Assembly (NCBI GenBank): GCA_019359355.1 | Contig: JAHHHM010000013.1 | Location: 62,001 to 126,000, forward strand | DNA from: Microcoleus vaginatus WJT46-NPBG5 | Lineage (GTDB): Bacteria; Cyanobacteriota; Cyanobacteriia; Cyanobacteriales; Oscillatoriaceae | Length of the DNA: 64,000 nt | Direction: 5' to 3' | Part shown: positions 1 through 64,000 of the stretch, piece by piece | Position numbering within the stretch: the first letter of the stretch is position 1 | How the letters are laid out: every line of letters starts with the position of its first letter | Notes under the pieces: model-generated | Database searches by the model: none | Told to the model about the DNA's origin: nothing | What the model saw: the letters and a program-made list of their open reading frames with translations, nothing else | Position numbers and translations under genes: made by a program

Positions 1-138
1 CAGTTTGTGCTGTTGTAACCGATTAAAGAGTTCTTTCCAGTGGTCGGGAACAGTCAGTGCATACAATTTTTCAGGGGACGAGATTTGGGTTGGGACTTGC
101 AATGCAAACAGTTGAATTGTGCTAGACTTTGATGCCAT
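1..138 (-). CDS. N-terminus of a third operon protein, candidate pPIWI-RE (partial)
   Basis: An ATG lies at 138 on the minus strand and the frame stays open for 46 codons to the window edge, so only the first residues (MASKSSTIQLFALQV...) are visible. It overlaps the end of the helicase gene by 17 bases in another frame, which indicates a tightly coupled operon. The visible residues carry no diagnostic motif. The identity as a pPIWI-RE protein (RNase H-fold, PIWI-like) is inferred only from the two genes before it, a zinc-ribbon PD-(D/E)xK nuclease and a DinG-type helicase, which are the known partners in the predicted pPIWI-RE three-gene system. Sequence left of position 1 is needed to confirm it. 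Confidence 0.65.
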   Translation of the reverse strand, partial: MASKSSTIQLFALQVPTQISSPEKLYALTVPDHWKELFNRLQQHKL

Positions 139-3100
139 CTATTTTCTCCAATGCACGATAAAAAGGTTCGTAGAGCGATCGCACGAGAGCGAGTTCCCGC
201 GTGTCAAAAGCTGTCCTTGTCTTGCCAAAGTAGGGACGAAGGACGTACTCAAATCCTTTAAGTAAGGAGTCTTGCTCAGTTTCCGGTTTCTTTTCAGCCA
301 GGTTGGGGGCCCAGGCTGAATCGATAAACCGAACTAGCGTCGGTTGATTGCCGCGAATGGTACGGGCGATCGCCTGCCACGTCAGTACCATCTGGCTCCA
401 AATCAGTCCTTCTCGGACATCTTTTTCTAACCCTTTGTGGGAATACTGCAACACAGTGTCGAGACTTTTGAGAAACAGACGATAGCCTTCAATTTTCCAA
501 TCTCCAGCAGTTTCACGCAACTTCCCTTCTCTCTCTTGGGTCAGAGCCTTTCTTTCTCTGCACAATGCCAACCGAAATTTGTAATCGAGGTCGTCAGGTG
601 CAGGATGGGGACGAACTAGAAAGTAAGCTCCACCAAAGGCACTCAATCTTTGCTCATTGAGAATATTTTTACCCCGCCCAATAGCTGCTATTGGTGCAAT
701 TAGGATAGCTCGATTCGTCTGAGCAAAGTTTTCCACGTTACCGCGCGGAATCAAAGATTCATCTATTTCCTCAAGGGGCGATCTAGCTGTTAAAGCTGCA
801 ACGCGCTTGTTCCATTCTCCAAGGGTATCAATTGATAAAATTGCATTGTAAACAAACTCAACTTGCTCGTAACTGTTGACATACCAAATCAGACGCTTTC
901 GACCTTCAGGCAGAGCATCAAAATCCCGTTGCAAAACGTCAGTTTGACGCAGCAGCGAGCGCACAATTTGTAACAGTGATTCTTCTTTAGAATCTACCCC
1001 AGAAACGCGAACGGATTTCCCATCAGCCCAGTAACAGGGAGAAAAGTAGAAACTACTTTGAGAAATTGCTTCTGTGGCACTACGTTCTTTCGGACGGAGG
1101 AGGTAATCTACTGGGCAATTAATATGATCTACAGGGCTTTGAGGAGCTACACTTGTACCGGACAGTAGCAAAGCGTGTGCGCCAAAAGTTCCTTCATTAG
1201 CAAACACCTGGGAAAAATTTTCTAAAAGCCAACGTCCCTGTCCTAAAGCTTGAAAATACCAAAGAGTCAATTGATTTGTTTGTCGTTCCAGTTTGAATCC
1301 ACAAACTAAACCAGATGCTAATCCTGGTACTAATCCGTAAAAATCGCGGGGAATGCGATTAAAGAAAACAACCTCCTGAGCGCTATCGACTTGTTCGCCC
1401 AGTCCATAAGCTGTTGTCACCGCCTGCTGAAAAAACCAGACGAAAAGTACCAGTTTGAGAAACAAGGCGAATCGACAGCTAAATCCCCATCGATCTTTTA
1501 CTGTTTTTAACCAACCTTTGTCGGTAAGTTTTTTCTGGATCAGGGAGAGTGTGACCTGCTGTTCTTGATAGTTTTCTTTAGCCAGCCTCATAGCATATTC
1601 AGCTAACCAAGAACTTTTCCAATCACCCCGAAGAAACTCAGCTAATTCTTGATAAACCGGATTTTTATCAAGAATAAACGTGCTTGATTCAGTATCGATA
1701 CCTTGAGAAGAAGCTATTTCTAACACAAAATCTCTGGCCAGAGACGAGCAAGTAAAAAACTGCCGCTTGGCTAACCATTCGCTCTCATCAGGTGAGAGTT
1801 GTAACTGGGTGCAGATGTTATCAACTAGAGTATCGGCATTTTGGATAGCATGATTGAATTGTCCAAAAATTACTTGTCGCAAGTCATTTCGAGAATTGCG
1901 GAGTTTCTGCGAGCGCGTCCAAGTTACAATTTGGTCGAGAAAGCCATTACTTCCCCGCTCAATCAGTTTGATAGCTGGTAGAAAAGTCGAGTCTAGATTA
2001 GCTTGAATTTTATCGCACTCGTCAAAAAATACAACGCTGCAAGTGCGATACATCAATTCGTAATAATTAATTGATTGCGGACTGACGTGAGGTAATGGAC
2101 GAGTGAAAATAGCGGCAGCTACCGTAGTCAAAATCACCTGAGCATCTGCTAGTTGATTAGCATCTCGATGTCTAGGACATTGCCCAATTAAAGGACAGAT
2201 TCTCTCACTTTCTGTATTATTACTATCATCATCTGCTCGAATTTGTCTCAACTCAAAGCAAGGAGGTGATGGAGGAACTGAAGGTTGAAAGTAACTGCTT
2301 AAAGGACAAGCTGTTGATAAGTGTTCAAAACCATCTAATCCGCCACTGACACTATGCCAGTTTTCTAAATGAACTTTTCGATTTCTTTGACCGATGACAA
2401 CTGACACTCGCACTCCAGCTTTTTTTAAGAGTGTCGCCATTCTCAAACAGGTAACAACTTCGTTAAAGACTACGCCTACTCTATGTCCTTTTTTGATTAG
2501 TGCAATAGTCAAGATTTCAATGAGTGTAGATTTCCCAGCATTCAGCAGCCCAACTAAGTGTTTTACTCCATCAAATACAATCGAATCGGTGGCAGCAAAC
2601 CCCATTTCTTGAAAGTGTTCGAGAATGATTTTTTGTAATTGTTCCTTTCTGTATTTATCTTCGCTGTTTTGGTCTAAAAGCTCTGCTGCTTCTTCCATTT
2701 CTGCTCTCGTGATGGCGATCGCGGGAGTGTGTTCGCGATGCAAGGAGATAGTCTTTCCCTGATAGCGGGGAAAATCTTGGGGAATTCTGACACTGTAAGC
2801 AGATTCTTGAGACCGAAACGAATATTCCTTACCTGGTTCGGCATATTTAACGGTTCGAGTGCGATACTTCAGTTTATTGCTCAGTAAGTCTTCAAAGCGC
2901 TCGAAACGGTTGCCCCAGACGGCAGGCATAGATTTACGAGAGAACCGATAAGCATCATCAATCTCATAAGCACGATACTTGGAAGGAATCTGTCTGTATG
3001 CTCTGACTGACTGCTCTACAGTATCTTCGTTTGATAAGTAGTGCAGGAGTTGCCTCAAATTGAACAGTGTTCTTTTTGCTTCTGCCGTCTCTACTAAAGC

Positions 3101-3307
3101 TATCAAAGGCCGAAACAAATAAAATCGACTGGAGATGAGCAACCAAACAGAAGTAGCTGTATCGAGTTCGGATTGAAGTCCGAGCTTTTCAATGGCAAAC
3201 AGAGCTAATTCTACATCGAGTAAGGCTTCAATCTGGTCTCTGGGGAGATTAGCTGACTCTTGTAGCGTAGCGCTTGCTTTCGATTTCCAAGACCTAGTTT
3301 CTCTCAT
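122..3307 (-). CDS. DinG/XPD-like superfamily 2 helicase of a predicted pPIWI-RE system
   Basis: This 1061-residue protein is a likely ATP-driven nucleic-acid helicase. Visible motifs are a Walker A variant GLLNAGKST (253-261), a DECD Walker B box (429-432), a motif III-like LLSGTS (about 714), a segment AIGRGKNI near 875 and a motif VI-like QAIARTIRG (977-985). Cysteines 334, 350, 371 and 377 lie between Walker A and DECD, where XPD/DinG helicases bind a 4Fe-4S cluster. The N-terminal 240 residues match no domain I can name and may be an island-specific domain. The start overlaps the nuclease gene by 14 bases and the end overlaps the third gene by 17. Family knowledge: DinG-type helicases accompany pPIWI-RE proteins and are proposed to open R-loops or duplexes of invading DNA. 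The helicase assignment is firm; the system assignment is inference. Confidence 0.8.
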   Translation of the reverse strand: MRETRSWKSKASATLQESANLPRDQIEALLDVELALFAIEKLGLQSELDTATSVWLLISSRFYLFRPLIALVETAEAKRTLFNLRQLLHYLSNEDTVEQSVRAYRQIPSKYRAYEIDDAYRFSRKSMPAVWGNRFERFEDLLSNKLKYRTRTVKYAEPGKEYSFRSQESAYSVRIPQDFPRYQGKTISLHREHTPAIAITRAEMEEAAELLDQNSEDKYRKEQLQKIILEHFQEMGFAATDSIVFDGVKHLVGLLNAGKSTLIEILTIALIKKGHRVGVVFNEVVTCLRMATLLKKAGVRVSVVIGQRNRKVHLENWHSVSGGLDGFEHLSTACPLSSYFQPSVPPSPPCFELRQIRADDDSNNTESERICPLIGQCPRHRDANQLADAQVILTTVAAAIFTRPLPHVSPQSINYYELMYRTCSVVFFDECDKIQANLDSTFLPAIKLIERGSNGFLDQIVTWTRSQKLRNSRNDLRQVIFGQFNHAIQNADTLVDNICTQLQLSPDESEWLAKRQFFTCSSLARDFVLEIASSQGIDTESSTFILDKNPVYQELAEFLRGDWKSSWLAEYAMRLAKENYQEQQVTLSLIQKKLTDKGWLKTVKDRWGFSCRFALFLKLVLFVWFFQQAVTTAYGLGEQVDSAQEVVFFNRIPRDFYGLVPGLASGLVCGFKLERQTNQLTLWYFQALGQGRWLLENFSQVFANEGTFGAHALLLSGTSVAPQSPVDHINCPVDYLLRPKERSATEAISQSSFYFSPCYWADGKSVRVSGVDSKEESLLQIVRSLLRQTDVLQRDFDALPEGRKRLIWYVNSYEQVEFVYNAILSIDTLGEWNKRVAALTARSPLEEIDESLIPRGNVENFAQTNRAILIAPIAAIGRGKNILNEQRLSAFGGAYFLVRPHPAPDDLDYKFRLALCRERKALTQEREGKLRETAGDWKIEGYRLFLKSLDTVLQYSHKGLEKDVREGLIWSQMVLTWQAIARTIRGNQPTLVRFIDSAWAPNLAEKKPETEQDSLLKGFEYVLRPYFGKTRTAFDTRELALVRSLYEPFYRALEKIDGIKV

Positions 3308-4475
3308 TTTCTCTCTTCCTTCTTTTAGTGCGAGAGGTCATTTTTGAGGAGGACGTGCTACCCTCACCTGCACCATCCGGCGCTTGAGTCGTCCGTTGCA
3401 CGGGAAATTCCTCTAATTTCTTTTTGGCTAAGGCGAAAATAGCATCATCAAAAACGGGTCTTACATCCTGCCAACGCCAGCGCGATTTAAGTTCTTTGAG
3501 ATAGGCAGGGCGCTCTTTCTTGCGTTCGTTGGGAACGACAATATAAGCTTCATCCCAAGGCGGATCTTTGGGAATGGGTTCGTCGCCCAGACGCTTTAAT
3601 AATAGGTAGGGCTTAGAGTAATCCTTGAGATCCAACGCCCAAACTTTGCCGTCAGGAAACCTCACCCGCAAGTCGTAGCGATCTCTCTCTGGGTAAAGCT
3701 CAACCTGTAGCCCTAGTTCTGTTAACTTCTCGTACAGTCGAATTTCTGACCGTCCGGGGTAAAACCAAAAGCGTTCAATACCGCGTTTGAGCTTAAGAGA
3801 ATCGTTGGAAAGCTTAACTTTTTTCTTGAGCCGCCGTCCACGTGGGCAACGATTACAGTTTGGATTGGCGATCGCCTGTTCTCGATCTACTGCGGCTAGT
3901 GCGTGACAGTAGGGGCAGGCATAGAAGTTTCCCCCCAATTGGTAGCAACTTGGCGCTATTTCGTAGCACTCCTCTAGCAAATCGGACAGCCCAATTCCCA
4001 ATCCAAAGTAGCCCTTGGCTTCTACTAACTCATGATTGGACAAAACGGGATGCTCGACAATAAACCTACGGAACTTCGTATAAATTTGTGCCCCTTGTGG
4101 ATGCGCTTGGCATCGTTGCAGCAAGATAGTTGCTATTCTGGACTGCTCTTGAGAAAGAGTGCTTCCACCAAAGGCTTCTGCCAACTCGATGGTTAGCTCA
4201 GTCGGTTCCCCCAAGAACAGCAACGTATCTGAGCTATCAATCTCTTCGTCAACTTCTACTCCCCATTCTTCAAAAGGCTTTTCGCACCAATCCTGGTAAA
4301 ACTCCGGCACGCTCGCTGGGGCAGATTGTGGCTTGTCTACCACTAAAAACGCCAAAACAACCTTGTCGTAACCCAGTTGCAGGTCTAGAGGGTAAGGATA
4401 AAGCCTCCCCTGCCGCTGAGAAGTCTGGATTAGACCTGCGGAAATCTGTTCCAGTGTGGGTAGTTTGATTTTCAA
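3294..4475 (-). CDS. Zinc-ribbon PD-(D/E)xK nuclease of a predicted pPIWI-RE system
   Basis: The first gene of the minus-strand operon encodes 393 residues. A zinc ribbon is seen as CPYC (187-190) and CNRC (207-210). It is followed by a restriction-endonuclease-fold core: E244/E249 in a helix, D268 in a strand, and LDLKDY with D282 and K284, giving D-x13-D-x-K. The C-terminus is basic and Ser/Thr-rich (about 360-393). A nuclease with this ribbon-plus-nuclease order, next to a DinG-like helicase, is what has been described for the REase component of pPIWI-RE islands. The likely role is cleavage of invading DNA or of R-loops. The start is the first ATG after an AT-rich leader. The gene contains a HIP1 octamer (about 3868) and no GCCGGC, unlike genes to its right. 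Confidence 0.8.
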   Translation of the reverse strand: MKIKLPTLEQISAGLIQTSQRQGRLYPYPLDLQLGYDKVVLAFLVVDKPQSAPASVPEFYQDWCEKPFEEWGVEVDEEIDSSDTLLFLGEPTELTIELAEAFGGSTLSQEQSRIATILLQRCQAHPQGAQIYTKFRRFIVEHPVLSNHELVEAKGYFGLGIGLSDLLEECYEIAPSCYQLGGNFYACPYCHALAAVDREQAIANPNCNRCPRGRRLKKKVKLSNDSLKLKRGIERFWFYPGRSEIRLYEKLTELGLQVELYPERDRYDLRVRFPDGKVWALDLKDYSKPYLLLKRLGDEPIPKDPPWDEAYIVVPNERKKERPAYLKELKSRWRWQDVRPVFDDAIFALAKKKLEEFPVQRTTQAPDGAGEGSTSSSKMTSRTKRRKRENERN

Positions 4476-4624
4476 GTTTGTTTACTACCTTAAAAAATCT
4501 ATTTTTTCTAATTGTAAATCGGTTTACAGGGTTTGGCTGGGAAATATATAAATAATTTCAGTTATAGCCAGAGCCTTCAATCTAGCGCTGTTAAGGTGAC
4601 AAAGAAGAGTGGCTTTGAGCTGAC

Positions 4625-4704
4625 AAAAGAGGTATGTCACACCCTCGAACGCTCTGTAAGATGGCTTCGGTGGCCTCCGCTCATCACCGATAAGCACCTC
4701 TTTT
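4625..4704. repeat. Inverted-repeat element with nested hairpin, possible structured RNA or MITE-like relic
   Basis: A perfect 9-base inverted repeat AAAAGAGGT (4625-4633) and ACCTCTTTT (4696-4704) encloses a second helix: GCTT (4664-4667) with AAGC (4692-4695), and CGGTG (4668-4672) with CACCG (4685-4689), separated by a two-base bulge. The inner helix abuts the 3' arm directly. An imperfect direct repeat beginning TGACAAA lies at 4597 and 4621, and GTGACA (4596-4601) could pair with TGTCAC (4635-4640). On the minus strand this would lie in the leader or promoter region of the nuclease-helicase operon. The function is unknown. Confidence 0.45.
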
Positions 4705-4791
4705 CATAAAATACCTGCAAAAATGAGCAGTTAATCTATGTTATCCGTTTCAAAAACCACGCAAGATAGGGAAAGGAAGGCGAGTTTTGAG

Positions 4792-4825
4792 TGCCCCATG
4801 CCCAATCCCCCATGCCCCATGCCCT
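4792..4825. repeat. Short tandem heptamer-type repeat (CCCCATG/CCCAATC)
   Basis: Repeats of the words CCCCATG and CCCAATC occur in tandem. The same words form a large inverted pair at 43213-43254 and 43347-43378, so this is a dispersed family in this genome. Short tandem heptamers are common in filamentous cyanobacteria. Confidence 0.7.
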
Positions 4826-4926
4826 ACATTTTTGCAACGTCTGAGCTACGGGGTTGAAATGTGTTCTAGACTCGATCCGGTAGAATTGTTGTCACCGGCA
4901 TTTGCCCTTAAGCCACCTGAGTTGTC

Positions 4927-6918
4927 ATGCATTTACCCATACCCCTTGGGACTGTTTTGCAAAATCGCTACTACTTAATCGACCTTCTCGGTCATAGGGG
5001 ATTTGGCCGCACGTATTTGGCCAAAGACCTAGAACGCGACAGCCAGTTGTGTGCGCTCAAAGAATTGATTCCCGAAGGGGTTGCCGACCAATCCGAATTT
5101 TACGAACGCTTCCGAGAGCAAGTCTTTGCCTTATTTCGCATTCGCCACCCGCAAATTCCCCAGTTCCGTACGACCTTTGAGCAGGACAACCGTCTGTTTC
5201 TCGTTCAAGACTACATAGAGGGGAAAAGCTACGCAACGCTACTAAAAGAGCGCAAAGCACCCCGTTCTTCGGCGCTTACCGGCACAACGAATGAGGAGAC
5301 GCTGCCCTTTGGGGGTGCCTTTTCTGAAGAAGAAGTGTTGCAACTGCTGCTGCAACTGCTGCCGGCCTTAGAATATCTGCACGGCATGGGAATCACCCAC
5401 GGGCGAATTTCTCCAGAAAATATTATTTTACCGGCAACCGATAGCCGCGCCATTTTGCCAGCGGACAACGACACACTGACACCAGAAACACCCCTGCCGG
5501 TGCTGATTGATCTCGGTGTGGTACATGAAATGATGAGCCGGTTGAAACAGTTAGCAACAGCAGGAGGGCAACCGGCAGAGGCAGAAACTCCCCCAGTCGA
5601 TAAAAATGCGACCAGTGGCGACCTTTATGCTTTGGCAGTGACAGCCGTTGTACTGCTCACCGGGCGAAAGCCACAAGAATTATTTGATAACACGAAACTG
5701 ATTGAAGATTGGCAGTCTTTCGTGCCGGCAAGTCCCCAGTTCGCCCGCCTCTTAAATCGGATGTTGAGTGACAGCCCCGAAAATCGTTACCAGTCGGCGC
5801 GTGAAGTTGCCGCCGCTCTTTTATTGCTGAGTTTCCCCGCTCCTAATACCCGACTGGCACCCACCCCTCAACCCAAGCGCCCGGCTCCTCAGCCCTCGAT
5901 TTGGGGCAATCCTTGGGCGTATGTGATCAGCGCCGGCCTGGTTTTAACTGCCGGCCTTGGTTCTTGGGCAGCGATCCGATCCTTGATGGAACGTCCCCTG
6001 GTGCCGGCAACCCTCATCCAAACACCCGCAACTTCTACCAACCCCCCATCCTCCCCACAACCGAACGCAACGCCTCAACCGCTCAACGTGGTGCCCGACA
6101 AAACAACCACGGTTGAAGGCACCCTTAGGCCCAATCAAACCCTCACCTACCTGATTCCTGCCCAACAATGGCAGCTCTTAAGCGCCTCGCTCACCGGCAC
6201 AGGTGTTTTGATGAGCGTCCTAAATCGGGATCGACAACCGTTGAATCAGCCGGTGAAGCCGGTGGAACGCTGGGAAGGCTTGCTTTTCTCGGCTGGAGAC
6301 TATTACCTTCAGCTCAACCCTGTCCCTGGCAGTGAACCCAAACCGTACAAGCTAGACATTAATTTAACCGGCTATTTTCCCAGAAAATTATGTCAACAAC
6401 CTGATGCCGAGGGCGTTCAGAGTTGGTATCCAGTTTTTATTGAATACAGCCCCGATGCACTGCAACGGGTGCAATCTGATTTCTGCCGGGATACCTTTAT
6501 CACACCCAAAGCATCAGCCGGCAACCCCTCTATCCTGGTGGCTTCTTTTGGGGATCAAGCCAAAGCTCAAGCGTTTGCCGATTTGATGAACCGCGAAGTT
6601 GGCAGTGGAACCGTTGGGGAACCGGCAGCCGGTAGTGCGAAAAGTTCTTGTAGTGATCGCGATCCCGGTGGCACTCAGACTTGGTATCCAGTTTTAGTGG
6701 AATATACCAAGGAGCATTACATTCAAATTCTGTCCTACTGTCCCAATGCCTCTGTGACACAGAAATCGTCTGGCGAAGGATCGTATATTGAGGTAGCTGC
6801 ATTTCTGGATAAATCAAAGGCAGCCGAGATGGCCGGTTTCATCACCAGAGAAGTTGCCAGCGCTGAAGTTGGGGCTGCTTCCACCCGTCCCGTTCCTAAG
6901 TCCGGCGGGGTGAAGTAG
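4927..6918 (+). CDS. Membrane-anchored Ser/Thr protein kinase-like protein with degenerate active site
   Basis: The 663-residue protein has a kinase fold at about 7-300, a proline-rich linker, one membrane segment (about 330-350) and an outer part. The glycine loop (GHRGFG, 22-27) and ATP-binding Lys45 are kept. The catalytic loop reads HGRISPEN (158-165) instead of HRDxKPEN, so the proton-acceptor Asp and the Lys two residues later are lost, and the metal-binding loop is DLG (195-197). Catalysis is therefore doubtful and a pseudokinase scaffold is likely. The C-terminal region has a beta-rich segment (about 395-485) and then two related repeats of about 75 residues, each with a WYPV...EY core and a SPOR-like ending. 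The ATG at 4927 is the first start matching the kinase N-terminus. It is transcribed away from the defence-like operon. Confidence 0.8.
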   Translation: MHLPIPLGTVLQNRYYLIDLLGHRGFGRTYLAKDLERDSQLCALKELIPEGVADQSEFYERFREQVFALFRIRHPQIPQFRTTFEQDNRLFLVQDYIEGKSYATLLKERKAPRSSALTGTTNEETLPFGGAFSEEEVLQLLLQLLPALEYLHGMGITHGRISPENIILPATDSRAILPADNDTLTPETPLPVLIDLGVVHEMMSRLKQLATAGGQPAEAETPPVDKNATSGDLYALAVTAVVLLTGRKPQELFDNTKLIEDWQSFVPASPQFARLLNRMLSDSPENRYQSAREVAAALLLLSFPAPNTRLAPTPQPKRPAPQPSIWGNPWAYVISAGLVLTAGLGSWAAIRSLMERPLVPATLIQTPATSTNPPSSPQPNATPQPLNVVPDKTTTVEGTLRPNQTLTYLIPAQQWQLLSASLTGTGVLMSVLNRDRQPLNQPVKPVERWEGLLFSAGDYYLQLNPVPGSEPKPYKLDINLTGYFPRKLCQQPDAEGVQSWYPVFIEYSPDALQRVQSDFCRDTFITPKASAGNPSILVASFGDQAKAQAFADLMNREVGSGTVGEPAAGSAKSSCSDRDPGGTQTWYPVLVEYTKEHYIQILSYCPNASVTQKSSGEGSYIEVAAFLDKSKAAEMAGFITREVASAEVGAASTRPVPKSGGVK

Positions 6919-7277
6919 GCTGGCTTCTATCTCGCTTGCCGGCTGTGTTGTTGAAAAAACGTTAAACTTGTCCGGGTACTTGACGAAATGGATGCAGTCT
7001 TAAACGTCAGAGTACCGAGCCGGTAGCACATCTTATAGGGGATGTAGAATTCGTTTAATCGCTCATTATTTAATCTTAGTTTTTTTCTGAAGTTTTAATT
7101 CCTGCTTAAACTATAGTTAAAAGCAATCAATCGGAAGCGGTAAGAATTTGTGGAAATCGACTCACAGACTGTTAAAAAATCAGAAATATATTTTTTGGTG
7201 GCTGCTTAAGGTTAAATTGATGAGAGTTAGAGTGCATCAGCTGGATGTGGTTTCGTCGTGATTCAAAGGTAAGGGCG
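6919..7277. other. Intergenic region, AT-rich
   Basis: About 360 bases separate the pseudokinase from the next gene. I see AT-rich promoter-like sequence around 7055-7130 but no clear gene, terminator or repeat. Confidence 0.5.
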
Positions 7278-7877
7278 ATGAGTGATAGTATGGCATTTCT
7301 GGCAGGGACAGCCTTCGCTGGGATTGCGGCTTTGCTATTGCTGAAAGGAGGAGGAACGCCAGCCCCAACTTACCCAGTCAATTCTCTTCCGCCGCCGCCC
7401 CCTGCCCTGTCTTCGAGCAATACGCTTCTACCGCCGCCCCCACTGTTGCCGGCACCGACAAGCTCTAATACAGAACAGCAGCGCTACGACATGGAACGGC
7501 TGAAGGCTCAGATGGAACAGCAAAAGACTGACATCGAACAGCTCAAAGCTCAAATCCAGAATCAGCAAATGCTGATCCAAACGCTATCGGCGCAGGCGAA
7601 AGTCAATGCCTTGAGTTCCCAAAATTACCAAACTCAGGGGATAGTTTCCACTGAGCAGCCGACAAATCCCATGCTTGCTGGCATCCTCTGGGCGTTAGGT
7701 GGCGCAATCGTGACGGTGATGGGTGGCATTGTGCTAGCATCGGTGCTAACATTGCTCTCACAACAGCAGCGTTCTTCTCGGACTGTGCAACTGATTCACC
7801 CCATCAATGATCGATCAACTTACTTGCCGCCTAAGCGACGCAAGCGAGCTGAACCTGATGAATATTACGAAGAATAA
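7278..7877 (+). CDS. Hypothetical membrane protein with coiled coil
   Basis: I recognise no family. From the start chosen, the protein has a membrane segment close to the N-terminus (MAFLAGTAFAGIAALLLL), a Pro/Ser-rich spacer with two runs of prolines, a Gln/Glu/Lys-rich coiled coil of about 45 residues, a second membrane segment (AGILWALGGAIVTVMGGIVL) and a basic tail ending in acidic residues. The ATG at 7278 is preceded by AAGGTAAGGG, a plausible ribosome binding site. An upstream in-frame ATG at 7245 would add 11 residues but has a weaker site. The topology suggests a small bitopic or hairpin membrane protein whose coiled coil lies between the two segments. Confidence 0.65.
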   Translation: MSDSMAFLAGTAFAGIAALLLLKGGGTPAPTYPVNSLPPPPPALSSSNTLLPPPPLLPAPTSSNTEQQRYDMERLKAQMEQQKTDIEQLKAQIQNQQMLIQTLSAQAKVNALSSQNYQTQGIVSTEQPTNPMLAGILWALGGAIVTVMGGIVLASVLTLLSQQQRSSRTVQLIHPINDRSTYLPPKRRKRAEPDEYYEE

Positions 7878-8349
7878 TTGTAAAGCCGGTTTTCTCCGAG
7901 TCTGTTTTAGCCAATTTTCAGCATTGTTTAACCAATGCGGCGCAGCAAACTTTTGATTTCAGCTCGCGCTTGTGCCGGCTGAGTTAGATTATGTTGCTTA
8001 CCTCCTATAAGGTAATTACACTTACCGTCTTTTTTGGCTACATATCTGCGATTGAGCGGGAGAGTTTTTGGCGAATATTGGTAGCCGGCTTATGGGGGAA
8101 TGGTATAAGCCGGGGTAGAGATTTTCTTATTTTTCTCGATAAACTTAAAGATTTGACTGAAACCAGTTGTAGGGGATGCTATATTAACCAATTTTTTATA
8201 AACTGGAATAACTAGAGCCTAGAGCAACAGCGATAGGATATTTTTAGGTTTGCAAGAAAAATGGCAACGCATTCATTTGTGTAGAAATTTTAAAACCTAA
8301 AGGCAAAATAATAAATGCCCACTTTTATCAAAGACAGCAAGTTTTAGAA
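7878..8349. other. Intergenic region
   Basis: These 472 bases contain several GCCGGCT words and an AT-rich stretch before the next gene. A 74-codon open frame at 7991-8215 has no ribosome binding site and no recognisable features, so I do not call it. Confidence 0.5.
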
Positions 8350-11300
8350 ATGATTTTTTTTCAGGATCTGAAATGGATGAAAGATTCTCAAGATCAACCT
8401 TCTTTCAAACTTCCAAACCAAGATTTAAATTTAGAGTTGTCTGAGTCAGAAGAACTGGGCCGGTTAAAAGCAGAATTACAGCGATACCGAACCCTAGACG
8501 AAAATCTTCCCGTCGGGTACTTTACCCTAAGCTCAGAAGGAATTATTCTGACGGTTAATTCATTTGCGTTAGCTCGTTTAGGCTACTGTGCGGAGGAACT
8601 AAGGGAACAATCGATTTTTAATATTACTCATCCTGAAGATCGAGAAAAACTGCAAGCAAACTTAACAGCTATCTTTGAAAATCCCCTAGAAAGTTGCGAT
8701 TGGGAATTGCGTCAAATCGGCAAAGCCGGCAACATTTTATGGATGAAAGCAACTGCCCGTGCGGTGCCAGAAGTTGAACCCAATCAGCTCATGCTCATCT
8801 GCGAAGATATCACCCAGCGCCAGCAAGTAGAAAACGAACTTCGCTCAACCAAAGCCGTCCTGGAATACGCAGTCGAAGGTATTTCGCGGCTAGACGAACA
8901 AGGGCGTTACATTGCTGTTAATAGAGCTTATGCCGGCACTCTTGGTTACACACCTGAAGAAATGATCGGCAGGGAATGGTATCCGACGGTACATCCTGAA
9001 GATCAAGAAAAGATGATGCTTGCCTACCAGCAAATGTTGATTGACGGCAAGGTAAAAGTTGAAGCTAAGGGTGTGCGGAAAGATGGCTCAGTTTTTTACA
9101 AACAGTTAGTGATGGTTACTGCCTTTGATAGCCAGAATCAATTCATCGGCCATCACTGCTTCATGAAAGATATTACCGAGCGCAAACAGGCAGAAGCAGC
9201 GCTACAAAAAGCTCACGACGAATTAGAAAGACGCGTTGAGGAACGCACAGCCGAACTTACTCTAGCTAATACACTTTTAAAACAAGAAATTGCGGAACGC
9301 CGGCGGGCAGAAGAAGAACGGCAAAAGCTGGCTTCACTGGTGGAAAACAGCATGGATTTTATTGCGATGTCATCCCTAGAAGGAAAAATTATTTTCCTTA
9401 ATGAAGCCGGCCAAAAAATGGTGGGTTTAGACAATTTAGAAGCAGCGCTTGCTAAACCAATGTCTGACTACTTTTCTGAGGAAGGCTGGGCGCAGTTTTG
9501 TGAAGTTACGTTGCCGGCAGTCCTGACAACCGGCCATTGGGAAGCAGAGGGCCAACTTCGTCACTTCAAGACGGGCCAACTCATTGATGTGCATAGAAGT
9601 TGTTTTGTCGTCAAGCATCCGCAAACCGGCGAAAAACTTTGCCTTGCCACAGTCCAGCGCGATATCACCGAACGCAAGCGGGCTGAGGAACATCTCATCC
9701 GCATCAGCAAAGCCGTTGAAAGTGCCAGTGATGCTATTGGCATGGCGGATGTCACCGGCACCTCCATCTATCACAACCGGGCTTTTCTCAACTTGTTTGA
9801 GTACACCGTAGACGAACTGAACGCAGCCGGCGGGCCACCGGCAATCTACTCAAATCCAAATGTGGCACGGGAAGTCTTCGATGCCATAACCCGTGGCAAT
9901 TCTTGGAATGGTGAGGTACAAATGCATACCCGCACCAGCTGCCCTGTGCTGATTCTTCTTCGTGCCGACGCGATTAAAGATGACAAAAACAATATTATCG
10001 GGTTAATCGGTGTGCATACCGATATCACCGAGCGCAAACGGGCGGAAATCGCCCTGAGGCAGCAAACTGAGCGGGAGAAACTCATCGGGCTGATTTCCCA
10101 GCGCATCCGCCAGTCTTTGAACTTAAATGAAATTCTCAATACCACGGCTGCAGAAGTGCGAGAATTTCTGGAGACTGACCGGGTGTTCATCTACCGCTTT
10201 GAGCCAGACTGGAGTGGGGTAATCGTCGTAGAATCTGTCGGTTCGGACTGGACGCCGGTTTTGGGGACGAAAATCAAAGACTGCTATTTTGCAGAAACTT
10301 ATGTTGAACCATACCGGAATGGTCGAATTCAGGCAACCGATGATATTTATGCAGCCGGTTTTTCCGAATGCCACATCGATTTACTGGCGAAGCTTCAAAT
10401 AAGGGCAACCTTAGTCGTCCCCGTCTTGCAAGGAAATCAGTTGTGGGGGCTACTGGTTGTCAATCATTGTTGTGCACCCCGGCAATGGCAGAGGCTGGAA
10501 ATCGATCTGATCAAGCAACTTGCAACCCAGGTGGGGATCGCCATTCAGCAATCAGAACTCTACCAGCAAGTGCAGTTGCTCAACGTTGATTTGGAAAACC
10601 AAGTGCAGGAACGCACCCACCAGCTGCAACAGGCGCTGAATTTTGAATCCATGCTCAAACGAGTCACAGATCATGTCCGCGACAGTCTGGACGAAAGCCA
10701 GATTTTGCAAACAGCAGTGCGGGACTTAACTGAAGTGCTGGACACTGAAGGCTGCGATACAGCTTTGTATGATCCCACCCGCGCCACAGCGATGATTAGC
10801 TATGAGTACACCCCCCGCGTGTCCCCTGCTAAAGGGCGCATCATCCGAATGGCGGACTTTCCAGAAGGCTACCGCCAGCTGCTGCAAGGTCAATATTTCC
10901 AGTTTTGCGAACTCTCACCCAGCCTCCGCGAACCGCTTTCGATTCTGGCGTGTCCTATTTTCGATAACAAAGTGGTGCTGGGTGATATGTGGTTATTCAA
11001 GCAGCAGGATGATGGTTTTAATGAGCTGGAAATTCGGTTGGTGCAGCAAGTAGCAAATCAATGCGCGATTGCGATTCGTCAAGCGCGACTTTTCCAAGCT
11101 GCTCAAGCACAAGTGGAGGAACTGGAAAAACTCAATCGGCTCAAGGATGACTTTTTAAATACTATTTCTCACGAATTGCGAACGCCGATGTCTAACATAA
11201 AAATGGCTATGCAGATGTTAGAAATTTCCATGAATCAGCAAAAAATGGTGGAGGGAGAAACGAGTAAAGCCCAGGCAGCAACTACCCCTACGTTCCGCTA

Positions 11301-11853
11301 TTTCAAGATATTACAAGATGAATCGGAAAGAGAAATTAGTTTAATTAACGATCTGCTGGCTTTGCAGCAACTCGATGCCGGCACTCAACCTTTGATGCTG
11401 ACGACGATTCACTTACAAAATTGGATTTCTCATGTCATCGAGCCTTTTGAACAGCAGTTTCGCAAACAGCAGCAAATCTTGCACGTTGAAATTGCTTCCG
11501 ATTTGCCTCCCCTTGTTTCCGATATGTCGGCTTTGGGGCGTATCCTGTCAGAACTATTAAATAATGCTTGTAAATACACTCCACCCCAGGGAGAAATTAC
11601 CGTTACAGCCAGGGTTGAATCAGGAATGCTTCAGTTAGGGGTGAGTAACACCGGCATCGAGATTCCTGCGAGTGAGTTTACCCATATTTTTGATAAATTT
11701 TATCGCATTCCCAGTGCTGATCCCTGGAAGCAGGGCGGGACTGGATTGGGATTAGCGCTAGCAAAGAAACTAGCAGAACATTTAGGCGGTAGACTTTGGG
11801 TTGAAAGTGGTGAAGGTCGGACTTATTTCACCCTTGAATTACCTGTTACTTAA
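8350..11853 (+). CDS. Multi-PAS, dual-GAF sensor histidine kinase with a cyanobacteriochrome-like GAF
   Basis: The protein has 1167 residues and no membrane segment. Order: PAS domains at about 45-160, 165-285, 330-450 and 455-580 with a coiled coil near 285-325, a first GAF (590-760), a second GAF (780-920), HisKA (His941 in SHELRTPM) and HATPase (about 1040-1165; N box LLNNACKYT, G2 box GGTGLGLAL). The first GAF has the bilin-binding Cys-His pair (C674-H675) and ends with LWGLLVVNHC, as in cyanobacteriochromes. At the DXCF position it reads DCYF (644-647), with a cysteine shifted by one. The G1 box reads SNTGIEI rather than DxGxG, so ATP binding may be altered. No receiver gene is adjacent, so its partner is unknown. 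Predicted role: cytosolic light or redox sensing. Confidence 0.85.
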   Translation: MIFFQDLKWMKDSQDQPSFKLPNQDLNLELSESEELGRLKAELQRYRTLDENLPVGYFTLSSEGIILTVNSFALARLGYCAEELREQSIFNITHPEDREKLQANLTAIFENPLESCDWELRQIGKAGNILWMKATARAVPEVEPNQLMLICEDITQRQQVENELRSTKAVLEYAVEGISRLDEQGRYIAVNRAYAGTLGYTPEEMIGREWYPTVHPEDQEKMMLAYQQMLIDGKVKVEAKGVRKDGSVFYKQLVMVTAFDSQNQFIGHHCFMKDITERKQAEAALQKAHDELERRVEERTAELTLANTLLKQEIAERRRAEEERQKLASLVENSMDFIAMSSLEGKIIFLNEAGQKMVGLDNLEAALAKPMSDYFSEEGWAQFCEVTLPAVLTTGHWEAEGQLRHFKTGQLIDVHRSCFVVKHPQTGEKLCLATVQRDITERKRAEEHLIRISKAVESASDAIGMADVTGTSIYHNRAFLNLFEYTVDELNAAGGPPAIYSNPNVAREVFDAITRGNSWNGEVQMHTRTSCPVLILLRADAIKDDKNNIIGLIGVHTDITERKRAEIALRQQTEREKLIGLISQRIRQSLNLNEILNTTAAEVREFLETDRVFIYRFEPDWSGVIVVESVGSDWTPVLGTKIKDCYFAETYVEPYRNGRIQATDDIYAAGFSECHIDLLAKLQIRATLVVPVLQGNQLWGLLVVNHCCAPRQWQRLEIDLIKQLATQVGIAIQQSELYQQVQLLNVDLENQVQERTHQLQQALNFESMLKRVTDHVRDSLDESQILQTAVRDLTEVLDTEGCDTALYDPTRATAMISYEYTPRVSPAKGRIIRMADFPEGYRQLLQGQYFQFCELSPSLREPLSILACPIFDNKVVLGDMWLFKQQDDGFNELEIRLVQQVANQCAIAIRQARLFQAAQAQVEELEKLNRLKDDFLNTISHELRTPMSNIKMAMQMLEISMNQQKMVEGETSKAQAATTPTFRYFKILQDESEREISLINDLLALQQLDAGTQPLMLTTIHLQNWISHVIEPFEQQFRKQQQILHVEIASDLPPLVSDMSALGRILSELLNNACKYTPPQGEITVTARVESGMLQLGVSNTGIEIPASEFTHIFDKFYRIPSADPWKQGGTGLGLALAKKLAEHLGGRLWVESGEGRTYFTLELPVT

Positions 11854-12258
11854 GGGCTAGCAGCCCAGGGGGCAAGTCTCCGCCCGAGGAGAAGCTTTTC
11901 AATGAATTCTTGCAACCAGGTACCCTTGAAGGTGAATTTCGCGTAAAACTCCACCAGCTTTTTTCTTTTTTGTAACCAACTACTTATTCTATCAATCTAG
12001 TCAATACACTCTATCCTTAAGATTTATTAAGTTTTAATTGTTTTTAAATTTACCCCTTAAAGTAGTTATAGATACATAATAATTTCTTTACATGGGCATC
12101 GTCTGCCAGTTCTATAGATGCGACGAATGCCCTCAAAAACCTCCATCTTTTATGAGAGGTCAGCTTGACTATTTCTCAAGGCATTTAGCAATTTTGAGAG
12201 ATAGTAATTTTGCAACCACATTTTTTTGATTTTTTATTTTCCAAGGAGACTGGATTGA
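11854..12258. other. Intergenic region with leader hairpin before the giant kinase gene
   Basis: 405 bases without a gene. GGGCATCGTC (12094-12103) pairs with GACGAATGCCC (12122-12132) with one bulged A, giving a 10-bp hairpin with an 18-base loop about 130 bases before the next start. Further weak pairings follow (ACCTC near 12140 with GAGGT near 12154). It could be an attenuator or an RNA processing site. AAGGAG at 12242 is the ribosome binding site of the next gene. Confidence 0.45.
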
Positions 12259-15200
12259 ATGCAATTATACCCTACTCAAACAATTAAATCAACCGAAGAA
12301 ATAACCATTTTTCTGAACGGTTACCAGATCCTCGAAACCCTTCATGAAGGTGCCAATACAGTTATTTACCGGGGGGTAAGAGAATTAGATAACTGCTCGG
12401 TTATTATCAAAACCCTGAAATCTGAGTATCCGACGATTGAAGAAATTACCCGTTTAAGACATGAATATAAAATCATCCAGCCTTTATATATAGAAGGAGT
12501 TATCAAAACTTACGCACTCGAAAATTGTCAGCACAGTTATGCTCTAATTTTAGAAGATTTTACCGGCTTGTCTCTTAAAGAATCAATCAGCCCTCAAAAA
12601 CTGTCTTTATTGGATTTTCTTGAGGTGGCAATAAACCTAGCTCAGACGCTAGGACATTTGCATTTATCTCACATTCTTCACAAAGATATCAAGCCAAATA
12701 ATATCCTTATAAACCCCAAGACAGGGCAAATAAAAATTATTGACTTTAGCATTTCATCGCGTCTATCTAAAGAAACCCCAAGCCTTAGCAATCCCAACTT
12801 GCTAGAAGGCACCCTCGCCTATATGTCACCCGAACAAACCGGCAGGATGAATCGTTCTTTAGACTACCGCACTGATTTTTATTCTCTGGGAATCACTTTT
12901 TATGAAATGCTAACAGGTCAGTTGCCTTTTAATTCCACCGATGCAATGGAATTGATTCACTGTCATATTGCTAAAGTGCCGGTTCCTCCTCACCATCTTA
13001 ATAGAGAAGTTCCGCCAGCGGTTTCGGATATCGTAATGAAATTAGTTGCCAAAACCGCTGAAGACAGATATCAAAGTGCTTGGGGACTCAAAACAGATTT
13101 AGAAGAATGCTTGAGGCAGCTGCAAACCACTGGAAAAATCGAGGGATTGATTCCGGGAAAATTAGATAAATCGGGTCAATTTCTCATTCCACAAAAACTT
13201 TACGGACGTGATGCCGATGTAGCAACTTTGTTAGAATCATTCGTTCGCGTAGGAGTGAGTTCAGATGATAACTCTTCGGAAAAACAAATAATTTTAGAGC
13301 AAAACTTGCCCCTAAAAGGCAAATTAGAGCAAAACTTGCCCCTAAAAGGCAAAGCTGAAATGATGCTGGTTTCTGGATATTCCGGCATTGGAAAAACCAG
13401 TGTTGTTAACGAAATTTATAAGCCCATCGTCAAAGCACGAGGATATTTTATTGCCGGCAAGTTTGACCAGTTCAAGCGAAATATCCCCTATGCCGCCATC
13501 ATTCAAGCATTTCAATCATTGATTCGGCAACTTTTAACAGAAAATCCTGAAAAAATCGCCGTTTGGAAAGAAAAATTAGACGCTGCTTTTGCTCAGAATG
13601 GGCGAGTCATTACGGATGTGATTCCTGAAGTTGAACTAATTGTTGGGGTGCAACCCGAAGTTCCCAACTTAGGGCCGGCAGAATCTCAAAATCGCTTCAA
13701 CCGGCTGTTTAAACAATTCATTCATGTTTTTACCACCAAAGAACACCCCCTCGTTCTGTTTTTAGATGATTTGCAGTGGGCGGATAGTGCGTCTTTAAAG
13801 TTAATTCAACTGTTGATAACTGATACAGAAAGCCGGTATTTGTTGGTGCTCGGGGCATATCGGGATAATGAAGTCAGCCCAACTCATCCGTTAATACTGA
13901 CTTTAGAAGAAATTCAAAAAGCCGGTGCTGCGGTTAATCATATTGTCCTCAAACCTTTAGGCTTTGAAAATGTCAATCAATTAGTTTCAGACACTCTTCA
14001 TTCAGAAACCCGAACAACAACTCTTGCTGAGTTGCTTTTCAGCAAAACCGGCGGAAATCCTTTTTTCTTAACCCAATTATTGCAGACGCTACACGCAGAA
14101 AGGTTGCTGAATTTCGACTTTGTGGAAGGTCGTTGGCTGTGGGATATGGAAAAAATTCAAGCCATCGGCATTACAGATTTTAATGTTGTTGAACTGGTTG
14201 CTAGAAATATTCAAAAATTGCAACTAGAGACACAGGAGGTTTTAAAATTAGCTGCCTGCATCGGTAACTCTTTTAACTTAGATGTTTTGGCAATTGTTAA
14301 TGAGAAATCGATGTTAACCACCGCCAATGAGCTGTGGGAGGCGCTACAAGCCGGCTTGATTTTGCCACTGAGCAACGCCTACAAAATTCCCCTATTTTTT
14401 GATAAGGAACAACAGGGAGATTTGCTGGTAGAGAATGTAAGGATTGGCTACAAGTTTTTACATGATCGCGTGCAGCAGGCAGCGTATTCTTTAATTCCTG
14501 AAGACCAGAAAAAAGCTGTTCACCTGAAAATTGGTCAATTGCTGTTGCAAAAAACAGCTAAATCTGCTTTAGAAGAAAATATCTTTGATATTGTCAACCA
14601 GCTAAATATCGGGTTGGAATTGATCACAAATCCCTCAGAAAAAGAGGAACTTGCCAAACTGAATTTAATTGCAGTACGGAAAGCCAAGGCAGCAAATGCC
14701 TATGAAGCGGCTGTCCGGTACGCGAATGTTGGTTTGGGACTTCTCCCAGCATCAGGGTGGCAAAATCACTACGAATTAACGCGGGATCTCCATGTCGAAG
14801 CCGTGGAAGTAGAATATTTAAACACTAACTACGAGCAAGCAAAACAGCTTGCTGAAATTGTTCTGAGAGAAGCAGAATCTTTACTGGACAAAGTCAAGGT
14901 TTATGAAATAAAAATCCAGTTTTACATTGCTCAAAACTTAATGGAGGAAGCGATTAACACAGCTTTAGAAGTTTTGAAAATGCTGGGTGTATTCATTCCA
15001 AAAAATCCTAACAAAATCAACATTTTAGTCGGAGTGCTTCGCACAAAACTTACTCTAACCGTTAAGCAAATTGAGGATCTGGCTCAGTTGCCAGAAATGA
15101 CCGATCCTTATAAACTTGCGGCAATGCGGATCTTGATAGCTGTCCTTGTTCCTGCTTTTCTAACTGCTCCAAATTTATTTCCACTTGTGACCTTTAAAAT

Positions 15201-17757
15201 GGTCAATCTTGCTGTCCGGTATGGAAATTCTCCCCTGTCTGCTTACGGCTACACACTCTATGGCTGGCTGTTATGTGGGGCGCTTGGGGACATCAATTCA
15301 GGATATAAATTTGGCCAGCTTGGCATCAGGCTGTTGGAGCAATTTGACGCCAGAGATATAAAATGTAAAGTCATTAATATCTTTAATGCCTTTATTCGCC
15401 ACTGGAAAGATCATGTCAGGGAAACAATTCAGCCTTTTGTTGAAGCCCTTCAAATTAGCTTAGAAACTGGAAATATAGAATATACAGGCTACAGCACAAT
15501 CAATTACTGTAACTATCTTTTTCTATTGGGTGAAGACTTGTCAAAAGTCAACTCCCATCAGCGTCAATACATTGATTTAATGCGAAAGCTGAAACAAGAG
15601 TATGTCATTCATTCGGTTAGCATAGGCCGGCAAGCTGTCTTAAATTTACTGAACCTATCGGAAGATCGATGCAGCTTGATAGGGGAAAGCTTTAATGAAA
15701 ATGAAATGCTGCCGGTTTTTAAAGAGGCAAATATTCTCCCGTCTCTTTTTACGACCTATTTTTATAAATTAATGCTCGCGTACTTATTTAAAGACTACAA
15801 AGGAGCCATAGAAAATGCATCTTTAGCAGAACCCTATGCAGTCGGCGTTTCTGGATTTTTGCTCTTCTCAGAACACAATTTTTACTATTCACTTGCGCTT
15901 CTAGGCTTCTGCTCAAGCTGCGATCACCAAAAAAACAATAAAATTCAGCAACAAACGTTGAAGCAAGTCAATTTAAATCAAACAAAACTGAAGCAATGGG
16001 CTGTTGAAGGGCCAGACAATTACCAGCATAAATATCTCCTAGTTGAAGCAGAAAAAGCCCGAATTTTGGGGCAAGAAATTAAAGCAATGAAGCTTTACGA
16101 CTGCGCCATTCAAGGAGCGAAAGAACAAGGATATATCCAAGAAGAAGCGCTTGGCAATGAACTAGCAGCAGAATTTTACCTTGCTTGTGGCAGAGAAAAA
16201 GTAGCCAAAACTTACATGACAGAAGCTTACTACGGCTACATTCGCTGGGGAGCAACGGCTAAAGTTAAAGACTTGGATGAAAGATATCCCCAGTTAATTT
16301 TCCGAACGCCTCAGCAAGCAAGCCTAGGCCTTGATATTACTCAGACAACTTCCTCAATTGGCAAAAACGCTCAAATTCTCGATTTAGCCACAGTTCTCAA
16401 ATCATCTCTTGTGCTGTCAGGTGAAATTGTTCTGAGTAACCTGCTAGATAAATTGATGAAAGTTGTCATCGAAAACGCTGGCGCTCAAAAAGGCTTGTTC
16501 CTGACTAAGCACGAAAATCAATGGGTTATAGAAGCCGAGGGATTAGCCAGTAAAGATGATGTGACAGTCACACAATCGATTTCTATTGACGCTACAGAAA
16601 AATTGCCAATTTCCGTACTTAATTATGTGGAAAGAACCAGGGAAAATCTCGTTTTAGACGACGCGTCCAATACCGGCACTTTTGCAGCAGATCCTTATAT
16701 TGCCGGCAATCAACCTAAATCTATTTTATGCTCACCCCTCATTCATTCTGGAAAACTGACCGGCATTCTTTACTTAGAAAATAACTTGACAAAGGGAGCT
16801 TTTACCCCAGATCGGCTGAAAGTTTTAAATCTCTTAACAGCCCAAATTTCTATTTCCATAGAAAACGCTCGGTTGTATGAAAGAGAGCGAGAAAAATCTC
16901 AACAACTTGAACAATCTCTGTACAAACTGCAACAGACTCAATCCCAACTGGTTCAAACCGAAAAAATATCCAGCTTAGGGCAACTGGTTGCCGGTGTTGC
17001 TCATGAAGTGAATAACCCTGTGAGTTTTATCAATGGCAACTTGCATCACGCAACTCAGTACGTCAAAGATTTGCTGAAGCATTTGCAACTGTATCAAAAA
17101 TATTTACCGGCTGTTCCCAATGAAATTCTAGAGGATGCCGAGGAGATTGATTTGGAATTTTTGATGGAAGACTTGCCAAAAATGCTGTCTTCTATGCAAG
17201 TCGGCACAGATCGCATCAAAGAGATTATGCAGTCGTTACGCAACTTTTCGCGGGTCGATACTGCCGAGAAAAAGCCGACAGATATTCATGCCGGCATTGA
17301 TAGCACTCTGATGATTTTGCAACACCGGCTCAAAGCTAAAGGAGAACAAAAAGCGATTGTGGTGGTGAAGGAATACGGAGAATTACCTTTAGTTGAATGC
17401 TATGCCGGCCAACTCAATCAAGTGTTTATGAATCTGCTTGCCAATGCCATTGATGCGATGCAAGAAGCCAGACTCACCAGCGAAAAAGAAATTCGGATTC
17501 GCACAGAACTGGTAGAGAATAACCGCATAGCCATCCAAATTCAAGATAACGGGCCGGGAATGACAGAAGCGATACAATCTAAACTCTTTGAACCCTTCTT
17601 TACAACCAAGCCGGTGGGTAAAGGAACTGGCTTAGGCTTATCGATTTCGCACCAAATTATCGTAGAAAAACACGGCGGGAATTTACAATGTTTTTCTGAT
17701 CCCGGACAAGGTGCAAAGTTTGTCATAGAAATTCCGACCCAGGAGAACCCAAATTAA
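12259..17757 (+). CDS. Ser/Thr kinase-AAA ATPase-GAF-histidine kinase fusion (HstK-like)
   Basis: This 1832-residue protein joins two kinase types. The N-terminal Ser/Thr kinase (about 15-290) has Lys51, HKDIKPNN (141-148) with catalytic Asp143, and a DFS (162-164) in place of DFG. An AAA/STAND ATPase follows, with Walker A GYSGIGKT (373-380) and a Walker B ending LFLDDLQWAD. A long helical region, probably TPR-like, spans about 780-1370. A GAF domain lies at about 1390-1550 and a histidine kinase ends the protein: His1582 in HEVNNP, N box NLLANAIDAM, and GTGLGLSI. The Asp of the Ser/Thr kinase is intact, unlike the pseudokinase at 4927. Such fusions are well known in heterocystous and other filamentous cyanobacteria. 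A perfect 30-bp duplication in the linker before Walker A is noted separately. No receiver gene is adjacent. Confidence 0.9.
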   Translation: MQLYPTQTIKSTEEITIFLNGYQILETLHEGANTVIYRGVRELDNCSVIIKTLKSEYPTIEEITRLRHEYKIIQPLYIEGVIKTYALENCQHSYALILEDFTGLSLKESISPQKLSLLDFLEVAINLAQTLGHLHLSHILHKDIKPNNILINPKTGQIKIIDFSISSRLSKETPSLSNPNLLEGTLAYMSPEQTGRMNRSLDYRTDFYSLGITFYEMLTGQLPFNSTDAMELIHCHIAKVPVPPHHLNREVPPAVSDIVMKLVAKTAEDRYQSAWGLKTDLEECLRQLQTTGKIEGLIPGKLDKSGQFLIPQKLYGRDADVATLLESFVRVGVSSDDNSSEKQIILEQNLPLKGKLEQNLPLKGKAEMMLVSGYSGIGKTSVVNEIYKPIVKARGYFIAGKFDQFKRNIPYAAIIQAFQSLIRQLLTENPEKIAVWKEKLDAAFAQNGRVITDVIPEVELIVGVQPEVPNLGPAESQNRFNRLFKQFIHVFTTKEHPLVLFLDDLQWADSASLKLIQLLITDTESRYLLVLGAYRDNEVSPTHPLILTLEEIQKAGAAVNHIVLKPLGFENVNQLVSDTLHSETRTTTLAELLFSKTGGNPFFLTQLLQTLHAERLLNFDFVEGRWLWDMEKIQAIGITDFNVVELVARNIQKLQLETQEVLKLAACIGNSFNLDVLAIVNEKSMLTTANELWEALQAGLILPLSNAYKIPLFFDKEQQGDLLVENVRIGYKFLHDRVQQAAYSLIPEDQKKAVHLKIGQLLLQKTAKSALEENIFDIVNQLNIGLELITNPSEKEELAKLNLIAVRKAKAANAYEAAVRYANVGLGLLPASGWQNHYELTRDLHVEAVEVEYLNTNYEQAKQLAEIVLREAESLLDKVKVYEIKIQFYIAQNLMEEAINTALEVLKMLGVFIPKNPNKINILVGVLRTKLTLTVKQIEDLAQLPEMTDPYKLAAMRILIAVLVPAFLTAPNLFPLVTFKMVNLAVRYGNSPLSAYGYTLYGWLLCGALGDINSGYKFGQLGIRLLEQFDARDIKCKVINIFNAFIRHWKDHVRETIQPFVEALQISLETGNIEYTGYSTINYCNYLFLLGEDLSKVNSHQRQYIDLMRKLKQEYVIHSVSIGRQAVLNLLNLSEDRCSLIGESFNENEMLPVFKEANILPSLFTTYFYKLMLAYLFKDYKGAIENASLAEPYAVGVSGFLLFSEHNFYYSLALLGFCSSCDHQKNNKIQQQTLKQVNLNQTKLKQWAVEGPDNYQHKYLLVEAEKARILGQEIKAMKLYDCAIQGAKEQGYIQEEALGNELAAEFYLACGREKVAKTYMTEAYYGYIRWGATAKVKDLDERYPQLIFRTPQQASLGLDITQTTSSIGKNAQILDLATVLKSSLVLSGEIVLSNLLDKLMKVVIENAGAQKGLFLTKHENQWVIEAEGLASKDDVTVTQSISIDATEKLPISVLNYVERTRENLVLDDASNTGTFAADPYIAGNQPKSILCSPLIHSGKLTGILYLENNLTKGAFTPDRLKVLNLLTAQISISIENARLYEREREKSQQLEQSLYKLQQTQSQLVQTEKISSLGQLVAGVAHEVNNPVSFINGNLHHATQYVKDLLKHLQLYQKYLPAVPNEILEDAEEIDLEFLMEDLPKMLSSMQVGTDRIKEIMQSLRNFSRVDTAEKKPTDIHAGIDSTLMILQHRLKAKGEQKAIVVVKEYGELPLVECYAGQLNQVFMNLLANAIDAMQEARLTSEKEIRIRTELVENNRIAIQIQDNGPGMTEAIQSKLFEPFFTTKPVGKGTGLGLSISHQIIVEKHGGNLQCFSDPGQGAKFVIEIPTQENPN
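13294..13353 (+). repeat. Perfect 30-bp in-frame tandem duplication inside the HstK-like gene
   Basis: Positions 13294-13323 and 13324-13353 are identical. They encode the ten-residue unit LEQNLPLKGK twice (residues 346-355 and 356-365), in the linker between the Ser/Thr kinase and the AAA ATPase. Confidence 0.95.
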
Positions 17758-17794
17758 AGCGTGTCTCCCTCTATGGCAACCTTGAACTTCAGTC

Positions 17795-17815
17795 GGGTGC
17801 GTGAATTACGCACCC
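17795..17815. terminator. Perfect 8-bp stem between convergent genes, terminator or palindromic repeat
   Basis: GGGTGCGT and ACGCACCC pair around a 5-base GAATT loop, between the convergent HstK-like gene and pgk. There is no U-run on either side. A related hairpin with the same central AATT follows sufS (30913-30931), so it may be a dispersed palindrome that serves as a bidirectional stop. Confidence 0.5.
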
Positions 17816-17914
17816 CACTAGAATATTACGCAACCAATCAAAGCAGTTAGAGAGGGGGAGAACCCCCGCCCCCTCCATCCTATTCAGGGTTGAACTGCGT
17901 AAATCTTCAGATCT

Positions 17915-19117
17915 CTAGGCTTCGTCTAGCGCCGCGATTCCAGGCAATTCCTTGCCTTCGAGAAGTTCTAAGCTAGCGCCGCCGCCGGTGGAGATATGGC
18001 TCATTTGCTCAGCCAAACCGGCTTTTTCTACAGCCGCCACAGAGTCACCGCCACCGATAATGGTAGCCGTGCCTTTGGGGGTGAGATCCGCCAAAGTCCG
18101 AGCGATCGCATCAGTACCTACGGCAAATTTGTCGAACTCAAACACGCCCATCGGCCCATTCCAAATCACCGCTTTGCAATCTGCAAGCGCATCTTGGAAC
18201 ACTTTGATCGAGTCAGGGCCAATATCTAAACCCATCCAGCCATCGGGGATGCTTTCAACGCTGACGGTTTGGGCATTTGCATCCTTATCGAATTTATCCG
18301 CCACCACGACATCGGTAGGCAAGAGAAACTCAACGCCTCTTTCTTTGGCTTTCGCTTCTAAAGACTTAGCTAGTTCTAGCTTGTCTTCTTCAACGAGAGA
18401 TTTGCCAACACTCAAGCCACGTGCTTTGTAGAAGGTGAAAACCATGCCGCCGCCAATCAGCAGCTTGTCGCACTTTTCCAGCAAAGTTTCAATGACCCCG
18501 ATTTTGCTGGAAACCTTGGAACCGCCAATGATCGCCGCTAAGGGACGCTGGGGGTTTTCAATGGTCGCTTGCAGGTATTGCAGCTCTTTTTCAATCAGAT
18601 AGCCGGCAACAGAAGGACTCAGGTAGTGAGTCACCCCCTCCGTGGAAGCGTGGGCGCGGTGAGCTGTGCCAAAGGCATCATTGACGTACAAATCGGCATT
18701 TGAGGCCAGCTTTTTGGCAAATTCAGGGTCGTTTTTTTCTTCTTCTGGGTAGAAGCGGACGTTTTCCAGCAGCGCCACGTCCCCGTTTTGCATTTGAGAA
18801 ATTGCCTGAGTGACTTCGTCGCCAATGCAGTCATTGCATTTGACAACAGATTTGCCCAGCAATTCCGAGAGGCGATTGGCCACCGGCGTTAGGCGCAGCT
18901 TGTCATCAACGCCCTTGGGACGACCAAAGTGGGAGCAGAGGATCACCTTAGCACCGTTGCCGGCTAAGTATTGGATGGTCGGTAAGGCAGCGCGGATACG
19001 GGTATCATCTGTGATGTTGCCGGCGTCATCCAGGGGGACGTTAAAATCGGCCCGCACTAATACACGCTTACCCGCTAAGTCTGACTCCGATAAATTTGCT
19101 ACAGTTTTCTTGGGCAC
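17915..19117 (-). CDS. pgk: Phosphoglycerate kinase
   Basis: This is the glycolytic and Calvin-cycle enzyme that moves a phosphate between 1,3-bisphosphoglycerate and ADP. The mature frame gives 400 residues, the usual length. Visible family blocks are [11 protein letters not shown] near the N-terminus, [22 protein letters not shown], the hinge region [13 protein letters not shown] and the nucleotide loop GGGDSVAAV near the C-terminus. The chosen start is the GTG at 19117, because GGAGG lies 8 bases before it (19126-19130) and homologues begin (M)PKKTVANL. A longer open frame to 19210 adds 31 unlike residues and is probably leader sequence. It is convergent with the HstK-like gene and divergent from the stress-protein gene. 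Confidence 0.95.
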
Positions 19118-19291
19118 AGATAAAACCTCCAATTGCGTTACTTTTGTTGAATTTCCATCGCATCCGTGCGAAGATCGATGCTCACACTGCTGCCCTGAAT
19201 CAAGGCCCAAATAACTGCACGGATGGATCGAAATCTACCGGGTGGTTCGCCGTAAACATTTTATCTGAGAGTGTGTCCTGGAGAGGGGTGT

Positions 19292-19711
19292 ATGTTTAAG
19301 ACTGTTTTATTTCCCATTGATCAAACCAGAGAGTCCCGCGAAGCGGCTGATACGGTTGTTAATATTGTGAAAACCTACGGCAGTCGCTTGGTGATCGTGT
19401 CGGTGCTGGAAGTGCCGGCAGAAGGGGAGGAATCGCCCCCTGCACCTGCAGATCGGATGACATCGCCAGAGACGGTTGCGGAACTGCTCAAGACTGCCCA
19501 AGCAATGTTTTCTCAGCAAGGCATCGAAGCTCAAACCGTTGAGCGCGAAGGCCGGCCCGCGTTTATGATCTGTGATGTCGCTGATGAAATTGGCGCTGAT
19601 CTGATTATTATGGGCTGTCGTGGCATTGGTCTGACTGAGGAAGGGGCTGCTGACAGTGTCAGTAACCGAGTGATCAATTTATCTCCCTGCCCGGTGCTAA
19701 TTGTTCCCTAG
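19292..19711 (+). CDS. Universal stress protein (UspA family)
   Basis: A 139-residue single Usp domain beginning MFKTVLFPID, typical for the family. The ATP-binding part is recognisable as MGCRGIGLTEEG followed by a small-residue stretch and the ending SPCPVLIVP. The start at 19292 is preceded by GAGAGGGG. A longer frame from 19271 would add seven residues without support. Such proteins are soluble dimers that bind ATP or AMP and are induced under stress; the exact signal cannot be read here. Confidence 0.88.
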   Translation: MFKTVLFPIDQTRESREAADTVVNIVKTYGSRLVIVSVLEVPAEGEESPPAPADRMTSPETVAELLKTAQAMFSQQGIEAQTVEREGRPAFMICDVADEIGADLIIMGCRGIGLTEEGAADSVSNRVINLSPCPVLIVP

Positions 19712-19802
19712 TCAATTGTCATTTGTCCTGGGTTCTTGGCAAATGACAGTTCACCCATCGCAATTGGCCCATGACAGGGGACAGAGGACAAAGGACAAAT
19801 GA
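19711..19802. repeat. Dispersed GACAAA-type repeat region with inverted arms
   Basis: TCATTTGTCC (19719-19728) and GGACAAATGA (19793-19802) are perfect inverted copies. Between them are several degenerate copies of GACAGGGGACAGAGGACAAAGG-like words. The rbgA start codon (19799) lies inside the right arm, so pairing would hide it. Confidence 0.6.
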
Positions 19803-20659
19803 GCAGCATTCAGTGGTATCCCGGTCACATTGCCAAGGCGGAACGGGCACTCAAGGAACAGTTAAAGCGTGTGGATGTGGTATTAGAGGTGCGCGATGCC
19901 CGCATCCCTCTAGCAACCCATCATCCCCAAACAGCGCAATGGGTGGGCGCGAAGGGGCGGGTTTTGGTAATCAATCGCCTGGATATGATTACACCGGCAG
20001 CGCGGCAACGGTGGGAAGAATGGTTCCGAATGCAGGGGGAAACGCCGTATTACACGGACGCACAACATGGCAAAGGTGTCAAGGCTATCTCTCTAGCAAC
20101 GCAGGATGCCGGTGCACAGATGAATGAAAGACGACGGGAACGCGGGATGTTACCACGTCCTGTCCGTGCAGTCGTGATTGGGTTTCCCAATGTGGGTAAA
20201 TCAGCGCTGATTAACCGGCTGCTAAACCGGCGCGTGGTGGAAAGTGCGGCACGTGCGGGAGTCACACGCCAGCTGCGCTGGGTGCGGATTTCTGAGGAAA
20301 TTGAGTTGCTAGATGCGCCTGGGGTGATCCCCGCCAGGATTGAGGATGAGGAAAATGCCTTCAAGTTGGCAATTTGTGACGATATTGGCGAAGCATCTTA
20401 CGACAATTATTTAGTAGCAGCGAAGCTGGTAGATTTACTCACTTATCTGGAAGCAACGAGTGAGGGGATTGTCTCATTAAATTTATTGCAGTCGCGTTAT
20501 GAATTAAACCCGATTTCGATAGAGGGGGATGAGTATCTACAAGCACTGGCAAAGTTGCGATATAAAGGCGATGTAGAGCGAACGGCGCGTCAGTTACTGA
20601 CGGATTTTCGCAAAGGTTTGTTAGGACAGATTCCCTTGGAGTTGCCGCCGCCGGTGTAA
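19799..20659 (+). CDS. rbgA: Ribosome biogenesis GTPase YlqF/RbgA
   Basis: A 286-residue circularly permuted GTPase. The G4 motif comes first as NRLD (59-62, usually NKxD), then G1 GFPNVGKS (128-135) and G3 DAPG (172-175), which is the order of the YlqF/RbgA class. The N-terminus IQWYPGHIAKAER matches the family signature. In bacteria the protein acts in late assembly of the 50S subunit. The ATG sits at the end of a short repeat region with only GGAC before it, so the ribosome binding site is weak. Nothing else unusual is seen. Confidence 0.93.
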   Translation: MSSIQWYPGHIAKAERALKEQLKRVDVVLEVRDARIPLATHHPQTAQWVGAKGRVLVINRLDMITPAARQRWEEWFRMQGETPYYTDAQHGKGVKAISLATQDAGAQMNERRRERGMLPRPVRAVVIGFPNVGKSALINRLLNRRVVESAARAGVTRQLRWVRISEEIELLDAPGVIPARIEDEENAFKLAICDDIGEASYDNYLVAAKLVDLLTYLEATSEGIVSLNLLQSRYELNPISIEGDEYLQALAKLRYKGDVERTARQLLTDFRKGLLGQIPLELPPPV

Positions 20660-21201
20660 CCTAGAGGGGAGAGGGGGAGAAAAAATAACGGGTATGGGAA
20701 ATCTGATGCCGGCAACAAGCTAAGGGATCTCAAACCTTCCCCGATCTGACTTTGGTAATCGAGAAAGAGAATTCTCACAAGTATTTTGCGTTAAAGTTGC
20801 TGGAACCTTACCTGCGCTGCGCCACCCGGACGCTTTATCTGTAATAGCTTTAAGCGATTTAAACCTAAATTTAAAATCACAAATTTAAAATCGTTGGCTG
20901 CAGCAAGTCTGAGTAGCGCAAAAGTGCCGGCAATCGGTTGTAAGCTTCAAAGGTAGATTCCATGCAATAGCCCGGCAGCGATAAAATGATGTTCACAAGG
21001 GTATATTGGGTGCACGACCCTTAGAGTTGCTGAAACTCTCAACACAGCCGATCCTTTACTAAAGGATTTTTGTCAGCGTTAATATAGTCCCAAGAATTGC
21101 CGGCAGAACGCCATAGCCTTGGGGGGTGAGATTCTACCCTTCGATCGTCCCAGGAGTTCTTGCACGCCTTATTCGCCAGCGTTTAATGAGGTTTGGAAGT
21201 C
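20660..21201. other. Intergenic region with two tandem hairpins before a cyclase gene
   Basis: 542 bases with no gene. AAATTTAAAATC occurs twice around 20870-20892. AGAGTT (21023-21028) pairs with AACTCT (21034-21039), and directly after it ATCCTTTA (21051-21058) pairs with TAAAGGAT (21060-21067), followed by TTTT to 21071. The second looks like a weak intrinsic terminator. Both lie 130-180 bases before the cyclase start, so a regulated leader is possible. Confidence 0.45.
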
Positions 21202-22845
21202 ATGGCTGAGTTTAAGCTGCGCGTACAAATTGAGGGAAATCTTGAACAAACCATTACGGTGAATCAAGATCAATTTACAATGGGCCGCGCTCCAGATTGC
21301 AATTTACATTTACCTTCTAGCGCTATTTCTAGATGCCACGCCCGCTTTATAAAAGCAGGTGAAGGCGTGTGGAAAATTGAAGATTTAGGGAGCAAAAACG
21401 GAACGCGCTTAAATGACAATTTGGTGATAGCTCCTGTCAAGGTTAAACATGGTGATACTGTGCAGATCGGCCATGTTTGCCTGACATTACTTTTTAATGA
21501 GCCGGTTTCATCTCAGCCGGCTGTGACAGCAAGCATTCCACCCAAAGTCAGCGCACCAAAAAATCCCATCACACAGGGAATGACCATTCTGCGTAATGTC
21601 ACAGAGCTGCAACAGCAATGGATACAAGTTGATAACCAAGGAGACGACAATACTAACAAAGAAAAAGCGATTGCTCGTTTAAAAGATTTAGTGGATATCG
21701 CTAAATGTCTGAATTATGCTGAATCTATAGAAGCTATTTTTTCACAGGTGCAACGTGTTGTTTTTCGCGAGCTTAGCAGTATTGACCGCTTAGCTTTATT
21801 GATAGATGTTAGCGGCTTGGGAAAACTTGAATTACTCAATTCTGCCACTAGAAATGCCTCTAAACACCAAAATCTAGCCCCAGATGGAAGTTGGATTAGC
21901 CGCAGTATTTGCCAAAAGGTGTTTGCCGATAAAGTTGCTATTCAAACGGCTGATGCCCAGATGGATAAACGTTTTGAGGATGAGTTCAGTATTATTGCTA
22001 ACGATATTCGTAGCGCAATGGCTGTGCCCTTATGGGATGAAAATAAAGTTGTTGGGGTTCTTTATGCCGACGCTAATCTTTCCTTTAGTCATTGGACGAA
22101 GGGAGGAGAAGAAGACCTCAGCTTTTTTTCAACGTTAGCCAATCTTGTTGCTTCCAGTGTGCAACGCTGGCTGCTGGCACGCAAATTGCGAAGTGAAGAA
22201 AAAATTCGGCACAGATTAGAACGCTATCATTCGCCGGCAGTGGTGCAACAAATGATGGTTGAAGGAGCATTAGAGGTCGGTCGTCTGATGCCGAAAGAGG
22301 ACGATATTAGCATTCTTTTTGCCGATATTGTTGGCTTTACTGCACTTTCAGAACGGTTAAGTCCCGCACAAATTGCAGAATTGCTCAATGCATTTTTTGA
22401 GGAAATGTTGCAGGAAGTTTTTGCCGTTGGTGGAACTCTCGATAAATTTATCGGAGATTGCATTATGGCATTTTTTGGCGCTCCAGAAGTTCAGCCAGAT
22501 CATGCCGAAAGAGCGGTGACGGCAGCACAGGGAATGCTGGCGAGGCTGGAACGTTTGAATGCTAATCAAGCATTACGTGAACCTTTACAATTGCGAATTG
22601 CGATTAACAGCGGCAAAGCCGTTGTTGGAGATGTGGGGAGTTCGCAAAGAGTGGATTATACAGTCTTAGGCGCAACGATTAATTTAGCGTCTCGGATGGA
22701 AGGCATTTGTCCCCCTGGTGAATGCGTGATCAGTGAGGCAACCTATCAGTTACTAAAAGACCCGCAAGGCTTTAAAGTCATGGAAGAATTTCGGTTTAAA
22801 GGAATTGACCGGCCTGTGCAAGTTTACCAAACAAAGCGGCATTAA
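21202..22845 (+). CDS. FHA-GAF class III adenylate/guanylate cyclase
   Basis: From the ATG at 21202 (preceded by GAGG) the protein has 547 residues. The N-terminal FHA domain (about 20-90) shows GRAPDCN, SSAISRCHARF and DLGSKNGTRLND, the phosphothreonine-binding pattern. A GAF domain follows (about 165-325), then a class III cyclase domain (about 355-545) with the two metal Asp residues in FADIVGF and IGDCIMAFFGAP and the late motif YTVLGATINLASRME. Catalytic residues appear complete, and the late-motif pattern favours adenylate cyclase. Reaction: ATP to cyclic AMP. The FHA domain suggests control by a Ser/Thr kinase, of which this window has several. A TTG start at 21193 is possible but less likely. 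Confidence 0.9.
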   Translation: MAEFKLRVQIEGNLEQTITVNQDQFTMGRAPDCNLHLPSSAISRCHARFIKAGEGVWKIEDLGSKNGTRLNDNLVIAPVKVKHGDTVQIGHVCLTLLFNEPVSSQPAVTASIPPKVSAPKNPITQGMTILRNVTELQQQWIQVDNQGDDNTNKEKAIARLKDLVDIAKCLNYAESIEAIFSQVQRVVFRELSSIDRLALLIDVSGLGKLELLNSATRNASKHQNLAPDGSWISRSICQKVFADKVAIQTADAQMDKRFEDEFSIIANDIRSAMAVPLWDENKVVGVLYADANLSFSHWTKGGEEDLSFFSTLANLVASSVQRWLLARKLRSEEKIRHRLERYHSPAVVQQMMVEGALEVGRLMPKEDDISILFADIVGFTALSERLSPAQIAELLNAFFEEMLQEVFAVGGTLDKFIGDCIMAFFGAPEVQPDHAERAVTAAQGMLARLERLNANQALREPLQLRIAINSGKAVVGDVGSSQRVDYTVLGATINLASRMEGICPPGECVISEATYQLLKDPQGFKVMEEFRFKGIDRPVQVYQTKRH

Positions 22846-22863
22846 TGATGTCTTCTCAGGAGA

Positions 22864-22883
22864 AGCCGGTTTATAAGCCGGCT
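22864..22883. terminator. Hairpin between convergent genes
   Basis: AGCCGG (22864-22869) pairs with CCGGCT (22878-22883) just past the cyclase stop. There is no U-run. It may help end the convergent transcripts or may just be part of the GCCGGC word abundance. Confidence 0.4.
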
Positions 22884-23071
22884 CCCCTGCGGGTATATCT
22901 TGATTCAAGTCATTTTTTTATTTCATTGAGTGCCGGTTTTAACTTTTACTACTGGGAAAATTTATGATTAAAATCGCTATTGTTGGGTAAACTGATAACA
23001 ATCAGACATTCTTTTAAAAAATAGAAACGCACTAAAGGTTATAATTCAAAAAACGTCTGGACTTTATCTTT

Positions 23072-24985
23072 TTAGTTGGAATCAGGAGTCTGATTCCCAA
23101 GCATTAACCCAATAAGTTCGGTTGCCTTCTCCCTATTTATCGGCTTAGAAAATAAATATCCTTGCCCCAACTCGCACCCCAACTCTCGTAGTTTCTCTAG
23201 CTGTGCCGGTGTTTCGATGCCTTCTGCCACAATATCCATCCCTCGGCTACGAGCTAGCGTTACAATCGTCTGAACAATTTCTACGCCACTATTATCAGGC
23301 CCGATACGGCTGACAAAAGAGCGATCAATCTTTAAAGTATCAATTGGAAACTCGTGTAAGCGGCTTAAAGAAGAGTACCCGGTGCCAAAGTCATCAATAC
23401 ACAACTGAATACCTAGGGTTTTTAACTGCTTTAACATCTTTTCTTCCCAAGATAATGTTTCTAAAATGCAACTTTCAGTAATCTCTAGCTTGAGTGAATC
23501 TCTGGGAATGCCAGTATCCTGCAAGATTGCCTCGATTCGACTTAGCAAGTTCGGTTGCTTGAGCTGCACGGCTGAAAGATTGACACTAATTGTTAAGGGA
23601 AAAATTTGGGGAAACTGTTGCTGCCACAAACTTATTTGGTGACAAGCTTTCTGCAAAACCCACCACCCCAGATCGTTGATTAATCCAGTTTCTTCAGCCA
23701 CAGGAATAAACTCGGCAGGCGGGTAGGTAACACCGGAGGAGTGATGCCAACGCACCAAAGCTTCAAAGCCGCTCAGTTTCCCCGTAGCAAGGGCGACAAT
23801 TGGCTGGTAATCAAGGCAAAATTCTTGCAGGACAATTGCCCTTCTCAAGTCGTTTTCCATCTGCAATCGTGCCATCGCCACCGTTTGCATGGCTGGATCA
23901 AAAACTTCGTAACGCCCTCTGCCTTGAGCTTTAGCATAATACATTGCAAGATCCGCATCCCTGAGGACGTCTTCTGGGCGATCGTAACCCATTGTGCTCT
24001 GGATAATGCCAATGCTGATCTCAGTAAACACTTCATAATTACTCAAATTGAAGGGTAATCTTAATTGCTTTTGAATGCGTTCAGCGACCCTAATAGCCTC
24101 TTCTAAATCTTTAATATCTTCTAGCAAAATAACAAATTCATCTCCTCCAAAACGCGCAACTGCATCTTTTTGGCGTAAAGAAGCTTGTAGTTGGACGGCT
24201 ACACTTTTTAGTAATTCATCGCCAACCAAGTGTCCGAGGCTATCATTAACCACTTTAAAGCGATCTAGGTCAATAAATAGTACCGCATATAAGTAATTTT
24301 GATGTGTATGCGCCTTATTGATTGCCAGTTGTAGCCGGTTCATAAACCAAGAGCGGTTAGGTAACTCGGTTAGCGCGTCATGAAAAGCATCATGTCCTAG
24401 TTGTTCTTCTCTCTGCAATAACTGAGTTTGAGTTAGTTGAAGATTATGCAAAGCTTGTGTGAGTTCAGCCGTTTGAGAAGCTACCCGTTCTTCTAATTCA
24501 GCCGTGAGCTTTTGCAACGCCGCTTCCGCCTCTTTTCGCGCTTCAATTTCCTGCTTGAGCAGCACATTTTGGTCTTCTAAAATCTTCGTCAAATTTCGCA
24601 GTCTCAGGTGTAGCTGCACACGGGCAAGGACTTCCTCTTGCTGAAAGGGTTTGGTAATATAATCCACCGCCCCCATCGAGAGTCCTCTAACCTTATCTAC
24701 CCGATCAGTTAGCGCTGACATAAAAATTACAGGGATATCTTTTGTTGCCGCCGATGCTTTTAAGCGGTAGCAGGTTTCAAAACCATCTATTCCCGGCATC
24801 ATTACGTCCAACAATATGATATCTGGCGAAACTTCTTTTAGCTTTTCAATGGCGCTTTCCCCATCTTTAGCCACAAGAACTTTGAATCCTGACTCTCGTA
24901 AAAAGCTGAATAAAACTTTAAGATTAATAAAGTTATCATCAACAATCAAAATGGTTAATTCGTTGTGACTGTGCATATTACTCAT
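23072..24985 (-). CDS. Response regulator with GGDEF and EAL domains
   Basis: The 637-residue protein has a receiver domain (about 10-128; phospho-acceptor Asp in ILLDVMMPG), a coiled coil (130-195), a GGDEF domain (205-360) with intact RFGGDEF and an inhibitory-site RQKD five residues before it, and an EAL domain (375-625) with FEALVRW and the C-terminal AEGIE...GQGYLFSKP segment. Both catalytic signatures look intact, so it could make or degrade cyclic di-GMP; which dominates cannot be read. Its ATG overlaps the end of the upstream hybrid histidine kinase by 8 bases, so the two are translationally coupled and that kinase is the natural phosphodonor. Confidence 0.92.
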
Positions 24986-27782
24986 CCAAAAAATATGTTT
25001 TTACAAACTTGATTATTTCTTTTTCTGCAAAAGTTTCAGCTAATTTCAAAAGTCTATTCGCAAATGGAAGATAGCGATTGTCTATTTTTTTGAGTCGATT
25101 AGCTTCCCGTTCAACACCTTCAATGTCACCGATACGAGCGGCGTGAAATAGCGCTACAAGTTCTGTGGATGGTGGGATCGTTAGCTCATCACTTTCAACA
25201 TTTGATATATTACCGAACTCTTCCTGCTGTTCCTTGACAACTTCATCAGGCCGGTCGTAAATCCATTCTACTTGCAAGTAAATTTTTAAGAGTTCTAGCA
25301 ACTCATCAATTTGGATAGGCTTTGGCAAAAAGTCGTTACAACCGGCTGCTTGACTATTCTGCCGGTCAAAGTTAAACACGCTGGCACTAGATGCTATTAA
25401 TATTACATTTTTAAACTCTGATGACTGTCGTAAGCGTCGCGACATTTCCAATCCATCCATGACTGGCATCACTAAGTCTGTAATTATTAAATCTGGTTTA
25501 AAATAAGCAGCTTGATCTAACCCCTCTTGTCCATTACACGCTTCCATGATTTGAAAACCAAGTGGCTCTAGCATATCTTTAAGAATATTTATATTTTCAG
25601 GTCGATCATCTACAAGCAAAATTTTATATGCTTCTCCTTTAAAGCCGCTTATTTTATTAGAAAGATTCCTTGAATCTAACTCAATCTCTTGAAAAAGTTG
25701 AGGCATTTCTAGGTCAAGATAAAAACTGCTGCCTTTACCAAGAACACTCTCGACTCTTAATTCGCCTCCCATCATTTGAACAATTTTATATGAGATTGCT
25801 AGTCCTAAGCCGGTGCCTTCTACCTTCTGCTGGCTATCTCCCACTTGCTCAAAGGGTAAAAATATTTTTTCTAACTCCTCTGGTGCTATGCCGACACCAG
25901 TATCTTCAATTTGAAAACGAATTTTGGCAATCGTTGATTTATCAGAGTCTTCCCCCTGACTGATTATGGCTACCTTAAAAGTAACCCCTCCTTTTTCGGT
26001 AAATTTTATAGCATTGCCCAAAAGATTAATTAAAACTTGCCGCAGCCTTTTTTCATCAGTATGGACAGCAGAAGGAAGTTGATTTAAGGCTTGATAATTA
26101 AACGTAATTCTTTTTTCTTCTGCTCGGTTCCGGCAGATTTCCACAACCTGATTTAAAAAAGAAGTCAAATGAATATTTGAATTTAAAATTTCCATTTTTC
26201 GTGCTTCTATTTTAGATAAATCTAAAATATCATTAATTAAAGTCAGTAAATGTGTTCCACATTTATAAATAATTTGAACAGCATCTTTTTGTTTTGAAGT
26301 GGTACTTTTATCGCGTTCCATAATTTGAGCGTATCCCAAAATCCCGTTGAGGGGGGTGCGAAGTTCGTGGCTCATATTGGCTAAGAATTCGCTTTTAGCT
26401 TGGTTGGCACTATCAGCGGCAACTTTGGCTTCCTTTAGCTCACTTGTCCGTTCTTCTACTCGAATTTCTAGTTCTGAGTTGATTTTTTCGAGTGCGGCAA
26501 AAGATTCACGTAGCTGCTGGGCCATTTGGTTAAAAGATTGGGCTAAAAATTCCAGTTCATCTATGCTATTCACCTCTACTTTTTGGTCTAGTTGACCACT
26601 GGCAATTGCTCGACTTGCTTGACTCAAACGAAAAATAGGATGGGTAATCCAGTGGGAGGCGAGGATTCCTAATAAGGTCGCTAGCACTAATGCCAAAAGA
26701 CACAGTAAGATAGTGCTACGAGTGCCGGCATTGATTTGCTCCATGAAGTCGGCTTCGGGTACGACTACAACAATCAGCCAATCAAGACCTCGACCATCTT
26801 GGAATGGGGATACTTGCACGAATTCCCGCTGACCATTTTGTAGGAATTCTAATTGCTGGTTGCTGTCAATTTTGCTGAAATCCCCAAAGTGCTTTATTAA
26901 ATGCAGCGTTGTCTCTTTGATCAAGGGTTCACTACTATCAATCGCTTTTAATCTTTGGGTTTCCTTGCCATCATTGCTTTTGAGAAATGGCTTCTCAGGT
27001 GTGGAAGAAGCCACTAGCAGACCCGACCTTTCTATAATAAAGGTTTTTCCCGATTTTCCTATTTTTAAACTTTGCAGGAAGTCACCAATTTCTGACAAAA
27101 ACAAATCCGTACTGACGACTCCCCGAAAGGTGCCATTTTTGTCGTAAAATGGCTGGCTAGCCGAGATTCCCAGACTGGGTTGAATATAATATTGATAAAT
27201 TTTATTCCATTGAGATTTGCCGGCAGCTTTTGCGGCCTTATACCAAGGTCGAACGCGGGGATCGTAGGCTGGGTGTATTTCTTTAAACTCAGTCGGATTG
27301 CCCTTCTTATCTGCCTGAATGATTGTATTAATAAAATTCGTAGATTTATCTGTTATTTCAATAACAACGGTGCCATCATCCTTATAACCGGCACCCGCAT
27401 ATTCTTTACGTTCTCCTCCGAAACTAATGTAGTTCACAGTGGGAAATTGCTGTAGTTGCCAAAAAAAGTAACTTCTCATTGGAATCATGTTGTTTGGATT
27501 CCATAAATCGAAGCGACGAATGGCATCAACATTAATGGCATTAAGCAAATGAGGCGTTTCTAAGTAAGTGTAAAGTTGCTGCTTGATGCGGCCAAGTACC
27601 TCCATTCGTAATTGGCTGGTAACATTGTTGACGGCAGTCGTTCCGTTGCGTAGCGAAAACCACCCAGTCAGTCCCACAGCGACAAAAATTTGCAGGACGA
27701 AGGGAACGACTAAAACGAGGCGCAGAGGGATTTTTGGGGGGCTTTTTGCTGCAATTTTAGGCTCGGTTGTATTTAGGGTCAT
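24978..27782 (-). CDS. Membrane hybrid histidine kinase with Cache-type sensor
   Basis: 934 residues. Membrane segments at about 25-45 and 365-385 bracket a large extracytoplasmic Cache-like sensor domain. HAMP (380-440), a coiled coil, HisKA (His472 in [11 protein letters not shown]), HATPase (575-690; [14 protein letters not shown]) and a receiver domain (715-835; [13 protein letters not shown]) follow, with about 100 helical residues at the end. Cache domains usually bind small molecules such as amino or carboxylic acids. The gene is first of a two-gene operon with the REC-GGDEF-EAL protein, pointing to ligand-controlled cyclic di-GMP output. The start has an in-frame ATG just before the first membrane segment. 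Confidence 0.92.
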
Positions 27783-28418
27783 GGCGGAGTCGTTTTAGTG
27801 TTGAAATAGTTTTGATAACAACTGTTGCGAACTCTTGGCCATACAAAGCCGACTCTATCGTAGTGATCTATGCCCTATATTTTGAAGGCTAATAGTGCTT
27901 AATCATAGCTTATTCAATTAAACTTAAGGAAGCACTTCAAGGGACGGAGAAGTGTCTAATTTAAAATCAATAGATGTGGTTTATTGAGAATATTTTTGGA
28001 GTGAGCGATATCTGAGGAACCGGCGCAACATCAAAAAGATGATGCCGGCATTAAAAACCGATTCCTTGGCTTGGGACAAAACCTTGTAGTCTTTACTGAC
28101 AGCAACCGTGGCGCTGCTATTTACGGAAGTCGCTGTAGATCAAATTGTAGGTTCGCAGATCCTGGGGCATCATTTCCCCATAAGAAAGCGAGCGCAGCCG
28201 GTCAAAAATGCTATTTTACTGTTTTACGTCGGCTAATGATGCAATGATACTCTGTAGCTTTTTCTAAGGGCCATTCCACTTTGGCATCGCTAAGGTTGCT
28301 CGAATCCTGTTCGTAAATAAAATTACAGCAGCTACCGCTTAGCATTCATTTATACTTTATTCTTAACCCAAGCTCGAAATAATTTTAACAAAGCAATTTC
28401 GCCAGCAGTTTTACTTTG
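27783..28418. other. Long intergenic region
   Basis: 636 bases between two minus-strand genes. It must hold the promoter of the hybrid kinase operon near 27790-27900. One plus-strand open frame without a normal start (28005-28247) is listed separately. No repeats of note. Confidence 0.5.
28005..28247 (+). pseudogene. Possible gene remnant with lost start codon
   Basis: An 80-codon open frame begins directly after a stop. Its likely original start is ATA at 28008, preceded by GGAG at 27998-28001; changing ATA to ATG would give MSEEPAQHQKDDAGIKNR. The next residues (FLGLGQNLVVFTDSNRGAA) look protein-like, while the tail from about 28130 looks degenerate. I recognise no family. It may be chance. 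Confidence 0.25.
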
Positions 28419-28980
28419 CTATACAAATTCAGCTATTTCTGTTACAGATACTAGAGGAAATGCCATACTAAATTCACACTCAACATAATTTCCCTCTAGA
28501 AGCTGATAAAACTTTAAAACTCGCCCGTTATATTTCCAAAATTCCGGAATGCCGAGTGCTGAATAAATCCCGAACTTGTTAACGGAACTGCTGGTAATAT
28601 CAATTTCAATGCCTAAATCAGGAGGCGTATCGGTTTGTAAATCAAGTGTTTGCCGGCCTCTCACTGCCCGTTCATTTTGAATATCATAACAATTATCCCG
28701 TTCTATGCCTTTCTTTAAATCTTCTTGCTTCAGCGTCATCGCAGCCGGCGCTTTTAACTTCTATATTTAATTCTTCTCCTAAAGCCATAATAAAATTACC
28801 GAGATTGCTTTTGTAGTTTTCAGGCTCGAACAGTGGAGCGATAATTTTTAACGTACCCTGATCGTAAGCAAATCGCCAACCTCGATCCTCACCTGTGTCC
28901 CTCAGTATGGCTTCAAAAGTTGGCCAGCTAATATTTTTAAGGAGGGTTCGCTGTTCTGCTGGAGTTGAGGTAGTAATCAT
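28419..28980 (-). pseudogene. Uma2-family (DUF820) putative nuclease, frameshifted
   Basis: Two overlapping minus-strand frames together make one Uma2 protein. The first (start ATG at 28980) gives MITTSTPAEQ through EVKSAGC and then runs into unrelated residues. The second resumes as MTLKQEDLKKGIERDNCY and contains the PD-(D/E)xK-fold elements PPDLGIEIDI and GIPEFWKY. Family members read continuously across this join, so a single frameshift near 28737 is the simplest explanation. Uma2 proteins are very numerous in cyanobacteria and their role is not settled. The gene is probably inactive unless this is a sequencing error or programmed shift. Confidence 0.75.
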
Positions 28981-29195
28981 CTCAAAATTATAGCAGTTCC
29001 AACACAGGTGAGGTACAAACGCAGTTTCCAAATAAAAACACATAAAGAACCCATCTTAACCAGGTAGAAAGGTTCATTACTAAAAAAGTAATAGCAATGA
29101 GTGTTTACTTTTCCAACTCATTCAGCAAGCCCTAACTAAACCGTATTGAATTATAATGCTCTCTCAACAGCGACTCATCCCGAAACTCAGAAACG

Positions 29196-30293
29196 ATGTC
29201 CAACCAAGCGTCTGACCGTCTTAAACAAAATGCTGAAAAAATTATGGGGATGTGGGAGAAGCGGGCGCGTGATGAAGTCAGCGCATCAACGCATCAAGAT
29301 TCTCTTGTTTTGCAAGATTCCCTACCTCTGTACTTAAACCAACTGGTAGATGAACTCTCAAACAGAATTCTCAGGACATCTGCCCGAATCACAGCCGACG
29401 AGGTAGAAAGTACGCGGATTGGCAAGCTGCATGGGCATGAACGGGCGGGGTATGCGGACTACTCCATGAGTCACCTCATTTTCGAGTATCACATCCTCCG
29501 TCAAGTAATCTTTCAAGTTTTAGAAGAAGAAGCACCTTTGGAAGTGCAGGATAGAGACATTATTATCGGCTCTATTGAGCAAGCCGTTAATGACGCTGCT
29601 ACTCAATTCTCCGAAACGCTGCGAGATATTCAAGAGCTATTTATGGTGACGCTAACTCACGACCTCAGAGGGCCTCTTAATGTTGTAAAAATGGGAGCTC
29701 ACCTAACTCTGCGGCGGCTTGAACGAGGAGACACCCACATAGATGTGGCGACTAGGATGATCAGTGCGGTCAATCGGCTAGATTCGATGATTCAAAATCT
29801 GCTTGATGCGAGTCGGCTGCGGGCCGGACAGAGCTTAAAGATGGAATTTGAAGAATGCGATTTAGAGGTGCTAGTCCAAGAGGTAGTAGAAGATTTGAGC
29901 TTCGCTTATGGAGAGCGGTTCGTTATCGTCTGTGATGCTGAGATCAGGATTTATTGCAGTTGTAAAGAACTACGGCGGGTGATTGAAAATTTAGCAATTA
30001 ACGCTGTGAAATATGGTGCGCCTAGTAGGCCGATTACACTCACACTCCAGCCAACTGAAAGGCAGATCAGCCTTACTATCCATAATGAAGGCGAGCCGAT
30101 CACCCTAGACGCTCAATCCATCCTATTTCAACAATTTCGTCGCACTATCGCTGCCGAGGAGCAAACCGGCTGGGGATTAGGATTATTTTTAGCAAAGAGT
30201 ATTACTGAAGCGCATCAAGGGACGCTGGAAGTTGAAAGTGGAGAGGGCAAAGGGACAAGCTTTATTATCAAGTTACCAAAAGTTCTTCTTTAG
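29196..30293 (+). CDS. Soluble histidine kinase with RsbRD-like N-terminal domain
   Basis: 365 residues. The N-terminal helical region (about 10-145), with the HGHERAGY segment, resembles the RsbRD/RsbT-antagonist N-terminal domain, a globin-like or four-helix sensor. HisKA follows with His155 in THDLRGPLNV, then HATPase with NLAINAVKYG and GWGLGLFLAK. There is no membrane segment or receiver domain. A possible upstream ORF overlaps but is not supported. The gene stands alone, so the cognate regulator is unknown. Confidence 0.85.
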   Translation: MSNQASDRLKQNAEKIMGMWEKRARDEVSASTHQDSLVLQDSLPLYLNQLVDELSNRILRTSARITADEVESTRIGKLHGHERAGYADYSMSHLIFEYHILRQVIFQVLEEEAPLEVQDRDIIIGSIEQAVNDAATQFSETLRDIQELFMVTLTHDLRGPLNVVKMGAHLTLRRLERGDTHIDVATRMISAVNRLDSMIQNLLDASRLRAGQSLKMEFEECDLEVLVQEVVEDLSFAYGERFVIVCDAEIRIYCSCKELRRVIENLAINAVKYGAPSRPITLTLQPTERQISLTIHNEGEPITLDAQSILFQQFRRTIAAEEQTGWGLGLFLAKSITEAHQGTLEVESGEGKGTSFIIKLPKVLL

Positions 30294-30469
30294 TTTGAGA
30301 CATTAAGACTAAGAATAAAAATAGGGTATAAAATAATGAATCCACAGTCCACATTTTGAGCTGACCCACAGAGGAAGCGCTTCAGCAAACGCGATCGCTG
30401 CGACAATACAAGAGTCGGTAAATTTTAAAGTACATAAGTTAAGCGTTGCTCAGCCGGCAAGAGAAATTG

Positions 30470-30838
30470 TCAATCACCACCGCTACCACACCCACCATCA
30501 CTACCGCTATCACACCCACTATCTCCACCACTATCACCCCCGCCACCGCCATCGCTATCACCCCAACTCCCTCCACCGAAACTATCACTTATACTACAAT
30601 AACTATTATTCAAATCATTATCTCGAAAAGTACCTCTATAATTGCTTCCAGAGTTTTTCATTTCCTCTAATGAATTTGCAGCCCTCTTTGCAGCTAAAAA
30701 AATCAACAATAAACTTGAAAAAACTGTAATCAATATTATCCAATCGTTCATCGTATATCTTCCATTTTTAACTGCAACTAAAGAAGCAATCAAAAAGTAA
30801 AATCCAAGGCATACCAGAGATATCCGCCAACCATTCAT
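30470..30838 (-). CDS. Small two-span membrane protein with Gly/Ser/Asp-rich tail
   Basis: 122 residues with two membrane segments (about 5-23 and 33-49), then a charged linker and a low-complexity tail made of Gly, Ser, Asp and two Cys. I recognise no family. The sequence around the first ATG (30838) is repeated at the second in-frame ATG (30751): GTTAAAAA, then GAAGA, then ATGAA(T/C)G(G/A)TTG in both. So the first 29 residues may be an in-frame duplication of the leader and first membrane segment, and 30751 is an equally good start. The plus strand here codes only a Thr/Ile-rich shadow. Confidence 0.55.
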   Translation of the reverse strand: MNGWRISLVCLGFYFLIASLVAVKNGRYTMNDWIILITVFSSLLLIFLAAKRAANSLEEMKNSGSNYRGTFRDNDLNNSYCSISDSFGGGSWGDSDGGGGGDSGGDSGCDSGSDGGCGSGGD

Positions 30839-30912
30839 CGTGTTTCTTCACTTTTTAACTAACGTTCGGAAATTCCTAATTGCTCTAAAATACTCATTTT
30901 ATTTGCTTAGTA

Positions 30913-30931
30913 GGGTGGGTAATTCCCACCC
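30913..30931 (-). terminator. Hairpin after sufS
   Basis: GGGTGGG (30913-30919) and CCCACCC (30925-30931) pair perfectly around TAATT, 8 bases past the sufS stop. It is the likely end of the suf operon, although no U-run follows. It resembles the hairpin at 17795-17815. Confidence 0.55.
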
Positions 30932-30938
30932 CGGCATC

Positions 30939-32201
30939 TTAACCAAAAATTCCGCCAAAAAACTCAATCGCTTCTTTTAAAGAACCGACGAAAATATCAA
31001 TTTCCTCACGAGTGTTGTAGAAATATAAACTTGCCCGTGCAGTAGATTGAGCCTTTAAATAGCGGTGTAAAGGTTGCGTGCAATGATGACCGGCACGAAT
31101 CGCAACCCCAGCTTGATCTAAAATTGTCGAGAGATCGTGGGGATGAACATCACCGGCAGTAAACGCAGCCAGCGCCGCCCTGCCACTGCCATCTGCTTTC
31201 GGCTGGGGACCATATAGTGTGAGTTCAGGAATTTGTCGCAATTGCTCGAACAAATAACCCGTCAATTCATGCTCATAAGCCTCAATATTGTGCATTCCCA
31301 CACTCATGAGGTAATCGACTGCCGCACCTAATGCAATCGCTTCGGCTATTGCCGGCGTTCCCGCTTCAAATTTTGCCGGCACATCTGCATAAGTCGAGTG
31401 ATCTAGAAACACATCTGCAATCATTTCACCGCCGCCCAAAAACGGTGGCATTGAGCGTAAAACACCTAATTTCCCATACAGAAAACCGATGCCGGTGGGA
31501 GCGCACATTTTATGTCCAGAAGCCACTAACCAATCACAGTCAAGCGCCTGAACATCAATTGCCATGTGAGGCGCACTTTGGCAAGCATCAATTAATACTT
31601 TTGCGCCGTATTTGTGGGCAATTGCAGCAATTTCTTGCACTGGGTTGATGCAGCCCAAGGTATTAGAAACATGAACCACAGACACCAACTTCGTTTTATC
31701 TGAAATCAGTGTCTTAAACTGTTCCATGTCAAACTCTTGGGTTTCAGTTAGTTCAACAAACTTCAGCACCGCGCCGGTTTTCTGAGCGACTATTTGCCAG
31801 GGAACTAAATTGCTGTGGTGTTCCATTACCGAGAGAATAATTTCATCTCCCTTCTGTAACGTACTCAAACCCCAGGCGTAGGCAACTAAATTAATTGCTT
31901 CACTGGCATTACGAGTATAAATAATCTCTTGATGTGATGCCGCATTCACAAACTTAGCAACTTTTTCCCGCGCCGCTTCATAGGCTTCCGTTGCCCTGGC
32001 ACTAAGGGTATGAACGCCTCTATGAACGTTAGAATTGTACTGATCGTAGTACATTTTTAACGTTTCAATCACCTGCAAAGGCTTTTGAGACGTTGCGGCA
32101 TTATCCAAATAAACTAAACGATGTCCGTTGACTTCTTGCAGCAAAATTGTGAAGTCCGGGCGAACTCTACTAGCGAGCGTTTTTTCTTGAATAAGAGTCA
32201 T
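30939..32201 (-). CDS. sufS: Cysteine desulfurase SufS
   Basis: A 420-residue group II cysteine desulfurase that takes sulfur from cysteine for Fe-S cluster assembly. The pyridoxal-phosphate lysine is K231 in [11 protein letters not shown], and the persulfide-carrying cysteine is C374 in [11 protein letters not shown]. Other blocks are [11 protein letters not shown], the [10 protein letters not shown] helix and DACQSAPH. Length is typical. It is the last gene of the sufB-C-D-S order. A 271-base gap with a large palindrome separates it from sufD, so it may have an extra promoter or processing site. Confidence 0.95.
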
Positions 32202-32434
32202 GGCATTGAAGGATAAAGAATGAAGTGAGACAGTGTATCTTGCTTGTAATCCAATACTTCTGAGTTTTAAATTTTACATTTGAAAGGCTGGAGGAGCGAG
32301 CTTTATTAAGAAGGATTGGTACTTACCGAGTTACTCGCAAATTTAAATAGATCCGACTCTGGAATAGCGAGTAAAGCAGTATTCAATATGAATGTATAGG
32401 CTCATTTTTAACAATCCGTTAAACCGGACTTTCG

Positions 32435-32469
32435 CGATTAGCCGGGGATTTAAATCCCCGACTTAATCG
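32435..32469. repeat. Large palindrome in the sufD-sufS gap
   Basis: CGGGGATTTAAATCCCCG (32443-32460) is a perfect 18-base palindrome. CGATTA (32435-32440) and TAATCG (32464-32469) extend the stem. It sits 4 bases past the sufD stop. The palindrome CGGGGATTTAAATCCCCG is a familiar dispersed element in cyanobacteria. It could cap the upstream mRNA or act as a partial terminator before sufS. Confidence 0.75.
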
Positions 32470-32472
32470 AAG

Positions 32473-33846
32473 TTAGGATCTACAAGCAACACACTGAGAA
32501 AGCATTTTTCGCAAAGAAACCACCGGCAGTTGCTGGATAATTTCGCCGGCAAACGCATCCATCAGCAAATTGCAACTAGCTTCTCTATCCAAGCCGCGAC
32601 TTTGCAGATAAAATACTTCATCAGCCTCCAATTGGCTAACCGTCGCGCCGTGGGAACACTTGACATTATCAGCCGTAATTTCTAACTGCGGCTTTGTATC
32701 CACACGCGCTTTCGGAGATAGCAGCAAATTGCGATTCAACTGCGCGGCATTCGTCAACTGCGCCGGCTTGGGAACAAACACTTTCCCGTTGAACACTGCA
32801 TGAGCGCGATCATCCACAATACATTTATGCAGTTGATTCGTTGTGCCGTGCGGGTGGTTGAGTGCAATGGTACTGTGAGTGTCTCCCAACTGTTCACCGG
32901 CAAGCATAGTTAAACCATAGAGTGAGGTATCTGTCGCCTCGCCGGTTTGGAAAACCTCTAAATTGTGCCGCGACAGCTTTCCGCCCAAACTCACTGCATG
33001 ACAGGCATAGCGACTGTTTCGGGCTTGTGAAACCGCTGTTTTGCCAATGTGAAACGCATCAGCCCCGTCTCGCTGAATGCGAAGATGGACAACCGAGGCA
33101 TTTTCCTGCGCCCAAATTTCTGTGACTGCATTCGTAAAATAAGGGTGAGCAGTTGAGACATCGGGACATCCCTGCGCCGCAGTTGCGTAATGCTCAACCA
33201 GCGTTACCGCACTTCCTGCCTCAGCGACTACCAGACAGCGCGGCTGCACAAACACCGGCACTTCACCTGTAACCGAGATAAACAGCAGGTGAACCGGCAC
33301 TTCAACAGCTTGATTTTTTGCCACCCACACCACTGCCGCATCTGTCAAACCGGCAGTATTCAGCGCGGTGAACACTTCCTGTGCTCCCGGTTGCTTCGCC
33401 AGATACTCACCGATGCGTTGGCGCTCATTGGGCGGCAATTGGCCTAAATTTCCCACAAACACGCCTTCTGGCAAGCCGGTAAGGGAAGACAGCTTGGGGG
33501 CGAAAACGCCGTTGACAAAAACGAGCCGGCTGTCAGAGGCTTCCGGCAACATCAGCAAATCAATCGGTACATCTGCCGGTTCGGGGGGTTCAGGCAATGC
33601 GCCGGCAAAATTCACCTCTAACAGTTTGGAAAGATCCGTAAACCGCCATTCTTCATCCCGTTTTGTGGGAATTGCCAACTCGCGCACCCAAGTCGCCGCA
33701 TTATCCCGCACCTGCTGCAACCAAGCAGCGGTTTGAGCGTCTAGTGCAAACTCCGGAGGAACGATTCGCGAAGCGCCCCCACGCGCCTCATGCAGCAACT
33801 GATCTAAATAAGTCACTTCTGGCTTAACCGCAACTTGATTGCTCAT
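32473..33846 (-). CDS. sufD: SufD, scaffold subunit of the SufBCD complex
   Basis: 457 residues of the SufB/SufD beta-helix family. The conserved late region is clear: [20 protein letters not shown], then a stretch ending [12 protein letters not shown], and [24 protein letters not shown]. SufD forms the SufBC2D complex that builds 4Fe-4S clusters and mainly has a structural and iron-supply role. The start ATG overlaps the sufC stop by 4 bases (ATGA), so translation is coupled. Length is normal. Confidence 0.95.
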
Positions 33847-34634
33847 CGCGCCGCCACCTCAGCTTCCTCGTCTTCTGTCACCCAGTCATAGCCGCGACTT
33901 TCTAATTCCAAAGCCAAATCTTTGGTGCCGGTGGTAACAATTCGCCCCGCTTCCATGACATGAACAAAATCAGGCACAATGTAAGTCAGCAACCGCTGAT
34001 AGTGCGTAATCACCAGCATTGTATTTTGAGCGTTGGCAATTGTATTGACGCCATTGGATACGATCTTCAATGCATCAATATCGAGTCCTGAATCTGTCTC
34101 ATCCAAAATGGCTAATTTTGGTTCAAGCAGTGCCATTTGCAAAATTTCATTCCGCTTCTTTTCGCCGCCAGAAAATCCTTCATTGACGCTGCGACTTAAG
34201 AAGGCTGGATTCATTTTGACAACTTCCAGTTTTTCTTTGATTAAGTCATCAAAATCAAATACGTCTAATTCTTCTAAACCCTTCTGTTTTTGGTGAGAGT
34301 TGTAAGCCACACGCAAAAAGTCCAGATTGCTGACACCGGGAATTTCTAGGGGATATTGAAACGCCAGGAAAACACCGGCTCTCGCCCGATCTTCGGGTTC
34401 TAAATCTAGCAAATTCTGTCCGAGAAAGATGACTTCTCCGCCTGTTACGGTGTAGTCTGGATGGCCAGCTAACACTTTAGAAAAGGTACTTTTTCCAGAG
34501 CCATTTGGCCCCATGATGGCATGGATTTCTCCTGCCTTCATTTCTAAGTTCAAACCTTTTAGGATTTCAATGCCATCAACTTCTGCTTTTAAATCCCGAA
34601 CTGATAGCACCACTTCACTATTGTCAATAATCAT
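33843..34634 (-). CDS. sufC: SufC, ATPase subunit of the SufBCD complex
   Basis: 263 residues of an ABC-type ATPase. Walker A reads GPNGSGKST, the signature [11 protein letters not shown] and Walker [13 protein letters not shown]. The unusual ending of the signature and the DSGLD element are typical of SufC. It powers conformational change in SufBCD. It follows sufB after a 164-base gap that contains repeated hairpins and is coupled to sufD. Confidence 0.97.
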
Positions 34635-34694
34635 CTGTCTGTTTTGTTGCGTCCTCTACGCCGGCAATCGGTAATTTTTTTTAACCGCAGATTC

Positions 34695-34790
34695 CGCAGG
34701 TGAAACTTGAATGTGCTGCACTCGTCATTCAAGTTCTACCTGCGTCCACAGATAAACGCAGATAATATCTGTGTCCCTCTGTGTTTATCT
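34695..34790. repeat. Hairpin-rich intercistronic element between sufC and sufB
   Basis: A long hairpin is formed by CGCAGGT (34695-34701) plus AACTTGAATG (34704-34713) with CATTCAAGTT (34726-34735) plus ACCTGCG (34738-34744). A second structure follows: CAGATAAAC (34749-34757) with GTTTATCTG (34782-34790), enclosing GCAGAT/ATCTGT. Words such as CGCAGATAA recur here. It may tune the ratio of sufB to the rest of the operon by processing or partial termination. Confidence 0.65.
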
Positions 34791-34798
34791 GCAGTTTT

Positions 34799-36238
34799 TT
34801 AACCAACGGTTCCTTCTAGTTTTAAGCTCAACAGCCGATCAGCTTCTACGGCAAATTCCATTGGCAGTTCATTAAACACTTGTTTGCAGAAACCACTAAT
34901 CATCATGGAAATGGCATCTTCAGGTGAAATACCTCGTTGTGCGAAGAAGAATAGCTGATCTTCTCCAATTTTGGAGGTTGATGCTTCGTGTTCGACTTTG
35001 GCGGTGTTGTTTTGAACTTGAATGTAGGGGAAGGTATTGGCTTGGGCATTATCCCCAATCAGCATAGAATCGCACTGAGAATAATTCCGTGCGCCGGTTG
35101 CTTTTGGCCCCATTTTCACTAAGCCGCGATAGCTATTTTTGGAGTTGCCGGCAGAAATTCCTTTGGAAATAATCGTGCTGCGGGTGTTTTTGCCGATATG
35201 CACCATTTTGGTGCCGGTGTCAGCTTGCTGTTTGTGATTGGTTAGGGCAACTGAGTAAAATTCCCCAACAGAATTATCACCCACTAATACACAACTGGGA
35301 TATTTCCAAGTAATTGCCGAGCCGGTTTCAACTTGTGTCCAAGATATTTTGGAATTGACGCCTTGGCACAAACCCCGTTTGGTGACAAAGTTGTAAATTC
35401 CGCCTTTGCCGTTTTCGTCGCCGGCATACCAGTTTTGCACCGTGGAATATTTAATTTCAGCATTATCCATCGTCACCAATTCCACGACGGCAGCGTGTAA
35501 CTGATTGGTGTCAAACATGGGGGCGGTGCAGCCTTCCAAATAGGTGACAGAACTGCCTTCTTCGGCAACAATTAAGGTACGTTCAAACTGACCCGAATCG
35601 CCGTTGTTAATCCGGAAGTAGGTAGACAGATCCATCGGGCATTTGACGCCTTTGGGGATATACACAAAGGAGCCATCGCTAAACACGGCTGAGTTGAGCG
35701 CAGCGAAGAAATTATCGCCCACCGGCACGACGCTGCCTAGGTATTTCTTGATCAATTCCGGATAGTCTTTAACAGCCTCGGAAATCGAGCAGAAAATTAC
35801 GCCTTCTTTAGCAAGTTTTTCTCTAAATGTTGTGGCGATAGAAACACTATCAAATACCGCATCAACGGCAACATTAGAAAGTCGCTTTTGTTCAGAAAGC
35901 GGAATTCCTAATTTTTCAAATGTTTCTAGCAAAGTCGGATCAACTTCTTCCAAACTATTAAGCTTCTTGGGCTGTTGTTTGGGCGCAGAGTAATAAATAA
36001 TGTCTTGATAATTAATCTGCGGATAAGTAACATGAGGCCACGTTGGCTCGGTCATTTTGAGCCACTGCCGGTAAGCTTTTAGGCGGAATTCCAACATGAA
36101 CTCCGGCTCGTTTTTCTTGGCCGAAATGAGGCGGACGACATCTTCACTTAACCCACGAGGGATAGTGTCGGATTCAATGTCGGTGACAAACCCGTATTTG
36201 TAGGGTTGGTTAACTAAGGTTTTGACTGTAGCACTCAT
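34799..36238 (-). CDS. sufB: SufB, Fe-S cluster assembly scaffold
   Basis: 479 residues, the usual length. Family blocks include [32 protein letters not shown], the core [28 protein letters not shown] and [15 protein letters not shown]. SufB receives sulfur from SufS/SufE and holds the nascent cluster in SufBC2D. It is first in the sufBCDS order here. The start is preceded by a GA-rich leader with two hairpins, after ftrC. With SufR boxes only upstream of ftrC, sufB may be read from the ftrC promoter or from its own site at 36239-36356. Confidence 0.97.
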
Positions 36239-36289
36239 CGTCAGTGTGTTCTCTCTAATCTCTCAGAATCGGAAGTTCGTTCGTCGGAG

Positions 36290-36337
36290 GGTGAGCGTTG
36301 CCCACCTATTCTCTCTCTCTTAGTGGGCGCTGCCCAC
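36290..36337. repeat. Pair of GTGGGC hairpins between sufB and ftrC
   Basis: GTGGGC (36323-36328) pairs with GCCCAC (36332-36337) around a 3-base loop. GGTGAGC (about 36290) pairs with GCCCACC (to 36306) with one mismatch. Between them is a CT-rich run. They lack U-tails. They look like copies of the dispersed GTGGGC-NNN-GCCCAC palindrome and may act as RNA processing sites. Confidence 0.6.
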
Positions 36338-36356
36338 CCCACTGTGCTGCAATTTT

Positions 36357-36719
36357 TTAGTATTGATTTGTTGTCGCGCGAATTTCTTCAAATGTTATTT
36401 CTTGTTTGTCGCCGGCAAAGTCGTTGTCAGGCGTCAGAAACAGCATACAGTGGCATTCTTTGCGCTCCCGCATCGGCACGCAGGGGCAGTTCCAGAAAGC
36501 TGCAGCGACTTCGGCTTGTTTGTCGTCGTAGTGCCGGCAGGGGCACAAAGGTGAACCGAGTTCTTCTTTGTGCTTGGCGAGTCCTTCGATGACAACCGCT
36601 GTTATGCTCAGATCCGAGCAGAAGTAGGTGTCGGTGCGCTTCGCGTAGGTTTCCGAAAAGTGCCGCATCGCTTCGAGGTTTTTATCCGTTGCCTGGTTGG
36701 GGTTGTTTGCTGGATTCAT
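36357..36719 (-). CDS. ftrC: Ferredoxin:thioredoxin reductase, catalytic subunit
   Basis: 120 residues. It passes electrons from ferredoxin to thioredoxin through a 4Fe-4S cluster next to a disulfide. Seven cysteines are present: C34, C59, C61, C78, C80, C89 and C91, in CPC (59-61), CPC (78-80) and CHC (89-91). By comparison with the well-known Synechocystis enzyme, C59, C78, C80 and C89 hold the cluster and C61-C91 form the disulfide. It sits directly upstream of sufB on the same strand, between the suf genes and sufR, so it may share SufR control. The variable subunit is not in the window. Confidence 0.95.
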   Translation of the reverse strand: MNPANNPNQATDKNLEAMRHFSETYAKRTDTYFCSDLSITAVVIEGLAKHKEELGSPLCPCRHYDDKQAEVAAAFWNCPCVPMRERKECHCMLFLTPDNDFAGDKQEITFEEIRATTNQY

Positions 36720-36755
36720 TGCGTACCGATATATAGGAGCGAATTAAATTGCGTC

Positions 36756-36761
36756 TATAAT
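36756..36761 (+). promoter_or_regulatory. Consensus -10 box, candidate sufR promoter
   Basis: TATAAT on the plus strand, about 120 bases before sufR and 9 bases before the first SufR box. No clear -35 is seen. A start just after it would place the SufR box over the initial transcribed region, fitting autorepression. Confidence 0.4.
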
Positions 36762-36769
36762 GAATTAAA

Positions 36770-36783
36770 CAACGGAGTTGTTG
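36770..36783. promoter_or_regulatory. SufR operator 1 (CAAC-N6-GTTG)
   Basis: CAACGGAGTTGTTG matches exactly the inverted CAAC-N6-GTTG motif established for cyanobacterial SufR. It lies 51 bases upstream of the ftrC start. Confidence 0.85.
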
Positions 36784-36809
36784 CTTAATTCTATTTTAGG
36801 GTACTTTAG

Positions 36810-36823
36810 CAACACTCATGTTG
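36810..36823. promoter_or_regulatory. SufR operator 2 (CAAC-N6-GTTG)
   Basis: CAACACTCATGTTG is a second exact CAAC-N6-GTTG site, centred 40 bases from the first and 59 bases upstream of sufR. Two sites in the divergent region agree with the known SufR arrangement. Confidence 0.85.
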
Positions 36824-36881
36824 TCAAAGTCCACAAAGGCTTTTTTCAGTGCGGTTTTAGGCGTAGAGTTCTCGGAAGACG

Positions 36882-37538
36882 ATGGCCACCACTCACGAAA
36901 CCACCACTAAACAAGACATCCTGCAATATTTACTCAAGCAAGGTCAAGCAACCGCTCATGAACTAGCAGAATCGTTAGATATCAGTCCCCAAGCAATTCG
37001 CCGCCATCTCAAGGATTTAGAGGCGGAAGGGTTAATTCACTACCAGTCAGTTCACGCAGGAATGGGCCGGCCACAGCATTTATATGAGCTTACCCGTGAG
37101 GGGCGACATCGCTTTCCAGATCAATACGATAAATTTGCCATTTCCCTGCTGGACACACTGACGGAAACAGTTGGCCAAGAGCAGGTTAGTTCGATTTTAC
37201 GCAAACAGTGGCAGCGCAAGGCAATTGTATACCGAAACAGTCTGGGCAAGGGTTCTCTGCAAGAACGGGTTGCTAAATTGGTGGAACTGCGCCGTGCCGA
37301 GGGTTACATGGCGGAGTGGCATTCTGTTGAACCGGCACAGGGTACAGCCCAAACCGAGGGCGGGTTTATGATCAGTGAACATCACTGTGCGATTTCCCAC
37401 ATTGCGGAGTCTTTTCCCAATGTGTGCGATCACGAGTTAGAAATGTTTGCAACGGCGCTGGAAGATTGCACAGTAGAACGAACCCATTGGATTATTGATG
37501 GTCAGCATCAATGCGGTTATTTGATTAAAAGCCGGTGA
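36882..37538 (+). CDS. sufR: SufR, Fe-S-sensing transcriptional repressor of suf genes
   Basis: 218 residues. A DeoR/ArsR-type winged helix occupies the N-terminus (ILQYLLKQGQATAHELAESL, then a recognition helix SPQAIRRHLKDLEAEG). The C-terminal domain has C169, C182, C196 and C211, spaced C-x12-C-x13-C-x14-C, which is the cluster-binding pattern of SufR. Known function: with its 4Fe-4S cluster it binds CAAC-N6-GTTG and represses suf genes, and loss of the cluster under iron or oxidative stress relieves repression. Both sites are found just upstream. It is divergent from ftrC-sufBCDS. Confidence 0.96.
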   Translation: MATTHETTTKQDILQYLLKQGQATAHELAESLDISPQAIRRHLKDLEAEGLIHYQSVHAGMGRPQHLYELTREGRHRFPDQYDKFAISLLDTLTETVGQEQVSSILRKQWQRKAIVYRNSLGKGSLQERVAKLVELRRAEGYMAEWHSVEPAQGTAQTEGGFMISEHHCAISHIAESFPNVCDHELEMFATALEDCTVERTHWIIDGQHQCGYLIKSR

Positions 37539-37747
37539 TCGGAGACGAGGCAGGGGTAAGCCGGCACTCCACTTAATTTTTCTGCCTCTAGGGCGAGAAA
37601 GCGGAAGGGAAAATTTAGCAGTCTGCCATACAATAACGAATTAAATGCGCTTTAGCTGAACAAGTAACGGATAATCAGTTAAGGATAATTTTTAATTAAA
37701 TACGATGTTTCCCTGTACATCGATTAGCCTGAAGGTGAGAGTTTGAC

Positions 37748-38149
37748 ATGGCTGAACAACAGCAATCTGATCTACAATTTTTAACTTTAGAAGAGTGCGC
37801 TGAGGTAGACACGGCGCTGCTGTCTACGCGCGAGAAATTTTCGACGCGGTTGGCAATTTATGCGTTGAGAGTGCTTAAGCAAATCGCTGGAGAGACAGCT
37901 TTGAAGGTTGAAGAAGTGACGCCTCAACAGGTGAAAAATTGGATAGAAAAAGATGAGGCAATTCGGCAACAAATCGAAATTGACACCGGCTTTGCCAGCT
38001 TTTTTACAAATTTAGTGATTTCTTCTTTAAAGCCCTTAAAGCAAATTTCTCTGGAAACTGGGGTGCCGGTTGAAGATTTAACCGTTCGGCAAGTAGTTGC
38101 CTGGTTTGAAAAGCAGGCAAAGATGCGGCTAGCCACGCCTGAGTCCTGA
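37748..38149 (+). CDS. Hypothetical cyanobacterial protein
   Basis: 133 residues, soluble and helical, with no signal or membrane segment. Two similar halves can be seen: ALRVLKQIAGETALKVEEVT...QVKNWIEKD and SLKPLKQISLETGVPVEDLT...QVVAWFEKQ. So it appears to be an internal duplication of about 70 residues. I recognise no named family. The ATG follows GGTGAGAG, and a strong terminator follows the stop, so it is a single-gene unit. Confidence 0.75.
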   Translation: MAEQQQSDLQFLTLEECAEVDTALLSTREKFSTRLAIYALRVLKQIAGETALKVEEVTPQQVKNWIEKDEAIRQQIEIDTGFASFFTNLVISSLKPLKQISLETGVPVEDLTVRQVVAWFEKQAKMRLATPES

Positions 38150-38167
38150 GTTCTGAGGTGCCTATAA

Positions 38168-38216
38168 AATAAAGACGTTGCCTAAGATTTCTCTTCATAC
38201 AACGTCTTTATTAATT
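38168..38216 (+). terminator. Intrinsic terminator
   Basis: AATAAAGACGTTG (38168-38180) pairs perfectly over 13 bases with CAACGTCTTTATT (38200-38212), followed by AATTTTC. It ends the 37748-38149 transcript. Confidence 0.8.
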
Positions 38217-38305
38217 TTCTATTTGATGTCATCAGGCTTCAAGTTTTGACCGCTTCACCGGCTGCTTCTGTTGCCTAAATGGCTCATTGAGCCTTACATT
38301 TACGA

Positions 38306-38378
38306 TACCCCCAGGGGAATTCGAATCCCCGTCGCCTCCGTGAAAGGGAGGTGTCCTAGGCCTCTAGACGATGGGGGC
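38306..38378 (-). tRNA. trnE: tRNA-Glu (anticodon UUC)
   Basis: The minus strand gives a 73-base cloverleaf: acceptor GCCCCCA with TGGGGGT, D arm near TCGTCTAGAGG, anticodon loop CTTTCAC with UUC at 38344-38342, T arm GGGGATTCGAATTCCCC, and discriminator A at 38306. CCA is not encoded. It agrees closely with plastid and cyanobacterial tRNA-Glu. In cyanobacteria this tRNA also supplies glutamate for tetrapyrrole synthesis. Confidence 0.97.
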
Positions 38379-38464
38379 GTGTCGTTCGCGCCTTTGTCGT
38401 TCGCACCTTTATTACGATAACCAATCTGCCCCGATCTGTCAACACCTTTTTCAAAAAAAATTTT

Positions 38465-39529
38465 TCACTCATTTCCCGCCTGTTGGCAGTAGGCTTGCAG
38501 GATGCGAATGCAGTTGGCAATTGCCCCCAAATGGGCGATTTCAAAGCCGTGTGTGTTCTGGGTGGGGAATCCCAAACAAGCCGCGCGGGCCACATGGCCA
38601 AACTTCATGGCAATGGAGGCGTCGCTGCCAAACCCACTAATCGCGGCCCACTGCATCGGCACGCGGGCAACCTCTGCAGCCTGTTTTAATTCGGCGTTTA
38701 AACCTTCGTCGTAGATGCCATAGCCGTCTTGAGACAGCAACACCGGCACTTCACCCTCTTCTATCGGATATTCCGGCGCTAAGGGGCAAATTTCCAGGGC
38801 TATCAACGCCTCTAATTTTTGGCGCTGGCTAAAGTAAAGCGCCCCAATTGCCCCGACTTCCTCCTTTGCCGAAGCCACCAGGTAAATATCCACTGCCGGC
38901 TGCTTCACCATCTCTGCCAGGGCCAGCAAAATCGCCACAGACGCCTTATTATCGAGGGTGTAGCTGCCAATATAATCTTTGAGTCTGATGGGCTTTTTGC
39001 GGTGCTTGCCCACCACGACTCGCGTTCCCGGACGAATGCCGGCAGATTCTAGCTCATCCGATGTGCGTTTCGTTTCTACCCAAGCATTTTCCCAAGTTAA
39101 CGGCTCTTTTTCCTGCTGGGCTTTTTGGGGAGACTCGTGGGAAACGTGGCGGGAACCAAAACTGAGAATGCCGGCAATGGTTTCGTGATCGCCCAATAAA
39201 TCGACAACGCCTTCGCCATAAACCCAAGGGAAGGAACCCCCCAGCCGCCGAACTTCTACCTGTCCGTGAGATTTGACTGTTTTAACAATTGCACCAATTT
39301 CATCTTTATGGCCGGTGATCGCGATGGCGCGGTTGGGATCGCTGCCGGTAATTTTAGCGATTACATTGCCGGCGGCATCTTGCCAAACTTCCACTCCCGC
39401 TTCTGCAAATCGACTCAGCAAAAGCTGGTCAATTTCTGCCTCAACTCCGCTGGGAGAATGATGCAGCACCAATTCTTCAATTGTGTTAAACAGCCGGTTG
39501 TAATCTAGCAAATCCATAAAATCACTCAA
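38465..39529 (-). CDS. M42 family metallopeptidase (FrvX/aminopeptidase type)
   Basis: 354 residues. M42 peptidases are self-compartmentalised dodecamers that trim peptides using two metal ions. Ligand and catalytic motifs are visible in order: TGHKDEIG, YTLDNKASV, KEEVGAIGA (acid/base Glu and metal Glu), ALEICP, and TQNTHGFEIAH near the C-terminus. An SDASIAMKFG stretch precedes the last ligand. Length is standard. The ATG at 39529 is followed four codons later by another in-frame ATG, which is equally possible. It is convergent with the 37748 gene, with tRNA-Glu downstream on its own strand. Confidence 0.9.
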   Translation of the reverse strand: MSDFMDLLDYNRLFNTIEELVLHHSPSGVEAEIDQLLLSRFAEAGVEVWQDAAGNVIAKITGSDPNRAIAITGHKDEIGAIVKTVKSHGQVEVRRLGGSFPWVYGEGVVDLLGDHETIAGILSFGSRHVSHESPQKAQQEKEPLTWENAWVETKRTSDELESAGIRPGTRVVVGKHRKKPIRLKDYIGSYTLDNKASVAILLALAEMVKQPAVDIYLVASAKEEVGAIGALYFSQRQKLEALIALEICPLAPEYPIEEGEVPVLLSQDGYGIYDEGLNAELKQAAEVARVPMQWAAISGFGSDASIAMKFGHVARAACLGFPTQNTHGFEIAHLGAIANCIRILQAYCQQAGNE

Positions 39530-39555
39530 TCAACTCCTTAAAATTCTCCCAGATT

Positions 39556-40161
39556 TTATGAGTAGAGGTTGGGATGTAAACTTGCGCCGGTGCGGCCAGT
39601 CACCATCCAAATCAAGCAGCGAAAGCAGTCCCGCAAAATTCGCCAAATTGACTCTTGGTGTTTAGTGGTTGAAGGAACAGAAATCGGTGTGACAACAATC
39701 CCACGACTTCCCAAAACGAGGGTAGCAATAGCCCGCGACCGCGCCATGTGGTAATCTGAGGTAACCAAATATAAATGCCAGATTTTCCGATTAACTAAAT
39801 CTTGAACGCTGTCGGTGAAGTTTGTCACCGTATCCGTTGCCGAAGCATAATGAAATTGGTCTTCAGGAACTCCTACTTTTTGAAATATTTTTCTGAAAGG
39901 CTCATAGTTAGAGCGAAAATCTGAAATCCAAATCTCTAAATTTGGTTGGGTTTTCCAGACTCTAGCGGCAACTTGTATCCGTTCAAAGGCACCTCCCAAT
40001 GCCAAGATCGCTTGAGGTTGGGGAACGCGCGTGAGAGTTATCGCTAATCGCAGCGGAATAAAACTAACAAGTGCAATTAAAATGCCTAAGATTAGCAGTG
40101 CAGTAATTTTATGAAACCGATGAGTAAGGGAGATTTTGGGCTTGCCTTGGGGATATCTCAT
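39556..40161 (-). CDS. YdcF/DUF218-family membrane protein
   Basis: 201 residues with one N-terminal membrane segment (about 18-42) and then a DUF218 (YdcF/SanA/ElyC) domain. Motifs seen are AILALGGAFERI near 55, a TDTVTNFTDS segment and YLVTSDYHMARSRAIA. Some relatives act in cell-envelope synthesis, but the reaction is not established. It lies 26 bases upstream of the M42 gene on the same strand and may be co-transcribed with it. Confidence 0.85.
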   Translation of the reverse strand: MRYPQGKPKISLTHRFHKITALLILGILIALVSFIPLRLAITLTRVPQPQAILALGGAFERIQVAARVWKTQPNLEIWISDFRSNYEPFRKIFQKVGVPEDQFHYASATDTVTNFTDSVQDLVNRKIWHLYLVTSDYHMARSRAIATLVLGSRGIVVTPISVPSTTKHQESIWRILRDCFRCLIWMVTGRTGASLHPNLYS

Positions 40162-40322
40162 TGTTTTATAAGCTGTAAAGAAGCTAAATTCTCCTAAAGG
40201 GCATTCCCTTAAGTTTTTAATATTTTTTCAACCCTTATAACTTTTTACCCGATTTTTGGGACGGCAGGAACCTTAAAATAGGCTGAAATTGCTGCAAAAG
40301 TTAATTCTTTTTTTGAATTTTT

Positions 40323-40583
40323 ATGCCTGAACCTTCAATCACTGTCACCGTCAAACTGTTTGCTGCCTATCAAGAAGCTTATGGAGTGACAGACTTGGTG
40401 CTGGACTTTCCTCCTGGCACCCCTGTCAGCGCTGTCTTGGATCACCTCATCAACGAGCATCCACAACTCCAACAGTGGCGCAACATCACCCGCTTTGGCG
40501 TTAACCTGCAATTCGTCGAACCAGACACCATTCTGCAAAGTGGCGACGAAGTCGCACTTATTCCGCCCGTCAGCGGCGGGTAA
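40323..40583 (+). CDS. MoaD/ThiS-like ubiquitin-fold sulfur-carrier protein
   Basis: 86 residues of a beta-grasp fold ending in PPVSGG. The terminal Gly-Gly is the mark of MoaD, ThiS and CysO, whose C-terminus is adenylated and turned into a thiocarboxylate. The central LVLDFPPGTPVSAVLDHL fits the family. It is followed by threonine synthase, and a second gene of the same fold follows that. It could be the MoaD of molybdopterin synthase or a sulfur donor in another pathway; its neighbours do not include other moa genes. Confidence 0.85.
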   Translation: MPEPSITVTVKLFAAYQEAYGVTDLVLDFPPGTPVSAVLDHLINEHPQLQQWRNITRFGVNLQFVEPDTILQSGDEVALIPPVSGG

Positions 40584-40647
40584 ATCACAGGTGAGTCCTT
40601 AAAAAGACTTAATGCCCTCATCTTCCAATCCGGCTTCCCTGCTTCTT

Positions 40648-40689
40648 ATACCCGACAAAAATAGTCGGGTATGTTTGACGGGTATTTTT
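40648..40689 (+). promoter_or_regulatory. Attenuator-like leader structure upstream of thrC
   Basis: ATACCCGAC (40648-40656) pairs perfectly with GTCGGGTAT (40664-40672). A second copy of the 3' arm, CGGGTAT (40679-40685), is followed by TTTT and could pair with the same ATACCCG. The two alternative pairings, one ending in a U-run, resemble an attenuator 80-120 bases before the thrC start. Confidence 0.45.
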
Positions 40690-40768
40690 CCCTGTGCTAG
40701 TATCGAGCGGTTAATCAAAAAAAGACTAACCAGCCCACAGCCGAGCGAGACACAGAGAGGTTTGACCG

Positions 40769-42073
40769 ATGACCCTAGCGACTGAACAGCACACCCAATC
40801 AACTTCTGCCACTTTCAAGAACCTGCAATGTAAAGAATGTGGCGCAGAATATGAAGCCAAAGCGACACACGTCTGTGAAGTGTGTTTTGGCCCGTTGGAA
40901 GTGAGCTATGACTACGACGCGCTGCGCCGGCAGGTCACTCGCGAAAGTATCGCTGCTGGGCCGAATTCGATTTGGCGCTATCGTCCCTTTCTGCCGGTGA
41001 TGACGGATAACCCCATTGATGTGGGCACCGGCATGACTCCTCTGGTCAAAGCAAATCGTTTGGCTCGCCGGCTGGGCATCAAAAATCTTTATATTAAAAA
41101 CGATGCGGTGAATATGCCCACCCTCAGCTTCAAGGATCGGGTGGTTTCAGTCGCCCTCACCCGCGCCAAAGAGTTGGGCTTCTCTACTGTGTCTTGCGCT
41201 AGCACCGGCAACTTAGCAAACTCTACTGCTGCAATTGCCGCCCATGCCGGTTTAGATTGCTGTGTATTTATTCCCGCCGATCTCGAAGCCGGTAAAGTCT
41301 TAGGAACTTTGATTTACAGCCCAACCGTGATGGCGGTTCAGGGCAACTACGATCAAGTCAATCGGCTCTGCTGTGAAGTTGCGAATACACATGGCTGGGG
41401 ATTTGTCAATATCAATTTGCGTCCCTATTATTCCGAAGGCTCAAAAACCCTCGGCTTTGAAGTTGCTGAACAGCTAGGGTGGAAACTGCCTGACCACATT
41501 GTTGCCCCTCTGGCCTCTGGCTCACTGTTCACTAAAATCTATAAAGGCTTCCAAGAATTCATCAAAGTTGGACTGGTGGAAGACAAGACAGTCCGCTTCA
41601 GTGGGGCGCAGGCAGACGGGTGCTCGCCAATCGCCCAAGCTTTCCGGGAAGGACGCGACTTTGTGAAGCCGGTCAAACCCAACACCATTGCTAAATCGAT
41701 TGCAATTGGCAACCCGGCTGATGGAATTTACGCAATCGAAGTCGCCAAGAAAACCGGCGGCAATATTGAATCCGTCAGCGATCCTGAAATTATTGAAGGC
41801 ATCAAACTGCTGGCTGAAACTGAAGGCATCTTCACCGAAACTGCCGGCGGCACCACGATTGCCGTACTGAAGAAATTGGTAGAAGCCGGTAAGATCGATC
41901 CCGATGAAACCACCGTAGTTTATATCACCGGCAACGGACTGAAAACTCAGGAAGCCATGCAGGGTTACATCGGCGAACCCTTCACCATTGAGCCAAAACT
42001 TGACAGCTTCGAGCGTGCTCTAGAGCGCTCTCACACCCTGGATCGCCTGGAATGGCAACAAGTGTTGGTTTAA
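40769..42073 (+). CDS. thrC: Threonine synthase
   Basis: 434 residues. It converts O-phosphohomoserine to threonine using pyridoxal phosphate. The cofactor lysine is K122 in TLSFKDRVVS. The phosphate loop appears later as an ITGNG-like segment. An N-terminal zinc ribbon (C21, C24, C36, C39) is typical of plant-type and cyanobacterial threonine synthases. The ATG follows AGAGAGG. It is flanked on both sides by ubiquitin-fold sulfur-carrier genes, which could indicate that some threonine-synthase-like enzymes here use a thiocarboxylate; the sequence itself looks like a normal ThrC. Confidence 0.93.
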   Translation: MTLATEQHTQSTSATFKNLQCKECGAEYEAKATHVCEVCFGPLEVSYDYDALRRQVTRESIAAGPNSIWRYRPFLPVMTDNPIDVGTGMTPLVKANRLARRLGIKNLYIKNDAVNMPTLSFKDRVVSVALTRAKELGFSTVSCASTGNLANSTAAIAAHAGLDCCVFIPADLEAGKVLGTLIYSPTVMAVQGNYDQVNRLCCEVANTHGWGFVNINLRPYYSEGSKTLGFEVAEQLGWKLPDHIVAPLASGSLFTKIYKGFQEFIKVGLVEDKTVRFSGAQADGCSPIAQAFREGRDFVKPVKPNTIAKSIAIGNPADGIYAIEVAKKTGGNIESVSDPEIIEGIKLLAETEGIFTETAGGTTIAVLKKLVEAGKIDPDETTVVYITGNGLKTQEAMQGYIGEPFTIEPKLDSFERALERSHTLDRLEWQQVLV

Positions 42074-42094
42074 TTTTGAATATTGGAATTTAGG

Positions 42095-42129
42095 TTTTAG
42101 ACCTTAGATGTGATGTCTAAGGTCTAAAA
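42095..42129 (+). terminator. Long perfect hairpin after thrC
   Basis: TTTTAGACCTTAGA (42095-42108) pairs over 14 bases with TCTAAGGTCTAAAA (42116-42129) around a 7-base loop, 22 bases past the thrC stop and 46 before the next start. It has no U-run beyond ATTT, so it may reduce rather than stop read-through. Confidence 0.6.
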
Positions 42130-42175
42130 TTTAAGATCGGCAGATCACAGACAATCAGAGAGCAGACCACAAACT

Positions 42176-42451
42176 ATGTCCGTCAAAGTTTTAATTCCCA
42201 CCCCGCTGCAAAAATTCACCAACGATCAATCCACCTTGGACTGCACCGGCACTACGGTTGCTGAACTGCTTGAATCTTTAGAGCAAAACTGTCCTGGGAT
42301 CAAAGCGCGTCTGTGTGACGATAACGGGGAACCGCGTCGGTTTTTGAATTTTTACGTTAATAGTGAAGACATCCGCTTCTTGGATGGCACGAGTACGCCG
42401 CTGCAAGATGGGGATGAAGTGAGCATTGTGCCAGCTGTCGCCGGCGGCTAA
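42176..42451 (+). CDS. Second MoaD/ThiS/CysO-like sulfur-carrier protein
   Basis: 91 residues of the ubiquitin fold, ending PAVAGG. The segment [12 protein letters not shown] and the late [14 protein letters not shown] are typical of CysO-type and small archaeal modifier-type proteins. It is only 47 bases upstream of the DUF2996 gene and about 100 downstream of thrC. It is clearly different in sequence from the 40323 protein, so this is not a recent duplication. CysO of Mycobacterium donates sulfur for cysteine; this one may act similarly, by inference from its neighbour alone. Confidence 0.85.
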
Positions 42452-42498
42452 TCCCTTGTTAGGATCGGCAAGATAGGATAAAAAACTCACTCAGAACA

Positions 42499-43212
42499 AT
42501 GGCAGAAGAAACGAATTACAAAGAAGCCGGTGAGCAGCCGCCTAGCACCGTAGAACAGCAAGCTCCCAGCGTTTCTGAAGAACACGCTCCCAGCACTTCT
42601 GAAGAGCAGGCAACGGATCTTCCGAGTGCAAATATGCCGGATGCCAAAGCCGTGCAAACAGAGCAAAAACCGGCCAAGGGTGAAACAGAAGTAACTCAGC
42701 CGACTCCGAAAGGGGAAACCCTAGAAAAACCCCCCAAAGCCAAGGCAGCAGACAAACCGGCAGCCGGAAAAAAAGCCGCTGAAAAAGCGGATGGAGATGA
42801 AGCTCCAGCCAAGGCAGCTAAGAAGGAAAAGGCACCGGCAGTTGAAGATAAGCCGTTTGCTGATTTCATGCATCAAGACTGTTTGCCGGCGATGAAAAAC
42901 GCCCTGAATAAACAGGGGATATCAGATGTTGAGCTGAGTTTAGAAAAGCAAAAATTGCCGGTTTCTGGCTTGGGATCAACGGAAGAGTGCTGGCAATTGA
43001 TTGGCCGGTGGAAGGGTGGCAAGCGTCAGTTTAACGTTTATTTCCCCAAAGCCGATATTCAAGGCCCAAGAGCGTTTTCCTGTGCTGACAGTGGCACAAA
43101 GGCAAGCACAATCGAGCCATTCTTAATTGATGAGCGCAAGATCACGCTGGATCTATTGGTGTTTGGAGTCGTCCAGCGCCTCAACGCTCAAAAGTGGCTA
43201 TTGCTGAATTAA
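42499..43212 (+). CDS. DUF2996-family protein with disordered N-terminus
   Basis: 237 residues. The first 115 are low-complexity, rich in Glu, Lys, Ala, Pro and Ser, and are probably disordered. The conserved domain (about 118-235) begins DKPFADFMHQDCLPAM and includes ECWQLIGRWKGGKRQF and the ending DERKITLDLLVFGVVQRL. I recall that plant members of DUF2996 include a photosystem II assembly factor (LPA3), which would suggest a thylakoid role, but I cannot verify that from sequence. No membrane segment is present. Confidence 0.8.
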   Translation: MAEETNYKEAGEQPPSTVEQQAPSVSEEHAPSTSEEQATDLPSANMPDAKAVQTEQKPAKGETEVTQPTPKGETLEKPPKAKAADKPAAGKKAAEKADGDEAPAKAAKKEKAPAVEDKPFADFMHQDCLPAMKNALNKQGISDVELSLEKQKLPVSGLGSTEECWQLIGRWKGGKRQFNVYFPKADIQGPRAFSCADSGTKASTIEPFLIDERKITLDLLVFGVVQRLNAQKWLLLN

Positions 43213-43379
43213 GGGGATTGGGCATTGGGGATTGGGCATGGGGCATTGGGCATGAAGAGAGTGGGAGATTATTCCCGATTATTTATTAATCATTCTCTAT
43301 TCCCGTATCTTTAGGTTGGCGAAGCCTTGCCCGTACCTTTAGGTTGCCATGCCCAATGCCCAATGCCCCATGCCCCATC
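43213..43379. repeat. Heptamer repeat cluster forming a long inverted repeat between convergent genes
   Basis: The left arm (43213-43254) is built of GGGCATTGGGGATTGGG-like words and the right arm (43347-43378) is its complement (CCCAATGCCCCATG-like). Between them, CCCGTATCTTTAGGTTG (43302-43318) and CCCGTACCTTTAGGTTG (43330-43346) form a direct repeat. The same heptamers occur at 4792-4825. The arms could fold into a bidirectional terminator for the DUF2996 and kinase genes. Confidence 0.8.
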
Positions 43380-44825
43380 CTATAATTCATCAAAACAATA
43401 AGTCACAACCCCTTTATCATTCGCAACGCTCACGTAGCCGGCATTTGCCATTTCTTTTAAAACGGCTTCCACCTCAGCAAAGTCAATGCCGGTGTCCATC
43501 ACAGCTTGAGTAACAGAAAGTTTACCGCCCCTTGCTTGGGCAGCTTGCAGCAGCTTAACAAGTGTCTGGCTGCGTTTGCTGGAGAACATCATCCGCTCAA
43601 TGGCGGCGGGTTGAGTCAGCGGGACACCGGCAGCAGAGACACCTAATTTTGCTCTTAGTTTTGCCTCTTGCTGGTCTACCATTCCCGGAATTAAGAATAA
43701 ATCCAAGACTAGGCCCAGGCCAAATAGGTTGCCGGTGCCAAACCACAACAAACCCGTGACAATCTTGCCATTGTAGAATCGGTGGAGTCCTCCCAACCCA
43801 CAAAGCCCGGCTGCCCAAAGTGCATAGCTGATGCCGAGCCGTCTTTGAGTCGGGTCATCTTTGAGGGTTTGCAGCTTTTGTGTCCCCCAATTTTCGATAG
43901 ATGGGATGGAGGGAACTGCCGGCATTGATTTTGCATTCAAATCTTTCAACACCTCTGCTGCGGACTGATAGCGCCGGCTAATGGCATTTTCTAGCAGTTT
44001 GTCCAGCACTTGCCCTAATTGAGGGCTGACAGGATTATCGACTAAGTAATGCCGCCACACCCAACTCCCCTCTCGGCTGTCAAATAAGTCGAAGGAAGGA
44101 ATTTGAGTTAACAGATGAATACAGGTGACACCCAAACTGTATAAGTCACTGGCAAAAACCGCCCGTCCTAGGGCTTGTTCTGGGGCTGCGTAGCCGGCTG
44201 ACCCAATAACTGTGCCGGCGCGCCCTAGGGAAGTGCTGGTGGCGGATTTGGCCGCCCCAAAATCAACGAGTACCAGATCCCCCTTTCCCCCTTTCTGCTG
44301 GGAGGTTTGCCGGCGAATAATATTCTCAGGTTTGATATCGCGGTGAATCACCCGGTGCTCGTGGACAAATTGCAACACCGGCAGCAGATCGTTCAGCAGC
44401 CGGCGAATCTGCGTTTCATTAAACGCACCTTCCTCGTTTAATTCTTGGGCTAAGTTCGGCCCGTCAATATATTCCTGCACTAAATACTGCCGGCCCTCTT
44501 GCTGAAAATCGGCCAGCAGTTCTGGAATTTGCGGGTGTTTGCCCAATTGCTCTAGCTGTACTGCTTCTTGACGAAATAGTTCAGCAGCTTTCTCGGCATT
44601 GCGAGTGCTTTGATCTTGGGGGCGAAACTGCTTAATCACACAGCGGGGTTTGGAAGGCTTGTACTCATCCACCCCTAAGAAAGTTCTGCCAAAGCCGCCG
44701 GTGTCAATCGGTTTAATTGCCCGGTAGCGATCTCCCAAAAGTAACTTTGACCCACAACTTTGGCAAAACGTCGCCAGAGCAGGATTCTGCGGCTGCTGGC
44801 AGTTGGGATTGAGGCAATAGCTCAT
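43380..44825 (-). CDS. Ser/Thr protein kinase with zinc ribbon and TM2 domain
   Basis: From the ATG at 44825 it has 481 residues. A zinc ribbon is formed by C4, C9, C21 and C24. The kinase domain has a glycine loop (TGGFGRTF), Lys65, HRDIKPEN (161-168) with Asp163, and DFG (188-190), so it looks active. A TM2 domain (about 320-385) has two membrane segments with the short GLHRFYNGK turn between them, and a winged-helix-like end follows. It likely phosphorylates proteins near the membrane. A longer frame to 44861 adds 12 unlike residues, so the MSYCLNPNC start is preferred. It is convergent with the DUF2996 gene and divergent from acsF. Confidence 0.9.
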   Translation of the reverse strand: MSYCLNPNCQQPQNPALATFCQSCGSKLLLGDRYRAIKPIDTGGFGRTFLGVDEYKPSKPRCVIKQFRPQDQSTRNAEKAAELFRQEAVQLEQLGKHPQIPELLADFQQEGRQYLVQEYIDGPNLAQELNEEGAFNETQIRRLLNDLLPVLQFVHEHRVIHRDIKPENIIRRQTSQQKGGKGDLVLVDFGAAKSATSTSLGRAGTVIGSAGYAAPEQALGRAVFASDLYSLGVTCIHLLTQIPSFDLFDSREGSWVWRHYLVDNPVSPQLGQVLDKLLENAISRRYQSAAEVLKDLNAKSMPAVPSIPSIENWGTQKLQTLKDDPTQRRLGISYALWAAGLCGLGGLHRFYNGKIVTGLLWFGTGNLFGLGLVLDLFLIPGMVDQQEAKLRAKLGVSAAGVPLTQPAAIERMMFSSKRSQTLVKLLQAAQARGGKLSVTQAVMDTGIDFAEVEAVLKEMANAGYVSVANDKGVVTYCFDEL

Positions 44826-45246
44826 ACAAGCAAGGCGCGACTCGGATTCTCTCTCTTTCATAGTTGCACACGAAAGCCTTGACCGTCGCTCTTGCTGAAC
44901 CCTCTGAAGAGGACAAATTGCTCAGTTGTCGCGTTTTGAGGTGTGTATCTGAGAAATCGCACGTCCAGAGTGAAAAAAATTAATTTCTAGCTTTTTTTAG
45001 CCTTCTTGCGGATGAAGGTTTTAATGTAACCTTTCATCTTAACACTCATTTTTCGACCGGCCTAGAGCGTAATTTACAAAAGTTGATACGTCGTTGTAAC
45101 TCTTAACCTGATTGCATTTTTGACCCCGCCATGCGGCTGCTAGACTGGAGTGCGTAGCAAATGCAACGATTATCGTAGAATTATTGGACGCCGCCGAATA
45201 GACCACTCCTAAGGCAAAAATCCTTAACAAGAGCGTAAACAGACTT
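44826..45246. other. Divergent promoter region of the TM2 kinase and acsF
   Basis: 421 bases. GATGAAGGTT (45011-45020) pairs with AACCTTTCATC (45028-45038) with one bulge. A T-rich run follows a hairpin-free region at 44990. The acsF leader may extend from about 45050. No gene is seen. Confidence 0.5.
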
Positions 45247-46323
45247 ATGGTAGACTCCCTCAAAAAACCAGCCTTTGAAGAACTCCGGCCTGGGGTGAAA
45301 GTGCCCTCCAAGGAAACAATCCTGACGCCCCGGTTCTACACCACAGACTTTGAAGAGATGGCCAAGATGGACATCTCACCCAATGAAGATGAACTTCTTG
45401 CGATCCTCGAAGAATTTCGCACCGATTACAATCGCCATCATTTTGTGCGGGATGCGGAGTTTGAACAGTCTTGGGATCACATTGATGGTGAGACTCGCCA
45501 ATTATTTATCGAATTCTTAGAGCGTTCTTGCACGGCTGAGTTTTCTGGGTTCCTGCTCTATAAAGAATTGGGACGCCGTTTAAAGGACAAAAACCCACTT
45601 TTGGCAGAGTGCTTTAATTTAATGTCGCGAGATGAAGCGCGTCACGCCGGCTTCCTCAACAAAGCGATGTCAGACTTTAACTTGTCGCTGGATTTAGGTT
45701 TCCTCACCAAAAATCACGCCTACACCTTCTTCAAACCAAAGTTCATCTTCTACGCCACCTATCTGTCTGAGAAAATCGGTTACTGGCGCTACATCACCAT
45801 TTTCCGTCATTTAGAAGCACATCCAGAACACCGGATTTATCCGATTTTCCGCTTCTTTGAAAACTGGTGCCAAGATGAAAACCGGCACGGAGATTTCTTT
45901 GATGCCATCATGCGCTCTCAACCCCACATTTTGAATGATTGGAAAGCCAAGCTATGGTGCCGGTTCTTCCTGTTGTCAGTGTTTGCAACAATGTATCTCA
46001 ACGACATCCAGCGGGGTGACTTCTACGCCGCACTGGGTTTAGACGCTCGTGAGTATGATATCCATGTCATCCAAAAGACCAACGAAACCTCAGCACGCGT
46101 ATTTCCAGTGATTTTGGATGTAGATAATCCAGAATTTTACCAGCGTCTTGATATTTGCATACAGAATAATGCTAAACTGTCAGAAATTGCTAAATCGGAC
46201 GCGCCTAAGATTGTGAAGTTTTGCCAAAAACTGCCTCACTACCTCTCCAATGCTTGGCAGTTGGTACGGCTTTACTTTATGAAGCCGATTGAGACTGCTC
46301 CCATGATGGAGGTAGTTCGTTAG
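45247..46323 (+). CDS. acsF: Mg-protoporphyrin IX monomethyl ester (oxidative) cyclase
   Basis: 358 residues. AcsF is the diiron enzyme that closes the fifth ring of chlorophyll using oxygen. Iron ligands are visible in [11 protein letters not shown] (Glu), [10 protein letters not shown] (E-x-x-H) and [11 protein letters not shown] (E-x-x-H). The N-terminal [14 protein letters not shown] is typical. Length is standard. A strong terminator follows the gene. Cyanobacteria often have a second, low-oxygen copy; only one is seen here. It is divergent from the TM2 kinase. Confidence 0.97.
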
Positions 46324-46357
46324 GTTTCCGGTTTCGCTCCTCTGTTAGTTTGGATAG

Positions 46358-46389
46358 CGGTTCTGCATCAAGTAGAGCCGTTTTTTTTT
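46358..46389 (+). terminator. Intrinsic terminator of acsF
   Basis: CGGTTCT (46358-46364) pairs with AGAGCCG (46374-46380, one G-U pair), followed by nine T residues (46381-46389). This is a textbook terminator 35 bases after the acsF stop. Confidence 0.9.
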
Positions 46390-46590
46390 GGTGAACGTTA
46401 GGACAATTAAATCAATTATTATTATCTGTAAATGTCCTTGTTTTTTAACCCAATGGTGCAAAATTGAGCGCCAAGCCGGCTAAACAAGTTTGAAGTTTTT
46501 TACATCTGAAAATCAAAGTTTTAGGGCTATCTGAGTAACAACTAATTTGACACGGAAATATAAAATTGTGGGGTTGGGAGCCGGCTAATT

Positions 46591-47349
46591 GTGAGATTTA
46601 AATGGGATGGATTACAAGGGCTAAAGCCAAGAGATTTAGCCTGCTTGCTAGCGGTAGTTAGCGTGTTCCTCACACCGGCATTCAGTTGCTTTGCCATGCC
46701 TTTAGAAAGCTTAAATCCCACTGAGCTATCACAAACCCCAACATCTCAACCTAACGAGGTGGATTTAGATCCCCAACTGATTGAAAACAGTCCTGTTTTG
46801 CAGCGTTGGTTGCGTGAAGTGCCAGATGTTTTAGAAGATATTCAGAACGATCCCAGCTTCAAGACACGAGTGCGGCTGGGTTATTCCCATTTTCCCTCTG
46901 ATCAGGGTGCCGGTGGGTGGAATGCCGGCGTGGAAGATGTGTTTATTGGGCGCACCGGCTTCACCGTTAGCGGAGATTATCAGGCGTCTTTCAACGGTGA
47001 GCGCACCGCAGGAGGAGTTAACGTACGTTATTATGCCCTTCCTTTAGGCAGCTATGTCAATATTGCGCCGGTTGTCGGCTACCGGCACTTGGAAACAAAT
47101 GCTTACTCCACCAGTGGCATCGAACTCGGTGCAAAGCTAATGTTAGCGTTGTCGCGGGGGGGTGCGGCAGATATCTCATTAACGCAAACTTGGGTTAAAC
47201 CCGGAACGGGTGAAGATGTCGGTTTAACAACTTTTTCTGTGGGATATGCCGTCACTCAAAATTTACGCATCTCCACCGACATTCAAAAGCAGAATGCTAG
47301 GGAAGATAAAGATAGCCGCGTCGGTGTGGTTTTAGAGTGGATGCCCTAA
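46591..47349 (+). CDS. Exported protein, probable outer-membrane beta-barrel
   Basis: 252 residues with a GTG start at 46591. A hydrophobic segment (about 17-35) ending near SCFA looks like a signal peptide. The mature part has a short helical region (LDPQLIENSPVLQRWLREVPDVLEDI) followed by alternating strands with aromatic and glycine residues (TRVRLGYSHF, GFTVSGDYQASF, VGVVLEWMP at the end), consistent with a small beta-barrel. I recognise no named family. It is a single-gene unit. Position and length suggest a conserved cyanobacterial outer-membrane protein. Confidence 0.75.
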   Translation: MRFKWDGLQGLKPRDLACLLAVVSVFLTPAFSCFAMPLESLNPTELSQTPTSQPNEVDLDPQLIENSPVLQRWLREVPDVLEDIQNDPSFKTRVRLGYSHFPSDQGAGGWNAGVEDVFIGRTGFTVSGDYQASFNGERTAGGVNVRYYALPLGSYVNIAPVVGYRHLETNAYSTSGIELGAKLMLALSRGGAADISLTQTWVKPGTGEDVGLTTFSVGYAVTQNLRISTDIQKQNAREDKDSRVGVVLEWMP

Positions 47350-47453
47350 AAATCAACCTCTGAAAAAACCTTCTTCGGGTTACTTAACTCAGCGGAAAAA
47401 CGAATCTCTGATATTTTCGCTCAGCGAATCCATTTCAAATCATAATTTTAAAC

Positions 47454-50441
47454 TTATATTTTGCGAGGCAACTCAACTTGGAAAGTAGAACCCTCTCCTA
47501 ACCGGCTTGTAACAGTAATTGTGCCGTTCATCAAGCGCACCAGCGAGTCAGTAATTGCTAGCCCCAAACCCGTACCCGGATATTTGCGGGCAAGCGTCTG
47601 ATCCACTTGGCGGAAGGCTTCAAAAATGTGAGCCATCTCTGTCTCAGCAATGCCGATTCCGGTATCTTCAACTGTAATGATTACCCGATCATCTGGCTGT
47701 TCGCACACCTCAACCCGCACACTTCCAGACTCGGTAAACTTAATCGCATTAGAGACAAGATTGATTAAAACCTGCCGCAGACACGCTCGATCATTGAACA
47801 AATTACGGTTTTGCATATCGATGTAAACATCCAACGTCAAGTTTTTGTCAGATGCCAGCTTATTAAATTGTTCGACGGTGATTCTGGCTAACTGGACGAC
47901 ATCAAACATTTCCCGTTTGATACCTCGAAGACCGGCCTCAATGTGCGAAAGGGCAAGAATATCATCAATCAGCATCAGCAAATTTTTGCCATTGTCGAGA
48001 ATGCGATCAGCCATCTTTGTTTGGCTAGAAGTCAGCGGATCGGGGCGCTGACGCAACAGCAGTTGAGCGAAACCAATAATTACATTCAGCGGAGTCCGCA
48101 GTTCATGAGACATGGTGGCTAAAAATTGCGATTTCAGCCGCGCTGCTTCCAGAAGCTGCAAGTTTTGCAATTGAATTTGTTCGCGCTGAGTTGCGAGTTC
48201 CTGGTTTTGACGGGCCAAGATATGATTTTGAACCGCCACCACTTCTTCGCGTTCCTCCAAAATATTTATCAGTTGGGCATTATTAATCGCAATGGCTGCC
48301 TGTTCTCCCACGGCAACTAATAAGTTCTGCCACATTTCTAAATCAAACGCACCGCTATCGTCCCAACTGCCGGTGGCCATTACACCCAACCGGCCCGCTT
48401 GCGCTGATTCAATCGCCACTGCATAAACAGCAGCCGGTTTGGCGAGGGTGTGGAGATGTTTGGGATTTTGCCAAGTCCCTTGCCGTTCTTGCCAGCCTGT
48501 TGGCGAGTGGTTCTCTTGCCGAATTAATTGACACTTGCCGGTGGAAAAAACTTGACTGAGCAAACCGTCCTCTGTCGCTAAGGGTTTTCCCATCGGCAGA
48601 TTTTCCGTTCCCATGCCGGCTGTGGCAGTCAGTTCTAGTTGGCCGGTGCTGGGGTTATTCAACACAATCAGGCAAAACTGTGCGCCGGGAATCGAGTCGC
48701 AAACCGCATCAACCATGACTTGCAGCAAACCAGGCAAATCGGCAAGACGCTGGTTGACTAAATTCGTTAGCCGTTGCAATGTTCGCAGCTGTTGCTGCTG
48801 TTCATCAAGAACTAAAATCACTTGAGATAGGTTCTTGCTGGTTTCCTGCGCCTGCCGGTAAAGCTGCGCCTTATCTAAAGCCAAAGCCGCGCGTCGGCCT
48901 AAATCTTCAGCTAAAGTCATATCCGCTTGCGTATAACGCCGCACCCTGTCGGACAAAACAAGCAAAATCGAGCCAAATGTTTGCTTACCAAAGCGAATCG
49001 GCAAGCACATATAGGATCTAAAATTCAACGCTTGCAACAGTTCCAAGTGTTCCGCATCGTTGGCAATCGCCTCCATTTTGGTGTCACAAATATCAAACCC
49101 GACAGAAATTTGCCAAGGCTGATCTGTCTCGCCACAGCGCAACCGCTTGAGGTAGCTGTAAGTGCCATCAGAATCTGCCGGGTAACGGCGCTGCAACTCC
49201 CGCACCAAGGGTTCACGAGACGGATCTTTGTGAGCAACTGCCACACAGCGACAAGATTCATCAGCGTCAATGATATTAATCGCGCACCAGTCACCCAAAT
49301 AAGGCACAACCAGTTCAGCCAAATTTTCTAACGTTGTTTCATAATCAAGCGATGCCGCTAGCAGGGTACTGGCTTCAATCAGGAAATACAGGGCCGATTC
49401 AGTCCGCTTTTGCTCGATGGCAAATCGTTCTTGTGCGGCAACCACCTGAGATCGGGCCACTTGTTCGCGACCGATCAGTTCCTCTTTCAATTGTTTGGCG
49501 GCATCAAGTTGCACACTTTGTTTGCGAACCAGTTGATCGAGTTCTCGGTTGAGGGTGTAAATTTCTGCCTCGGCTCGTTTGCGCTCGGTGATGTCTCGCG
49601 AAACGGATATAATTTCTTCGACTGTCCCCCGATCTGGGTGGCGTACACACCGGCTGCTCGTCTCAAACCAAATGTAATTCCCATCCTTGCGACGGATGCG
49701 GTAGCATAAAGTGTAAGTAGAGGGCTGATTCAGACCGTCTGTTTGCGTTCTTTTGAGCGCTGCCTTATCTTCCGGGTGGAAAAACTCATGTACATCCCGT
49801 CCGATCAGCTCATCAGGCTCATAGCCGAGCAAAGTGTGGCTGGCTGGGGAAGCGTAGAGGTAAACACCGGCTGGCGTATGCCTAGAGATCAGGTCAGTAC
49901 AGTTTTCAGCCATTAACTGATAGCGCTTTTCACTTTTGCCCAGAGCCTCTTGTGAAAGCTTGGTACTGTCAATGTCTGTATAGGTGCCCACCCATTCTAA
50001 GATTTGGCTATTTTCCCCAAACACCGGCTCTGCTTTGGCGATAAACCAGTGATAGGTGCCATCCGCCCGCAAAAGGCGCAGTTCAGTTTCATAAAAGCAG
50101 CTAGAGCAGTTGGCAGTTAAATGAGCTTTCGCTAAAACCTGCCGGTGGAATGAAAGGACACGATCATGATCTTCTGGATGAATTGCTCTGGTAAATCCCA
50201 AGCCCAAGGCTCGTCCTGGTTCCACGCCTGTGTATTCCTGCCACCGGCGATTCCAATAGCTAATTAAGCCATCTGCTTTAGCCCGCCAAGCAATCTGGGG
50301 GATGGCGTCTAACAGCCGATGTTGCCGGGATTCGCTACTGACGAGGCGCTGCTGTAAGCTTTCGACTTGGGCTTGAAGTTCTTCTAGTGTTTTAGGATGG
50401 CAGCTCGTTTCTAATGGCTGTTGAAGATTAATATTATTCAT
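47454..50441 (-). CDS. PAS/GAF sensor histidine kinase
   Basis: 995 soluble residues. Order: PAS (about 40-165), PAS (170-290), a coiled coil, GAF (355-530), GAF (560-735), HisKA (His779 in [12 protein letters not shown]) and HATPase (880-993; [23 protein letters not shown]). Neither GAF has the Cys-His bilin signature I looked for. The gene is divergent from a NarL-type response regulator 232 bases away, which is the probable partner. The start is the ATG at 50441 within an AT-rich leader. Confidence 0.9.
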   Translation of the reverse strand: MNNINLQQPLETSCHPKTLEELQAQVESLQQRLVSSESRQHRLLDAIPQIAWRAKADGLISYWNRRWQEYTGVEPGRALGLGFTRAIHPEDHDRVLSFHRQVLAKAHLTANCSSCFYETELRLLRADGTYHWFIAKAEPVFGENSQILEWVGTYTDIDSTKLSQEALGKSEKRYQLMAENCTDLISRHTPAGVYLYASPASHTLLGYEPDELIGRDVHEFFHPEDKAALKRTQTDGLNQPSTYTLCYRIRRKDGNYIWFETSSRCVRHPDRGTVEEIISVSRDITERKRAEAEIYTLNRELDQLVRKQSVQLDAAKQLKEELIGREQVARSQVVAAQERFAIEQKRTESALYFLIEASTLLAASLDYETTLENLAELVVPYLGDWCAINIIDADESCRCVAVAHKDPSREPLVRELQRRYPADSDGTYSYLKRLRCGETDQPWQISVGFDICDTKMEAIANDAEHLELLQALNFRSYMCLPIRFGKQTFGSILLVLSDRVRRYTQADMTLAEDLGRRAALALDKAQLYRQAQETSKNLSQVILVLDEQQQQLRTLQRLTNLVNQRLADLPGLLQVMVDAVCDSIPGAQFCLIVLNNPSTGQLELTATAGMGTENLPMGKPLATEDGLLSQVFSTGKCQLIRQENHSPTGWQERQGTWQNPKHLHTLAKPAAVYAVAIESAQAGRLGVMATGSWDDSGAFDLEMWQNLLVAVGEQAAIAINNAQLINILEEREEVVAVQNHILARQNQELATQREQIQLQNLQLLEAARLKSQFLATMSHELRTPLNVIIGFAQLLLRQRPDPLTSSQTKMADRILDNGKNLLMLIDDILALSHIEAGLRGIKREMFDVVQLARITVEQFNKLASDKNLTLDVYIDMQNRNLFNDRACLRQVLINLVSNAIKFTESGSVRVEVCEQPDDRVIITVEDTGIGIAETEMAHIFEAFRQVDQTLARKYPGTGLGLAITDSLVRLMNGTITVTSRLGEGSTFQVELPRKI

Positions 50442-50673
50442 AGCGTTTTTTCATTTCAACCACTCGTCACTCAGCTAAAACTACTTCCTGGCGGGCCGGC
50501 AATAGAGTGAAAAATGGCCAGCTAAAGCGAGAGCGAAAGATTTTATAATCTAAATCTATCCCTTTCGCATAGCTACTCACAGCTACCGATGGGTGTATTT
50601 CTTGCAAAAAAGTTGAGTGGTTGATAAATAATTTTTTTTACAGTAAAACCCTTGTACATTTGGCTAGGTGAAT

Positions 50674-51396
50674 ATGAGCGAAATTCGCGTTGTTCTGATT
50701 GAAGACCACGACCTGACTCGGATCGGTATCCGGACAGCTTTACAACAGCGTGAGGGCATTAAAGTCGTTGGAGATGCTGCCAATGCCATAGAAGGGCTAA
50801 AACTGCTGAAAGCGCATAAACCCGATATTGCAATTGTCGATATCGGCTTACCGGATATGGACGGCATTGAGCTGACACAGCGCTTTAAGGAGTCGATGAT
50901 CGCAGGGTCAGATCCCCAAACAAAGGTGCTGATCCTGACGTTTCAGGATAGCGAACAGGAGGTTCTGGCCGCTTTTGCTGCCGGCGCAGACTCCTACTGC
51001 ATGAAGGATATTCGGTTTGAGCAGCTGCTCGAAGCCATCCGCTCAACCTATGAGGGTAACTCCTGGATCGATCCCGCAATTGCCGGTATTGTGTTGCGCC
51101 AAGCGCGAACCACACCGTCCAATGGCGCTGAGGAGGTGAATGCCAATACCACCGTCTCTATCCACGCTGCCGATCCTGAATACAGCCAGCTGATAGAAGC
51201 TTATCCGTTAACTGAACGGGAGTTGGAAGTTTTGGAGCTGATTGTACAGGGTTTCAGCAATGCCGCTATTGCCGAAAAGCTCTACATCACCGTCGGAACG
51301 GTTAAAACCCACGTCCGCAATATTTTGAACAAGCTGTCTGCGGATGATCGCACCCAGGCTGCAGTGTTGGCGCTGCGTTCTGGATTGGTGGGATAA
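50674..51396 (+). CDS. NarL/LuxR-family response regulator
   Basis: 240 residues from the ATG at 50674. The receiver domain has Asp56 in IAIVDIGLPDMDG and the ending KDIRFEQLLEAI. A LuxR-type helix-turn-helix closes the protein (LTERELEVLELIVQGFSNAA, then VGTVKTHVRNILNKL). An earlier GTG at 50668 would add two residues. It is divergent from a histidine kinase, with a shared promoter region of 232 bases, so the pair probably forms one two-component system. Target genes are not evident. Confidence 0.9.
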   Translation: MSEIRVVLIEDHDLTRIGIRTALQQREGIKVVGDAANAIEGLKLLKAHKPDIAIVDIGLPDMDGIELTQRFKESMIAGSDPQTKVLILTFQDSEQEVLAAFAAGADSYCMKDIRFEQLLEAIRSTYEGNSWIDPAIAGIVLRQARTTPSNGAEEVNANTTVSIHAADPEYSQLIEAYPLTERELEVLELIVQGFSNAAIAEKLYITVGTVKTHVRNILNKLSADDRTQAAVLALRSGLVG

Positions 51397-51844
51397 ACGT
51401 TTTGAGCGGAAAGTACCCAAAATGGACTAACTCTTACTTTTGTCAACATCTATTTGGGTAGAGCTTGAAAATCAGGCGTTCCGAGAGCCGGCAAACAGTT
51501 GTAGATAAAAAAAACCTCAAGGAATGTGACAGGCAATACCAACATAGCTCGGTAATCGCCCTGAATTTGGCCGGCACTGCCCAAAAAAATGATTGACAAA
51601 AAAGCCGACGCTCAATCGGATAACGCAGAAGCTCGATAAAAGTGTAAAAACAAGCTCAAGCTCAAGCGGGACAAGAGAAAACACTGTTTAAAGCGGGTTT
51701 AGATTCATTCACGATTCTAAACCCGCTTATTTTATGCCAAGTTTTTCTCAGACAGGTTTGAGAAACGTTATATCTCCGGAATGATGCCAGAGCTTGCTTA
51801 TATCTGAAACACTACAGATAACTACTTTTACGGGTTAAATTTAC
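51397..51844. other. Intergenic region with possible small-RNA gene
   Basis: 448 bases without a protein gene. TTGACA (51593-51598) and GATAAC (51619-51624), 20 bases apart, make a weak promoter candidate. A strong hairpin at 51691-51728 could end a short transcript of about 100 bases. CAAGCT is repeated near 51651-51663. Confidence 0.4.
51691..51732 (+). terminator. Strong hairpin upstream of the GH13 gene
   Basis: AAGCGGGTTTAGA (51691-51703) pairs perfectly over 13 bases with TCTAAACCCGCTT (51716-51728), followed by ATTTTA. It lies 295 bases past the response regulator and 116 before the GH13 start. It may end the regulator transcript or a small RNA. Confidence 0.7.
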
Positions 51845-53497
51845 ATGGCCAGCTCCATTGAATTCAATTTATTTGCTCCTTATAACAAAGGAGCGGCTTT
51901 AATTGGGTCTTTTTCTAATTGGGAAGATATCCCAATGGAAAAAGGCGAAGATGGTTATTTTCGCACCCAAGTTGAGTTGGAAGATGGTGTTTATCAATAT
52001 AAATTCCGGGTTCAATCTAAATCATGGTTTTTTGAACCAGATCAATGGGTAGAGGTTGTTGATCCTTACGCAACAGATATTGATAATCCCACCCAGAATG
52101 GCGTGGTGCGAATTAAAGAGGGTCAGCGAATTATTGATACCTACGTCTGGAAACATGACGATAAACCGTTGCCGGCAGACAGTGAATTAGTCATTTATGA
52201 AATGCACGTTGGAGATTTTTCCGGCGGTGAAGATGACCCTTATGCACGCGGACAGTATAAGCACGTTATTGAAAAATTAGATCACCTTTGTGAATTGGGG
52301 ATTAATGCCATTGAGCTGATGCCGGTGAAAGAATATCCCGGCGATTATAGCTGGGGTTATAACCCGCGACACTTCTTTGCAACCGAATCGAGTTATGGCA
52401 CCACAGAAGAATTGAAGGAATTAATTGATGAGTGTCACGGACGCGGCATTCGAGTGATTATGGACGGGATTTATAACCACTCAGAAGCCGAAAGTCCGCT
52501 GACTCAAATCGATCACGATTACTGGTATCATCACTCACCACGCGACCCTGATAATAACTGGGGACCAGAGTTTAATTACGAACATTACGACGAAAACCTA
52601 GATATCAAGCCGGCTTGGAAGTTTACTGGTGACACCGTTCGTTTTTGGGTTCAAGAATATCACATTGATGGCATTCGCTACGATGCTGCCAGACAAATTG
52701 CTAACTACGATTTCATGCACTGGATTGCTAAGGAAGCAAAGCACGCTGCTGGGCCGAAGCCATTTTATAATATCGCCGAACACATTCCAGAAACGTCCAG
52801 CATCACGAACTTTGACGGGCCGATGGATGCCTGCTGGCACGACAGTTTCTATCACTGTGTTTTAGAACATATCTGTGGCGATATCTTTGATTTAGAACGC
52901 CTCAAAGATGTGATCGATTGCAAACGCCAAGGCTTCATGGGAGCCACGAATGTTATCAATTACACAACCAATCACGACCACAATCATGTTTTAGCAGAAT
53001 TAGGTGAGCGCGGCATTTTGGGTGAAGCGGCGTTTAAGCGGAGAAGGTTAGGCGCTGTCATTACCATGACTGCAGTTGGGGTTCCCCTGCTGTGGATGGG
53101 GGAAGAATTTGGGGAATATAAATACAAAACCCAAGAACAAGCAAAAATCGATTGGACACTCTTAGGACAAGACGACAATCGGGGTTTGTTTGAGTTTATG
53201 AAAGGCTTGATTTTTCTGCGTAAAAGCACTCACGCGCTGTATACAGCCAATATTGACTTTTTCCATGAAGATGCAGACTCAAAGGTGTTAGCCTACACGC
53301 GCTGGAATGATGAAGGTTCGCGTGTGGTGGTTGTGGCTAATTTCTCAGACAACTATCTGGGTGGTTATACGGTTCCGAATTTCCCGGAAAATGGAACTTG
53401 GCACGAATGGACCGGCAACTATGACGTGGAAGCCGGCGATCACAGCATGATGATTGACTTGCCAGAATACGAAGCCAAAGTCTTTGTCTGGCATTAA
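51845..53497 (+). CDS. GH13 alpha-glucan enzyme with N-terminal CBM48 (branching-enzyme-like)
   Basis: 550 residues. The CBM48-like module (about 5-90) carries SFSNWEDIPMEK. The catalytic barrel has GH13 landmarks in order: DGIYNH (207-212), nucleophile Asp280 in GIRYDAAR, acid/base Glu312 in YNIAEHIPE, and Asp378 in TNHDHNH. All catalytic residues are intact. A short beta-sandwich ends the protein (VFVWH). Architecture fits branching enzymes or related glycogen-active hydrolases, but it is shorter than typical GlgB and I cannot fix the exact reaction. It is convergent with cphA2 across a perfect terminator. A stand-alone copy of its CBM48 lies at 60001. Confidence 0.88.
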   Translation: MASSIEFNLFAPYNKGAALIGSFSNWEDIPMEKGEDGYFRTQVELEDGVYQYKFRVQSKSWFFEPDQWVEVVDPYATDIDNPTQNGVVRIKEGQRIIDTYVWKHDDKPLPADSELVIYEMHVGDFSGGEDDPYARGQYKHVIEKLDHLCELGINAIELMPVKEYPGDYSWGYNPRHFFATESSYGTTEELKELIDECHGRGIRVIMDGIYNHSEAESPLTQIDHDYWYHHSPRDPDNNWGPEFNYEHYDENLDIKPAWKFTGDTVRFWVQEYHIDGIRYDAARQIANYDFMHWIAKEAKHAAGPKPFYNIAEHIPETSSITNFDGPMDACWHDSFYHCVLEHICGDIFDLERLKDVIDCKRQGFMGATNVINYTTNHDHNHVLAELGERGILGEAAFKRRRLGAVITMTAVGVPLLWMGEEFGEYKYKTQEQAKIDWTLLGQDDNRGLFEFMKGLIFLRKSTHALYTANIDFFHEDADSKVLAYTRWNDEGSRVVVVANFSDNYLGGYTVPNFPENGTWHEWTGNYDVEAGDHSMMIDLPEYEAKVFVWH

Positions 53498-53520
53498 ATA
53501 ATTTGCCTTTAAGTAATAGA

Positions 53521-53551
53521 GAACGCAGAGTGAAATCACTCTGCGTTCTTT
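53521..53551. terminator. Bidirectional terminator between GH13 and cphA2 genes
   Basis: GAACGCAGAGTGA (53521-53533) pairs perfectly over 13 bases with TCACTCTGCGTTC (53536-53548) around a 2-base loop, followed by TTT. It lies between convergent genes. Confidence 0.88.
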
Positions 53552-53610
53552 CGTGTTTACCTCTGCGCCTTTAAAAATCTTTTGCCTAAAACCGGCAAAC
53601 AGATTTTAGC

Positions 53611-55521
53611 TCACAAAACAGTTCCAAGTTCCTTGAGATAGACGCGCACTAGGGGTTCACCATCTCCGAGTCGATACTGTTCGATCAAGCCTTGGCGTCG
53701 GATCGAGATGTTATCTGACTCATTAATAATGATCGTAGAATCCTCCAAAGCGTTGTGTGTGAGTATCATTTCGGTTTCTGTAGGATTATCCAGAACCACC
53801 ATGTTGCTGTACTGGTAAAACATTCCATGCGTTTCCAGAATGTCTTCGCAGTATTCCGCAATCAGCAGGTCAAGCTTGGGATGACGCACGAGGTTTTGAA
53901 TGTTGGTGTTGTAATCTTTGTGCAGGTTCTTTTCTGAGCGATTGATAAAGACGCCCTCACGGCAGACAGCGCCGATTATCCAGTCGGGGTGCTGCAAAAG
54001 AATATGGTCAATTATTTCTTGGAGTTCTTTAATTGAAATCCGGTTGAAGGTGATGATCGGGATTCTCGCATCTGCGCCTGTTTTAAAGAACGTTTCCAAA
54101 ATAAATGCCGGCACATCAACGCTATCACCGATTGCAGGGTTCAGGTGCATGAAGATGCCTGGTGCTGAATTGATTTCGAGGATGCCAAAATTGCCATCTT
54201 TCCAAGATGTCGAGAGATTTTTTGCGATGACATCAATCCCCAAACAGGTGAGACGGAAGTGCTGTGCAATGTCTTGCGCCAGGATGATGTTGTCTGGGTG
54301 AACAGTGTGCGTTGCATCAATGCTGACCCCGCCGGCAGAGAGGTTGGCAACTTTGCGAAGAAACACAGTGCGATCTTTATCAATGACGCTATCAATTGAT
54401 AAGCGCTGTTCTTCCAAGTACATTTCCATCGACTCGTCGCACTTAATTTTGCTTAAGGGAGAGGTGGGTGTGTCTAAACGGGCCGCCGTCCGGTTTTGCC
54501 GGTCAATTAATTCGCCAATGGTTGATTTTCCGTCCCCGATCACAGATGCGGGCCGGCGTTCTGTGGCGGCAACAAATCTGCCGTTGACGCACAGCAAACG
54601 AAAATCTGCCCCAGAAATGCTCTTTTCAACAATAATATCTGTCGATTGGCCCTCTGGAATCGCCTCGACTGCCCTGTTAAACGCAAAGATCAGTTCTTCC
54701 CTGTCTCCCACATCAGCCGTCACACCGATGCCTTTGTGCCCGATCACCGGCTTAACGGCAACTGGGTAGCCAATTTTTCTAGCTGCTGAGACGGCTTCCT
54801 CACGGGAGCGGACGATATCTCCCGCCGGAACCGGGAACCCCAAGGTTTGCAGAAACGCTTTACAGTCATCCTTGCGAGTGGTGAAATCTGAATCAATATG
54901 GCTGTCGCAGTCAAAGGTGGTGGCGATGCCACGAATTAGTTTTTTGCCGTAGCCGTATTGCACAAGTCCTTCATCCCACAAATAAAATGTGGGAATTCCT
55001 TTGTCATTGGCTGTTCGCCACAGCGTGTAGACTGTTGGTCCGCCGTAAACCGAGTGTCGAAAAAGATTTTGAAAGGTTTTGATTTGACTGTCTAAGTCTA
55101 ACTTCTCACCTTGAGTGATGGCTTCAAACCAATCCCAAACGCAGTAAACAACCGCCCGATTGGTACGGGCGTGCAGTGCTTGCACCCCGATTGTCACACT
55201 ATTTGCTAAAGGTTTGAGACTCCAGCGATCAAGATGCAAACCCATGTCTAGTTTGCCAACTTCTGAGACGGTGCGGGCAAACAGATGAGCGTAGGATTCG
55301 TAATTCTCCTCGCGGAGGTGGGGGTAGCGATCCCCAATAATCGAGACATAATCCTCGAGGCTTAAGGGATGCAGATGGCCGGTGAGGGCAAAATCGAAAA
55401 CCAGCGCCGCCCTGTCTAAGTAAGGATTCGGCCCGATGTAATATTTGAGGTTGAAAATGTCGAAAGCGTCGCTCTTTCTGGCATTGACGCGATATTTATC
55501 GATGAGAGTCTCTTGAATCAT
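53611..55521 (-). CDS. cphA2: Cyanophycin synthetase of CphA2 type
   Basis: 636 residues, about 240 shorter than CphA1. The N domain (1-165) is followed by an ATP-grasp domain (about 210-480) with YPVAVKPVIGHKGIGVT, the VIGDGKSTIGELID segment and the metal site GILEINSAPGIF. The Mur-ligase-like C-terminal half of CphA1 is reduced to about 150 residues (485-636) with no P-loop GKTT. This is the known pattern of CphA2, which joins beta-Asp-Arg dipeptides rather than free Asp and Arg, recycling the product of cyanophycinase. cphB lies 2.8 kb away on the other strand. The start is ATG at 55521 with GAGGTAAT on the coding strand before it. The role in dipeptide re-use is inference from family. Confidence 0.88.
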   Translation of the reverse strand: MIQETLIDKYRVNARKSDAFDIFNLKYYIGPNPYLDRAALVFDFALTGHLHPLSLEDYVSIIGDRYPHLREENYESYAHLFARTVSEVGKLDMGLHLDRWSLKPLANSVTIGVQALHARTNRAVVYCVWDWFEAITQGEKLDLDSQIKTFQNLFRHSVYGGPTVYTLWRTANDKGIPTFYLWDEGLVQYGYGKKLIRGIATTFDCDSHIDSDFTTRKDDCKAFLQTLGFPVPAGDIVRSREEAVSAARKIGYPVAVKPVIGHKGIGVTADVGDREELIFAFNRAVEAIPEGQSTDIIVEKSISGADFRLLCVNGRFVAATERRPASVIGDGKSTIGELIDRQNRTAARLDTPTSPLSKIKCDESMEMYLEEQRLSIDSVIDKDRTVFLRKVANLSAGGVSIDATHTVHPDNIILAQDIAQHFRLTCLGIDVIAKNLSTSWKDGNFGILEINSAPGIFMHLNPAIGDSVDVPAFILETFFKTGADARIPIITFNRISIKELQEIIDHILLQHPDWIIGAVCREGVFINRSEKNLHKDYNTNIQNLVRHPKLDLLIAEYCEDILETHGMFYQYSNMVVLDNPTETEMILTHNALEDSTIIINESDNISIRRQGLIEQYRLGDGEPLVRVYLKELGTVL

Positions 55522-56085
55522 TGATTACCTCCGTTTGGCTAAACACCCGATATAAATCTAGACACTTGCTCGCCTCTACCCCAGCCCGCTTGATATCTCA
55601 GGGGGCTTTTGATTGCCGGTGACGGCACAACCGATGAATTAGTTAAGCGTGTTGGGCTTTCTCAGCCGGATGAAAGCCTGGGCTAGGCGAAACGCATTTT
55701 GCCATCTAGCTCAGCTAGAGCGTAACGCTATTTCTGTTGGATTTTCAGCTACCCAAAGGCATAGTCCAGTCAAGATTGAGAGAAACTCTAAGGTTTTGCC
55801 ACCTACAGCCGGCTATTCAGTTTTATTATTAAATTGCACCAAAAAATTCTTGAAGGTTGGTAATGAACTGTTTTCTTATTTATTTATATGCAATTTAAAT
55901 ATAATTTTATAAAAATTGTAAGAGAGTAAAAAAGGCTGTTCCGAAGCTTATACCTAAGTAATTTTACCTAAAATTAACTAAGGCCGGATTCCATTAAGGG
56001 GAATATATAACTTTTGGTAGGTGTAATGACCCCCACAATATTGAAAAATAGAATGTATAAGAAAACACTAAGGAGACAGCAAGAT
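55522..56085. other. Divergent intergenic region
   Basis: 564 bases holding the cphA2 promoter side and the leader of the next gene. CTAGCT-C-AGCTAG (about 55705) is a small palindrome. The 55649-55912 open frame lacks a ribosome binding site and protein-like composition. The rest is AT-rich. Confidence 0.5.
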
Positions 56086-56286
56086 ATGAATGCTACACAG
56101 GCTGATCTCAGAGATGAAGTTCACAAACTAGCTGAGGAAGCTTTCCATCGCAAACTCATTTCTGGCTATGGCGATGGGGCAAACCGCAATGAATACCAAA
56201 TCGTATACGAGGGCAAACCCAGGCATTTCTCCCTTGAGCACGCTCGCTATTTATTACTCAATTTAACAAACCCGTCGCGTGTGTAA
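56086..56286 (+). CDS. Small hypothetical protein
   Basis: 66 residues from the ATG at 56086, preceded by AAGGAGA. It is soluble and charged (MNATQADLRDEVHKLAEEAF...), with no membrane segment or cysteine. The pattern VYEGKPRHFSLEHARYLLLNL near its end looks like a compact fold. A longer frame to 56014 adds 24 unlike residues. A terminator follows at 56395. I recognise no family. Confidence 0.65.
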   Translation: MNATQADLRDEVHKLAEEAFHRKLISGYGDGANRNEYQIVYEGKPRHFSLEHARYLLLNLTNPSRV

Positions 56287-56802
56287 CTGGATAAACCGGC
56301 ACAATATTTGTTCTGCCCGGTGCTGTCGGCATAAAACAGTAACCTAATTTCTCAGGCAGCTTCCCCAGACTTCCATCTGCTGTGACTTTAGCAATCCCCC
56401 AAAACCCTCTGAATGGGGGGTCTTTTTTTGGCACGTTAATTTTATCTGTAAAATATCAGTTGTGTTAGTGAAAAATTAATCATTTTGGATAAAGCAGAAA
56501 TATATTTAAGCTTTCTAATTTTAAATTAACATTGTCAATTTTAAGAATTATTTAAAGCGATAACAGTTTCCGGCTATCTCTCGCTCTTATCATACGTCAA
56601 TTAAAAAACCTCCAAAGTTAGTGCCGGCCCTATCTGCCTTTTAGCTGGGCAAGAACTCTACCTTTGGTGGATGAAGCGGCGAGTGCAATTCATTATTATA
56701 TTAACAATTATAAAACCTTGTCAAACAGCTTAAAAACTTGGAACTCAGCACTCACCAGGTAGTGAGCCGTAGAAAAGCAGATTTAGAAAGTAATAAGAAG
56801 CT
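56287..56802. other. Intergenic region
   Basis: 516 bases. A terminator (56395-56428) ends the preceding gene. The rest is AT-rich, with a promoter probably near 56690-56760. Nothing else is seen. Confidence 0.5.
56395..56428 (+). terminator. Intrinsic terminator
   Basis: A run of five C residues (56396-56400) pairs with a run of G residues (56415-56420), followed by TCTTTTTTT. It lies about 110 bases after the 56086-56286 gene. Confidence 0.8.
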
Positions 56803-57021
56803 ATGATCCTCTCTCCCGTCTGTGTAATTACTCTAGTGGCTGCTGGGGCAGCAGTTTGGACACTCCTGCACACAACGAATGCCCTATTCACGCTTGTTGC
56901 TTTAGGGGCGGTAATTCTTTGCTGCCTGTTGGGTTTTACTTTTGCGCCCTTGCCGTTGCGAGTTTTGATAGTCTTCACCGTTATTGGTGCAGATTGGCTG
57001 CAAGTTTCAAGTAGAACCTAG
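56803..57021 (+). CDS. Small two-span membrane protein
   Basis: 72 residues, nearly all hydrophobic, with two membrane segments (about 5-22 and 27-46) and a third hydrophobic stretch (52-65). The upstream AAGAAG is a weak ribosome binding site. I recognise no family. It could be a genuine small membrane protein or a chance frame; hydrophobicity and Val/Leu/Ala pattern favour the former. Confidence 0.45.
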   Translation: MILSPVCVITLVAAGAAVWTLLHTTNALFTLVALGAVILCCLLGFTFAPLPLRVLIVFTVIGADWLQVSSRT

Positions 57022-57799
57022 CCAAGATCGAGGGAATTTTAGCCCATTGTATCAGCAGCAAAAGCACGCGGCGTTTTTGTGTTTCGTATGGGAAATTTTT
57101 GAGGGTTGCTTACTTAAACCATCGGCTGAGGATGAATTGGGTGAGCGCCAGTTTGCGCCGCGCATCAAATCTCTATTGCCGGCGGCAAAGACTTACCTAA
57201 TCAGTATCAAATTAAAAAAGTTAAGATTAGAGATTAAAAATTCCCTGTTTAGGATGGCTATTAGAGAGAAATACTCAGTTCAGAGCTGGCAGGGGCTTGT
57301 TTATCTGCTGCGTAAGAGATAACTGAAAGCCGGCTTAAAAAGGTGAGCTAGAGAAAGTTTGCTTCAGTCCGTATTCCTGCTTACCCAAAAACTTAACCTT
57401 AAAATACTCCTTAAGTTATATCAAAATCCTCTGTGAGGATGAAGCTATTCTGCTATCACAGTTGTTAGAGTAGAATTCACCGAGCAAACTTTCTAGACTG
57501 TCGAACTCAGGATTTTATTTGATTTGGAGAAGATAGTTTGAAGCAGCTAAAAGGTTTTAAGCTAAATAATCACTTTTCACAAATTGTATTAATATTTTGT
57601 TGAAATCTTCTGATTTTTTGTCTGCCAAACTCATAATTGACTGAATGAAGCGCCAGAAAATAATGCTTGTTTAGCAGACCCGAAAACCTTTAGCTCAAAT
57701 AATCCTGAGTTGCTTTGATAAGTTTAGGCTTATTAGGGGAGTCGGTGCGGTTCCCCTACGGTAGATATCACCCATACTAGGCAACTAAGGAGAAAAACT
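57022..57799. other. Long intergenic region with hairpins
   Basis: 778 bases. ATCCTC-TGT-GAGGAT (57426-57440) is a small hairpin. The open frame 56984-57322 lacks support and is not called. A larger hairpin precedes the next gene (57734-57758). The rest is AT-rich. Confidence 0.5.
57734..57758 (+). promoter_or_regulatory. Leader hairpin of the Cys-rich protein gene
   Basis: TAGGGGA (57734-57740) pairs with TCCCCTA (57752-57758) around a GC-rich 11-base loop, 42 bases before the next start. It could be a leader structure; I matched it to no known riboswitch class. Confidence 0.4.
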
Positions 57800-58021
57800 A
57801 TGATTTCTCAAGATCTGATTTTTCTGTTTCGCGAAACAGCTTGCCGGTTTGTACTCAGGCAACCTTTAATATCTAAAGAACCTTCTGAATGCCTTTTAAA
57901 TTTGCCCTGTGGCTGTTCTAATCCGGGGACAGCGATCAAATGTGAAGACTGTCCTTATCTAGAAGGCTGTTTATCGCGAGTGAAAAGCTTCGCGACGCAA
58001 AACCGGCACACAAGAGTTTAA
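57800..58021 (+). CDS. Small cysteine-rich protein
   Basis: 73 residues with a good ribosome binding site (AAGGAG). It has seven cysteines: one at 15, one at 31, then CGC (37 and 39), C48, CEDC and CPYLEGC, a spacing that suggests a metal or Fe-S site. There is no signal or membrane segment. I recognise no named family. The leader contains a hairpin. The C-terminal CxxC...C motif could bind zinc or a cluster; this is inference from cysteine spacing alone. Confidence 0.6.
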   Translation: MISQDLIFLFRETACRFVLRQPLISKEPSECLLNLPCGCSNPGTAIKCEDCPYLEGCLSRVKSFATQNRHTRV

Positions 58022-58288
58022 GGAGGCCAGCTTGGTCTGTCCTAAAGCCCAACTTTTTTAGAGTGCCGGCCCCGTGGGCTGAAATGCCCAGTTTTGCCGC
58101 ATTTCTACCGGCTCACCAAACTTTAAAAAAAGTTAATCATTGGTGCGGGTGGCAGTCGGCAAGGAAGCGGTGAGAAAGGTTCCCAATTCATCTTTAGTTT
58201 TCTGTCTCAATCTATACCCAGAGGATGTGTTAAGGGTAGAGATTGTCATGGTTTATTAATAGTTAACTTACTCAGCATTAGAGGCACT

Positions 58289-59116
58289 ATGTCAGAAAAT
58301 CAAACCCGTGGGCAATTAGTCATTATTGGTGGGGCAGAAGATAAGGAAGGAGAATGCAAAATCCTTCGTGAATTCGTGCGACGCGCCGGCGGCGTTAAAG
58401 CTAAAATTGCCGTAATGACCGCAGCAACCAGCCTGCCTAGAGAAGTTGGTGATAACTATGTTAGAGTGTTTGAGCGGTTGGGGGCTGAAGATGTTCGAGT
58501 GGTTAACACCGAACGCCGGGAAGATGCAACTGACTCCAGCTACTTAGAAGTCATTGAAAATTGCACCGCCGTGTTTTTCACCGGCGGCGATCAAGCCCGC
58601 ATTACCGAGTTGTTAAAAGGCACTGAACTTGATGCTGCAATTCACAAACGCTACGCTGAAGGAATCGTGGTAGGGGGGACAAGTGCCGGCGCGGCAATGA
58701 TGCCCGACGAAATGATTATTGAGGGAGACTCTGAGACAAATCCTCGCGTGGATGTGGTGGCAATGGGTCCCGGTATGGGCTTCCTGCCGGGGATTGTAGT
58801 GGATCAGCATTTCGCACAGCGTGGACGCTTGGGGCGCTTAATTTCCGCACTGGTACAGCAGCCGGCAGTTTTGGGATTAGGAATCGACGAGAACACAGCA
58901 ATTATTGTCAACGGTGACGAGTTTGAAGTTGTGGGCGAAGGCGCGGTGACAGTCATCGATGAAACCGAAAAAACCCATGACAACATCGATGGACTCTTGA
59001 AAGATGAGGCTTTAGCCGTTTGCGGCGCTAAGCTTCACATTCTGCCACATGGATATCGCTTTAACTTAAAAACCCGAAAGCCGGTTCTTGAAAGAGTTGC
59101 TGCGCCGATGGCATAA
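58289..59116 (+). CDS. cphB: Cyanophycinase
   Basis: 275 residues of the S51 serine peptidase family. It cleaves cyanophycin to beta-Asp-Arg dipeptides. The catalytic Ser132 lies in GGTSAGAAMM, with His174 in VVDQHF and Glu201 in GIDENTAI; these positions agree with those I recall for the Synechocystis enzyme. The N-terminal LVIIGGAEDK and the FFTGGDQARI segment are typical. Length is standard. It lies 2.8 kb from a CphA2-type synthetase but not beside a full-length cphA1, unlike the usual cphB-cphA1 pair. Confidence 0.96.
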   Translation: MSENQTRGQLVIIGGAEDKEGECKILREFVRRAGGVKAKIAVMTAATSLPREVGDNYVRVFERLGAEDVRVVNTERREDATDSSYLEVIENCTAVFFTGGDQARITELLKGTELDAAIHKRYAEGIVVGGTSAGAAMMPDEMIIEGDSETNPRVDVVAMGPGMGFLPGIVVDQHFAQRGRLGRLISALVQQPAVLGLGIDENTAIIVNGDEFEVVGEGAVTVIDETEKTHDNIDGLLKDEALAVCGAKLHILPHGYRFNLKTRKPVLERVAAPMA

Positions 59117-59161
59117 ACCGCCCAGTAGTGCCTCAAAAAAGAAAGGGTATAAAACTGAAAA

Positions 59162-59206
59162 AATGGGCAAGAGCCGGGATTAATTTGCCCGAATCTCTCG
59201 CCCATT
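59162..59206. terminator. Bidirectional terminator
   Basis: AATGGGC (59162-59168), AGAG (59170-59173) and CGGG (59175-59178) pair with CCCG (59188-59191), CTCT (59195-59198) and GCCCATT (59200-59206). It lies between convergent cphB and the next minus-strand gene. Confidence 0.75.
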
Positions 59207-59305
59207 CCCAAAAAACCAGCAGTTTAAAAGTTCTTTGTAGGTGCGTTCGTTAGGATTGTTTGATCTAACGTTTGATAGCGTTAAGAACGAGCGCATTTGA
59301 TAAGT

Positions 59306-59557
59306 TTAAGCACTTTTTAACTGTTCGCCGGCAGAAGACGACTGCGCCTGAGAGCTAGGCACTAAGTTCCAGCCGGCACTCATGAGTTTTTGATAGGTTG
59401 CCCAGCCCTTAGATCCTCCAGGAACTTGATAGTCTGGGACGGCAAATTGTGGAAAAGCCTTGTAGGGTCGCCACGGTTCACTCGCTGCGGTTCGCAAATG
59501 CAAGATTTTTTCTCCAGTCGATCCGAGCGTGGGTAACCAGCACATTTCTCTAAGCAT
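59306..59557 (-). CDS. Small hypothetical protein
   Basis: 83 residues. The ATG at 59557 is chosen because GAGGAG lies about 7 bases before it; a longer frame to 59605 adds 16 unlike residues. It begins MLREMCWLPTLGSTGEKIL and has an aromatic-rich centre (EPWRPYKAFPQFAVPDY), with a Ser/Gln-rich tail. Soluble, no signal, no known family. Composition and start signal suggest a real gene. Confidence 0.6.
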   Translation of the reverse strand: MLREMCWLPTLGSTGEKILHLRTAASEPWRPYKAFPQFAVPDYQVPGGSKGWATYQKLMSAGWNLVPSSQAQSSSAGEQLKSA

Positions 59558-60000
59558 GGGAAACTCCTCAATATTATAAATAAGGTGAATTTTGGAGTCA
59601 GACAAGTTCCCTAGTCAATCGGCCCAGACTGCAATTGCTACCAACTTATAAGTGATTATGAGCAACCCAAAGCTCTGGTAGAAACTAGAGAAAGGTTATC
59701 CATTCGGGTAATATATAGATAGTTTTTTTGTACCCGCTGGCTTTCTACCTATGACCCCATTCTCGTCATTAAAGTTTCCAATCACCTCTGTCTAAAGCTT
59801 TATCTATTTTCAATAAAAAAATGTTTCTAAAGCTACAAAATTAGGTTTTTTCATAATCCACAAGCAGGAAAAACCCCGGTTCCGTAGCTAATATTACAAA
59901 TTGTGAAGAGATTTTTATATTTCCACAGAATGATGACCGGCCTCAGTGAATCCCTCAAAATAGGTGGATTCATCCTTTCGGAAACAAAGTTGAACGTTTG
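59558..60000. other. Intergenic region
   Basis: 443 bases. TGAATCC (59947-59953) pairs with GGATTCA (59966-59972) about 30 bases before the CBM48 gene. The remainder is AT-rich promoter-like sequence. No gene is seen. Confidence 0.5.
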
Positions 60001-60282
60001 ATGACTTGCTCAATTGAATTTAAGTTATTCGCTCCCAACAATAAAGCAGCGGAGTTAATTGGGTCATTCTCCGACTGGAAAAAAATCCCAATGAAAAAAG
60101 GTGACGATGGCTACTTTCGGACACAGGTTGAGCTGAAAGATAGCATTTATCACTACAAATTCCGAGTTCAGCCCAAGAGTGCCTCTGTCCAACCCGATGA
60201 ATGGGTAGATGTTAATGATCTCTACGCCACTGACATTGACAGCGCCAGCCAAAATAGCGTTGTGCATCAGAAGAAAAGATAG
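60001..60282 (+). CDS. Stand-alone CBM48 protein, copy of the GH13 enzyme N-terminus
   Basis: 93 residues, closely matching residues 3-90 of the GH13 enzyme at 51845, including SIEFKLFAPNNKAAELIGSF versus SIEFNLFAPYNKGAALIGSF, with DGYFRTQVEL and YATDID in both. The catalytic barrel is absent and the protein stops cleanly. The CBM48 fold binds glycogen or other alpha-glucans, so this may be a glucan-binding partner or a relic of gene duplication. The aromatic pair in SKSWFFEPDQW is changed to PKSASVQPDEW, so binding may differ. The ATG at 60001 is preferred over the TTG at 59998. It is convergent with an SDR gene 15 bases away. Confidence 0.8.
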   Translation: MTCSIEFKLFAPNNKAAELIGSFSDWKKIPMKKGDDGYFRTQVELKDSIYHYKFRVQPKSASVQPDEWVDVNDLYATDIDSASQNSVVHQKKR

Positions 60283-60297
60283 TTTTAAAACGATTTC

Positions 60298-61080
60298 TTA
60301 GCCTAGGAGCAAAGATTGGCCGCCATCGATCCACATTTCAGTGCCGGTGATGTGGCTGGAAGCTTCGGAGGCTAAGAATAGCACTAATTGTGCGACTTGT
60401 TCTGAGGTTCCGGGTTTGCCATCCGTTAGGGGAATTTGACCTTCTGGAAACTCTACCGGCTCCTTGACGGAGTCAATATTACGCTGCTCTGTGTTTTGAT
60501 CGATATTGGTGGTAATGGCACCGGGACAAATCACATTGACGCGAATTCGGGACTCAGCAAGTTCTAGTGCAACCATTTTGGCGAAAGCGACTTGACCGGC
60601 TTTGGTGGAGGAATAAGCAGTTGCGCCGGTGTTGCTAAAGACGCGAGTGCCATTAATTGAAGAAGTGATGATCACTGAACCGCCTTGTTTTTTCAAATAA
60701 GGCACCGCATATTTAACTGTAAAAAATGTGCCGGTGAGGTTGACTTTAATCGTTTTTTCCCACTCTTCAGGTTTTAATTCTTCAATGGGTGCCCAAACCC
60801 CATTAATGCCGGCGTTGGCAAAAACAATATCGAGCCGGCCCCACTTATCCACAACTTGTTGATAAGCTTGTTGCATCTTATCGGCTTCTGAAATATCAGC
60901 AATCACCGGCATTGCTTCACCGCCGGCTTGCTGAATCTGCTCAACCACTTCTTTCAATTCATCCTCTGTGCGTCCCAGCGCTGCTACCTTCGCGCCTTCT
61001 TTGGCGAGCAATTTGGCAGCGGCTTCCCCAATTCCAGAGCCTGCGCCGGTAATCAGCGCAACTTTATCTGTGAGTTGCAT
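60298..61080 (-). CDS. Short-chain dehydrogenase/reductase
   Basis: 260 residues of a classical SDR. The NAD(P) site is TGAGSGIG (11-18), followed by NAG (89-91), catalytic Ser140 or Ser141, Tyr156 and Lys160 in AYSSTKAG, and the C-terminal LFLASEASSHITG and GGQS motifs typical of the FabG-like class. The substrate is unknown. It is divergent from the BrkB-like gene across a 79-base gap. Confidence 0.92.
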   Translation of the reverse strand: MQLTDKVALITGAGSGIGEAAAKLLAKEGAKVAALGRTEDELKEVVEQIQQAGGEAMPVIADISEADKMQQAYQQVVDKWGRLDIVFANAGINGVWAPIEELKPEEWEKTIKVNLTGTFFTVKYAVPYLKKQGGSVIITSSINGTRVFSNTGATAYSSTKAGQVAFAKMVALELAESRIRVNVICPGAITTNIDQNTEQRNIDSVKEPVEFPEGQIPLTDGKPGTSEQVAQLVLFLASEASSHITGTEMWIDGGQSLLLG

Positions 61081-61159
61081 ATATTTTTTCTTCCTTTAGT
61101 TAGAAGAAACCTAACCCGTCAAAAAGATAAAATTCATCCATCTAAAGGAGCAAAATGCC

Positions 61160-62293
61160 GTGAAAGTTAAAGACATAATCGGGCTGCTCAAACAAACCTT
61201 TGTAGAGTGGCAAGAAGATAAAGCATCTCGGCTAGCAGCAGCGCTGTCTTATTACACCGCATTTTCCCTTGCGCCGCTATTGATTATCGTAATTGCGATT
61301 GTCGCTTTGGTCTTTGGCCAAGATGCCGCGGAAGGCGAAATTGTTGGACAAATTCGAGGTTTGGTTGGCGACGACGGTGCAAAAGCGATCCAAACCATGA
61401 TTGAAAATTCCCGTAAGCCGGCTGAAGGCACAATTGCCACGATTATCAGTGTGGCTATTCTGTTATTCGGTGCCACTAACGTTTTCAACCAATTACAGGA
61501 ATCTCTCAACACGATTTGGGAAGTTGCACCGAAGCCAGGGCGAGGCGTTAAAGGTGCGATAAAAGACCGTTTTCCATCCTTCGCAATGGTTCTTGGAATT
61601 GGATTTTTATTACTGGTTTCACTGGTTGTCAGCGCCGGACTTACGGCTGTGAGCAATTATTTAGGTCATCTTGTACCCGGCCTCAGTGTTGTGTGGCGAG
61701 TGGTTAACTTTCTGTTTTCCTTCGGCGTCATCACACTGCTGTTTGCGATGATTTACAGAATTTTGCCAGACGCTAAAATTGCCTGGAGTGATGTTTGGAT
61801 TGGGGCAGCAATTACTTCTCTGCTATTTACGATAGGTAAATCTTTAATTGGGTTGTATTTAGGAAATAGCAGCGTGGGATCAACTTATGGGGCTGCCGGC
61901 TCGTTCGTTGTGCTGCTGCTATGGGTGAATTATTCCGCGCAAATTCTGTTTTTTGGGGCTGAATTTACGCAGGTTTATGCAAATAAATATGGCTCCAGAA
62001 TTGTGCCGAATAAAAATGCTTTGCCCCTTACGGAAAAGGCTAGAGCCGGCGAAGGAATTCCGCGCACAAGTTATATGGAAGTAGCTTCTGCCCAGGACGA
62101 TGAAAAGCAAGCTGCCCATAAAAACCGAGTTGCCGGCGACAACCGAGTTTCCACACAAGAGGCTGATGAGACGCCTGAATATCAGCCGGTGAAGAAAAAG
62201 CCTCCACACCCGGCAGCGATTGCCCTCAGTGTGATGATTGGTGCTTATCGCAGCGGGACGAAGTTGCTGGGAATCAACAAAAATCGCCGGTAA
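61160..62293 (+). CDS. YihY/BrkB-family inner-membrane protein
   Basis: 377 residues. The GTG at 61160 is the start because an earlier ATG at 61154 is followed at once by a stop, and AAAGGAGC lies just upstream. The family signature LAAALSYYTAFSLAPLLI opens the membrane part, with about six segments to residue 275, including WVNYSAQILFFGAEFTQVYA. A hydrophilic C-terminal tail of about 95 residues (charged and Pro-rich) is longer than in many members. The family was once called ribonuclease BN but is a membrane protein of uncertain transport or envelope role. Confidence 0.9.
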   Translation: MKVKDIIGLLKQTFVEWQEDKASRLAAALSYYTAFSLAPLLIIVIAIVALVFGQDAAEGEIVGQIRGLVGDDGAKAIQTMIENSRKPAEGTIATIISVAILLFGATNVFNQLQESLNTIWEVAPKPGRGVKGAIKDRFPSFAMVLGIGFLLLVSLVVSAGLTAVSNYLGHLVPGLSVVWRVVNFLFSFGVITLLFAMIYRILPDAKIAWSDVWIGAAITSLLFTIGKSLIGLYLGNSSVGSTYGAAGSFVVLLLWVNYSAQILFFGAEFTQVYANKYGSRIVPNKNALPLTEKARAGEGIPRTSYMEVASAQDDEKQAAHKNRVAGDNRVSTQEADETPEYQPVKKKPPHPAAIALSVMIGAYRSGTKLLGINKNRR

Positions 62294-62327
62294 GCGGAAT
62301 CTGACGAAGGTAAAGGAAAGTTTTTAG

Positions 62328-64000
62328 TTATTTCTTAAAGTAACCCCCAATTTGTTCTGCTAACATCTGAACATTGGGGGTTTTCATCATTTCTAGATGG
62401 TTGCCGGCAACTAAATGAATGTCTGTTCCCGACTCAGTTAGCTCACTCCATCCCATCGTTGGATCTTGACTGTCTACATTTCCCGGTTCGCAACTTTTAA
62501 AAAGGGTAATTCGGTTAGGGTAAGTTTTGGGAGTATAGCTGAGCGTGGCTTGGCTGTTAGCCTGAAAAACGCGAAACATTGAGCGAATGGTGAGTTGATT
62601 TAGCCTTTTTAGTTTAGCTTCTTGCGGCATTAAATTAATCATTACGGCCCTTTTTAACATCAACTTCCATGAGCCACGATTTTTGAGTTGAAAAATCTTA
62701 CTTAACTGAGTTTTTTGCTTCTCAGAAACGCTGGTTAAGTACAAGTAATCCAGAAGAAAGGGCCAAATAGAGCGCCTGACTGTGTTAAAAAGAAATTTGC
62801 AACCATTCCAGAAAGAAAATTTGTTACCGGCAACAGGTGCAGCCGTGTCTAGCAAAGCGAGTAACCCCACTTCCTCTCCCGCTTTTTGTAACTGCTGCGC
62901 CATCTCAAACGCAACCAACCCGCCAAAAGACCAACCTCCTAAAAAATAAGGGCCATTTGGCTGCACCGCACGTAATGCTTTGATGTAGTAAGCCGCCATT
63001 TCTTCGATGCGAGTTAAAGGAGATTGTTCGCCATCAATTCCCAGGGGTTGTAGTCCGTAGAATGGTTGATCTTCTCCTAAATAATAAGCTAATTCATAAT
63101 AAGGAAACACGACGCCAAAGATGGGATGAACGCAGAAAAAAGGCGAATTAGAACCCTTGGGCTGAATCGGAACTAAGGGCGACCATTTTATAGATTTTTT
63201 TTCCGCAAATAAAGTATTGGCTAAACTTTCTATTGTGGGGGATAAAAAGAGGGAAGATAAGGGCAATTCGCGAGCAAATTGTTTTTGAATTTGCTCCATG
63301 AGGCGAATCGCTAGCAGTGAATCTCCTCCCAAGTCGAAGAAGCTATCACTAACACTCACCCGCTCAAGATTAAGAACTTCAGCCCAAATTTTTACTAATG
63401 CTGACTCGGTTGGGTTGCGCGGAGAAATAAAGGTTTTTTGTCGTTGAAGGCGAGTTAAAGTATGGGGTGCCGGCAAAGCACGACGATCCACCTTACCACT
63501 GGGGGTTGTAGGCAGAGAATCTAGGATGACAAACTCGGAAGGCACCATATATTCTGGTAATTTACCCTTGATAAATTGCCGTAGAGTAGGGATCAGGGAT
63601 GAGGGTTCAGGAATTCGGTGAGCCGGCACGAGATAAGCCACGATTCGCTGATTAATAGAAATATCCGCTAAGGCAATTACAACTGCTTTTTTAATTGCTG
63701 AATATTGATTAATAACAGCTTCAATTTCCCCCAATTCTATGCGAAACCCACGTATTTTTACTTGTTGATCAATGCGGCCTAAAAATTCAATCTTGCCATT
63801 CGGTAAATAACGCCCTAAATCACCTGTTTTATACAGCCGAGAAGGTTGAAGTGATGAAATTTTTTTAGCGTCAAAAGGATTAGGAATAAACCGTTCTGCC
63901 GTTAATTCAGGCCGGCAAAGGTAGCCTCGCGCCAACCCCTCACCGGCAATGTACAATTCGCCGGTAATCCCAATCGGTGCCGGCTGTAAATTTCGATCTA
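62328..64000 (-). CDS. Nonribosomal peptide synthetase, terminal module (A end-PCP-TE), partial
   Basis: The frame runs without a stop from the right edge of the window, so the gene is truncated at its 5' side. In order from the edge: the last part of an adenylation domain (GELYIAGEGLARGYL, then TGDLGRY and GRIDQQVKIRGFRIEL, ending PSGKVDRRAL), a peptidyl carrier protein with the phosphopantetheine Ser in FFDLGGDSLLAIRL, and a type I thioesterase with GWSFGG, LLDTAAP and a terminal His in VAGNHLEMM. A terminal TE usually releases or cyclises the peptide. The amino acid selected cannot be read because the specificity residues lie outside the window. A start drawn at TTG 63956 is inside the domain and is not real. 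Confidence 0.93.
   Translation of the reverse strand, partial: DRNLQPAPIGITGELYIAGEGLARGYLCRPELTAERFIPNPFDAKKISSLQPSRLYKTGDLGRYLPNGKIEFLGRIDQQVKIRGFRIELGEIEAVINQYSAIKKAVVIALADISINQRIVAYLVPAHRIPEPSSLIPTLRQFIKGKLPEYMVPSEFVILDSLPTTPSGKVDRRALPAPHTLTRLQRQKTFISPRNPTESALVKIWAEVLNLERVSVSDSFFDLGGDSLLAIRLMEQIQKQFARELPLSSLFLSPTIESLANTLFAEKKSIKWSPLVPIQPKGSNSPFFCVHPIFGVVFPYYELAYYLGEDQPFYGLQPLGIDGEQSPLTRIEEMAAYYIKALRAVQPNGPYFLGGWSFGGLVAFEMAQQLQKAGEEVGLLALLDTAAPVAGNKFSFWNGCKFLFNTVRRSIWPFLLDYLYLTSVSEKQKTQLSKIFQLKNRGSWKLMLKRAVMINLMPQEAKLKRLNQLTIRSMFRVFQANSQATLSYTPKTYPNRITLFKSCEPGNVDSQDPTMGWSELTESGTDIHLVAGNHLEMMKTPNVQMLAEQIGGYFKK

What the first reader, a model, noticed from the sequence alone, without database searches (positions are those of the whole stretch)
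1..4475. Candidate pPIWI-RE conflict system cut by the window edge
A zinc-ribbon PD-(D/E)xK nuclease (D268, D282-x-K284), a DinG/XPD-like helicase with four cluster cysteines, and an overlapping third ORF form an operon with 14- and 17-base overlaps. This is the layout described for predicted pPIWI-RE islands. Whether the third gene really encodes a PIWI-like protein cannot be seen, because only 46 codons are present. The helicase also has an unassigned 240-residue N-terminal region.
Basis: partly seen in the sequence, partly recalled or inferred. Interest (0 to 1): 0.9.

Follow-up and report, generated by a model that had tools for sequence, protein, structure and literature searches.

The report
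Cyanobacterial pPIWI-RE island lacking R/E
The cut-off operon is a complete three-gene bacterial island (nuclease, helicase, Argonaute-like protein) of a predicted but untested anti-invader type, and it belongs to a cyanobacterial branch whose Argonaute-like protein has lost the two amino acids the family is named after while keeping likely catalytic ones.

Summary
In the host genome the third ORF is a full 891-aa gene with pPIWI_RE_X, MID_pPIWI_RE and RNaseH_pPIWI_RE domains, all above Pfam cut-offs. The 'unassigned' helicase N-terminus is pPIWI_RE_Z; the nuclease is pPIWI_RE_Y plus REase. Gene order, 14/17-base overlaps, four Fe-S cysteines and PD-(D/E)xK residues match the island Burroughs et al. 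predicted in 2013; I found no test of the three-gene system. New details: (1) the island belongs to a cyanobacterial clade (8 distinct PIWI sequences) in which the eponymous R is S/N/A and the E is F/I/M; no sampled protein outside it lacks both. These columns fit PsPIWI-RE R639/E718. D636 is invariant in the clade and D698 is D or E. (2) It moves as a cassette: a 7.26-kb block is 94% identical in a genome of another family whose sufB is 79% identical, and similarity stops just outside the three genes; congeners differ at this locus. (3) The host has a second, R/E-bearing island and a conventional pAgo. All three genes are under purifying selection. Likely role: guided restriction of invading DNA (inferred). 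New variant of a known kind; moderate interest.

The parts
3294..4475 (-). Gene 1: pPIWI-RE island nuclease (PprRE), 393 aa
   Evidence: Pfam pPIWI_RE_Y 1.3e-20 and pPIWI_RE_REase 6.7e-31; PADLOC PprRE 3e-48
4041..4454 (-). pPIWI_RE_Y domain, residues 8-145, with invariant R136
   Evidence: invariance in 19 homologues
3846..3917 (-). Zinc-ribbon cysteines C187, C190, C207, C210
   Evidence: C187 invariant, C190 and C207 at 90% or more of 19 homologues
3408..3755 (-). REase domain, residues 241-356, with D268, D282, K284
   Evidence: Pfam; residues invariant in 19 homologues
122..3307 (-). Gene 2: DinG-type Fe-S helicase (PprDinG), 1061 aa; overlaps gene 1 by 14 bases
   Evidence: PADLOC PprDinG 7e-150
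   Evidence: Pfam 1.7e-27
2177..2308 (-). Fe-S cluster cysteines C334, C350, C371, C377
   Evidence: invariant in 12 homologues
2528..2551 (-). Walker A region, residues 253-260, with G258/K259
   Evidence: invariant
2012..2023 (-). Walker B, DECD at residues 429-432
   Evidence: D429, E430 and D432 invariant
353..376 (-). Helicase motif VI, Q978/R982/R985
   Evidence: invariant
1..138 (-). Gene 3: first 46 codons of the 891-aa pPIWI-RE protein; the rest lies outside the window at G000:C44:59463-62000. Overlaps gene 2 by 17 bases
   Evidence: Pfam X, MID and RNaseH_pPIWI_RE domains
4476..4593 (.). Upstream end of the transferred cassette: identity with G481 stops at 4558 and with G004 at 4593; host flank shared with congeners resumes near 4686

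Best explanation
A complete pPIWI-RE three-gene island that most likely works as a mobile, nucleic-acid-guided restriction system. Shown by sequence: three genes with the expected domains and intact helicase and REase motifs in one overlapping operon; transfer as a unit; purifying selection on all three; loss of R and E with two acidic residues kept in the PIWI domain. Inferred: the PIWI subunit binds a short guide and recognises RNA-DNA hybrids on transcribed or replicating foreign DNA, the Fe-S DinG helicase unwinds or translocates, and the PD-(D/E)xK nuclease cuts. In this clade the PIWI subunit may cut as well, through D636 and D698. The R-E pair has been replaced rather than lost by decay, because the strands around it stay well conserved within the clade.
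For: Pfam and PADLOC matches for all three proteins. Strict gene order in all loci holding the three genes. Active-site residues invariant. R and E columns changed in all 8 clade members in four alignment settings and by profile-profile alignment. Cassette transfer: 94.4% DNA identity over 7259 bp with G481, sufB 79%. dN/dS 0.07-0.32. The only biochemical study of a relative, PsPIWI-RE, found RNA-guided DNA and DNA-guided RNA cleavage dependent on D525/D610 but not on R639/E718 (PMC10991935). The R-loop restriction model is that of PMC3702460.
Against: No phage or plasmid interference has been shown for a three-gene island in the papers I could reach. The PIWI catalytic residues are missing in most relatives, so PIWI cutting is not a general feature. 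The D636 column is less securely aligned than D698, and one clade member has E for D698. PsPIWI-RE knockout affected cell division and ciprofloxacin sensitivity, which suggests a replication role. The structure model failed.
Confidence: 0.6

Rival explanations
1. The PIWI subunit is only a guide-loaded sensor and all cutting is done by the REase; D636 and D698 are kept for folding, not catalysis.
For: Burroughs et al. report catalytic residues in only a subset of the family. Most relatives sampled here lack an acidic pair. D698 is E in L015.
Against: D636 is invariant in the clade although neighbouring positions vary. The equivalent pair, as far as the alignment shows, is essential in PsPIWI-RE.
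Confidence: 0.45
2. The island serves mainly plasmid maintenance or competition between plasmids, and chromosomal copies are strays.
For: Relatives lie on plasmids, several typed conjugative or mobilizable; the closest plasmid relative is on Calothrix PCC 7716 p3.
Against: Many islands are on large chromosome-sized contigs. The cassette brings no plasmid or integrase genes with it.
Confidence: 0.2
3. The island has a housekeeping role in resolving R-loops or in DNA replication.
For: DinG-type helicases act on R-loops (stated in PMC3702460). PsPIWI-RE deletion raised ciprofloxacin sensitivity (PMC10991935).
Against: Patchy distribution: 98 of 391 genomes in the order at E 1e-15 and absent from congener G002; cassette transfer between families; presence on plasmids.
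Confidence: 0.15

Closest known systems
pPIWI-RE three-gene island (Burroughs, Iyer and Aravind 2013, PMC3702460; PADLOC Ppr)
   Same: Domains X-MID-RNaseH, Z-DinG and Y-zinc ribbon-REase; gene order REase, DinG, PIWI; overlapping genes; patchy, mobile distribution
   Different: The PIWI protein lacks the eponymous R and E; the REase has no N-terminal HTH extension, unlike the second island of the same genome
PsPIWI-RE of Pseudomonas stutzeri (PMC10991935)
   Same: Same protein family by domain; acidic residues at the positions that match its catalytic D525 and D610
   Different: R639 and E718 equivalents are S and F here; the PsPIWI-RE sequence itself was not available to align
Long prokaryotic Argonautes (a pAgo_II match is encoded elsewhere in this genome, L152)
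   Same: MID and PIWI modules; likely guide use
   Different: X domain in place of N/PAZ; helicase and REase partners in the operon; no PDB chain matched by sequence

Membership tests
pPIWI-RE three-gene island | Gene order REase, DinG helicase, pPIWI-RE with overlapping or closely spaced ends | tested here: met
pPIWI-RE three-gene island | REase protein with Y domain, zinc ribbon and PD-(D/E)xK residues | tested here: met
pPIWI-RE three-gene island | DinG-clade helicase with Z domain and cysteine-rich Fe-S region | tested here: met
pPIWI-RE protein family | X, MID and RNase H domains over curated cut-offs | tested here: met
   115.6/30.5, 33.6/26.6 and 61.9/25 bits
pPIWI-RE protein family | The conserved arginine and glutamate that name the family | tested here: not met
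   S743 and F834 in the window protein; S/N/A and F/I/M across the clade. Columns identified by conservation and by spacing to PsPIWI-RE R639/E718; Figure 2A of the paper could not be seen
Catalytically active PIWI (PsPIWI-RE type) | Aspartates on beta1 and beta4 (D525, D610) | tested here: inconclusive
   D636 and D698 present; D698 aligns well, D636 less so
pPIWI-RE three-gene island | RNA-dependent restriction of invading DNA | not testable with these tools
   Prediction in PMC3702460; no test of the three-gene island found

The most novel reading that the evidence does not exclude
The window's island defines a separate functional class: pPIWI proteins that have shed the R-E pair yet keep an acidic catalytic pair, so that PIWI and REase act as two cooperating nucleases, running beside an R/E-bearing and probably non-catalytic pPIWI-RE island in the same cell as a division of labour.
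Probability: 0.3. Interest if true: 0.65.

Novelty: new variant of a known kind. Interest (0 to 1): 0.5.

Why it matters
The pPIWI-RE island has been a prediction since 2013 with no test of the three-gene system that I could find. This clade is a natural experiment on its defining residues: R and E are lost together, as expected if they form a pair, while the operon stays under selection. It offers defined cassette boundaries to clone, and a host with an R/E-bearing island for comparison.

Tried and rejected
AlphaFold2 on three clade A PIWI proteins gave pLDDT 35 and pTM 0.28, so no fold search was run on it. Sequence searches against the PDB found nothing. No phage record holds the PIWI or helicase protein; one viral contig holds a distant relative. 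The idea that clade A and clade B islands travel together was dropped: they co-occur in G000, G004 and Calothrix PCC 7716, but G481, G466 and G459 show a single match. A clean empty site in G002 was considered, but the short remnant there matches the start of a gene in G001, so it marks a variable locus, not a proven pre-insertion state. The small XRE-type gene at L002:11611-11853 was considered as a regulator; no relative was found in the 11 other loci compared, and it lies in the flank shared with congeners that lack the island, so it is not part of it. General divergence as the cause of R/E loss was rejected: branches as distant from the rest as clade A keep the R. Consensus promoter and terminator scans at the ends were uninformative.

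Full report
Observation. The three minus-strand ORFs exist as described: nuclease 3294-4475, helicase 122-3307, and a third ORF cut by the window edge after 46 codons, with overlaps of 14 and 17 bases. The window is G000:C44:62001-126000 of a 6.46-Mb genome. Reading left shows the third gene complete: 891 aa, G000:C44:59463-62138. The closest named relatives are from Nostoc, Plectonema, Symplocastrum and Calothrix, so the host is taken to be a cyanobacterium (inference).

Identity. The third protein matches Pfam pPIWI_RE_X (21-384), MID_pPIWI_RE (470-597) and RNaseH_pPIWI_RE (616-882), all above curated cut-offs. The helicase N-terminus is pPIWI_RE_Z (23-185). The nuclease is pPIWI_RE_Y plus pPIWI_RE_REase. 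PADLOC names them PprPIWI, PprDinG and PprRE. Active-site residues are invariant across distant relatives: REase D268, D282, K284 with C187 and R136; helicase C334, C350, C371, C377, G258/K259, D429/E430/D432, Q978/R982/R985. This is the island predicted by Burroughs et al. (PMC3702460), who report a strict gene order; every locus in which I held all three genes keeps that order.

What differs. In alignments with 24 PIWI proteins from other branches, the column at window residue 743 is R in all 24 and the column at 834 is E in 22 (S and D in the other two). The six clade members then held have S or N at the first and F or I at the second. Four alignment settings agree, and a profile-profile alignment puts S743 on R734 and F834 on E814 of L020. 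With more genomes (46 full-length proteins) the clade, called A here, has L002, L017, L113, L015 (L114 is the same DNA), L013, L014, L022 and the deepest member L115, which has A and M at these columns. Outside it, L125 lacks only the R (G), L065 only the E (S), and L079 has D for E. None lacks both.

Are these the residues Burroughs et al. meant? I could not see their Figure 2A. The R-to-E spacing of 74-80 in clades B and C fits R639 to E718 (79) in PsPIWI-RE, and I saw no other conserved R-E pair in that order with such a spacing. The spacing from the beta4 acidic column to the R fits less well (38-46 in most, 30 in one, against 29). Divergence alone does not explain the loss: clade A is 14-23% identical to the other branches, no less than several that keep the R.

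Catalysis. D636 is the same in all clade members; D698 is D except for E in L015. In my sample only two rhizobial plasmid proteins, L077 and L079, also show D at both columns. Both aspartates are needed in PsPIWI-RE, where R639A and E718A were about as active as wild type. So losing R and E need not abolish cutting. The D636 column is less secure than D698.

Mobility and selection. The block shared with G481, a genome of another family, covers L002 12326-19558 at 94.4% identity, with no similarity outside it in the stretches compared; sufB of the same genomes is 79% identical. G004 shares the block at 90.8%, with sufB at 81%. This points to horizontal transfer of the three genes as one cassette. 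In two congeners the flanks are 91-92% identical but the locus differs: G001 carries about 7 kb with a CHAT/TPR-like and a haemagglutinin-like gene, G002 only a short remnant of the latter (those two gene names are my reading of the sequence, not a database result). dN/dS is 0.15-0.19 for the REase, 0.07-0.09 for the helicase and 0.28-0.32 for the PIWI gene: all constrained, PIWI least. Within PIWI the RNase H part is the most conserved and the X domain among the least, as expected if X meets a changing partner (inference).

Context. The same genome has a second island of another clade (L016), in which R and E are present and the two catalytic columns hold N and E, and a conventional pAgo. Island-type helicases occur in 98 of 391 genomes of the order with this protein as query at E 1e-15, and in 15 of 386 genomes of the phylum sample with a family model at E 1e-30; the two figures use different queries and thresholds. 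Relatives lie on plasmids of cyanobacteria, Bradyrhizobium, Cupriavidus, Azospirillum, Microvirga, Streptomyces and Hymenobacter.

Mechanism. Most likely the PIWI protein holds a short guide and recognises RNA-DNA hybrids on foreign DNA, the DinG helicase remodels them, and the REase cuts; in this clade the PIWI protein may cut too. Shown: parts, order, conservation, transfer, residue changes. Inferred: guide use, target, restriction. I found no experiment on the three-gene island (open-licence papers only).

Verdict. By descent and architecture the operon belongs to the pPIWI-RE islands; by the letter of the family's definition its PIWI protein fails the R/E criterion, so it is reported as a new variant of a known kind.

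Noticed in passing
L016 (G000:C33:166000-185000), 5519-13167: A second, divergent pPIWI-RE island in the same genome, with an N-terminal extension on its REase and with R and E present.
   Followed up: partly
L152 118-2334 (G000:C13, near 14609-15385): A conventional prokaryotic Argonaute (PADLOC pAgo_II, 1223 bits) in the same genome, so three Argonaute-like proteins in all.
   Followed up: no
L077 from 8838 and L079 from 8696: On Bradyrhizobium elkanii and Microvirga plasmids the pPIWI-RE gene is annotated as 9.3-10.2 kb long; only about the first 950 residues match pPIWI-RE, so these may be large fusions.
   Followed up: partly
L149 about 4850-11730; L150 about 5130: At the island's locus, congener G001 has a haemagglutinin-like and a CHAT/TPR-like gene and G002 a short remnant: a variable site.
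   Followed up: partly
L082 3639-11216 (IMGVR_UViG_3300012932_000186): A viral contig holds a distant REase and DinG pair next to two integrase-like ORFs and a terminase-like ORF (names are my reading); the contig ends before any PIWI gene.
   Followed up: partly
L125 7860-10529; L065 7595-10159: Two other PIWI proteins lack one of the two eponymous residues each: L125 the R (G), L065 the E (S).
   Followed up: no
L013 5470-8002; also L058, L067, L068, L122, L131: Several islands have a helicase or PIWI gene split into pieces, so islands seem to decay often, or the assemblies hold errors.
   Followed up: no
window 4792-4824: A short repeat just right of the island matches dozens of places in related genomes, like the short repeats common in cyanobacteria.
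   Followed up: no
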